Shown here: positions 1 through 42,803 of the stretch, piece by piece
How positions within the stretch are numbered: position 1 is the first letter of the stretch
Layout: each line of letters starts with the position of its first letter
Virus record (IMG/VR): IMGVR_UViG_3300032820_000024
Coordinates: 1 to 42,803 of that record
DNA: 42,803 nucleotides
Reading direction: 5' to 3' (one strand)
Source of the DNA: a virus
Translations under genes and position numbers: made by a program
The notes under the pieces: model-generated
What the model saw: only the letters and a program-made list of their open reading frames with translations
What the model was told of the DNA's origin: nothing
Databases searched by the model: none

Positions 1-8
1 TGTGCCAT
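1..8 (-). CDS. 5' end of a further leftward gene, only the first codons present
   Basis: An ATG on the minus strand begins at position 8 and reads Met-Ala before the window ends. It is preceded at a usable distance by AAGGA (minus strand, around positions 17-21) in a stretch with no other gene. The neighbouring fibre gene also starts Met-Ala, but two codons cannot identify a product. The call rests only on the start codon, the ribosome-binding-site-like sequence and the continuous leftward gene order, so it is tentative. Confidence 0.35.
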
Positions 9-120
9 ATCTTATATTCCTTATATTGTACTTTATTTTTCTATTGCTTTTTTGAATAAACGATTTTCTCTATTATCTTCTAATCTATATTTATCATTAT
101 TGGAAACTCACTATCACGAT
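9..120. other. short non-coding gap between fibre-region genes
   Basis: About 110 very AT-rich bases lie between the 246-aa fibre-like gene and the probable next gene. This is the longest gap in the window. I see no strong hairpin terminator. A minus-strand GATAAATA near positions 89-96 differs from the T4 late promoter TATAAATA at one base. It is not an exact match, so I do not call it a promoter. Confidence 0.4.
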
Positions 121-861
121 TTATGTGTAGCTTCCACCATCAACTAAAATATTTTCCACTGTTGTTTGGCTACCAAAAGTTATAGTATTTCCACCACTAG
201 ATTGAAGTATAATATCATCCAACATTAATTTTCCACTACTTGCTCGTAATCCTTCGTCGTGTCCTGTTTTCCATACATCTGGAGTAGTATCCCATTCAAA
301 AACTGCATCAGAATCAATCAATCTTTGACCATCACCACTAGCAGTTCCACCACTTTGATCAGAATAAATTATATCACCGCCAGATCCTTCTATAGCAGAC
401 CCATTGCCTGGAGCTCTTATTCCAAACTTCAAATTATCTGGGGCATCCTGTGGAATGTAAATGGTTGCATGAAAATCAAAATGAGTAACATTTGTAAGGT
501 ATTCTTGGTGCACAGCACCTTCAGCAGCTTGGGTATAAAACATTATATCAGTACCCCCAATACCACCAGTTTGCAGCTCTGTTATTCTGAAAGTATATGG
601 TAAACCCTTATGTAAAATTATTTCTGTTCTGACTGAACCATCAAGTTTCATTGTTACAGGAGTAAGGTTGGGAGATGTTCCAGTATAATTAACCTCTATA
701 TTTATTACACTTGAATTAACATCAATAACTGCATCGTTATTATCTTTCATGAATAACTTGCCAGTCTTAGTATTAATCGCTAATTCACCAAGTAATAAAT
801 CAGTATGTAATGGATCAGCTTCATTTAAGATTCTTCTCTTATGTAAAATAGCGTTTGACAT
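121..861 (-). CDS. fibre-like virion protein with tropism-determinant-type N-terminus
   Basis: This 246-aa protein begins with a short basic segment and then a motif around residues 20-40 (LLLGELAINTKTGKLFMKD) that is typical of the N-terminal attachment domain of many phage fibre and receptor-binding proteins (Mtd_N-like). The rest is Gly/Ser/Thr-rich and looks beta-structured, with no membrane segment or enzyme motif. The ATG at 861 is preceded by AAAGGG on the minus strand. It sits 17 bases after the coiled-coil gene in the same late operon, among other fibre proteins. A role as a small tail fibre or fibre adaptor is inferred; the exact family below the N-terminal motif is not recognised. 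Confidence 0.6.
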   Translation of the reverse strand: MSNAILHKRRILNEADPLHTDLLLGELAINTKTGKLFMKDNNDAVIDVNSSVINIEVNYTGTSPNLTPVTMKLDGSVRTEIILHKGLPYTFRITELQTGGIGGTDIMFYTQAAEGAVHQEYLTNVTHFDFHATIYIPQDAPDNLKFGIRAPGNGSAIEGSGGDIIYSDQSGGTASGDGQRLIDSDAVFEWDTTPDVWKTGHDEGLRASSGKLMLDDIILQSSGGNTITFGSQTTVENILVDGGSYT

Positions 862-878
862 ATATTTTTCCCTTTAAT

Positions 879-1781
879 CTAAGATTCTAAAACTCCCCCA
901 TCCTGAGAATCATCACCATTATTTTTTCTTGGTCGTCCTCTTTTTTTAGGAGCTGGTTTGGATTCACCTGTTGTTAGTTTTTCTATTTCTAAACGTTGTT
1001 CTTCAGCCTTTTTATCGGTTTTCTGTACTAATTCAGTATACAATTTTTTCTGTGTTACTAATGCAGATTCAAAGTCTTGCCTATCCCTCTTTGTCTGTGA
1101 TACTTCTTCCATTACCACATTATGTCTTTGCTGCATTTCATTAAACTTCTGTTCTCTCTTAAGAAATTCTTGTTCTAAATCTGCATATGCACCAGTGGAA
1201 GATCTTCCCTTTATCGCCTGGGATTCTAAAAGTTTAACTTTAGGCCGTAGATCTTCTAATTCATTCTTATATTCATTATTTTCAATAATCAATTCTGCAG
1301 ATGTTTTATCAGATATTGTCAATTTTTCATTAGCTTCGCCCAAAATTTGTTTCGACTCAGCTACTTCATTTTCAAGAACTGATAACTGTCCAACTTTTTT
1401 AAGAACATCACTAATATCATACTCATCTAAAGCACCTAATTTTGTTTGTAAATCATTAATCTTTTCTCTTAGTGCTTTATTCATATCCTCTAATTTTTGT
1501 AATTTAGTATAATCAACAGATACTTGTGTTTGTTTTTCTTCAAAATCATCTCGTTGACCTTGAAGTTCATTATTTGCCTCTATTAATTCTTGGAGTTGAA
1601 GCTGAAGTCGAGCAACCTCAACATTGGCATCTCGTTCTTCAGCTTCAACATTTTTTACATCCAAGTTTGCTTCAAAAAGAATATTGTTCCACGTCAATTC
1701 GGTAATACGACCCCTAGAAATTTCCAAAGCTCGTTCATAAATTCTAGTATTGTCACCATTACCAATTTCTTGATTTTCCAT
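879..1781 (-). CDS. long coiled-coil protein with AT-hook-like C-terminus
   Basis: This 300-aa protein is dominated by heptad-like Leu/Glu/Lys/Gln-rich sequence from about residue 50 to 270, so it should form an extended coiled coil. The C-terminus (about residues 272-290) is Pro/Lys-rich and contains KKRGRPRKN, the RGRP core of an AT-hook, followed by a short acidic tail. AT-hooks bind the minor groove of AT-rich DNA, but one copy is only suggestive. The ATG at 1781 is preceded by AAGGAA. It lies between two fibre genes in the same direction. It could be a fibre rod, a fibre-assembly chaperone or a DNA-associated protein. I do not recognise a named family. Confidence 0.6.
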   Translation of the reverse strand: MENQEIGNGDNTRIYERALEISRGRITELTWNNILFEANLDVKNVEAEERDANVEVARLQLQLQELIEANNELQGQRDDFEEKQTQVSVDYTKLQKLEDMNKALREKINDLQTKLGALDEYDISDVLKKVGQLSVLENEVAESKQILGEANEKLTISDKTSAELIIENNEYKNELEDLRPKVKLLESQAIKGRSSTGAYADLEQEFLKREQKFNEMQQRHNVVMEEVSQTKRDRQDFESALVTQKKLYTELVQKTDKKAEEQRLEIEKLTTGESKPAPKKRGRPRKNNGDDSQDGGVLES

Positions 1782-1822
1782 AATATATCTATTCCTTCAA
1801 AATTTAATTGTTATTATTTACC

Positions 1823-4800
1823 CTACGGTTGTGGTGCTGATAAAGTACCACCATCTGCAGTAAAATTATTCAAAGACATCACTTGACTAGTAGATGTATT
1901 TGTAATTCCATTTTTATCGAGTGTAATTGCGGTAGTAGCACCACCAAAGGTCACTACAACAGTATCGTCAGCACCAGTTGTTGAAATCGCAACACCTGCG
2001 TCTCCAATAATACCATTAGCGCCAAGTGTGATACCAGCGGCATCCATATTAGCATTTGCAGCCCATTTTGCTACTTTACCAGCTTCAGCTACATTAGCTG
2101 AGGCTGCAGTAATTCTTCCATCAGCCTTGACATCTGTATAATACTCACTGCCAACACCTTCTGGTAAATTAGCTGTAGAAAATTTACTGAGGTCAATTGT
2201 AGGTGTAAGTGTACCAGCAGCGGCAGCATTATCAACATAAGCCCATGTCAATCCAGAATTAGATGAGTTCTGAATCAAACTATTAACTCTATCGTCAACT
2301 CTTTCCCCTGTATACCACAAATTAGTAGGATTACTTGCCGCTTCAGATAAATCATCAGTATCTAAATTGGTTTGAACTTGAGTAGTAACTCTGGCATCTG
2401 TATAATACAATTTATTACCTTCTGGTAAGTCAGTTGTACTAATTTGATCAGCAGCACCTTCTTTATCAGTTCCGAAATCAAGGTGATCAGCTTTGATCTC
2501 ATTAGTAACATCATCCAATTTACTGTCATCATCATCTCGTACCCAAGAATAAGTAGCTGGATCAGTTCCAGATTTTGAACCTGTCAACTTATAACCATCT
2601 TGGCCAGTTGTTGGTTCAGAAATATCAGACAAACTAGCAAAAGTTTCACCAGTAATATTAGCTATAGCATTAGTGGCTATACCATCTAATTTATTTTTAT
2701 CACCAACAGACATTAAACCCTTAACAGCAGCATTTTCTCCCACAGCTGAAATTGCATCTGGAACAGCAGCAGTATAAAATGGTTCAAGTGCTAGTCCTCT
2801 AGTATTGGCTGTAGCTGTTGTCACAATAGCTTCCAATTTTGAATAATGAGTAGATGACATCGACCCTTTTGTTCCAGCAGAAGCATTGGCTAAAGTAGGT
2901 TCAATACCTGCAGCAGCTAAAGTTTGATTTTTCCACTTACCATCATCATATGATAAAACATTATCATCAACTGGATTAGAAATCGTAGTATCAGAAGCAC
3001 CAGAAAGAGAACTTGTAGATTCAGTACCGATCAAAGTTTTAACTGCTGCATCATTAAGACCATTAGCTTTCCAATCTACTTCAAGATGATCAGTTCCATT
3101 TTGTTTTAGACCATAACCAGCATTAGAACCTTCAGTTCCATCACCTGTCACTGCAGTTGGATGTAACATTTTACCTTCAACTGAATTATCCACAACAGTA
3201 GCTGTTAGAGTTTGACTTGTACCTCTTGTTGTAGCAGCACCACTCAAATCTCCACCAAGTGTAATTGTCATGTCAGCGGCGAGTGCAGTTGCTTCAGCGG
3301 CTAATGAAGCCGTATCAGCATTACCTGTCAAAACACCAGTAACATCACCAGTAACATCAGCAACTAATGTAGCCTTAGTACTTGTACCAGTATCCCAATT
3401 GGTTCCTGGCTTAGTATCGTTCTGTAGAAGTTTAAAAGATTGTGTTTGTTGATCATACGCCATACCAGCATAAGTTAGATACAAATCAGTAGCACCCCAT
3501 TTACCTACACCAGCACCGTCTGTATTTGTAGTAGTTGGATAATTTGTTGGGCCAACTTGAAATGCATCACCAACAGCCCAAGTACCAGTAGGAGCTGCAT
3601 TGTTACCACCATCAACATGAGTTTTACCAATAACACCATTCTCACCACTGTGTAAGAATCCATAAGTATTACCGTCAGTCTGTAAAATTACTCTAATAAC
3701 TCTGTCTGTTCCAATAATACCAGTTCCTGCAATACCGTCTGTACCCTGCGGCGAAACTGGCCCATCATTCTGGGAAACTAAAGTTCCACCATCAGATACT
3801 GGAGCAACCAATGCACGACTAGTATTACCAAACCATCCAAGATCGTTAGTAACAGTTTGACCGAAACCGTCTGCGGCAACTTGAACCATTGAGTCTGCAA
3901 TTGTTACATTTGATGCGTCTACTATCACTGTACTACCAGCAACTTCAAGACTACCTTTAACAACTGCATTTCCTGACAGTGCCAAAGTAGCACCAGAAAC
4001 TTCATTAGCATCTAATTTAGCAGTACCTGTAGTCTGTACCACTGGAGCAGTCACACTACCAGAAGCAAGAGTAACACCTGTTGAACCAGTAAGTGCACCA
4101 GCATTTAGAGAAGCAACACCGTCTGTAAGAGTAAGACCTTGAACTGTACCAGTAGATGTAACTCCTAAAGCATCTGTAATACTACCGTCATCAATAAGTA
4201 AATGACCGCTAAGGTTTTGGTAAGTAGACTTTATGTGACCTAAAGTTGTAATATTACCTAAATTGTCAATTGTCGCTTCCTGATTCAGACCAACATTAAG
4301 TTGATTGTCAACCTGAGTATCGGCTGAATTAACTTGACCACCAGAAATAATAGAACCAGTAACGGTTCCTTCAGTTGCATTAATTGCAATATTTCCAGCA
4401 TCCAATTGACCAGTATAACCTATATCAATATCAACGCCTGGGGAGGTAGTTATAAAAGTATCTCCAGCTTCCCATAAAGTGTTATCATCAGTTCTAGTTC
4501 CGCCTGGAAAAAATCCTGCAGCATCTTGTATTTTAAAACCTACTCTAGTATTAGCGTCTGTAGTATCATCTGTACCATCCATTAATTCATGACTAATATC
4601 TACATCTCTGGTAACGTGAGTAGCAGCAGTAATAGCCCCTGCATTAGCAACACCAGAATCAGTAGCATCAAAACCACTATCTGCTGTAACTTTACCAGCA
4701 ACACCAAAACCTGCACCAACTTTACTAGATGAATTAAGACTCAATAGAGAACCTGCTGCAACTGCTCCAGCACCATTAGGTAATAAAACTGTTCCGTTAG

Positions 4801-5176
4801 CTGAAGCAGAAGCAGGTGATGCTAACGTAATAGTACCAGATGCACTAGCATCAGCCAATGTCAATGAGGCTGCACTAGTTCCACCACCTAAAGCATCTGA
4901 TTGTTTTAATATTGATAATGCATCTTCGTCGTCAGGATCTAACATATCGGTAAAAGCTTTACCACCTATAATAGATGCAGCTGCAGAACCATCGTTACCC
5001 ACATACAGAACTCCCGTTCCTGTTCCAACTACTTTTCCACTTGCATATAAAAGTTCCCCTATTGCTAAGTTAGAAGCAGCATCTCCAGCTTCATTTTCTA
5101 AACCAGTTGCAGGAGCAAGTGTATTCGCAGCCGTAATCTCTGTGGCTGTCCGTTTAATTTGAATTATTTGTGCCAT
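1823..5176 (-). CDS. large tail-fibre protein with YYTxxR and KLDGI repeats
   Basis: This 1117-aa protein is rich in Ala, Gly, Thr, Asp and Ser. Its N-terminus (MAQIIQIKRT, then a GELLYASG-type segment near residue 40) resembles attachment domains of phage fibres. The middle is low-complexity and looks like beta-repeats. Two KGxMSxxxxxKLxxI repeats around residues 770-840 and three LPEG/YYTDxR-type repeats around residues 915-1020 are both common in phage fibre shafts. Two copies of a TWxxGDxF module shared with the 1665-aa protein are also present. The start is ATG at 5176 after AAGGAG. No intramolecular chaperone (S74-type) or clear receptor tip is seen. It is probably a trimeric side or long tail fibre. 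Confidence 0.7.
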   Translation of the reverse strand: MAQIIQIKRTATEITAANTLAPATGLENEAGDAASNLAIGELLYASGKVVGTGTGVLYVGNDGSAAASIIGGKAFTDMLDPDDEDALSILKQSDALGGGTSAASLTLADASASGTITLASPASASANGTVLLPNGAGAVAAGSLLSLNSSSKVGAGFGVAGKVTADSGFDATDSGVANAGAITAATHVTRDVDISHELMDGTDDTTDANTRVGFKIQDAAGFFPGGTRTDDNTLWEAGDTFITTSPGVDIDIGYTGQLDAGNIAINATEGTVTGSIISGGQVNSADTQVDNQLNVGLNQEATIDNLGNITTLGHIKSTYQNLSGHLLIDDGSITDALGVTSTGTVQGLTLTDGVASLNAGALTGSTGVTLASGSVTAPVVQTTGTAKLDANEVSGATLALSGNAVVKGSLEVAGSTVIVDASNVTIADSMVQVAADGFGQTVTNDLGWFGNTSRALVAPVSDGGTLVSQNDGPVSPQGTDGIAGTGIIGTDRVIRVILQTDGNTYGFLHSGENGVIGKTHVDGGNNAAPTGTWAVGDAFQVGPTNYPTTTNTDGAGVGKWGATDLYLTYAGMAYDQQTQSFKLLQNDTKPGTNWDTGTSTKATLVADVTGDVTGVLTGNADTASLAAEATALAADMTITLGGDLSGAATTRGTSQTLTATVVDNSVEGKMLHPTAVTGDGTEGSNAGYGLKQNGTDHLEVDWKANGLNDAAVKTLIGTESTSSLSGASDTTISNPVDDNVLSYDDGKWKNQTLAAAGIEPTLANASAGTKGSMSSTHYSKLEAIVTTATANTRGLALEPFYTAAVPDAISAVGENAAVKGLMSVGDKNKLDGIATNAIANITGETFASLSDISEPTTGQDGYKLTGSKSGTDPATYSWVRDDDDSKLDDVTNEIKADHLDFGTDKEGAADQISTTDLPEGNKLYYTDARVTTQVQTNLDTDDLSEAASNPTNLWYTGERVDDRVNSLIQNSSNSGLTWAYVDNAAAAGTLTPTIDLSKFSTANLPEGVGSEYYTDVKADGRITAASANVAEAGKVAKWAANANMDAAGITLGANGIIGDAGVAISTTGADDTVVVTFGGATTAITLDKNGITNTSTSQVMSLNNFTADGGTLSAPQP
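2105..2445 (-). repeat. three fibre-shaft repeats (LPEG ... YYTDxR type)
   Basis: The encoded protein has three degenerate copies of a motif running Leu-(Pro/Ser)-Glu, a few residues, then (Y/W)YT, two residues, and a charged Arg/Lys-Asp-Arg stretch. Examples are NKLYYTDARVT, TNLWYTGERVD and SEYYTDVKADGR. Such repeats are frequent in fibre shafts of T4-like marine phages. They are protein-level repeats, diverged at the DNA level. Confidence 0.6.
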
Positions 5177-5214
5177 TTCCTTTTTCTCCTTAAATTATAT
5201 AATGTTTAGATTCA

Positions 5215-5424
5215 TTACACCAAGGTTACAGTACCAGTTTTTGGCGTTGAATCATTTGTCGTAAAAATTACGTTCGTTCCATTGTAAGTTATAGTTACAT
5301 ATTGAGTTTCATCACTTGCATTATATAATTTAATTTCCGTCACATTTTCCTCAATACTATTTATAATTTCATTGATTTTGTCTTTCATCTGACCGATTGT
5401 ATTGGTCAATTCTAATTTGTCCAT
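5215..5424 (-). CDS. small hypothetical protein, 69 aa
   Basis: This small protein has a helical, charged N-terminal half (about residues 1-32) and a Thr/Asn-rich, beta-looking C-terminal half. It is not recognised. A longer reading frame begins at a TTG at 5442, but the ATG at 5424 has AAAGGAG six bases upstream on the minus strand and is the better start. Its 5' end overlaps the 3' end of the 61-aa gene by 56 bases in another frame. It precedes the 1117-aa fibre gene and could be a fibre-associated small virion protein, but that is inference. Confidence 0.55.
   Translation of the reverse strand: MDKLELTNTIGQMKDKINEIINSIEENVTEIKLYNASDETQYVTITYNGTNVIFTTNDSTPKTGTVTLV
5358..5365 (-). promoter_or_regulatory. 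possible late promoter TATAAATA inside the 69-aa gene
   Basis: This is an exact match to the T4 late promoter on the minus strand, but within coding sequence and about 180 bases upstream of the 1117-aa fibre gene. In DNA this AT-rich, several exact matches per strand are expected by chance, so confidence is low. Confidence 0.2.
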
Positions 5425-5554
5425 TCTTCTCTCCTTTGACAAGGAGTCGAAGCTCCTCTATTTCCCGTTCTAACTGAGCCACCCTATGCTCCAGTGATTT
5501 CTTATTACTTGTATTTATAATAGCTCCTGTTTTGACATCTCTTTTATAGTTCAT
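5369..5554 (-). CDS. small hypothetical protein, 61 aa, coiled coil
   Basis: This 61-aa protein starts with basic residues and the motif KTGAIINT. It continues into a short Leu/Glu/Arg coiled coil (about residues 20-40: EHRVAQLEREIEELRLLVK). Small proteins of this design, with a (D/K)xKTGAxINT start followed by a coiled coil, are familiar from fibre regions of marine T4-like phages, but I know no function. The ATG at 5554 has only a modest purine-rich stretch (AGAGAATAGAGG) upstream. It lies 13 bases after the DUF4815 gene and overlaps the next small gene by 56 bases. Confidence 0.55.
   Translation of the reverse strand: MNYKRDVKTGAIINTSNKKSLEHRVAQLEREIEELRLLVKGEKNGQIRIDQYNRSDERQNQ
5512..5519 (-). 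promoter_or_regulatory. possible late promoter TATAAATA inside the 61-aa gene
   Basis: This is an exact minus-strand TATAAATA within the 61-aa gene, about 90 bases upstream of the 69-aa gene start. It would give that gene and the downstream fibre genes their own late transcript. It is intragenic and may be chance, although a second copy lies only 150 bases further on. Confidence 0.25.
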
Positions 5555-5567
5555 CCTCTATTCTCTA

Positions 5568-8500
5568 CTAAACACTTGCATGAACAATAACATTAATATC
5601 TTTGACAGCGGTTTCATTTGCTGCATCTGTAATCGTTATCCTAAGTGTCGTAGGAGATCCCGTATGAGTAATAGGTGTAAAACTCACCGTATCCGCATTA
5701 TCTAAATTTACAGCACCTAACATAGTATTACCAACTTCTTCCGCATCTATTGACCATGCTCCTGTATTTCCAGAAACTAAATTAGCAGCTAAAGTAAATG
5801 TGGATGTTGAACCAACAATTGCATTTATATCTGCTTCATATGTAATTTTGAAAATATTATCAATTATCAATGTTATTACTTCAGTAGTAGTTGAAGGAAC
5901 AACTGCTTCATAATCATTGAGTCCAATTATTTTCAAGTTTTTAATTTTAGGAACCCCAATAGTATCAGTTCCTTTCATGACTATTTTAACCTCTAAATTA
6001 CTAATATACTCCATTACCGCCTCATAAGAAAATGACTGATATGTAGATGACACGCCAGACTCAGGATATTTGATAGGAATTTCAACAAATGGATTTTTCC
6101 CATCACTATAATATACCTCAATCCAATTTCCAGTAGGACAAATAGCATCAAAGTCTACCCTAATTCCATTTATACTATTATTAAAATTAACAGTAGGTGA
6201 AATATATTTCGACAATGATGAACCATCTGTTCTATGAGTTTCATTAACATGACCAGCTAATTTATACAATTTATGAACCGACTGAGAATTAACATTAATA
6301 CCCGTTCCACCAACAACAGCTAAACCAGTTGAATTTAATTCAAGAACTGTATATATCTTTTTAGTAGCTCCTGTATCTAACATAAGATAGTTCCCTACTT
6401 CTAAACCAGATATAACATCTAAATCTTCATTCGCCTGATCGTTTACCTCACTTATTTTACCTAATACACCCTGTCTAACTCCAATTCCATATGGATTACC
6501 ATTATTATCGTTTCCTGTTACCGGCACCCGAACCCAATTCATATTCGTATCAGAGAATGTAGCTGTTGAAGAATCCAATAAATTAGAAACAATTAACAGA
6601 TCTGCACAATCAGTATATAAAACTGGAGATACCCTCGAATCATCTGAACTTATAGTCCATCCAATAGAATAAGAATTTATTTCCAAAGGTGTCTGTAAAT
6701 AAGTATTTGAATTAGGAGACAATTCCATCACAACTGCTGATCCATCCATCAAATCCCATTTTTCACTAGCTCCTACTGGAAGATATTTAGTCGCGTTTAG
6801 ATATAACATATCAGAACGTATATCTGAATCTACAACCTTCATATTAGGATCAGAATAAAATCCTGTTACAGTTGGAGTAAAGGAACCAGAAGTTGTAGCT
6901 TCTAGTACATAAGAATCATTAGTACGAGAAATAACATTAAAAGTATTATTTAATTCACTAGATGATACACCAGAAATACTAGTTTCCGTTCCATTTTGAA
7001 CAGTACTAGGTAAAAAATGACTCGTATAAGATTCTTGATGAATACTAATAACCAATCCTTGACCAGAAGTTGTTTCCTTTGAGAAACTACCAGCAGTCAT
7101 TTCAAACGTTAAAGTCCGAGTAGAAGAATTCCACCCTATAACTTTTCCATAATTATAACTTGCAGTTGAAGCATTGAGTAAAGTTGCTGCAGAAGGTGTA
7201 GCTTCAATCTGATCTACAGAAACATCAGCTAACTGTTGGAATGCATTCAATCCGATTATATTATCTCCTTGATTCATTACATTACCTACAAATACATCAA
7301 TATCATCAGCTTGATCTTGAACAAATTCGACATCTTGAACCAAATTCCCAAGAAAGCCTCCTAATGTTACTTGTTCAGTAGTACTAAAATTATGTGTTGG
7401 TTGATACACCTTTATCCGATCCATATAATTTTCGTTCAGAAAAATTTTATCTATGGAATTTGAAACCGCGTTAATAGTAAGAGATTCTATCCTTTCCGTT
7501 TTTGTAAAATCAGCTCTATATAAATTAAATTTTAAATTAATAAGTTTATTACCATTCAAAGGCCCGACAGAAGAACCTCCATAAACTCCTGTAGTCAATT
7601 TAGCTGTATCTGATGACGTTGAAACTACCAATCCATACTTACCAGATTTAAGCAAAATAGTTTCATTAAAGGTAAAAGTTTGTTTCCCCACTACAGTAAC
7701 GGCTGAATTAACAGTAGAATACGGAACAATATCACCAGTATTCATATCTTTAATCTGTACAAACACAGTATGCTGAGTATCTATTGTATCAAAATACAAA
7801 TCTACTTTTGTGTAAAAAGTATCTGTTATAACATCAAATTCTTGAACTATACCCTCTAAAGATTTTTCCTGACCTATCTGACCAAATCCCCTAGCATACA
7901 AATAATTAGAAGCCAGAACACTATCACCGTTTTTGATCTCAACTAATTTCTTTCCACTTAAAGTTAATGGCGGTAAATCCACATCGAAAGTTGGCCCAGA
8001 TACAGTTACATTTTCCTGTTCCTCTTTATCTAGGAATATTTTAAATGATGATGAACCAAAAGACGGAGTTATATTACCTGATAATTTACCTGTTACATAT
8101 GGGCGAAAATTATTACCCAATAATCTTCTTCCTTTATTATCTACATTTATAGAGGAAGAATATACCGAATCATCAAGACTTCCATACCAAAAATGTTGCC
8201 AACCATTCCAAACAGTAGTATTATCCATTCCACTGAAATAGTTATCAGGATCAGACATAATCATCGGCAATTGATTTTCGTCATACCATGTTATAGGATC
8301 TAAAGAAATATGATAAATAGTATTTTTTGGTTCGTTGATTAAAATCGAACCTGATGTTTGAAGATTAGCAATATCGGATATACTAGAATCCACAGGTAGT
8401 GTTACAACTTTAGGAGATCCAGAACTAACTATATCACCTTTACTAATAGCATAATCAGGTCTAAGTTCATTCTCTATATAATCAACAGCTATAGTTTGAG

Positions 8501-10799
8501 ATTTCGATTTTCCGATTCCCCTAAAACCATCAACCATTACTCCTTCTATGACTTTAGTTCCGACATCTGTAGATAACGCTTCCGTTTCCAATGGACTGAA
8601 TATAATTTTATCCTCTAAATTAGATATTCTTTTACCTAGATTATGGATATAATTAACATTCCTTACGCCATGAGTTCGTATAAAATCAATTCCATCATAA
8701 GGATGTAAATTTAGATCATATAATTTAATACCATTCTCAATAAAATTATTATCTATCTTATCAATATACTTAGCACTCTCGACAATTACTAAATTCCCAT
8801 CAGACCTAAGAACCAATGAATCCATTCTTTTCCCATTCACTGTACCCTTAGCTTCAAATTTACAGTTGTAAAAAATCTTATCATCTTGTCTCAAATCAAG
8901 AACATCTGCTAGAGTATATTCATTTCCATCGGAATCAATATAAGACGAAAGTTTATCGAAATGATCTGAGTCATAAGAACCGCCATGGAAAATCTTATCC
9001 GATCCTGTAGATTTCCAATAAGTATAATTAATCAAAACAACACCATCTGGATCTAATGCAGTAGGCCTAAGAGTGATGTAAGAATCGTTTACCTCACTAT
9101 CTGTATCTGTCGATTCTAACATCCAATCTGAAGTAACATCTGTCCAATCAGATAAATCATTTATAATCCCACTAGTAACAGTATTTGTATAATTAGGATC
9201 AAAAGTAGTATACTGCATAGCAACAAAAGAAATAACTTCTGAATCTCTCAATTTAACTCTTGTATCTAAAGGTGTTACTCCATTCCAACCAGTATTATTA
9301 ATTGCTTTATAAAAATAATCTAATTCCTTTGTAGCAGTAGAACCAAAAGAAACCTTAGACGAATAAAAAGCAATATTATCTCCCACACCAGTAGAAAAAG
9401 TCTTATTAGAATCTTTTGATGAAAATTTAAGAGTAGAACCATCCTCATCAATAAACAATTCATTACTGGTATAAGATTTTTTAACTCCGCCTAATGTAAT
9501 AACCAAACAAACACTATCTAGGTCTACAAAATTTCCTGTTCCTACAGCTGTTTTCACATTAACATAACCTGACGTTATTTCAAACTCCTGTGCAGTTCCA
9601 CCTGACTGCTTCTGAACTATCCGTCTACCCTCAAAGATCAAATCTTGCATTGAGGTAACAGATCCAGCTGACAATTTAAAAAGTTGATTATCAGTTCCTT
9701 GAAACGAAAACCCACTCCAATTAGCATTAGATCCACCATCAAGCTCTTCTCCTCCAACAACATGAAGTCCAACAGCACCAGTAGTAACTGCATCAGATTC
9801 AGATAAATGTGTTACGTCAGTTGAAGTTTTTCCATCCACATATGATATATTTGTCAAAAATAACTTAACAAAAGTTTCATCATATGCTGCAATATGTGTT
9901 GGTGTTGCGGCTCCTACTGGAGTAAAAGCACCATCATAATGTTGGAGAGCCATTGGTACACCAAAATTAATACCACTAGCTCCTTCCTTTATAATATATG
10001 CATACTGTCCAGTTTCAACATTCGCTGTTATTCTATTAACAGCTAAATCTTCTCTAGCTTTAGGAATAGTAATGGATTTTGCAGTTTCTACCTCGACCTC
10101 TTTACCATCTATTATTGCAATTCCATCATTGATAGATACTTTATAAGAGTCCTCAACACCACTATCAGTTGTAGAAATGGATTTTATATCAATGTCAAAT
10201 GCATCTAATACATAATCACCATCTGACTTCTTGACCTTTTCTGAATATTTTTCTTCTGTGATAATTGTAGATGCTGTTGACTGTGATTGATATACTTCTC
10301 CATTAATCAATCTAAAAATCTCAATAAAAATTTCATCCTCTATAACTTCATCTCTGGATACTAATTCTAAACCAACCTTAAATCTATCTGCCCCAGGCCC
10401 TCTATAATTAGGTGAACCTGCTGCATTATCGTATAATGTATCATCCGAACCAGCATTAACAAATTCTTCAACTACCAGAAATCCTACTAATTGATCATCC
10501 CCAACCACTATTGGATCTTGTATATCTACATTAATAGCCATTCCATTTAAATAATAAACTCCATCCTTAACAGTTACAGTTTTGGCTATTGAATCATACG
10601 ACATTTCTCCGCCGGATAAAACATCCCCATCGTCTAGCAAACTATTCCCTACCTTAGAAACTTGATCACTAAGAATAGTCTGTAATTGTGTCAGCTCTCT
10701 GGCTTGTACTGAAAAGGATGGCCTGAATAATATCCTGTAATAATTGCTATCCTCACTAAAATCATCATAGTAAGGCCGTATATTCATATTTGTTGCCAT
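5568..10799 (-). CDS. very large DUF4815-type virion fibre/baseplate protein
   Basis: This is a 1743-aa protein. Residues about 8-65 (RPYYDDF, then NYYRILFRPSFSVQARELTQLQ) are the signature of the DUF4815 family found in tail-fibre and structural proteins of T4-like marine phages. A long beta-rich region follows with no enzyme motif. The last ~100 residues look like an Ig-like or cadherin-like domain (TFTLAANLVSGNTG to the C-terminus), resembling the domains of the 3553-aa protein. The start is ATG at 10799 after AAGGAG. It follows the gp8-like gene by 9 bases. It is likely a virion protein attached at the baseplate periphery. The family is recognised but its exact role is not known to me. 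Confidence 0.75.
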   Translation of the reverse strand: MATNMNIRPYYDDFSEDSNYYRILFRPSFSVQARELTQLQTILSDQVSKVGNSLLDDGDVLSGGEMSYDSIAKTVTVKDGVYYLNGMAINVDIQDPIVVGDDQLVGFLVVEEFVNAGSDDTLYDNAAGSPNYRGPGADRFKVGLELVSRDEVIEDEIFIEIFRLINGEVYQSQSTASTIITEEKYSEKVKKSDGDYVLDAFDIDIKSISTTDSGVEDSYKVSINDGIAIIDGKEVEVETAKSITIPKAREDLAVNRITANVETGQYAYIIKEGASGINFGVPMALQHYDGAFTPVGAATPTHIAAYDETFVKLFLTNISYVDGKTSTDVTHLSESDAVTTGAVGLHVVGGEELDGGSNANWSGFSFQGTDNQLFKLSAGSVTSMQDLIFEGRRIVQKQSGGTAQEFEITSGYVNVKTAVGTGNFVDLDSVCLVITLGGVKKSYTSNELFIDEDGSTLKFSSKDSNKTFSTGVGDNIAFYSSKVSFGSTATKELDYFYKAINNTGWNGVTPLDTRVKLRDSEVISFVAMQYTTFDPNYTNTVTSGIINDLSDWTDVTSDWMLESTDTDSEVNDSYITLRPTALDPDGVVLINYTYWKSTGSDKIFHGGSYDSDHFDKLSSYIDSDGNEYTLADVLDLRQDDKIFYNCKFEAKGTVNGKRMDSLVLRSDGNLVIVESAKYIDKIDNNFIENGIKLYDLNLHPYDGIDFIRTHGVRNVNYIHNLGKRISNLEDKIIFSPLETEALSTDVGTKVIEGVMVDGFRGIGKSKSQTIAVDYIENELRPDYAISKGDIVSSGSPKVVTLPVDSSISDIANLQTSGSILINEPKNTIYHISLDPITWYDENQLPMIMSDPDNYFSGMDNTTVWNGWQHFWYGSLDDSVYSSSINVDNKGRRLLGNNFRPYVTGKLSGNITPSFGSSSFKIFLDKEEQENVTVSGPTFDVDLPPLTLSGKKLVEIKNGDSVLASNYLYARGFGQIGQEKSLEGIVQEFDVITDTFYTKVDLYFDTIDTQHTVFVQIKDMNTGDIVPYSTVNSAVTVVGKQTFTFNETILLKSGKYGLVVSTSSDTAKLTTGVYGGSSVGPLNGNKLINLKFNLYRADFTKTERIESLTINAVSNSIDKIFLNENYMDRIKVYQPTHNFSTTEQVTLGGFLGNLVQDVEFVQDQADDIDVFVGNVMNQGDNIIGLNAFQQLADVSVDQIEATPSAATLLNASTASYNYGKVIGWNSSTRTLTFEMTAGSFSKETTSGQGLVISIHQESYTSHFLPSTVQNGTETSISGVSSSELNNTFNVISRTNDSYVLEATTSGSFTPTVTGFYSDPNMKVVDSDIRSDMLYLNATKYLPVGASEKWDLMDGSAVVMELSPNSNTYLQTPLEINSYSIGWTISSDDSRVSPVLYTDCADLLIVSNLLDSSTATFSDTNMNWVRVPVTGNDNNGNPYGIGVRQGVLGKISEVNDQANEDLDVISGLEVGNYLMLDTGATKKIYTVLELNSTGLAVVGGTGINVNSQSVHKLYKLAGHVNETHRTDGSSLSKYISPTVNFNNSINGIRVDFDAICPTGNWIEVYYSDGKNPFVEIPIKYPESGVSSTYQSFSYEAVMEYISNLEVKIVMKGTDTIGVPKIKNLKIIGLNDYEAVVPSTTTEVITLIIDNIFKITYEADINAIVGSTSTFTLAANLVSGNTGAWSIDAEEVGNTMLGAVNLDNADTVSFTPITHTGSPTTLRITITDAANETAVKDINVIVHASV

Positions 10800-10808
10800 A
10801 ATTGCTCC

Positions 10809-12047
10809 TTAAAAACTAAGTATCATTTTTATATCTACACTAGAATTTTCTTCTATCGTCTTAGCTGGAACTAAGTTTTCTATGTAAACTACATCACCCG
10901 AATAGTTTAAATAATCATCATCTACTGTAGCATTTTCTACATCCTCTTTTCCTATTCTCTCGCCGACTACTAATTCCCCTGTATCATCTATATGATTAAT
11001 TGTATTTTCTGTTACACCATCTGATTTTGTTTTTCGTAATGGATTTACAATTAATCCCATTTTTCTATATGTACCTACAAAAGAACTAATATTTGCTTTA
11101 ATAAGAACAAATTCTCCACCCAATTCTCTCACTGGATTAGAACCGTGGCCACCCAACGGAGAAAAAATAGGTTTTATATAATCTATATAATCTGTATTTC
11201 CAGTATCATTTGGACTACCATCTATAGTTAGACCAGTTATTATATTATAATCCTTTCCTGCATTCAATCCTGTATCTACTGTATCAATTACAAATTTATA
11301 AGTACCACTACCAGCTGATATTTCAGTAGCCCTAAAAGAACCCTTGAAATCAGAACCATCACCGTTAAGTAATACATCTGCTCCATCCAAACTAACCAAA
11401 TGAGTTACTAATGCTGCGTCATCTGCAGGTGTAATATTAAAACTATAAATCCCACCATCAACTGCAGACTGCATTTCATCCCATTGATCTGAATTTTCTG
11501 TTCTCGTTTCTATATTTTTAGCAGGCATCCAATTCTGACCACCAGAATTCAGTATTATGTCATTAGACCAATCCCATACACCTGTTAAAACATCAATAAT
11601 AGAATACATATATTTCCATACATAATTATCTGCAGTAGTTTTAAAAAATCCTTTATAGTTAGACACAGAAGAAGGATTAACAGTACTAGCAGCTCCTCCG
11701 TTGTTTGAAATACACTTAAAAACATGATTATCAATTTCTACAAAATAATTCAATGTAGACAACTCCACATCATCTGTATATTGGCTATATACTGTATTCT
11801 CAACCCAAGAATTTTTCTTAACAATATACGAAATATCACTATAAAAAACCCTTTTCATAGAAACTATATCTACAGAATCTTCCATTTCTCTACGAATAGA
11901 TATTGTGGGATCAGGAGCAATGTCACCACCGCCCCATACATCTTTTCTCCCTATAAAAACGTAGACCATCTGATCTACGTTTCTAAGTGTAGATATAAAA
12001 TTATCTACATTAAAAAACCCCATCTTTTCCGTTATAATCGCTCCCAT
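10809..12047 (-). CDS. 8: gp8-like baseplate wedge protein
   Basis: This 412-aa protein resembles marine T4-like gp8 wedge subunits. It has a YVFIGRKDVW segment near residues 29-38, then a Trp-x-x-x-T-V-Y-x-x-Y-(T/D)D segment at about 81-93, a VFKCISN segment at 109-115 and TADNYVWKYMYSI at 138-150. T4 gp8 is 334 aa, so this one is somewhat longer. In the baseplate gp8 joins gp6, gp7, gp10 and gp53 in the wedge. The ATG at 12047 has a weak GGTGA upstream; an in-frame ATG at 12023 has GGAAAAG and is a possible alternative start. The assignment is by motif pattern and order, so it is probable rather than certain. Confidence 0.6.
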   Translation of the reverse strand: MGAIITEKMGFFNVDNFISTLRNVDQMVYVFIGRKDVWGGGDIAPDPTISIRREMEDSVDIVSMKRVFYSDISYIVKKNSWVENTVYSQYTDDVELSTLNYFVEIDNHVFKCISNNGGAASTVNPSSVSNYKGFFKTTADNYVWKYMYSIIDVLTGVWDWSNDIILNSGGQNWMPAKNIETRTENSDQWDEMQSAVDGGIYSFNITPADDAALVTHLVSLDGADVLLNGDGSDFKGSFRATEISAGSGTYKFVIDTVDTGLNAGKDYNIITGLTIDGSPNDTGNTDYIDYIKPIFSPLGGHGSNPVRELGGEFVLIKANISSFVGTYRKMGLIVNPLRKTKSDGVTENTINHIDDTGELVVGERIGKEDVENATVDDDYLNYSGDVVYIENLVPAKTIEENSSVDIKMILSF

Positions 12048-12048
12048 A

Positions 12049-15000
12049 TTATGTCACCGTTGTTGTTACGGGTGGATTGATAGTCCACGTCATTTCAAGT
12101 TTATCACCCTTTGTCCATGTTGGGTCTGTAGATTGTGAAGCATCTCCTGTTGTAATAACAAACCTATCTCCGACTTGCCATGTTGCATTAGGAGGAGCAT
12201 CATTACCAGCATCAAGAACACCAGTATTTACTACTACGGCCCCGTTATACTCAAAAGTAGCAGTCAGATATACATATGAACCTGTATTAGTCATACCATC
12301 TGTACCGCCTGGATTAGTAATTATTCCATAGAACATATCATTATCTGGTGAAGGTAAATCCAAAGACATTTCATCAGGAGTAGCATCAAAAAATTCATAC
12401 ATATCCATCATTCCATACGGAGCAATAGATCTGATATAATTGAATAATTGTTTCTTATCCCATTGTCTTACTGTCTTACCCTTAGCAGTTATAAATGCAT
12501 CTAAACAAGTAATTACTTCATCACAAGTTGGTAATGGTGGAAATTGTACATCATTACCAGATTCAGTATATTCTGTACCAGCTTCCCAAAGTTTTATTTG
12601 AGCATCAGTTGGTTCATTAAGTGCTCCATCTCCGTGTTTCAAAGATTTCGCAATATAAAATTCCCCTGTAACACTATCGGTAATAGAAGGAACAAATAGA
12701 GACTTAAATCTTGAATGAAATCCTGGCACTACTAAATTACTAATTGATTCAACATAAGCTGAAGTATCCCATGTCCAAACAGATGTAGTTGTAGATTTCC
12801 CCAATTCCAATTCTGATGTTGGACTTTCACCAAAAAACCATGCTGCATCATAAATACCAAAAGAAGTACATCTACGCAATTTAACCTTTCCGTCTTGATC
12901 TCCCTGTGAATTGAAATTTGTATTATCTGTAGTCAATAAGAATGGTGCTATTTCAGTAGCAGAACTCATGTCAAAATGATTAACAATATCTCTAGCATCA
13001 ACAAAATCTAAAGATTGATACCCTTCTATACCTTGCCACCATGTATCAGATGTAACGTCAATACCTCTAGTTTCTGGATTAAATATCCAAACTTGATTTG
13101 TATTTTGATCTTGATATTTATTAGTTAATTTAAAATCCATTGTAATAGCTTGACTATAACGAGCTCTGTCCGCCTCGGCAACAGTTCCACCGCCACCATT
13201 ATAACTAGGTAATACCCATGTATTTCTACACTCACCTCGCCAATTAACATCACCAGACACAGCACTGCCGGAAAAGTCAATAGATCGCATACCTACAGAA
13301 TTACCAGTTAATTTTGTATCCCATTGAGCTTGACCCGTAGTTAAAATTGGAGGATCATTCTGATTAGATCCTGCTGGAGCTCCAGCTGCAACTTCATTAT
13401 CAAAATTATACAGAACCATAGTATACGGCATGCCCGTCATCCACGTACCATTTGCTACAGGAGGATTTAAAGTAGGATCAATATATTGATGAACATCATC
13501 AGGATCTACTCCCGCTTCATCCTTAGCTGAACTACCTATAATCGCAGTTGCCCCATCAGGTAATTTATGATTACCATCTAAAACAACCCTAAGTTGTAAT
13601 TTTCCTCCAGTAACCCACCACAATTTTTCCCATTGATTAGGGCCAAGACCACTCCGTTGAACAGAAGTTTTCCTAAGAATAAAAGAATCAAATTCACTGA
13701 ATAATGTTTTATTAAAAAATTCCCCTGCATCCCATGTTCCACCAGGCGGAGACACACCAGTTCCATCTTTAACATCTGTTCCTAACACAGCCACATCATT
13801 AAATGTAGTATATGCATCTACTGTTTCTTGATCAGAATCTTCACTAATTGTAATTGAACTTGCACCCATAGGAGTTAAATAATGTTCTTTTCTGTCTACG
13901 TCATAAACATTATCAACCTCTTTAATCTTATAAAGATCAGTAAAATCAAGTTGTCCTACTTCTGGTTGTGCAGCTCTTTCAACTGGACTAGCTATAAGTC
14001 CAAAAATTGTAGGTAAAGTTTCACCATCCAAGTAAGCTGAAGAACCATTTCCAATAGAGCTATTATTATGATCGACTAATTCACTCCATGTCTTTATTAC
14101 AGTATCCGGCGTTACTGGATCATTCACAGGAGCTTCACTACTCCAAGTTCTGACACTAGAGATATTATCTTCACCACCGGCTGCCAAAGACTGATGTGCT
14201 TGTCTGGTTTCTAAAAACTTACCAAATTTTTCATTTAGATAATCATTGTAATTTGTTTTTAGTTGCCATCTTCCTTGAATATCATCATCCTTCATATCCT
14301 GCGGTAAAATGTGACCATCCTGACCATAAAATACTCTAAAAAATAACGGTGGATTTATAAACCTTGAATCCGTAGTAGTTTTGAGAGATATAACAGAATC
14401 AGTATTTCCAGTACCTTCATTATAATCTGTAGTCTGAATCAAATAACTTTCATAAGCTCCAACACTATCAAAAAGATATAAAAGATCTAATGCCATATCT
14501 CTAACTACAAAAAACTTTTGGTTAGTACTTATTTCACCAGATGTAGTATACATGCCTCCCACTTCTGAGAGATCATCATAGAATAATCGACCACCACCTT
14601 GCCACAAAGTTTCTATATTATATAAATCTTCTTTTATATAATTAGAGTTCGTAGCTACTTTTTTGATACCATCCAGATAATGAGTACGATATTCAGTTTC
14701 TTTTAGCCATTCTGTATTTTTAATATGTGCTCTCATTCTCTTGGAAATTTCTCCCCATGGCGTCAAGAAAATCTGAAGTTTTCTATTTTCAAAATTAATC
14801 CTAGTCTGAAAATCGTAAAATTCTGTAACCATATTTTTAAAATAGTCAAACTTATTACCAGAACTGAAAAAATTATTACCCCCACTACCCAAAAGATTAG
14901 CTTGTGATGTCAAATCAGTCAAATCAGGAGTATTTCTAAGTTGATTATAATAACTACGACTATCCGTAATAGTATCTCCGCCGGAAATACTTATATTATT

Positions 15001-17046
15001 TACTCTATTAGTAAAATCATGATTTCTATCTTGAATACTAGAAATAGCAGCGTTGTTACCCAAACCTGATACATCTGCATATTTATCAGCTTCACTTGAA
15101 GTCCAAATTCTCATAAACTTCTTGTTCCATGTACCTGTTTCAGAATATTCTCCAGCTGAAAGTCTTCTATGAACAGCATCACTATATAAGTAGTCATCTA
15201 ATCCATGATTAGCTACTCCAGCTGCAGCTGCACTAGGAGATTGAGATCCGCCCCATCTATTATTCTTTCTTTTTATAGAATTAGGTACTACTGTTTGTGT
15301 ATTTCTGGTATGTGCAGTTGCTGTACCACCATCCCAATCATGAGTAAAAACTTGTGATGTATCCAACGATTCAAATACTCCCTGTTCAAAAACTGACATG
15401 CCAGTCAACTGTATCCTAGAAGCACTATTAGTATTTTGCATCGGCTCACCAGTTCTGGGATCTGTTCCAACTGGATTAAGAGCTCGAGCCATATGATCTA
15501 TATACTGTATATTCCATTCTACATCCTGTACACTTGTAGGCTTTGTAAATTGAAAATTATATTCTACTGTTACATTATCATTTCTATCTAAAGTAATAGG
15601 TGTTGTTGGAACATGAAAAGCTATGGTTTCACCATCAACTTCTTGTACTTGAGCAGCGGCTGAAGATTTAGTTGTATCATATCTCTGAGGAAAATTCTGA
15701 ACCTCAATACCAAGTATCTTACCAGATTGTGTGCTTAAATCCCGTATTCCCCATCCAATAGGATTATCTGAAATATCCACATTAGTTCCAAATGACCAAT
15801 AAAAATCACCCGCAGGTTCTGTTAATTCATACTCAAATGGTATAAATTCTTTGTAATCATCTCCATTAAAATCTGCAGACCAATAAAATGCATTACTAAA
15901 CGCACCTGGCGTAGTCACAGATTCATATGCTGTTCCTGTCCATTCCTGATGAGCCAATGCATTATCATCATCTATTGGATCACCTCTACCATATACTTTA
16001 GGTGTTTCATCCATACTATAAACAGTTTCGTTCGTAGTATTTGTACCACCCAATTTATACTTAGCTCTCATTGGAACACTATGAGTTATCCAACTAGCTA
16101 TTTTCCAGCCACCTGGGCCAAGAGATTGTCTGACAGTTGCTTTGGTGCCTTTAAGACCCGTTTTATCTAAATCTATCCATTCTCTATTTTGTTCAGTTTC
16201 TGAATCAATATTAAGACCATTATAATTTGCAAGTTCAGTTCCATCTGCAATTCTCAAATTCTCTCTGGCAGGTTTAAACTGTGGTTCCAGTACTCCTGGC
16301 GGAGCATTACCATCATGTATCATTCCAGTAAAAACATTCTGTCCAAATTCAAACACTTCAGCACTAGAATCTCTAGCAACTTCAGATGGACTCGTGCCAT
16401 GAACTAAAGAAGTCTGACTAGAATCAATCCAACCAATAACAGCTGTTCTTGATTCACCAATTCCACTACCTGTCCATGTAAATTCATTTTCACTACCTTC
16501 TGTAACATCTAATAGATTATCAGGTGAACCTACTGTTCCTACTCTAACCTTAAATTGATGAGCAATTAACTTATTAGAAAAATAATAAGCAAAAGGAACA
16601 GCTGCTTCTTCAACAAATGTATCACCCACCTGCCATCCAATAGAATCATCAGCATCTGTGTTTGTCTTGGAACTATTATTACCAGCTATTGATGCCCCAG
16701 CAATCCATGAAGGCGGTCGATTACCTGCAGCATCTTTATAACGAGTATCTACAATTAGAGGAAGCGGATCTAATACAACACCACTATCATCAACTGAACC
16801 AGCTGGATATAATGTGTTCGCAGCAACTGGAATTTCTTTTCGTGTATGTGTCAATATATTACCATCCGAATCTATAACTTCTTCGGTATCACCATAAATT
16901 ATTGCTGACATTAGAGCCCTCTTAAAGTGCTCAGTAATGGTATTTTTGAATGGATATTTATGTTTTATAGTTCCGTCTGGCTTAGTAACAATAAGATTAC
17001 CAAATCCTTCAATAGATTCTACAAACCTTTCTATTTTATCTCTCAT
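12049..17046 (-). CDS. large unrecognised structural protein, 1665 aa
   Basis: This is a very large protein rich in Asp, Asn, Thr, Trp and Gly. It has no transmembrane segment or enzyme motif and most likely belongs to the virion. The N-terminus (about residues 1-50) includes GFGNLIVTKPDG, then PFKNTITEHFKRAL, a helix before the first beta-rich part. Several segments with the pattern PPxxTWxxGDxF recur along the chain and also occur in the 1117-aa fibre. The C-terminal part (about 1500-1600) includes a Cys pair (CDEVITC). The frame can be extended to a TTG at 17067, but I chose ATG at 17046, which has AGGAG about 11 bases upstream and follows the previous stop. It may be a fibre or baseplate-periphery protein. 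Confidence 0.65.
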   Translation of the reverse strand: MRDKIERFVESIEGFGNLIVTKPDGTIKHKYPFKNTITEHFKRALMSAIIYGDTEEVIDSDGNILTHTRKEIPVAANTLYPAGSVDDSGVVLDPLPLIVDTRYKDAAGNRPPSWIAGASIAGNNSSKTNTDADDSIGWQVGDTFVEEAAVPFAYYFSNKLIAHQFKVRVGTVGSPDNLLDVTEGSENEFTWTGSGIGESRTAVIGWIDSSQTSLVHGTSPSEVARDSSAEVFEFGQNVFTGMIHDGNAPPGVLEPQFKPARENLRIADGTELANYNGLNIDSETEQNREWIDLDKTGLKGTKATVRQSLGPGGWKIASWITHSVPMRAKYKLGGTNTTNETVYSMDETPKVYGRGDPIDDDNALAHQEWTGTAYESVTTPGAFSNAFYWSADFNGDDYKEFIPFEYELTEPAGDFYWSFGTNVDISDNPIGWGIRDLSTQSGKILGIEVQNFPQRYDTTKSSAAAQVQEVDGETIAFHVPTTPITLDRNDNVTVEYNFQFTKPTSVQDVEWNIQYIDHMARALNPVGTDPRTGEPMQNTNSASRIQLTGMSVFEQGVFESLDTSQVFTHDWDGGTATAHTRNTQTVVPNSIKRKNNRWGGSQSPSAAAAGVANHGLDDYLYSDAVHRRLSAGEYSETGTWNKKFMRIWTSSEADKYADVSGLGNNAAISSIQDRNHDFTNRVNNISISGGDTITDSRSYYNQLRNTPDLTDLTSQANLLGSGGNNFFSSGNKFDYFKNMVTEFYDFQTRINFENRKLQIFLTPWGEISKRMRAHIKNTEWLKETEYRTHYLDGIKKVATNSNYIKEDLYNIETLWQGGGRLFYDDLSEVGGMYTTSGEISTNQKFFVVRDMALDLLYLFDSVGAYESYLIQTTDYNEGTGNTDSVISLKTTTDSRFINPPLFFRVFYGQDGHILPQDMKDDDIQGRWQLKTNYNDYLNEKFGKFLETRQAHQSLAAGGEDNISSVRTWSSEAPVNDPVTPDTVIKTWSELVDHNNSSIGNGSSAYLDGETLPTIFGLIASPVERAAQPEVGQLDFTDLYKIKEVDNVYDVDRKEHYLTPMGASSITISEDSDQETVDAYTTFNDVAVLGTDVKDGTGVSPPGGTWDAGEFFNKTLFSEFDSFILRKTSVQRSGLGPNQWEKLWWVTGGKLQLRVVLDGNHKLPDGATAIIGSSAKDEAGVDPDDVHQYIDPTLNPPVANGTWMTGMPYTMVLYNFDNEVAAGAPAGSNQNDPPILTTGQAQWDTKLTGNSVGMRSIDFSGSAVSGDVNWRGECRNTWVLPSYNGGGGTVAEADRARYSQAITMDFKLTNKYQDQNTNQVWIFNPETRGIDVTSDTWWQGIEGYQSLDFVDARDIVNHFDMSSATEIAPFLLTTDNTNFNSQGDQDGKVKLRRCTSFGIYDAAWFFGESPTSELELGKSTTTSVWTWDTSAYVESISNLVVPGFHSRFKSLFVPSITDSVTGEFYIAKSLKHGDGALNEPTDAQIKLWEAGTEYTESGNDVQFPPLPTCDEVITCLDAFITAKGKTVRQWDKKQLFNYIRSIAPYGMMDMYEFFDATPDEMSLDLPSPDNDMFYGIITNPGGTDGMTNTGSYVYLTATFEYNGAVVVNTGVLDAGNDAPPNATWQVGDRFVITTGDASQSTDPTWTKGDKLEMTWTINPPVTTTVT

Positions 17047-17063
17047 TTTATTTATTACTCCTA

Positions 17064-18881
17064 TCAATCTGCTGGGAATGTCGGTAAATTACTGTATTCT
17101 ACGAAATAAGTATTAGCTGTTGTTAAATTATTAGACGCAGAATCTTGTGCAGGATATAATTTTACACCATTAGCTGCATTTGTGATAGGTTTTTTACCCC
17201 ATTGAAGATGAAAATTAACCTTAGTTGTAGATTCAAATTCGCCACCATCGAAAATACTTGACTCAATATGATATATTAATCTATCCGCTTGTAATCCTCT
17301 ACTATTCAATTCTGCGTTAGTACCACTTATCGTAACATTAGAATCAGATGGATCTGACCCATCTTTATATTCTCCTGTTAAAGGATTTATAACCTTTTCC
17401 ATATTTGTAGAACTATAACTATCAAAATATGTGTACATTTCCTGTGCTGGAATATAAGAACCATCCTCGCGAACAATTCTTTCAAGTACAATTGTTATGG
17501 GAAATTCATGATTTTGGATATTCAATGGAGATGTGCGAAGATTAATGCCGGACACTTGTGGGATGAAAAATGGTAAATTAGCTGATGTCGCACGAACCGT
17601 AGAAGAAACTCCCACTCCAGACGAATCTAGCGGATCCCAAGATGTTGAATATCCAGATCCCCCACCTAAATCATATACACCAGATGCACCAATTAAAGCT
17701 ATATCAGAACAATCCTTTCGTAAAGTAAGTAATTCTGCTAAAGTTAATGTAGTATTATCTGCTTGATTCTTATAAAATATTATTCTATTAGGAACAAATT
17801 TTTTATAATCTGCATTACCACTACTTGATGCCAAAGCAGATGCTACAGGTTTATCAACCCAATAACTATTACTATCTATGCTAGTACCTGATACTGTATC
17901 AGAAACTTCTATCCTATAATATAATTCATCTATCTTATCATTTGCATCCATGCTAGCTTCTTCATACCCATCATCTCCATGTGGGATACTTAAATCAGGT
18001 ATAAAAACAAAATCAAAACTAGAACCAGTTGAATGAGCTTCAAGCATCTGTTTGGTATCAGCATAAGCAGTTCCAGAACTGTCATCCGTACCAGGCCAAA
18101 CATCATCTTTTTTCGTAACATCTCCATATGCACCTAACCAAAATCCATTTGCGCCAGGACAGCCACTATTCATCCATTTATCAAATATTGGGCCCTGACC
18201 TAATCTATGATTTTCTACAAAAACATCACCTATTGGACTATTTCCTGCAGTTTTAAACCAAAATTCCCATTTTTGAGGATGACCAAAATGTTCTTCATTA
18301 GTACCATTTATACCATGGCCAATAGAAGTCTGAGTAAATCCATACGTTAAGCCCCATTTGTCAGTTCCACTAGATACACTTTGAGTTGCATCAGTGGTTA
18401 ATTCACTAAAACTACCATCATCCTCATCCTGCTTTAATAAAGTAAGAGCATTAGATACTAAAACAAAATTTCCATATGTAGCTACACCATTAACGTCAAC
18501 ATCAGTATATATAGTTTGACCTGCAGGAAGATTACCTGAGTTAGTAACATATCTACCAGCATTTATTAATGTAGCTGATGCTTCTGCTCCAGCTGCATCA
18601 TTTGTTCCTATAATCTTATCATAAAATACCGATAAATCTAATTGGGCGTCATCAAAATCTCCCGCTGCAGCTGCACTACAAAATACAACTGCGGGGCCCC
18701 CTGCATATTTAAAATCAGGTTGTCCTGTCTGTCCAGATGCCACAAATCTTCCTGTCCAATCTCTTAATACTATAGCATATTTTTGTATTTGACCCCAATT
18801 ATGGGTGGCAGTAGGATCAGGATAATGATAAAGTACATCATTTACCAATGCCTGTAAATTTTCTGAAATTTGTATTGCCAT
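17064..18881 (-). CDS. unrecognised structural protein, 605 aa
   Basis: This 605-aa protein is rich in Asp, Ser, Gly and aromatic residues, and I do not recognise its family. Its N-terminus (MAIQISENLQALVNDVLYH) is helical; the rest looks beta-structured. A segment at about residues 365-372 (PNRIIFYKN) is echoed by PNKFIFYND in the adjacent 272-aa protein, so the two may share a domain. The start is ATG at 18881 with AAGGAG well placed upstream. It sits in the block of large virion proteins between the giant adhesin-like gene and gp8. A role in the fibre or baseplate periphery is inferred from context only. Confidence 0.6.
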   Translation of the reverse strand: MAIQISENLQALVNDVLYHYPDPTATHNWGQIQKYAIVLRDWTGRFVASGQTGQPDFKYAGGPAVVFCSAAAAGDFDDAQLDLSVFYDKIIGTNDAAGAEASATLINAGRYVTNSGNLPAGQTIYTDVDVNGVATYGNFVLVSNALTLLKQDEDDGSFSELTTDATQSVSSGTDKWGLTYGFTQTSIGHGINGTNEEHFGHPQKWEFWFKTAGNSPIGDVFVENHRLGQGPIFDKWMNSGCPGANGFWLGAYGDVTKKDDVWPGTDDSSGTAYADTKQMLEAHSTGSSFDFVFIPDLSIPHGDDGYEEASMDANDKIDELYYRIEVSDTVSGTSIDSNSYWVDKPVASALASSSGNADYKKFVPNRIIFYKNQADNTTLTLAELLTLRKDCSDIALIGASGVYDLGGGSGYSTSWDPLDSSGVGVSSTVRATSANLPFFIPQVSGINLRTSPLNIQNHEFPITIVLERIVREDGSYIPAQEMYTYFDSYSSTNMEKVINPLTGEYKDGSDPSDSNVTISGTNAELNSRGLQADRLIYHIESSIFDGGEFESTTKVNFHLQWGKKPITNAANGVKLYPAQDSASNNLTTANTYFVEYSNLPTFPAD

Positions 18882-18903
18882 TTCTATTTCTCCTTAACTG
18901 TTT

Positions 18904-19722
18904 CTATGTTACCTTATTTAATAAAGATGATACATATGTAAAAACCAATGAATCACCCGCTAGCCAATCTATTCCTTCTTCTGTCTGATCTGTTAAATCA
19001 CCCGAATCTATTAAAATATTTGTAGATGAGAACAATTTAAAATCCGTTGGAGTTAAGGGTAAATCATCAACACCCACTTCACAACTTATATTATTTATGT
19101 TACTTTGTAGTGCAGTCGTTACACTTATTCCCACAGTAGTAGTTTCTGTTCTTGTACCAAGTACAACTGGAGAGCCCGAACCCTCATCATTATAAAATAT
19201 AAATTTATTAGGAGTAATATCTGTCTGAGATGCGTTAGAATTAAATTTCCCTAATAAATTAGCAGGAGGCAATACATCACCCGTACCCGTTGATGGAGTA
19301 AATGTATATGTAAATGACTGTAAAAAATCATTATAATCATAATCAACTGAACCAGATTCCGATATAGTTTCCGTTGCAATATGTGTCCAATTAGTATGTG
19401 TTGTACCACTTGACACACTCACACCATAATAACTTGTATAACTAGCATTTAACAGACCCCATAATTTCATTTCATCAATAAATCCATCTGTCAGAGTTGC
19501 AGTTTGACCAAAATAATATTTAGGTTCATTAGGAGTACCACCATGAGTATATGTAAATACAAGTGCAGCAGATGGATTATCCAAAGTTATATCACAAGTT
19601 ATCTCAGAACTTTGAGTACCTTTATCTGTAAATAACTGAAACTTAGCCTGAAACATATGGTAAGTAGAACCATGTATAATAGATTCTCTGATTAAATTTG
19701 CGAAATCCTTTGATATTGCCAT
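18904..19722 (-). CDS. unrecognised structural protein, 272 aa
   Basis: This 272-aa protein is Thr/Ser/Asp/Tyr-rich and beta-looking with a helical N-terminus (MAISKDFANLIRESII). It shares the PN(R/K)xIFY motif with the 605-aa protein downstream and carries a C-terminal DWLAGDSLVFTY segment like the WxxGDxF modules elsewhere in this cluster. The ATG at 19722 has AAGG upstream and lies just after a perfect late promoter, so it is probably the first gene of its own late transcript. No named family is recognised. It is likely a virion protein of the fibre/baseplate periphery. Confidence 0.6.
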   Translation of the reverse strand: MAISKDFANLIRESIIHGSTYHMFQAKFQLFTDKGTQSSEITCDITLDNPSAALVFTYTHGGTPNEPKYYFGQTATLTDGFIDEMKLWGLLNASYTSYYGVSVSSGTTHTNWTHIATETISESGSVDYDYNDFLQSFTYTFTPSTGTGDVLPPANLLGKFNSNASQTDITPNKFIFYNDEGSGSPVVLGTRTETTTVGISVTTALQSNINNISCEVGVDDLPLTPTDFKLFSSTNILIDSGDLTDQTEEGIDWLAGDSLVFTYVSSLLNKVT

Positions 19723-19743
19723 TCAAATTTCCTTTTCTGTTTA

Positions 19744-19751
19744 TATTTATA
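19744..19751 (-). promoter_or_regulatory. T4-type late promoter TATAAATA
   Basis: This is an exact match to the T4 late promoter in the 34-base gap between the giant gene and the 272-aa gene. With the usual spacing (last A at -6) transcription would start at 19738, giving a 16-nt leader containing AAAGGA before the ATG at 19722. The gene-end position and normal leader make this one of the two best promoter calls in the window. Confidence 0.65.
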
Positions 19752-19756
19752 ATACA

Positions 19757-22700
19757 TCAATACCAGTAAAAAACTCCACTCCCTGTAATGGTACCGCTTG
19801 AATACACTGCACCCTGCATCTTAATCGTCCAAGGTCTACTATACGAAATAGCAGATGGGCCTTGAATACCTCCTGTACCCGGCGCGTTAATAACAGCCCA
19901 CGCGTAATCGCCCGCATTTCCTACAGAAGCAGAAATAGGACTTCCTAGTCCAGTCCATACTGCAGTACCCCATTCCACCGTCCAAACATCATGATTCAAC
20001 GCCAATCCACCTACACCAATAGTTTGTGAATATCCTACACTAAATATCCCATATTCAGTACCGGCGCCAATTGGGTTGTTCTGGAGATAACGGTAATTGG
20101 TGTCAAAACCTGTAAGTACGGCGTAAAGTTTCGGTGGCCCAGGATAAGGTTCCCTAGCCAACCATCCTGCAGGTTTCCAAGCAGCTTCTATTGAAGTAGT
20201 ATTCTCATGTTTATTAGATTGTCTGTAAGACTTTGAAATTTTTACAAGTTCGTATACTGCAGCAGTTGGAGATCCAGTTCTGGTAGCATGAACTGCACCA
20301 CTAGCTATAGAAGTAGAAAGTACGTTAGTTCTAGGCCAAGCAGTAAATGAAGTTACATCCCAACCGGCCTCACCAGTAAATGAAAAGGCCAGAGAAGCAG
20401 TACTAGTTGTCCAATGATTCCCTGTGCTTCCATTCCATACCGCCAAAGTTGGTGGATTTATATCAGGCGGGGGATCAGTATCAACTGTACAAGTAACCGT
20501 ACTTGAAGAATTACTTGCATTATCTACTACTTTCCAAGTAAAAGTAGCTTCTCCATAATGGCCAACGCCAGGAGAATAAGTTGTAACTCCAGCGTTACTA
20601 GGAGTAGATACCGAACCAGCGGTAGGGCCTGATACAATAGTCCAAGTATGAACTTCGCCCGGATCAAGATCACTAGAATCAAGAGTAATAGCCAGCCCCT
20701 CACCATATCCTGTAGTAAGAGATTGAGCTGTAGCAATTGGAGTCCTATTCCCTACTGTACCAGTTGCGTAATTTGATGCAGTATTACCAAGGTTATCATA
20801 AGCAGTAACAATACTACCACCTATTGTAGCTCCAAAATCGTCATTCTCATCTACTGTAAGAGTAGAAACTTTATTTGTAGGTACTGCATGAGAATAATTA
20901 CCATCAACATCACCAGCAGTAAGTGTAGCAGTATAAGTACTACCTCTATACACTGTACCCCAATCGTGAGTACTGACGTTCGGATCATCCTCTACTGGAT
21001 CTACAGTAATATTCACAGTTCTTACTGAACTTTGTCTACTTCCCGTACTAACAGCTGACTTTACATAATACGAAAACCATGTATTTGTATGACTATTTGC
21101 ATACGGTTCAAATGTCAACTGCTTTTTGTCACCCGAAACTACAAACGTTCCGTATCCACCATGATTAGTCATATAACCATCTAAAGCTGCATCTTCCGAA
21201 TCTGGATCATTACCAGACAAATTAACTGTTTCGCTACTATCTTCATCCACAGAAAAATCATTAAGATTAGCAGTAGGATTGTCTGCTACAGGATCAACAG
21301 TTATATTTACTGTTGCAACATTACTATCTAAATTACCATCATTAACTTTATAAGTAAAAGAATCAGCTCCATTATAATCAAGAGTTGGTGTATATGTTAT
21401 GTTTTTAGTATTCGTGATATTACCAACAGAACCATGAGAAGGATCTGTTACTTTATGATAAGATACAGTAGATCCTTCCACTGGATCTGATCCATCCAAT
21501 ACAATAACTTTAGCTACATCTTCATTTGTACTAACTGTAACATCTTCTGCGACTGGAGCATCATTATCTGCGGTCACAGTAATAGAAACGGTAGCTGCAG
21601 TTGATACATTACCTGTTGTATCTTTAACCTTAAAAGTAAAAGAATCAGCTCCAAAATAATCAGCTACTGGTGTATATTTCACACCTCCAGCTCCAGTAAA
21701 ATCAGATAAACCTCCATGTAAAGGTGTAGAATGATCTTGAAAAGTAACTGAAGAACTTTCGACATCACTGCCTGTTAATGTTATATTTACAAAACTATCT
21801 TCAGCTACCGTTACAGCCTGTGCATCAGCAACTGGTGTATCATCCACCGCAGTTACAGTATATTTCATATATTTGTAAATAGTATCTCCACCAGAAACTG
21901 CTTTAATTCGTCCAATGTCAGCACTAGTAGAATTGAAATTAGCATTTGGTGTATAAGTCCATTGTCCAGTACCATTACCCACTAAAGTACCATTTGGTGG
22001 CTGAGCCACTATAGAATAGACAATACTTGTTCCATCAGGATCTGCGGCTCCCCTCTGAATTACATCACTTCCGTCTTCTTGTATAGTAACAGTATAATCG
22101 CCTGCTGTTAGCCATGCAACAGTATCTGCTACAGGATTAATTTGAATATATCCATTTGCGGCAGCCTCTAAACCACCCGCATCAGTAACTTTCCACCCAA
22201 AACTAATATTATCATTATTATCGGCAGCACCTTGATACTTCCAATGATTACTGTAGGCATTGCCCTGTTGAGCCCATATACTATAATGAGCTGGATTAGA
22301 AGTAATAGCATATGTCAAATTTGAAGTTTCCACGTCCGAAGCAATTAAATAAACATCTATTGTTTGATCTTCATCAACTGACGCTAAATAATTTCCACCC
22401 GACATCCCATACGTGGATGCTGTTGGAGTATCGTTGACTGAAGCCATAGTATAACTAAGAGTTTTAACTACAGAATTTACGCCATCTGAAACTTTATATG
22501 TCCAAGAATCAGTACCGTAATAATTTAAAGTTGGAATATAAGTAGCTATATGAGTATTAGCATCTATACTAGCAGTTCCATGATCAGGATCAGTCTCTTT
22601 AGTTACTGTCAATTCAGCATCAGTACTTTCTTCATCAGCTATTAAACTATCCAAATCAAATGTATGTGTTTGATCTTCAGTAAGAGTACTACCTGCAATA

Positions 22701-25700
22701 GGAAAAGATGCATCCTGTGCAGTAGGTGTTTCATTAACAGAGTCAAGATTAACTGTAATAGTTTTTACTAGTTTACTACTACCTTCTGCAAAAACTTTAC
22801 AAGTACCATACCAAGATCCATCAGAATTAGGTACAGCACTAATACTAAATGATCCACTTGCAGGAGCTGATGGATGAGTCAAAGTTGGATGTCCGTTCGC
22901 AGTTCCACCTCCAGCTCCAGCAAATCTAGTAAGTTGCTCTTCGATACCATATGTAATAGTATTGTCCGCATCAGTAGCAGTGATAGAAATAGAAGCCCCA
23001 GAATTTTCATTTCCCGAAACAGTATCACTAGATGGATAAGATTCCCATACTGTTGGATCTTCTACAGATGTACCGTTGAAATTAATTCTTGACTGATTCG
23101 ATTGAACGTCATTAATATCCGTAAAACTCCAATCCACATAAGTATTTGCATAATCATTATCAATATTTCTATTAAATGTCCAGTACAAACTTTTTCCTAA
23201 AGTTGCGTCTGGAATAGTCAAGGTAGAAGCTCCCCAATTAGAAGCATATGCATGTATTGTAACACTCTTAACATAATCACCATAAGGCCAATCAGGATCA
23301 TCCCCAGCTGCATTGAATGATATAGCAGTATCTTCAGTATAAGCCACAATCTGATCATCAGTAGTAGGAACATCAGCAGTTGCAGCGACAACAATAGTAA
23401 TAGTTTTATTTGCAGAATATCTATCATCTCCCGGCACTAATGGATCATCAACAGAACCATCTCCACTATCCAAAGCTCTATACGTTAATGTTTCCGTGCC
23501 ACTCCAATTTGCAGTGGCCGGTTGCCAATCAAATTTTTGGGAATAACTAGAATGAGTACCGCCATACCAAAGTGTCACATAACTTGAAGCTACCGTTGCT
23601 GAACTCCACTCATTATAAGTAGTACCATCTGGTTTAAGTCTCCGTATTTTAGATCCTGTAGGTATAGAGACAACTTGATACCAAAGATTATCATTTGTAT
23701 CTACATCCGATCCTCTATTAACTAGAGAAACAGAGAACCAATCATACTGATTTGAACCAGATTCATTATAGTTAGTAGTACCTGTCGTAGCATTACTAAG
23801 AGTAAAATCAGTTGCAACTGGTGCATCATTGACACCAGTAATAGTAATAGTAACAGTAGCTATTGAACTATCACTCGTTCCATCATTAACCTTATATGTA
23901 AAAGTATCAGTTGCAGTTTCTCTCTCAGTAGTTGGCTGGCCACCAGACCATCCCCCACCAACATATCCTAATGACTGAATACTAGGAGTATAGGTTACAC
24001 TTGAAGATGTAGTACCATAATTAGAAAGAGCTCCCTTAGTTGGCATATCAGTAATGTGATAGGTTAAAGTATTTCCTTCAACATCAGTTCCAACAAGAGT
24101 AATAGCAATACTCGCATCTTCCATTACAGCTATATTAGGTAGATTAGCAGCTTCAGGTGGATCATCAACTGGATTAACAGTAATAGTAACTGCTTGACAA
24201 TATTGTGCGCCAGCAACATCAGGATCAGGATCAGTATTAGTAGCTGTAGCTATACATAAATGAACTATTGCAGTACCGTTCCAATCTGGATTCCATGTTA
24301 TAGTATAAATAGGGCCATTATTAGTTACCGTACCTACAACATTCCATGAACCTGCTTGGCCAGGATTAGTCGCATCAACCACTATACCACCACTACCATA
24401 TCCAGCCCATTGCGATGTAGTTGGATTATCGACATCTGATCCACTATATGCAAACGTCCATACCTCATCCTCATTCACTGTTGCTGTAGTTGCTGAAGTA
24501 AATCCAGAACCAGCCTGTTCCCAATCATTACTCCATGCAAATGAATCATCTATGGGATTAACCGTAATAGATGCCGTTGCGTTTCCAGACCATGTAGCAT
24601 CCGTATCCTTAACCCTCCAAGTAAAACTAGCAGCACCATAATAATTAGGAGTTGGAGTGTATACAGTAGTTGTAGACATAGAACCAGAAGTAACTGATAA
24701 TGATCCATTTAAAGTAGTAGTACTTACTATCTCCCAACTATATAAATCATTATCAGGATCACTAGATCTAGCAGGAAGATCAAAATCAATAGTATATGTA
24801 CTATCTTCATTTAGTGAAAAAGAAAAATTATTAGCTACGGGTGGATCAGGCTGTGCAGCAACATTAATAGCTACCGTTGCAATATTACTATCTATTGTTC
24901 CATCGTTAGCCTTCCAAGTAAATGATGTACTACCATTATAATCCGCAGTAGGGGTAAAAGTAATAAGATTCTGATTACCGATAAGAGTACCATTTCCCAA
25001 TGCATAATTGTCAGATGTTCTTTTCAATGCACCATTTGCAGGTGCAGCAACAATTATATAATCTAAAGCATCACCATCAACATCTGTAGCCACTAATGTT
25101 ATATTAACTGCACTATCTTCATCAACAGTTACAACACTAGGGCCACCCTGAGACTGAGCAATAGGTGCATCATTAACTGGAGTAACTGTTATAGTGATAA
25201 CTCCTGTATTACTATTTAAAGATCCATCATTAGCTACAAAGGTAACGCTATCAGTTCCATGAAAATCTGGATCAGGAGTATATTCAATTTCCTTGTCGTC
25301 TACTAAATGAGCAGTAGTTAATGTACCATGACTAGGCTGACCATTAATCGTATATGTAAGAGTACTGTCATCGGTATCAACATCAGAAGCATACGTAGTA
25401 AGAGTAATAACGTTATCTGTACTATCTTCTGCCACAGTAACACCTTGGGCTGATGCAACTGGAGGATCATTAACTGGTATTATATTAATAGTAACTAATG
25501 CAGGATTAGTACTATAATATTGATTACCTGTCGTAGATTCTCGTGCTCTGAAGTTGAAAGTATCCGTATGATTTTCGGAATCATCGTGTTTATACCACAC
25601 TGGATTAGCCATCAATTGATATGCAGAATATGCATTTGTACCATTAGTTGCAGCTGTTTCTGAAGGATGCAATGATCCGTGTTGAGGAAGTACATCATGA

Positions 25701-28700
25701 AGATAAAATGTTAAAGGATTATTTTCTACATCTGTACCTGCCAAAGTTATTGACTTAACACCACCTTCTGAAGGTCTGTCACCCCCTAAAATTGTTTGTG
25801 GAGTTGCAATAGGCGGATCATTTATATCGTGAACCGCTAAAGTAATTGTAGCAACAACACTATCATTTGTTCCATCATTAACCTTGAACTTGATACTATC
25901 TGCACCATGATAATTCAAATCAGGTGTATATGTGATTATGCCATTATTAACAAAGGAAGCATTTGGTGTTAAACTTCCGTGTTCTGGATAATCAACACTA
26001 TTTTCTTCATCCACAATAATAAAAGTTATAGGACTATCCTCACCTTGTTTGTTAGGATGATCATGGCCTGTTAATGTTATTGGAAGTGCTACATCCTCAT
26101 TCGTACCCAAAGATTGAGATTCAGCAATAGGATGATCATTCACCGAAATAACATTAATAGTTACATTAGGAGTAGTTACGGTATTGACACCTGTGGCACC
26201 AGGAGTACCATCCGATGCTGACATTGTAAATGTGCCTGGGTTTCCAAAATAATCAGCAGGAGGAGTATATTTGTGAGTACCATTCCCGACCTCAGAACCA
26301 GTTGTTACAGCCACAACACCCGTGGTTGGCTGTGTGAAGGTATAAACTATAGGAGTACTTTCCGCATCAGTCGCCGTAAAAGTAAAGTAAGAAATAGTAT
26401 CTTCATAAAGTTCCAAAGCAGTAGGTGCTGCGGTAATAACTGGATCTGAATTAACACCTTGGATAGAAATATTAACCGTAACTTCATCAGACCATGCAGA
26501 TCCAATAGCTTGATCACGAACTCTCCATTTAAAAGAATCTGTCTGTGTCACACTGGAATCCGCCAATTGATGATTAATATCATCCCATTCATACACTGCT
26601 GTTGGCATATTAGCATCATTCCAACCTAACCCTGAAGGATTCCATGTCTTAGTATAGCTAGGGTTAGGAGCATCCGTAATTTCATATTCAAATTTAACAA
26701 TATCAAAAGCAGTAGAATCTGGATCAACAATATAATCAGCAAAGAGGAAAGTAAAACCAACTACTTCAGTACAAGCTATATTTATAGGACTAGCAGTAAA
26801 TGTAGGCATATCATCCAAAGGAAGAATAGTAACCGTACATACCTCAGTAATCTCAGGATTAGTAGAGTTTGTAGCTCTATAGGTAAAAGTGTCTGTGGTA
26901 CTTTGTGTATATTCTACATCATTAAGAGTGTATGTAATTCTCCAAGTCTCTGTTCCAGAAACAGGAGCAATAGTTGCCACACCCTTCGAGCCTTGAGTCT
27001 TTATACTATAAACAGGATCTTGACCAGTTAAAATATTACTACCAAGTACATCTGGATCAATTGCTTGTATATCTATTGTATTATAAGTAGCAGGTGCACC
27101 CGTTTGCTGTTCTTGAACTGACATTGTTGTGGGATGGGCAATCCACTCCATAGGATCATCAAACGGAGTTATTTGAAAACTGATTGTTTTCTGAGCAGAA
27201 ATTCTTCTGTTAGCAAGACCACCCGCTGTAGAAGTATCTGTATTTCCATTTGGATCTAAAAATGTTCCATCCCAGAGAAGATAAGTAGCAGAAGTAGAAA
27301 GTGTATTGTGTGGATAAGGAGTAAACGAATACTGAAAAACACCAGGCAAATTCCAATCTCCACCTGTCAGACCGATTGTTCCTCTGTTAGCAGGAGGCTC
27401 TGTAGTCCAGTATACTCTTAGATTTGATTCTTCGCCTGGGTCTACATCAACATGAGGTACAGTAAAATTAACAGAACCATCTTCGACTACAACAACTGTC
27501 AAATCATCTGCAACAGGAGCATCAGGAGTATTGAGTACATTAACCGTAACCGATGCTGCAGCTGAATTTAATGCACCATCATTTACAATATATGTAAAGG
27601 TATCTGTACCTACATAATTACTTTTGGATAGATAATTAACAAAACTACTCGCTGGATAATTTATACAACCACCAGATAATATACCTGCATTAGGCCCTGA
27701 AGGATGAGTATCTATAGAATAACTATAAGTTCCAGTTTCATTATATGCATCACTAAACGATAAATCAATCTGTGTAAGTTGATCTTCATTAACATTCGGA
27801 CTTAGAGCAATTGCTGTTGGAGCATCATTGACATTATTAAACAAATAACTACACTCAACAATACTAGACTTAGCATCAGCTAATAAAGAACCATTTAACG
27901 TTCTGTTTATATCAACTACTCGATATTTCCATGTTCCTGTTCCAAAATAATCAGTATCATCAGCATGTATTTCCACAACAGGAGAAGTTAAAAGAGCAGA
28001 ACCTTCTCCTACCGCCAATATATTTTCGTCCGTTGTATTAGTAAAATGTCCTACAACTGTTCCATTTTCAGTAGGATTCTGCATCAACTGATACCGTAAA
28101 TCATAAGCACCTGCAAATTCATTAGATGTTCCGACCATAGTATACGCAATATAACCACCCTCATCAGATACACCCCCTGTCAAAACAGTAGCCTGAGGTG
28201 AATCATACACAGAATCAACTTGAATTTGTATTTCTTTTTGTTCCGACCAAATAGAATTTGTTAATTCTCTAGCTTTATAATAAAATTTATCCGATCCATG
28301 CCAATGTGGATTAGGAGTATATTTATAACTTAAAGTGTTAGTAGAAAGAACAACAGTACCATATTCGGGAAACGACGCTCCCTGTATCGCACACATTATA
28401 GTATCCCCGTTTAAATCCTGTCCATTAGCATTTAAACCATCTATCAAAAATTCTTGATAACCAGTATCACTATCTTCATTTATCTGCTGTGAAAAATCAT
28501 TATTAACTTGAGGCGGAGTGTTTTTAACCCTCAACGTAAATTGTGAAGAAACATAACTAACAGTAGGATCAACACCCATTAATTTCACCGTAAAGGTAAA
28601 TACATCATCATCAAAATCTACAGGAGTATCAGCTAAAGGTTGATATGTAAAATATGGGCCAGTCTTTACTGGTGAAGTTTCCTGTGATGCCATATAATTC

Positions 28701-30418
28701 AATACTCCACTCGTAGGCTGTTCTGTTATAGCTACTGTTTCATAATCAGCTGCAGGTAGTCTAAACGACGCAGTAACATTCTTATCTATGTCTGGAACTA
28801 TATATGAACTAAACACTGGAGAATCCTGATCAGGAATAGATAAAACCAATGAACTAGCAAAACCTAAACTATTAAATGCATTTGCTGTTGATAAATATTG
28901 TCTTTCTCTATGACTAGTCTCCACGAAACAGGTAGACGTATTAGAGTCCATACTCAAACTAGTTTCTGGAGAAGTACCTATAACCGCATAATAAAAGGAA
29001 TCTACTTCTTTAGAGTTATTGTCTGGTCTATATGTTATTGTAGTACCAGCTATAGTATTATTTCCATCCAAACCAAGTATATCACCATGAGCTAATTGAC
29101 CCATTTGAGGAATTATTTTAATAGATTTGGTTTCGCCCACCTCGACTGAAGTATATGCATTCAAATTTATAACTAAGTCAGTACTATGAGGGCCAATAAA
29201 AACTGGATTCTCAGCATTACCTATATCATACGAAATTGGATTAGCTGAATTTGTATTTTGGATATTAGCCAATCCATTAAAAGACAACGTAGAAAAATTA
29301 GGATAGTCTGATAAATATTGTCTTGTGATATTATTTGTTTCAAAATATCGTTCAACCATACCATAAGAACTGGTAATGCTTGTTTCTATTAATGGTAAGT
29401 CTACATCAGATAAATCAGTATTGAATTGCTTCTCGACCATACCATAAGAACTAGTAATGCTTGTTTCTATTAATGATAAGTCTACATCAACCAAACCAGC
29501 TACATAAAGTTTTTCCGTCATACCATAAGAACTAGTAACACTAACAGAAACCATATCTATATCTACATCAGCTAGATCAGTATTGAATTGCTTCTCGACC
29601 ATGCCATAAGAACTAGTAATACTTGTTTCTATTAATGATAAGTCTACATCAACCAAACCAGCTACATAAAGTTTTTCCGTCATACCATAAGAACTAGTAA
29701 TGCTTGTTTCTATTAATGATAAGTCTACATCAACCAAACCAGCTACATAAAGTTTTTCTACCATACCATAGGTACTATTCATATCAATATAAACTATTGG
29801 TAAGTCTACATCAGCTAGATCAGTATTGAATTGCTTCTCGGCCATACCATAAGAACTAGTAACACTAGCGGAAACCATATCTATATCTACATCAGCTAGA
29901 TCAGTATTGAATTGCTTCTCGGCCATACCATAAGAACTAGTAACACTAGCGGAAACCATATCTATATCTACATCAGCTAGATCAGTATTGAATTGCTTCT
30001 CGACCATACCATAAGAACTAGTAACACTAACAGAAACCATATCTATATCTACATCAGCTAGATCAGTATTGAATTGCTTCTCGACCATACCATAAGAACT
30101 AGTAATGCTTGTTTCTATTAATGATAAGTCTACATCAGCTAGATCAGTATTGAATTGTTTCTCGACCATACCATAAGAACTAGTAACACTAACAGAAACC
30201 ATATCTATATCTACATCAACTAGATCAGTATTAAATTTCCTCTCTATCATAGAATAAGACTTTAAAATTTCACTGAAAATAGGTTCTATATCAATGTCTG
30301 GAGGAAAAACAAACTCAACAACAGTAAGATTTCCATCTCCCTGGCCTTCAAGCAGAGCTAGATTACCATCAACAAGGACATTAAGATCATTAATAGCTTT
30401 TATTTCTTTTGCTCTCAT
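19757..30418 (-). CDS. giant adhesin-like virion protein with 27-residue repeats and ~25 cadherin/Ig-like domains
   Basis: This is a 3553-aa protein. Residues 1-52 form a short N-terminal region. Residues 53 to about 360 are 11 full and one partial 27-residue repeats. Residues ~360-630 hold two related segments that each contain QYLS. Residues ~630-3316 hold about 25 tandem domains of ~107 residues. These have the hallmarks of bacterial cadherin-like/Big_9 adhesin domains: a VNDAPxA-type linker, an EDxx turn, a (H)GTL or HGSL segment, YTPxxxxxGxDSFTYKVNDG, and a final TVTxxVxxV strand. Residues ~3316-3553 are a unique C-terminal domain rich in Gly, Trp and Tyr. The ATG overlaps the previous stop (TAATG), so it is coupled to the gp7-position gene. 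It is probably a long flexible host-binding fibre; the binding target is unknown. Confidence 0.8.
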   Translation of the reverse strand: MRAKEIKAINDLNVLVDGNLALLEGQGDGNLTVVEFVFPPDIDIEPIFSEILKSYSMIERKFNTDLVDVDIDMVSVSVTSSYGMVEKQFNTDLADVDLSLIETSITSSYGMVEKQFNTDLADVDIDMVSVSVTSSYGMVEKQFNTDLADVDIDMVSASVTSSYGMAEKQFNTDLADVDIDMVSASVTSSYGMAEKQFNTDLADVDLPIVYIDMNSTYGMVEKLYVAGLVDVDLSLIETSITSSYGMTEKLYVAGLVDVDLSLIETSITSSYGMVEKQFNTDLADVDIDMVSVSVTSSYGMTEKLYVAGLVDVDLSLIETSITSSYGMVEKQFNTDLSDVDLPLIETSITSSYGMVERYFETNNITRQYLSDYPNFSTLSFNGLANIQNTNSANPISYDIGNAENPVFIGPHSTDLVINLNAYTSVEVGETKSIKIIPQMGQLAHGDILGLDGNNTIAGTTITYRPDNNSKEVDSFYYAVIGTSPETSLSMDSNTSTCFVETSHRERQYLSTANAFNSLGFASSLVLSIPDQDSPVFSSYIVPDIDKNVTASFRLPAADYETVAITEQPTSGVLNYMASQETSPVKTGPYFTYQPLADTPVDFDDDVFTFTVKLMGVDPTVSYVSSQFTLRVKNTPPQVNNDFSQQINEDSDTGYQEFLIDGLNANGQDLNGDTIMCAIQGASFPEYGTVVLSTNTLSYKYTPNPHWHGSDKFYYKARELTNSIWSEQKEIQIQVDSVYDSPQATVLTGGVSDEGGYIAYTMVGTSNEFAGAYDLRYQLMQNPTENGTVVGHFTNTTDENILAVGEGSALLTSPVVEIHADDTDYFGTGTWKYRVVDINRTLNGSLLADAKSSIVECSYLFNNVNDAPTAIALSPNVNEDQLTQIDLSFSDAYNETGTYSYSIDTHPSGPNAGILSGGCINYPASSFVNYLSKSNYVGTDTFTYIVNDGALNSAAASVTVNVLNTPDAPVADDLTVVVVEDGSVNFTVPHVDVDPGEESNLRVYWTTEPPANRGTIGLTGGDWNLPGVFQYSFTPYPHNTLSTSATYLLWDGTFLDPNGNTDTSTAGGLANRRISAQKTISFQITPFDDPMEWIAHPTTMSVQEQQTGAPATYNTIDIQAIDPDVLGSNILTGQDPVYSIKTQGSKGVATIAPVSGTETWRITYTLNDVEYTQSTTDTFTYRATNSTNPEITEVCTVTILPLDDMPTFTASPINIACTEVVGFTFLFADYIVDPDSTAFDIVKFEYEITDAPNPSYTKTWNPSGLGWNDANMPTAVYEWDDINHQLADSSVTQTDSFKWRVRDQAIGSAWSDEVTVNISIQGVNSDPVITAAPTALELYEDTISYFTFTATDAESTPIVYTFTQPTTGVVAVTTGSEVGNGTHKYTPPADYFGNPGTFTMSASDGTPGATGVNTVTTPNVTINVISVNDHPIAESQSLGTNEDVALPITLTGHDHPNKQGEDSPITFIIVDEENSVDYPEHGSLTPNASFVNNGIITYTPDLNYHGADSIKFKVNDGTNDSVVATITLAVHDINDPPIATPQTILGGDRPSEGGVKSITLAGTDVENNPLTFYLHDVLPQHGSLHPSETAATNGTNAYSAYQLMANPVWYKHDDSENHTDTFNFRARESTTGNQYYSTNPALVTINIIPVNDPPVASAQGVTVAEDSTDNVITLTTYASDVDTDDSTLTYTINGQPSHGTLTTAHLVDDKEIEYTPDPDFHGTDSVTFVANDGSLNSNTGVITITVTPVNDAPIAQSQGGPSVVTVDEDSAVNITLVATDVDGDALDYIIVAAPANGALKRTSDNYALGNGTLIGNQNLITFTPTADYNGSTSFTWKANDGTIDSNIATVAINVAAQPDPPVANNFSFSLNEDSTYTIDFDLPARSSDPDNDLYSWEIVSTTTLNGSLSVTSGSMSTTTVYTPTPNYYGAASFTWRVKDTDATWSGNATASITVNPIDDSFAWSNDWEQAGSGFTSATTATVNEDEVWTFAYSGSDVDNPTTSQWAGYGSGGIVVDATNPGQAGSWNVVGTVTNNGPIYTITWNPDWNGTAIVHLCIATATNTDPDPDVAGAQYCQAVTITVNPVDDPPEAANLPNIAVMEDASIAITLVGTDVEGNTLTYHITDMPTKGALSNYGTTSSSVTYTPSIQSLGYVGGGWSGGQPTTERETATDTFTYKVNDGTSDSSIATVTITITGVNDAPVATDFTLSNATTGTTNYNESGSNQYDWFSVSLVNRGSDVDTNDNLWYQVVSIPTGSKIRRLKPDGTTYNEWSSATVASSYVTLWYGGTHSSYSQKFDWQPATANWSGTETLTYRALDSGDGSVDDPLVPGDDRYSANKTITIVVAATADVPTTDDQIVAYTEDTAISFNAAGDDPDWPYGDYVKSVTIHAYASNWGASTLTIPDATLGKSLYWTFNRNIDNDYANTYVDWSFTDINDVQSNQSRINFNGTSVEDPTVWESYPSSDTVSGNENSGASISITATDADNTITYGIEEQLTRFAGAGGGTANGHPTLTHPSAPASGSFSISAVPNSDGSWYGTCKVFAEGSSKLVKTITVNLDSVNETPTAQDASFPIAGSTLTEDQTHTFDLDSLIADEESTDAELTVTKETDPDHGTASIDANTHIATYIPTLNYYGTDSWTYKVSDGVNSVVKTLSYTMASVNDTPTASTYGMSGGNYLASVDEDQTIDVYLIASDVETSNLTYAITSNPAHYSIWAQQGNAYSNHWKYQGAADNNDNISFGWKVTDAGGLEAAANGYIQINPVADTVAWLTAGDYTVTIQEDGSDVIQRGAADPDGTSIVYSIVAQPPNGTLVGNGTGQWTYTPNANFNSTSADIGRIKAVSGGDTIYKYMKYTVTAVDDTPVADAQAVTVAEDSFVNITLTGSDVESSSVTFQDHSTPLHGGLSDFTGAGGVKYTPVADYFGADSFTFKVKDTTGNVSTAATVSITVTADNDAPVAEDVTVSTNEDVAKVIVLDGSDPVEGSTVSYHKVTDPSHGSVGNITNTKNITYTPTLDYNGADSFTYKVNDGNLDSNVATVNITVDPVADNPTANLNDFSVDEDSSETVNLSGNDPDSEDAALDGYMTNHGGYGTFVVSGDKKQLTFEPYANSHTNTWFSYYVKSAVSTGSRQSSVRTVNITVDPVEDDPNVSTHDWGTVYRGSTYTATLTAGDVDGNYSHAVPTNKVSTLTVDENDDFGATIGGSIVTAYDNLGNTASNYATGTVGNRTPIATAQSLTTGYGEGLAITLDSSDLDPGEVHTWTIVSGPTAGSVSTPSNAGVTTYSPGVGHYGEATFTWKVVDNASNSSSTVTCTVDTDPPPDINPPTLAVWNGSTGNHWTTSTASLAFSFTGEAGWDVTSFTAWPRTNVLSTSIASGAVHATRTGSPTAAVYELVKISKSYRQSNKHENTTSIEAAWKPAGWLAREPYPGPPKLYAVLTGFDTNYRYLQNNPIGAGTEYGIFSVGYSQTIGVGGLALNHDVWTVEWGTAVWTGLGSPISASVGNAGDYAWAVINAPGTGGIQGPSAISYSRPWTIKMQGAVYSSGTITGSGVFYWY
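20480..28530 (-). repeat. array of about 25 cadherin/Ig-like domains in the giant protein
   Basis: By counting the linker pattern (VNDAP, VNDPP, VEDDP, VADTV and similar) followed by an acidic ED turn I find about 25 units over roughly 2690 residues. Copies are clearly homologous but diverged in sequence. Some keep the full VNDxPxA-xEDxx-HGTL-YTPxxxxxGxDSFTYKVxDG pattern; others, such as those with WESYPSSD or WIAHPTT, are degenerate. Such domains are typical of large bacterial surface adhesins and often bind calcium; in phage virions they are used as spacers or carbohydrate-binding decorations. Boundaries are approximate. Confidence 0.75.
29339..30262 (-). repeat. 81-bp tandem repeats, 11 full and one partial copy
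   Basis: On the minus strand, 81-bp units begin at 30262, 30181, 30100 and so on down to 29452, with a partial unit from 29371. Each encodes 27 residues of the form SSYGMVEKQFNTDLADVDxxxxxxSxT. Two versions of the first half (EKQFNTDLADVD or EKLYVAGLVDVD) and two of the second half (IDMVSVSVT or LSLIETSIT) combine in different ways, and unit 6 ends with LPIVYIDMN. DNA identity between same-version units is very high, so the array probably expanded or was homogenised recently. Confidence 0.9.
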
Positions 30419-32925
30419 TAAATCATCTCGCTTGGTGAAATACTGTAATTAATAGAATGAACTTTTCCTCTGTAAGTCGTAACAGGCGGAGTTAGATCAT
30501 GTGGTATGCTAGATGTAAAAATCGTAGATTCTGTATATGTTGAACCATTCATAAACCTATCACTATCTCCTAATCCTTCTCCGCCTAAATCCATAGCATC
30601 TTTTATCTCTGTAGTTTTAAATCCTATATTTCCTGTACCTTTTCCATTTCCTATTTGTCCTGGCTGATATTTATCACTAAAAATTACTAATCTCCCACCA
30701 GCACTACCAGAACTACTTCCTGTTCCTGATAAATCATAATCAGGTGAATCTTCATATTTATGAAGTTGACCATCTCCTGACTTTACACTGTCTGCAGATA
30801 TTTCTTCATAGCCAAATCCGTCAGACATATCAATTTCAATAGTATTAAAATTATATATACTGTCATTACTAGCGGGTAAAGAAAGTAAACTAAAATCAGG
30901 ATCATCACTAAATTCAATAGTTTCATAATTAGCTATATTAATAGCTTCTGGTTCAGAAACAATTTCGGACAAATCTTCAGTAAATTCTTCTGTATATAAT
31001 AATCCACCCGTACTGACTGTTTCTGATACATCTACTTCTGCTACATCTAACCTAGAAATAAATGCATTAAAAAATAACTTAGAGAAACTGTCATCATAAA
31101 GAGGAACAGAAGAAGTAAGAGCAGGAGAAACCAGATTAATATTAGGATTAGAAATTAATGATAATTGAGGTATAGTAAAACCATCACCTATACCACCAGC
31201 ACCCCAAATAACAGGATCATATTCTACCTGCTGAGCTGCAAAAACTTCAAACGTTACATTTTCTATTTCAGCCTGCTCTATACCAAGTTGAGCAAGATAA
31301 TATTGTTTTGGATCGGTGAGGCTTAAATCAAAAGGGGAGCTTACGTAATCCTCCCTACCAAATAGTTCCATTCCAGCCGGATGTACCAATTTCTTAATAG
31401 GATGTTTCCATACAGACATAGAAGTTTCAGAAAAAATCTCATAGCTAAATTCTTGATAGTAATTACTGTCTCGTAATTTTGCCTCACCGTCAAGTGTATT
31501 TAACATAGATTTATAATATTCTTCTTTGCCTGTAGTTCTCCATAAACCATCACCTATATCTATAGAACCTACTTTAATTGTATATAAACTATTTTGAGTA
31601 TAGTCATATCCCATTTCCTTAATTTTAATTTCTCCTATTTTTCCTAGACCTGTTATCGCGACCACATGATAAACATTATTATCTAAAATATAACCATATG
31701 GATTAAACTTATAATTTTTTCCTTTATTTATAACAGTTTTTGTAACTCCATTATTTTCTACTTTCACAACTGCACTCATATCACAAGCACTATACAATCT
31801 ACCTAACCTAACATTCCCGATTAAGACACCAGCATAACTATAAATATCTACCAGTTCAGATCCACCCTTCTTGTCTACATGATAATCAGTCAAAAAACTA
31901 CCATTTATATTCTCTACCCAAAACCTTTTCTGACTATCCACATCCCTAACAATGCCAGTAGCTCCACTCCGCTGTCCAACAATTCTATATTCAATCCCAT
32001 CAAGGTCTAATTCATAAGTGGTAAAATAATCATTTACAAATGTAATATAACCATTTTCAGTAGTAGTAATTGTAGCTTCATCCATCGTCATAGACTTCAT
32101 TTTATCTATAACTAGAGATGAACCAAATTGTTGTGCGTTTGGTAGATTCTCAATTTTTATCTTATCAGATGGATATATACCCGATACATCAGCTAAATCA
32201 ACATCACCCAATCCAGGCATTACTGTTAATGAAGTAGTACCAACACCTGTAACAGTACCAGGCTGGAATTCTCCAATTACAAAATCTCTCAATATCAATT
32301 TATAATAAGCTTTATCTACATCTCCATATATAACGTGTCTAGTATAAGAATCTAATATTCCCGAAGCCCCATTTCCTGAAATAGTATTACCAACACTTTC
32401 AGCTAGCAATGTACTCAATCCTGCTGTTTCTTCCACTCTAATAAAATCGTATTTTACCCATTCATTTTCAGACAACTTTAAAACTTTATCAAAAGGATAA
32501 GAAATATTAATTACCTGATCATACAATAAAGTAAACAGAAAACGAAACGAATTTTCATTACCTTTATTCTCATAGAAATTTTTCATCAACTTCATATTAC
32601 TTCTAATAGAATCTAAGGTAGGTGCATTAACACCATTCATATATTCACTGACAAAATTGGAAACCAATCCTACCGTAGTAGTATCAATATCTCTCAGCTT
32701 CTTCATAGAAAGAAGCTGATGATAAATCTCACCTCTTTCAGAATTTAATGATCTTACAGTTTCATTCTGAACCAATTCTATACTAACATTTTTCAAATCA
32801 TTAACAGAAACATCATATGATTCTGCTAAAAATCTATAATAAGAATCCAAGAATGTAGAAAACTGAACATCATCATCTCTAATAAAAGAAGGTATTTGCT
32901 GTTCTATAATACTAGTTATTGACAT
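30418..32925 (-). CDS. baseplate/tail structural protein at the gp7 position
   Basis: This is an 835-aa protein. Its first ~170 residues match the start of a conserved structural protein of marine T4-like phages: IPSFIRDDD, then FLDSYYRFL, a D-x-x-x-x-x-x-x-x-FVSEY segment, FYENKGNENSFRFLFTLLY and ISYPFDKVLKLSENEW. It sits directly after gp6, where T4 has gp7 (1032 aa). Gp7 identity is suggested by gene order only. The C-terminal quarter (about residues 620-760) is acidic and Ser/Gly-rich. The ATG at 32925 has AAGGAG upstream, and its stop overlaps the giant gene's start, so the two are probably made together. It likely forms part of the wedge or links the giant protein to it. Confidence 0.65.
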   Translation of the reverse strand: MSITSIIEQQIPSFIRDDDVQFSTFLDSYYRFLAESYDVSVNDLKNVSIELVQNETVRSLNSERGEIYHQLLSMKKLRDIDTTTVGLVSNFVSEYMNGVNAPTLDSIRSNMKLMKNFYENKGNENSFRFLFTLLYDQVINISYPFDKVLKLSENEWVKYDFIRVEETAGLSTLLAESVGNTISGNGASGILDSYTRHVIYGDVDKAYYKLILRDFVIGEFQPGTVTGVGTTSLTVMPGLGDVDLADVSGIYPSDKIKIENLPNAQQFGSSLVIDKMKSMTMDEATITTTENGYITFVNDYFTTYELDLDGIEYRIVGQRSGATGIVRDVDSQKRFWVENINGSFLTDYHVDKKGGSELVDIYSYAGVLIGNVRLGRLYSACDMSAVVKVENNGVTKTVINKGKNYKFNPYGYILDNNVYHVVAITGLGKIGEIKIKEMGYDYTQNSLYTIKVGSIDIGDGLWRTTGKEEYYKSMLNTLDGEAKLRDSNYYQEFSYEIFSETSMSVWKHPIKKLVHPAGMELFGREDYVSSPFDLSLTDPKQYYLAQLGIEQAEIENVTFEVFAAQQVEYDPVIWGAGGIGDGFTIPQLSLISNPNINLVSPALTSSVPLYDDSFSKLFFNAFISRLDVAEVDVSETVSTGGLLYTEEFTEDLSEIVSEPEAINIANYETIEFSDDPDFSLLSLPASNDSIYNFNTIEIDMSDGFGYEEISADSVKSGDGQLHKYEDSPDYDLSGTGSSSGSAGGRLVIFSDKYQPGQIGNGKGTGNIGFKTTEIKDAMDLGGEGLGDSDRFMNGSTYTESTIFTSSIPHDLTPPVTTYRGKVHSINYSISPSEMI

Positions 32926-32930
32926 ATCTT

Positions 32931-34622
32931 TCAGCTCCTTACCATTTTAACATCTATCTGGTCTACGTTCAATAAAGTTCCAAAATACGGAGCAATGTCT
33001 ACTCTATCTACCTCAGCATAAACCTTAATATCTGCTGTACCATTTATGTTTATAGGATTGATAGATACCTTACCACCTGTAATAGTTCCGTGTGATGTAG
33101 AAACTGTAACTCCAGATGAATCCACCAAAATTATATCAGTTCCAGAACTCTTAAATGAAACAGACTGTGTTCCATCTACCAATTGAAATTCACTAGATAC
33201 AAGCCCTTCTATAGCTGTATTAAATTGTAAATCCCAACTATCTTCTAATGTAGAATTTCCATTAGGATTAATTTTCTTATATAATTTCAACGTAGTATAA
33301 TTACTAACAATAGACGTATCAGTATCATCAATCAAAGCAACGAATGGAGTGTATTGAAATTCACCTTCAAAATTATTCAACACTGTATCTCCATAATTCT
33401 TAATAGAATTTATTACATTTTCTTTAATAGCACCATCTGTAATAACATTTAATTTAGAATCATATATCACTACTGAATCAATATCAATATATACATATTC
33501 TGGATCTACTATTTCTGGTGTAATTCCGATTGCTTTATTAGTAGACAAAACTGAAAGGAGATTTGATTTATCAGTATCAGTCAACGCTTCACCTGTTATA
33601 GGCTGACAGCACATAAACACTTTTCCATACATCGGAGGATCGTTATCTTCTCCGCCCCATACAATTGAAGATTTGACATTAGAACTTTTTGTCTGAACCA
33701 TGACCTTGAAATCGTCCAAAGTAACAGCTCTGTTCTGAGCTTGGAAATTCTTAGGAGCCAAGAACCTAATAGAATCATCTGTCTGTGGCCCTGATCCCCC
33801 TGTTGCATTAGACGTTACTGGTCTACTAGTAATGGTCTGATTCTCAGAAGAAAGCTCATTAATACCATTCGGGCCTGATCCAGAAGAAAGAGAATACTCA
33901 CAAGTAATTATAGATCCATCCGAAAGTTTATTTCCCCATGTTCCATCTCCAAAAGCAACTTCAAATTGACCACTAGAAGTTTCCTGTAAAAAATAAGTAG
34001 TGCTGGTAGAATTTAATTCTGAAATATCTGTGAATAAATTATAAGGTACATCAGCAGAAACCGTATCTGGTTTTACATTGACTGTCAGTGTAGTAGTATC
34101 CGCGTTTTCATCCAATAGAAATTTCTGATCTAAGTTATTGGTATCCTTGACATATGATTTTGTAGTTATTTTTCCCTCTTTACAAACAATACCTTCTATA
34201 TTATTATTTCCATCTTTCGTATAAGTTGTAATAGGATAAAATTTATATTCAGTACCATCATCTCCATATCCAATAAATTCATCATTAGAAGTTATTGGAG
34301 CAGCATTAGTACTAGTAATATCAAATGTAATACTAGCAGACCTAGAAGATGAAGGTGTATATCCCAGATGTTTCGCGATAGAAACAATAGACTCTCGTTT
34401 AGACGCACTATCCAAAAACATTTCATTAGCTAACATATTCACATAGTACCCCATATAATGGGTATTGTACGCTAATACATCTAATAGACTAGACAACGCA
34501 GATCCTTCATAGTTATAAGAACCATCGCTCCCAAAGTTAGGATCTTCTTTAAGAAAACTTATCAAATTATTCTTAATACCATCAAAATCTAATTCAGCAA
34601 CTCGTAATTTTTTTACTGCCAT
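32931..34622 (-). CDS. 6: baseplate wedge protein gp6
   Basis: This 563-aa protein is a clear gp6 (baseplate J-like) family member. The N-terminal region (about residues 1-105) has the conserved pattern LxFLKEDPNFxxxxYxGSALSSLLDVLAYNTHYMGYYVNMLANEMFLDSAxxRxSIVSIAKHLGYTPxSxRSA, here given as separate matched blocks. A second conserved block near 280-300 includes RFLAPKNFQAQNRAVTLDDF. T4 gp6 is 660 aa. Gp6 dimers form the inner ring of the baseplate and hold neighbouring wedges together. The start codon overlaps the gp25 stop (TAATG), as expected for coupled translation of interacting wedge proteins. Confidence 0.93.
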   Translation of the reverse strand: MAVKKLRVAELDFDGIKNNLISFLKEDPNFGSDGSYNYEGSALSSLLDVLAYNTHYMGYYVNMLANEMFLDSASKRESIVSIAKHLGYTPSSSRSASITFDITSTNAAPITSNDEFIGYGDDGTEYKFYPITTYTKDGNNNIEGIVCKEGKITTKSYVKDTNNLDQKFLLDENADTTTLTVNVKPDTVSADVPYNLFTDISELNSTSTTYFLQETSSGQFEVAFGDGTWGNKLSDGSIITCEYSLSSGSGPNGINELSSENQTITSRPVTSNATGGSGPQTDDSIRFLAPKNFQAQNRAVTLDDFKVMVQTKSSNVKSSIVWGGEDNDPPMYGKVFMCCQPITGEALTDTDKSNLLSVLSTNKAIGITPEIVDPEYVYIDIDSVVIYDSKLNVITDGAIKENVINSIKNYGDTVLNNFEGEFQYTPFVALIDDTDTSIVSNYTTLKLYKKINPNGNSTLEDSWDLQFNTAIEGLVSSEFQLVDGTQSVSFKSSGTDIILVDSSGVTVSTSHGTITGGKVSINPININGTADIKVYAEVDRVDIAPYFGTLLNVDQIDVKMVRS

Positions 34623-35038
34623 TATCTTTTCCTCTCCATCAAAAAGTTTAATTCTTGTACGGCCACTGGCTCTGGACTATTCTGTAATCTATACACAAGA
34701 GTAATATCATATTGATTTTTATCTTCCTCTGGAATAGCAACCGCCCCGACCAAATCTACTCTAGGTTCGTATCTTTTTACCACTGTTTCTATAGCCTTCT
34801 CAATCAGTTTAGCTGTTACACCATTCATAGGTTCAAACAAATATTGCTGAACACCCGACACAATCTCAGGATGGAATGGTTTTTCGTCAGTCCGTAACAT
34901 AATAAGATTAACCAAACTTTGCTGTATTGAAATCTCATCGGATACAGTAACAACATCCTTACTAAATGGATGTGGCTGTAAAGAGTTCATTATATCAACA
35001 TACTTTCTTATAGAAGGATTTACCAATGGTGATTTCAT
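34622..35038 (-). CDS. 25: baseplate wedge protein gp25
   Basis: This 138-aa protein matches the gp25/GPW family in length (T4 gp25 is 132 aa) and motifs. It has QSLVNLIMLRTDEKPFHPEI in residues ~40-60, then a YLFEPMN block and an alternating YEPRVDLVGA strand near 109-118. Gp25 sits on the inner baseplate next to gp6 and gp53 and helps nucleate sheath polymerisation. The ATG at 35038 has AGGAG upstream. Gp6 follows with a one-base stop/start overlap. Confidence 0.93.
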   Translation of the reverse strand: MKSPLVNPSIRKYVDIMNSLQPHPFSKDVVTVSDEISIQQSLVNLIMLRTDEKPFHPEIVSGVQQYLFEPMNGVTAKLIEKAIETVVKRYEPRVDLVGAVAIPEEDKNQYDITLVYRLQNSPEPVAVQELNFLMERKR

Positions 35039-35048
35039 TTTATTTCTC

Positions 35049-35711
35049 CTATGGAACTAAATCTATCACAACTTTCACGGCTTTCTGTAAAGTTATAAGA
35101 GAAGTTTTTAATTTACTAACAGTATCTTTTGTTTTATTTATCGTACCAGAAGCAGTAGTCACTACATCCTCTGCACTCTGTTTCAATCCAGATATTCTTT
35201 TATAAAGATCCCTAGCCTGATAATATAAATCTAACTGTTCTTGAAATTCAACTTGGGCAATACCTAACGCCTTTTTCTTCGCATATTCTATAGCTGCCTT
35301 TTCTAATTTATCTTCTATCTCATTGAATGACATCCTCAATACATCCTGGGCAGACATTGTAAGTTTAGTTACAGTATCAATATTATCTATTATAACATCC
35401 TCAAACATACCAAGAGCTGAGATTGTCATACTATCCAATCGACCAAATCCATCATCTACTAAATCTAAAGAATTCTTTGCTACATTTGCTAAACCTGATA
35501 AATCTTCTGTTATCTGATCTAGTTCTTCACTATCCACCGATTCTGCAAGTTCTGCTGCAGCTTGATCCGCAGCGGTATCAACTTTTTCCTCTGCTGCAGA
35601 AGTTTGAGTCGCAATATAGTTTTCCAAGTTCAAAGTTGCAGCTTGACCTTCTGCTTCATCTTGAGCTTGTGCTAAACCTTGAAGTATTTCCGAAATATTA
35701 CTCAATTCCAT
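35049..35711 (-). CDS. coiled-coil protein between gp5 and gp25
   Basis: This 220-aa protein is highly helical, rich in Ala, Glu, Asp, Leu and Lys, with coiled-coil character through most of its length (about 1-75 and 125-215). No enzyme motif, signal peptide or membrane segment is seen. It is not recognised by name. Its first 14 bases overlap the 3' end of gp5, whose own C-terminus is also coiled coil, so the two products may interact. It could be an internal tail/hub protein or assembly factor, inferred from location only. Confidence 0.6.
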   Translation of the reverse strand: MELSNISEILQGLAQAQDEAEGQAATLNLENYIATQTSAAEEKVDTAADQAAAELAESVDSEELDQITEDLSGLANVAKNSLDLVDDGFGRLDSMTISALGMFEDVIIDNIDTVTKLTMSAQDVLRMSFNEIEDKLEKAAIEYAKKKALGIAQVEFQEQLDLYYQARDLYKRISGLKQSAEDVVTTASGTINKTKDTVSKLKTSLITLQKAVKVVIDLVP

Positions 35712-36897
35712 ATTTCAATTCCAATGCTCCTAATCGTGAACCTATCTCAGATTCTAAGTCATTCCATTTATCTAATTCTTCTTCAGCAGTTTGTAGGGAT
35801 GTTTCTAATTGTCTGAGGGCTACAAGATTTTCAGACAAAAGACTAGCTCCATCCGAAAGTGCTTCGGTAGGTACATTTATACCTGACGCCAAAATTCCAA
35901 AAGGAATATTATTCAAAATTCCTGGCATAGGAGCAGGTACTCCTAATATCCCAAGTGGCCCAGTTAATACAGGAATTTGAGATGTTGGCAATGCACTAGT
36001 GACTGACATACTACCTGTTCTAACATGACTTCCAGTGATAATAGTACCATCTCCAGCTGTAACAATACCATCTACAGCCAAATTACCATTAACAAACACA
36101 GTAGGAGCAGTAATAGTAACAGCTCCCTCGCTAGTAATAGATATTTCATCATCTGAATTTATCTCCAATGATCCTGATTTTTCTGTTCGTCCACCCGTTA
36201 CAGTACTGACAACATTGCCACCCACTGTAACATTCATATCTTCGTCTATATTAATATATTTATCTTTTCCGACTATTTCAAGATTATTACCCACTACCTT
36301 TACCGTCATATCACCGTCTTGATCAACTTCACTGTATGTACCAGATCTATGAGTAACAGAAATACTTTCACTGCCTGGAGTATCATTGAACTCTACCAAG
36401 TGACCACTTTCCGACTCCGAAACATGATTATACGGATATACTCTGGTGATGTTACTATCATCACGGAGAGTGTTATCTGTAATACCTCTAGCTAGTTTAG
36501 TAGTGTTTACTTCCCCTAATACTGGTTCAGTACCTGTGGGTTTCTCTGGTTTGAAAGAATTAGTTTCAGGATCACTAAACCCTTTATGAGAATTATTCTG
36601 TGTCACATAACCAGCATCTATCATATGAGTCATTATCGGTTCTTGTGCACTTTCACCATCGCGAAAGAATCCCATTACCCATGTACCCTCTTTAAAGTTA
36701 GGTATACTGCCGGGAGTAGAATCTAATGGCATAGCAGGATAAGCCCATGGTAGAGAATCGGTTGGAATTTTCGTCTTTTCTTCTGTATGAAATCCCAGAA
36801 TCCTAACCCTAGCACGACCCAATTCTAACGGATCTTGACGATCCTCAACAACACCCTGCCACCAGACATAACCTGATAGGCCCATAAAGTTCTGCAT
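35698..36897 (-). CDS. 5: baseplate hub spike gp5, without lysozyme domain
   Basis: This ~399-aa protein starts with an OB-fold typical of gp5 (residues ~8-95: YVWWQGVVEDRQDP, GRARVRILGFH, LPWAYPAMP, GTWVMGFFRDG, EPIMTHMIDAGY). It continues into a glycine/acidic beta-helix-like region (~190-300) with repeating hydrophobic/Asp strands. T4 gp5 (575 aa) has a lysozyme between these parts; here it is absent, as in many marine T4-like phages. The C-terminus (~350-399) becomes a coiled coil. The ATG at 36897 overlaps the previous stop (TAATG); a GTG at 36909 would add four residues. Gp5 forms the trimeric needle under the hub that pierces the outer membrane. Confidence 0.9.
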   Translation of the reverse strand: MQNFMGLSGYVWWQGVVEDRQDPLELGRARVRILGFHTEEKTKIPTDSLPWAYPAMPLDSTPGSIPNFKEGTWVMGFFRDGESAQEPIMTHMIDAGYVTQNNSHKGFSDPETNSFKPEKPTGTEPVLGEVNTTKLARGITDNTLRDDSNITRVYPYNHVSESESGHLVEFNDTPGSESISVTHRSGTYSEVDQDGDMTVKVVGNNLEIVGKDKYINIDEDMNVTVGGNVVSTVTGGRTEKSGSLEINSDDEISITSEGAVTITAPTVFVNGNLAVDGIVTAGDGTIITGSHVRTGSMSVTSALPTSQIPVLTGPLGILGVPAPMPGILNNIPFGILASGINVPTEALSDGASLLSENLVALRQLETSLQTAEEELDKWNDLESEIGSRLGALELKYGIE

Positions 36898-37868
36898 TAA
36901 CCACCCCACATATGAGCTGTCTGTTTGGTTCTTGGAATATTATCCTTGATCCAATCCAAAAGTTGAGTATTGACCTCATTCTGATCATAGAATTTCTGAC
37001 CTTCTTTCTTCAATGTAAGATAGGTGAAACCTTTGACTGTATCTGTCTTAGTACCGTCTGGTCGTTCCCAAAAAATTGTCTGATCTCGATTATTCAGTAT
37101 CACATGAACTGAGCCATCCAATCCACGTATTCCATTTGACTTAATGAGATCATACATCGTATTAGCTGCGCCTTCATGTGTTTTGAGTAATATATCATCA
37201 GGAACAACACGTTCCCTGTCCTTGTTAGCTCGGACAGCAACATGGTAGTTTGTCAAGACCCATACAACATGAATATTTCTAGGTTCGTATCCAACTTCCA
37301 ATAGTGTGGGGAGCACATCGGTGATGTCATCAATATCTTTCAATGTCACATCAAATAAAATGTTAGGTAGATAATCCTGTTTCAAATCTGTCAACAAAAG
37401 TTCCAATGTCTTATGCTTGATACCCATTTCTCTGATTGCTAAATGTAAAATATAAACATGCTCGGGATTTTTCAAATCCAAATCACCCAACCTGATACCA
37501 GTGCCAGCATCCCTATCCTGTATAATAGCTCCACCCTCATAATCAACATCTACTGCGGAAATCTTACCTTTCTTATTACGATATACCACTGCACCATAAT
37601 CACGAAATCTACTATCAGTTGAGATGGCCATAAAAGCTTGTTTCCATTCATCTACATCGCGTACCTTGAACTTATCAATTTCCATAAATTTCTTACTAGC
37701 AAATCCTTTACCAGAACCTGCACCGCCAGCCATGAATACTATCTGACCATACTGTTTACCCTGATTAAACATAATCAGTTTTTCAGTCAATTGCATTACA
37801 TCTTCTGTCAAATAATCCATTTCAAAATCTTCTGATATAAAATCCATATAACTATTAAACCTTAACAT
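36897..37868 (-). CDS. P-loop kinase/zeta-toxin-like ATPase in the hub operon
   Basis: This 323-aa protein has a Walker A P-loop (GGAGSGKG, residues 48-55) after a short strand. A Walker B-like ILFDVT segment lies near 170-175. A basic segment (VLTNYHVAVRANKDRERVVP, about 204-223) resembles the Arg-containing lid of small kinases and zeta-toxin-like proteins. A central region has DLDLKNPEHVYILH-type sequence. I recall similar proteins in marine phage genomes, but their substrate is unknown to me. It lies three bases after the gp27-like stop and overlaps gp5 by TAATG, so it is co-translated with the hub. It could be a packaged enzyme acting on the host, or an assembly factor. Kinase activity is inferred. 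Confidence 0.75.
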   Translation of the reverse strand: MLRFNSYMDFISEDFEMDYLTEDVMQLTEKLIMFNQGKQYGQIVFMAGGAGSGKGFASKKFMEIDKFKVRDVDEWKQAFMAISTDSRFRDYGAVVYRNKKGKISAVDVDYEGGAIIQDRDAGTGIRLGDLDLKNPEHVYILHLAIREMGIKHKTLELLLTDLKQDYLPNILFDVTLKDIDDITDVLPTLLEVGYEPRNIHVVWVLTNYHVAVRANKDRERVVPDDILLKTHEGAANTMYDLIKSNGIRGLDGSVHVILNNRDQTIFWERPDGTKTDTVKGFTYLTLKKEGQKFYDQNEVNTQLLDWIKDNIPRTKQTAHMWGG

Positions 37869-37871
37869 ACT

Positions 37872-39173
37872 CTATACCCCCTGACTAGGTATTTCCCTAA
37901 AATAAGAATCCTTTGCAATCTCTATTACTGTATCATGTCTAAATGTTGACATAGAATTTTTAACACTCAAAACTAAATAATGTCCAGACATCAACGGATC
38001 TTCTGTATCATCCGCACCCTTTGATGGATAGAACAAATATACTACATCACCTGCTCTAGTACTAATATTGCCAGGTAATGTCAATGTAATCTTATAGGTA
38101 TTTATCTGTTGGAGTTGTGACACGCGAGTCTGTAATGTTCTTTCTCTTTTTGAAGTATCTCTACTGGATACCGTATACTCACCGAATAATTGATAATGCT
38201 GTGGTATCAAAAATCTTTTACTGTCATAAACTTCCTTAAACTTATCTACCTTCTCATGTAAGAACGACCAATCTTCTAAATGCTCATATTTATCAAAAGA
38301 CTTTTCATAATCAAATTTATGAACATTAATAGTCTTACGCACAATATCATGCTCTATCATCGTATTAGAATACATACCCAAAGATAAATTTTGTATCAAA
38401 TCAAAACTAGAATCTATCTGTATTTCAGAAACAGTATAAGCTGATTCAGAAGTAGGGCTATCATCATCACGAATATCCTTAGTTCCATAATAAAACGTGT
38501 CTATCTTTTCATCATCAATATCTGCTACTAATGTTTCCAGTGATATAAAATTAAACCCATCTAATGTTTCAAAGAAAATATAATTAGCACCATCCCTGTC
38601 TGTTGATACAGATCTACTACAAAGCCAATCCATCAATTTCATTGGGCTCCAATACGGACATATCATATCAATTAGACCACTGGTTTCTTCTATCCTGAGA
38701 GCTTTATCAGACAACAATGAATCTTCCCAAACAACCTTAACTATATCAGATGTAGTCATAGAACTGAAAGCTCTACTTATTGCGATCTCTTTGTCGTTAA
38801 TATATTCCTCTGATATAAACTCTAAACTATAGGTCTTACCACCACCTGTCATTTCTATAATGTTCTTAATCGCATAGACCCTAAAAGAAACAGAGAACCA
38901 ATCCATACCATCTGCAGTCTCACAAGAAAATTCAAAAGTCAATGTCTCATATCCACATATGGGAAATGTCGAAATAATATTTGAAGTATCTCTGAGAGAT
39001 AAACTACCAGACAACGCACCCTGAAAAATACTCTCGTATAGGTCTATCCCTATCAACAACGGAGTAATGGATAACTCAGCACTGTTCAATGGACTAGATA
39101 ATAATACGGTAGTTAGACTATATTGGCCTGGTAATCGTATTTGTTCAGATGGATTAGTAATATGTATTGCCAT
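37872..39173 (-). CDS. baseplate hub protein, gp27-like
   Basis: This 433-aa protein resembles gp27-type hub proteins of T4-like marine phages. It opens with a beta strand and a pattern ending in IDLYESIFQGALSGSLSLRD near residues 43-63, then repeats strand segments such as YETLTFEFSCE. It ends with a hub-like segment TRAGDVVYLFYPSKG (about 381-395). T4 gp27 is 391 aa. Gp27 trimerises to cap the central gp5 spike and joins it to the tail tube. The ATG overlaps the gp53 stop (TAATG). The family call relies on gene order, length and weak strand motifs, so it is probable. Confidence 0.6.
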   Translation of the reverse strand: MAIHITNPSEQIRLPGQYSLTTVLLSSPLNSAELSITPLLIGIDLYESIFQGALSGSLSLRDTSNIISTFPICGYETLTFEFSCETADGMDWFSVSFRVYAIKNIIEMTGGGKTYSLEFISEEYINDKEIAISRAFSSMTTSDIVKVVWEDSLLSDKALRIEETSGLIDMICPYWSPMKLMDWLCSRSVSTDRDGANYIFFETLDGFNFISLETLVADIDDEKIDTFYYGTKDIRDDDSPTSESAYTVSEIQIDSSFDLIQNLSLGMYSNTMIEHDIVRKTINVHKFDYEKSFDKYEHLEDWSFLHEKVDKFKEVYDSKRFLIPQHYQLFGEYTVSSRDTSKRERTLQTRVSQLQQINTYKITLTLPGNISTRAGDVVYLFYPSKGADDTEDPLMSGHYLVLSVKNSMSTFRHDTVIEIAKDSYFREIPSQGV

Positions 39174-39841
39174 TATGTAATTCTTTTCTTAAATTCATCC
39201 TCGATTCTGTCTATATAATCATTGTTCAACACGGACACCTGACTCTTAGCTTCATTTAAATTAAATTCGTAATCCCAATTATCAACCACATTCCCATCAA
39301 CATCTATATGATGAGGTGCCCTAAATTCACTATTAGAATCTACTATAATATCACCTGTAGCACCAGAAGTATTTCCCTCAATCGACTCAGGCCCTGAAAT
39401 ATCTTGACCTGTATATACAATTGTTTTTAACGTCGCATCAAACTTAATAACAGTAGCATCAAGATTAAGTAAAGTCTCTCCCGGCAAGTAAATGGAAGTA
39501 CTAACATGGCCGGCCACTAATTGAATAAATTTATTTGGATATTTCTCTAGCATATACTTATAGAATTCTTCTTCGCCCATGAACCAATCTGTATACGGAT
39601 TCACAACATCATTCATCATCATCACTATCCAATTTCTTTTTGGATCACCGTGTACCAGATTAGCTAATCTCTCTGGTTTCTGTGTACCATCTATGTTCTG
39701 TAATAGTGGTAGTTGGATATAATTTTTCAAATTATTACGCAAGGATACCCGCCGAAAAATGTCTACCACTTCTTTATACTGACCCTTGCCGTCGTTGTCA
39801 TATACCATCGTTGGAAAATTCTCAAAAAATCCTTTAGCCAT
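39173..39841 (-). CDS. 53: baseplate wedge protein gp53
   Basis: This 222-aa protein matches gp53 (196 aa in T4). The most conserved block, residues 56-104, aligns with T4 gp53: PERLANLVHGDPKRNWIVMM, then NDVVNPYTDWFMGEEEFYKYM, with the characteristic LAN-x-(V/I)-(H/Y)-G-(D/N)-P and NDxxxPYxxW motifs. The last ~20 residues (NDYIDRIEDEFKKRIT) form the typical C-terminal helix. Gp53 completes each wedge and ties the wedges to the hub. The ATG at 39841 has GGGAG upstream. The insert between about residues 105 and 200 is longer than in T4. Confidence 0.88.
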   Translation of the reverse strand: MAKGFFENFPTMVYDNDGKGQYKEVVDIFRRVSLRNNLKNYIQLPLLQNIDGTQKPERLANLVHGDPKRNWIVMMMNDVVNPYTDWFMGEEEFYKYMLEKYPNKFIQLVAGHVSTSIYLPGETLLNLDATVIKFDATLKTIVYTGQDISGPESIEGNTSGATGDIIVDSNSEFRAPHHIDVDGNVVDNWDYEFNLNEAKSQVSVLNNDYIDRIEDEFKKRIT

Positions 39842-39847
39842 AACTTA

Positions 39848-40786
39848 TTACTCCCATTGCATCATCTTCGACCTTGTTCCACTATTCGATCCTATATCTT
39901 GTTTAGTTCTAATTCCAATCTCCTTAAAGGTAAGTTCTATCTCAACATCATTAGGATGACTATTTTCAGACGATTGAAAACTATCATTAGGTGTATCATT
40001 AATAGCCACAGACTCTAAAATACATCTCTTAATCTTAGGTAAAAAAGGATTATCAACACCATTACTCAAAAAATGAATTTCCCATTCAGCTGGGCCTATT
40101 AATTGTACATTAGTTTTCTTTAATAAAGGGCTCGCATGATACTGAATCCAATCTACTATATCTTTCATCACCACAGATTCTGTTTCACTTTGTGGAGTCA
40201 TTTTATGACTAAAAGTAAAATCTCTTTTAGCTACAGACTTAAAATAAAAATCAGCTTGATTAAATTCTGCTACTTTTCTCCTAGAACCAGACGTAAGATT
40301 ATCCCACTTAGATTGAGCTTCTTTTTTAAGTTGATCTCCAATTTTCTTATCACTAGTAACTAACGCAGCCGTCAGTCTTTTTATCATACTTGTTTCATCA
40401 TCCCATTCAGTAGTAACTTTATCGTTAATTCCTGCAGGAAAAGGAAAGATAAAAGTATTTGCAAGATTCATTGTATTATTACCACCTTGTTCTGGATTTT
40501 CCCATTCATAAGCCATATACATTATTTTATGATAAGGTGGATTTTCATTTGTTGTCACACTGTGTGGAGGAGCATAATATATATCTTGAGTTGGCATATT
40601 AGATTTACTAATTGCCTTAAATTTAAGTTCTTTCACTCTTGAAGCTTTATTTTTTTCATTATCTAGTTCTTGTTGTGTTTTTGGCTGCAACGTCCGATTC
40701 TTATGAGCAGAATTGCTAGCAGTTATATGACCACTTTGTGCAGTAGTATAAACCACCTGACTCAAAGATGTAATTAGACCTAACAT
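39848..40786 (-). CDS. tail-tube cap/initiator protein, gp48/gp54 family
   Basis: This 312-aa protein has the gp48/gp54 pattern. A middle FTFSHKMTPQSETES block (about 190-204) is followed by a helix and a strand-rich C-terminal region with PKIKRCILESVAIN and DVEIELTFKEIGI, which resembles the tail-tube fold. T4 gp48 (364 aa) and gp54 (320 aa) cap the hub and start the tube, and both share this fold. Length fits gp54 and gene context fits gp48, so I leave the symbol open. It is the first gene of the leftward unit: the ATG at 40786 has AAGGAG upstream and lies 16 nt after the predicted late transcription start. Confidence 0.7.
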   Translation of the reverse strand: MLGLITSLSQVVYTTAQSGHITASNSAHKNRTLQPKTQQELDNEKNKASRVKELKFKAISKSNMPTQDIYYAPPHSVTTNENPPYHKIMYMAYEWENPEQGGNNTMNLANTFIFPFPAGINDKVTTEWDDETSMIKRLTAALVTSDKKIGDQLKKEAQSKWDNLTSGSRRKVAEFNQADFYFKSVAKRDFTFSHKMTPQSETESVVMKDIVDWIQYHASPLLKKTNVQLIGPAEWEIHFLSNGVDNPFLPKIKRCILESVAINDTPNDSFQSSENSHPNDVEIELTFKEIGIRTKQDIGSNSGTRSKMMQWE

Positions 40787-40807
40787 ATTTCTTTCTCCTT
40801 ATATGTA

Positions 40808-40815
40808 TATTTATA
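40808..40815 (-). promoter_or_regulatory. T4-type late promoter TATAAATA, leftward
   Basis: On the minus strand this is an exact TATAAATA. Taking the last A (40808) as -6 gives a start at 40802 and a 16-nt leader, AUAAGGAGAAAGAAAU, with the ribosome-binding site AAGGAG before the ATG at 40786. It fits a late promoter for the long baseplate/fibre transcript. Confidence 0.7.
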
Positions 40816-40819
40816 AATA
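40812..40819 (+). promoter_or_regulatory. T4-type late promoter TATAAATA, rightward, overlapping the leftward one
   Basis: An exact plus-strand TATAAATA ends at 40819. Because TATTTATAAATA (40808-40819) is a perfect 12-bp palindrome, the same bases give a promoter in each direction. With the last A at -6, the predicted start is 40825, exactly the A of the gp4 ATG, implying a leaderless mRNA. Confidence 0.6.
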
Positions 40820-40824
40820 CTAGT

Positions 40825-41253
40825 ATGTCATACAAAGGACGCTATACCCCACAAAACCCTAAAAAATATAAAGGGAACAAACAGAACGTGGTTTACCGTT
40901 CGCTCTGGGAGCGTAAATTTATGGTATGGTTAGACACCACTCCAAAAATAATATCTTGGAGTAGCGAAGAAGTTATTATACCTTATATCAGCCCCAAAGA
41001 CAGAAAACAGCATAGATACTTTCCTGACTTTCTAGTAGTATCAAATAGTAACAATGGTATCAATACCTATTTATGTGAGATAAAACCACTGAAACAATGC
41101 ATGCCTCCTAAAAACAGAAAGTCTAAATACTTTTTGACAGAGCAAATAACCTACTCTGTCAATCAAGCAAAGTGGAAAGCTGCAGAAAAAGTATGTAGAC
41201 AAAATGGATGGCAATGGAAAATCCTAACCGAAAAAGAGCTAAACATAAAATGA
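40825..41253 (+). CDS. 4: head completion protein gp4 (TnsA-like nuclease fold)
   Basis: This 142-aa protein is a clear gp4 family member. The N-terminus (SYKGRYTPQNPKKYKGN), YRSLWERKFMVWLD (24-37) and WSSEEVIIPY (45-54) match T4-like gp4. A PD-(D/E)xK-type core is visible: PD at 67-68, then CEIKP at 84-88 with E85 and K87. It also has a late conserved NQAKWKAAEKVC block. T4 gp4 acts in head completion after packaging. The ATG at 40825 has no ribosome-binding site upstream and sits on the predicted transcription start, so it may be translated leaderless. The stop overlaps the next gene's ATG. Confidence 0.9.
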   Translation: MSYKGRYTPQNPKKYKGNKQNVVYRSLWERKFMVWLDTTPKIISWSSEEVIIPYISPKDRKQHRYFPDFLVVSNSNNGINTYLCEIKPLKQCMPPKNRKSKYFLTEQITYSVNQAKWKAAEKVCRQNGWQWKILTEKELNIK

Positions 41254-41798
41254 GACTAATAGAAAAAACAATTTCTGAAAATGTAGGTCAAAGTAAACTC
41301 TGGTATCGAGAAAAGTTAGCATCATTACCAACCAGAGGCAGAACCATGATCCTAGAAAATAGAGAAGATATTAAACGATGGCCAGACAAAGGAAAAATGT
41401 ATCTATTTCTTTACATGCCAGAAGGCAGAAAAAAACTCCAATACTATGATCAAGCACCACTGGTAATTCCAACAGACAATCAAAGAAATCGAATAAATTT
41501 TAGAGCATTAAATGTACACTACCTATTCCCTAGATTCAGATACGAACTCATTAACAGATTACTAAATGAAGGTACTAGTGACCTAAGAATCGCCAGAACC
41601 CTAAACAAATTTCTAAAATACGCAGACGGAGAAGATGCAGGAACTATTATGAAAACATATCTCTATAATAAATGTAGAAGTAGATTCTTAGAAATTCCGC
41701 CAGAAGAATGGGAACTAGCTTGTGCATTACCTATGGAAAATTTCAGAAAAGAACACAAAACAAAAGCGTGGTTTGACACAAGGGAGAAATTACAATGA
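41250..41798 (+). CDS. conserved T4-like protein of unknown name, 182 aa
   Basis: This 182-aa protein has a signature known from T4-like marine phages: a start-proximal SKLWYREKLASLPTRG, then (K)MYLFLYMPEGRK, YYDQAPLVIPTD, an NxHYLFPRFRYELINRLL block, and a C-terminal TKAWFDTRE. I believe close relatives are typically found next to gp4, but I cannot assign a firm name; gp2-like end protection is only a possibility. I chose ATG at 41250, which overlaps the gp4 stop as ATGA; an in-frame ATG at 41208 lies inside gp4 and is less likely. It shares the rightward late operon with head and tail assembly genes. Confidence 0.75.
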   Translation: MRLIEKTISENVGQSKLWYREKLASLPTRGRTMILENREDIKRWPDKGKMYLFLYMPEGRKKLQYYDQAPLVIPTDNQRNRINFRALNVHYLFPRFRYELINRLLNEGTSDLRIARTLNKFLKYADGEDAGTIMKTYLYNKCRSRFLEIPPEEWELACALPMENFRKEHKTKAWFDTREKLQ

Positions 41799-42349
41799 AT
41801 GGTTTTGAACCTAAAGAATTTACTGGATATATTACTCGTAATAACGGTATAGCTACAGGTAATAGATATGAAGTAGAAATATCCCCAGGGCAAGAAGATT
41901 TAACTTTATTATGTCATACAGCTAAAATAATGGGAAAATCGTTTAATGCTAATACTCAAATATACGGATCTGGATCTGAATATAACCTACCAATCAACGA
42001 ATCCTTTGAAGATCTATCACTATCATTTCACTGTACCTATGGTAAATCAGGAGATTATAAAACACAAGGCATGCCAGAATACAGATTCTTTGACAACTGG
42101 ATGAGAAAAGTAATAAATCCAGAGAACAATGTAACTGGATGGAAAAATGAATATCAAAAACAAATATTTGTAAACCTGTTAGATTCCAATAATAATATAA
42201 AATTCAAACAACACTTTGTAAACGCTATTCCCTTATCCATTTCAGACCTAGAACTATCTAGTGCAGGAGTGGAAGTATTAACCTTTGATGTTACATTCAC
42301 ATATGACAATTGGCTAGCTAACGATCATATAAGTACAAGCTACCTATAG
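41795..42349 (+). CDS. gp19-family tail-tube-fold protein
   Basis: This 184-aa protein has the gp19 fold pattern: RYEVEISPG near residues 24-32, a strand pair around LTLLCHTAKIMGKSFN (35-50), YGSGSEYNLPINESFEDLSLSFHC (57-80), a helical FFDNWMRKVINPE (98-110) and a C-terminal GVEVLTFDVTFTYDNW strand. T4 gp19 is 163 aa and forms the tail tube; gp54, the initiator, shares the fold, so gp54 cannot be excluded. The ATG overlaps the previous stop as ATGA, with GGGAG upstream. It leads straight into gp26. Confidence 0.75.
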   Translation: MNGFEPKEFTGYITRNNGIATGNRYEVEISPGQEDLTLLCHTAKIMGKSFNANTQIYGSGSEYNLPINESFEDLSLSFHCTYGKSGDYKTQGMPEYRFFDNWMRKVINPENNVTGWKNEYQKQIFVNLLDSNNNIKFKQHFVNAIPLSISDLELSSAGVEVLTFDVTFTYDNWLANDHISTSYL

Positions 42350-42362
42350 GAGAAACTAAATT

Positions 42363-42803
42363 ATGGCATTACCAAAACTTGATGTACCAATCTATACTAT
42401 GACTTTATTATCAGATGACCGTGACATACGGTATCGACCCTTTTTGGTAAAAGAAGAAAAAATTCTTTTCATGGCATTAGAAGGAAATAACGACGATGAA
42501 ATGGCTTTAGCCATGAAGCAAATAGTTAATAACTGTGTTCAAGATGAAATCGACATAGACAAATTACCACTATTCGACATCGAATATATTCTACTCAATG
42601 TAAGAGCAAAATCAGTAAGTGACAAATCCAACGTATTATATCCATGTGATGAATGCGAAGAACAAACTCCCATAGTGATAAATCTCAATGAAGTAAAACC
42701 TACATCTAAGCCAAAAGGAAAACAGAATATTCAGTTATCGGATACAGTAGGTATAACATTAAACTATCCCAAAGTAAATATGGCTTCAATCGCAGCTTCA
42801 ACA
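42363..42803 (+). CDS. 26: baseplate hub assembly protein gp26, 3' end outside window
   Basis: The first 147 codons of a gp26-family protein (T4 baseplate family) are present, open to the window edge. Conserved features are RYRPFLVKEEKILFMALE (23-40), the IVNNCVQ helix, DIDKLPLFDIEYILLNVRAKSV (64-85), and a CxxC pair (C95, C98) in YPCDECEEQTP. T4 gp26 (208 aa) works with gp51 in hub assembly. The ATG at 42363 has AGGAG upstream. The CxxC pair is typical of marine members. Confidence 0.85.
   Translation, partial: MALPKLDVPIYTMTLLSDDRDIRYRPFLVKEEKILFMALEGNNDDEMALAMKQIVNNCVQDEIDIDKLPLFDIEYILLNVRAKSVSDKSNVLYPCDECEEQTPIVINLNEVKPTSKPKGKQNIQLSDTVGITLNYPKVNMASIAAST

Follow-up and report, generated by a model that had tools for sequence, protein, structure and literature searches.

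What does a bacteriophage gain from a 3,553-residue protein that consists largely of cadherin/Ig-like domains and is encoded among its baseplate genes? The window that we analysed is a stretch of 42,803 nucleotides (IMG/VR virus record IMGVR_UViG_3300032820_000024, positions 1 to 42,803), and it comes from a T4-like phage that is probably marine. The giant gene is a single open reading frame at 19757-30418 on the minus strand, which starts with ATG and runs through 3,553 codons without a stop; the plus strand of the same interval contains many stops. Thus, the initial annotation was right to treat it as one gene, and the strand has to be added. The encoded protein has a mass of 380 kDa and a pI of 4.05. 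We found no near-identical DNA in GenBank phages, no sequence match to the whole protein in the PDB and no visible signal peptide. We propose that this single chain forms an extender fibre that is associated with the baseplate and ends in a C-terminal adhesin tip, and we give this reading a probability of about 0.6.

The gene content of the window is that of a T4-like baseplate module of the Kyanoviridae type. PHROG matches give the order tail-tube cap (gp48), gp53, hub, gp5, gp25, gp6, gp7, the giant gene, three unknown genes, gp8 and a DUF4815/VrlC-like gene, which includes the gp25-gp6-gp7 ... gp8-VrlC succession of such operons. On the minus strand, a gp25-like wedge gene (34622-35038; phrog_261, 9e-37) and the gp6 wedge gene (32931-34622; phrog_219, 1.1e-128) are followed by the gp7-position wedge gene (30418-32925; phrog_17744, 1.2e-33; PF23786, 3.8e-13). 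The start of the giant gene overlaps the stop of gp7 as TAATG, one base inside the gp7 end. Promoter-like sites were no more frequent than in shuffled sequence, and so we claim no separate promoter. The gene had been placed between the gp7-position and gp8-like genes; it does adjoin gp7, but three structural genes separate it from the gp8-like wedge gene (10809-12047, minus strand; phrog_438, 2.4e-40), which marks the far end of the slot. These encode unknown proteins of 272 aa (18904-19722), 605 aa (17064-18881) and 1672 aa (12049-17067, structural-type), all on the minus strand, and we assign them to the same cassette as the giant. The 272-aa and 605-aa proteins share a short, weak similarity (PNKFIFYND / PNRIIFYKN) and are perhaps paralogous virion proteins; a collection scan returned no relatives of the 272-aa protein. 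The DUF4815/VrlC-like virion protein (5568-10799, minus strand; PF16075, 1.8e-38; phrog_358, 1.2e-101) aligns to the VrlC gene of HTVC008M. At the C-terminus of this 1743-aa protein (5589-5813, minus strand) is a sub-threshold Big_9 match (16 bits, E 7.4e-4). Between gp5 and a tail protein gene, a 323-aa protein (36897-37868, minus strand) contains the P-loop-like motif GGAGSGKG and has a kinase/zeta-toxin-like look; it matches phrog_5268, a family of unknown function.

The same slot varies among relatives. The nearest GenBank relatives of gp6 are Kyanoviridae, namely the pelagiphages HTVC008M and Mosig and the methylophage Melnitz, followed by cyanophages. In HTVC008M, and in those of contigs L026-L031 that are long enough, gp8 comes straight after gp7 and the slot is empty. 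In Mosig and Melnitz the genes in the slot carry the annotation tail fibre or wedge subunit, and their products open with ANDGTGDxLRxGxxKINxNFxEIY, a start typical of tail fibres. The nearest relative is contig L020, with 97% identity in gp25 and 92% in gp6. Its gp7 (4056-5981, compared with 30418-32925 here) is mosaic: identity is 73-93% over residues 1-120, 32-50% over residues 121-480 and 75% over residues 481-540, and there is no meaningful similarity beyond residue 540. Thus, the variable zone starts just before the giant gene. In two further contigs, L022 and L023 (gp7 43%), the contig breaks off within the gene right after gp7, but its start is present (L022 6314-6766 and the end of L023) and again consists of a short head followed by tandem repeats (NHSIAGFRLSSFTTYSQSNF...). 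Similarity between the head of the giant and this L022 gene was not significant (shuffle P 0.21). Pelagimyophage baseplate operons are reported to carry putative receptor-binding proteins with YHYH, concanavalin A, YadA and other domains (PMC7029224). Taken together, the slot contents, the mosaic gp7, the L022 and L023 genes and the pelagimyophage operons point to a host-recognition cassette that begins inside gp7.

The giant protein has the four-part layout described for it at the outset: a head (residues 1-52), repeats (53-362), an Ig-like stalk (377-3311) and a unique C-terminus (3312-3553). The head (30263-30418, minus strand), which we propose as the baseplate attachment, has no relatives in phages or in IMG/VR by a pattern scan for close relatives, and its single-sequence model has a pLDDT mostly under 60. 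The repeat array (29333-30262, minus strand) amounts to 11.5 copies, 11 complete and one partial, of a 27-aa unit with the consensus SSYGMVEKQFNTDLADVDIDMVSVSVT. At the DNA level the repeats are equally clear, with an 81-bp period, 10.7 copies and 78-89% identity between shifted copies. Alternative halves of the unit (QFNTDLADVD / LYVAGLVDVD and IDMVSVSVT / LSLIETSIT) are mixed among the copies, a pattern that growth and recombination of the array would be expected to produce. In a single-sequence AlphaFold2 model each repeat has two beta strands, with a pLDDT of about 70-82 over much of the array; a fold search with the N-terminal model gave no confident structural relative. PHROG matches to the giant (phrog_2915 and small PHROGs) were weak and confined to these repeats, and no profile of a known tail-fibre family matched across the protein.

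Next in the chain is a beta-rich linker (residues 377-635; 28514-29290, minus strand), which probably comprises two diverged Ig-like modules, given a weak Big_9 match (0.012) and the spacing. The stalk proper (residues 636-3310; 20489-28513, minus strand) contains 20 strongly and one weakly detected cadherin/Ig-like domains, with diverged modules in the gaps. The Pfam families Big_9 (E 2.5e-140, 458 bits against a cut-off of 23.6, 17 stretches), Cadherin_4 (E 6.4e-111, 363 bits against 25.1, 20 stretches) and Cadherin_5 (E 6.4e-72, 238 bits against 26.5, 12 stretches) all match, as does the NCBIfam tandem-95 model (tand_rpt_95; E 2e-140, 457 bits against 90). With multiple copies above the curated score, the protein belongs to the tandem-95 / Big_9 / Cadherin_5 repeat proteins. 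Cadherin_3, which had been suggested for a search together with Big_9, also scored above its curated cut-off (E 1e-16). A profile built from the giant itself found 20 domains at i-E <= 7.2e-18 and two weak ones. The domains are separated in places by gaps of 73-243 aa, which could accommodate about 5-6 diverged modules that Pfam recognises weakly or not at all. Because 22 domains are detected and these gaps could hold 5-6 more, the earlier count of about 25 domains was right; we estimate about 27 modules in residues 377-3311, those beyond the 22 from spacing.

The initial annotation had staked its proposal on a predicted Ig/cadherin fold, and this fold is predicted for one stalk domain. When the last stalk domain (residues 3226-3310) was modelled with its sister domains as the alignment, the pLDDT was 88-97. 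In VIA-align 2 the best match was a phage Ig domain, from the collar of Milano (Z 11.3, 1.7 A, 84 residues); next came cadherin-like domains of SraP, a staphylococcal adhesin (Z 9.8), and then classical cadherins with a Z of about 9. This one domain is thus predicted to be a cadherin/Ig beta-sandwich (Z 9-11, about 1.7-2.6 A over 84-94 residues), and the remainder of the stalk is assigned to the fold by profile membership. Big_9/cadherin-like domains also occur in enzymes and structural collars, and therefore the fold alone does not prove adhesion.

The unique C-terminal region (residues 3312-3553, 242 aa; 19760-20485, minus strand) had no homologues in IMG/VR, GTDB genomes, PHROGs or Pfam; the IMG/VR, GTDB and phage collection scans used short back-translated patterns, which find close relatives only. 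Its model has beta strands throughout, with a pLDDT mostly under 60, and we draw no conclusion on its fold. As the model is of low confidence, it is position in the chain that leads us to propose this region as a receptor-binding tip.

A string of Ig-like domains with a distinct C-terminal domain also recalls Hoc. Like T4 Hoc, the giant could decorate the capsid or collar: its C-terminal domain would fix it to the head, and the Ig string would loosely hold the phage near cells or surfaces. Hoc-like proteins of T4-like phages have this serial arrangement, and a paper on T4 Hoc counts that of phage Muldoon, with 1,174 aa and 10 Ig domains, among the largest (PMC10385173). The best fold match of our stalk domain, to a phage collar Ig domain, would fit as well. 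However, the giant is three times longer than the Muldoon protein, its gene lies in the baseplate operon and not by head genes, and its stalk belongs to another subfamily, as Big_9/tandem-95 domains are scarcely matched by T4 Hoc. In addition, its C-terminus has no PHROG match and no sequence similarity to the C-domain of T4 Hoc (best BLASTP E 0.10 over 13 residues outside that domain, a test of sequence only), and it is predicted to be all-beta, whereas the Hoc C-domain is alpha/beta. The giant is thus not Hoc by sequence, and we consider it unlikely that it works like Hoc.

We regard as similarly improbable that the giant is a scaffold of an enlarged baseplate, which braces the periphery and does not bind a receptor. 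Here it would be the separate-gene counterpart of the very large virion proteins that other Kyanoviridae encode at the gp7 position of the same operon (Syn1_094, 3,274 aa; S-SCSM1 gp015, 4,120 aa). In Syn1 and S-SCSM1, long insertions and C-terminal extensions surround conserved gp7 motifs; in the window, gp7 is short and the giant is separate, joined to it by the TAATG overlap. The cyanophage proteins differ in that they are fused with gp7 motifs, contain other domains (YHYH in Syn1) and no Big_9, and show no sequence homology to the giant. A string of cadherin domains would also make a poor compact scaffold.

The view that the protein resembles bacterial large adhesins more than tail fibres holds at the level of the stalk domains. 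Bacterial tandem-95 / Big_9 / Cadherin_4-5 proteins share its domain families, its tandem units of about 100 aa and 28-44% identity over stalk segments. These matches are in genome contigs of Deltaproteobacteria, Brevibacillus, Planctomycetota and Patescibacteria, with arrays of 10-11 domains in contigs L067 and L068. Beyond the stalk the resemblance fails: the giant sits in a phage baseplate operon, has its own N-terminal repeats and C-terminus, and shows no RTX motif, visible signal peptide or relatives of its tip. Large RTX adhesins of the MpAFP type likewise use a long chain of Ig-like extenders with acidic calcium-type motifs to project a terminal binding domain. They have about 120 modules, compared with about 27 here, and the giant is phage-borne with no RTX, T1SS or retention module recognised. 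As neither RTX nonapeptide repeats nor a C-terminal secretion module gave a Pfam or NCBIfam match at E <= 1, we rejected an RTX/T1SS large adhesin of the MpAFP or LapA type. That the giant is a non-virion glue, set free when the cell lyses or exposed on the infected cell to keep new hosts or debris near the progeny, akin to the 'sibling capture' that has been considered for curli genes of phages (PMC7029224), would suit its domain-level resemblance to proteins of bacterial genomes, but is very improbable given a gene embedded and overlapping in a structural operon and a product with no visible signal peptide, RTX or sorting module.

Our model remains the baseplate-associated extender fibre. 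Host tethering, the function first suggested, is also the likeliest one; the baseplate context, the cadherin/Ig stalk and the succession of repeats, stalk and tip are likewise supported. We propose that the head and the beta-repeat section attach to the outer part of the baseplate, with gp7, whose gene overlaps that of the giant, as the likeliest partner. From there, about 27 cadherin-like domains in series would form a thin stalk, and the unique C-terminal domain at its far end would bind a host surface molecule. The stalk is probably stiffened by calcium at the domain junctions. Cadherins bind calcium at these junctions through an E near the domain start, a DxD motif and a DxNDN linker. Among the 22 detected stalk domains, the E motif was found in 20, D-x-D/E in 21 and an ND.P-type linker in 14; coming from loose patterns without a shuffled control, these counts indicate compatibility with calcium dependence and are not proof of it. 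The stalk is also acidic, with a net charge of -259, and the C-terminal 242 residues are near neutral. In MpAFP of Marinomonas, calcium binding stiffens Ig-like repeats of about 45 A each, and the chain serves as an extender (PMC4083281). This parallel, the best-studied one, predicts a stiff rod, if calcium is bound, in place of the flexible fibre first imagined. At about 4.5 nm per module, a stalk of about 27 modules would be roughly 110-120 nm long, which is close to the length of the long tail fibre of T4, 1440 A or 144 nm (PMC3004832).

In T4-like phages, a tail fibre is normally a trimeric rod of beta structure. If the single-chain stalk is real, phages can build reach in the manner of bacterial giant adhesins: the number of domains would determine the length, and calcium in the water possibly the stiffness. 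A bolder and less probable reading is that the phage took up a bacterial-type giant cadherin-like adhesin stalk as a calcium-switched baseplate tether of roughly 120 nm, a class distinct from trimeric tail fibres, tailspikes and Hoc. For host capture in dilute water, the giant offers a concrete candidate that can be cloned. It also strengthens the case that these phages have, upstream of the VrlC-gp14 island already described, a host-recognition cassette in the gp7-gp8 slot.

How rare is such a protein? A literature search, mostly without subscription journals, found no earlier description of one. Ig folds are common in phages, and tblastn is insensitive to remote Ig domains, so the following counts measure the rarity of this subfamily and not of Ig folds. 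Among 50,697 GenBank phage records, tblastn with the central stalk found none and with the distal stalk found one, phage C48C1, in keeping with the claim that the protein is exceptional for a phage. Whole-genome counts with the Big_9 profile were 0 in HTVC008M, Mosig, Syn1 and S-SCSM1, 1 in Melnitz, 3 in C48C1 and 15 above cut-off here. The C48C1 protein (Kyanoviridae; CDS0131, 933 aa) has three Big_9 domains and lies near other large genes. It differs from the giant in its small size, its unrelated N- and C-terminal parts and its location, which is followed by a gp5-like gene and is not in the gp7-gp8 slot. Reverse searches with domains of C48C1 and of the IMG/VR contig L010 found only C48C1 among phages. 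Contigs L010-L019, which matched the distal stalk/C-terminal query in IMG/VR, were rejected as sources of orthologues, as the likeness is at the domain level only. L010 (4307-17461) encodes a 4,385-aa phage protein with GH25 lysozyme, fn3, YOMG_N, three Big_9/Cadherin_5 and about nine LysM domains. L011-L019 encode proteins with one Big_9-type domain or two, and the gene that precedes the one in L011 has a crAss-type muzzle C-terminal domain.
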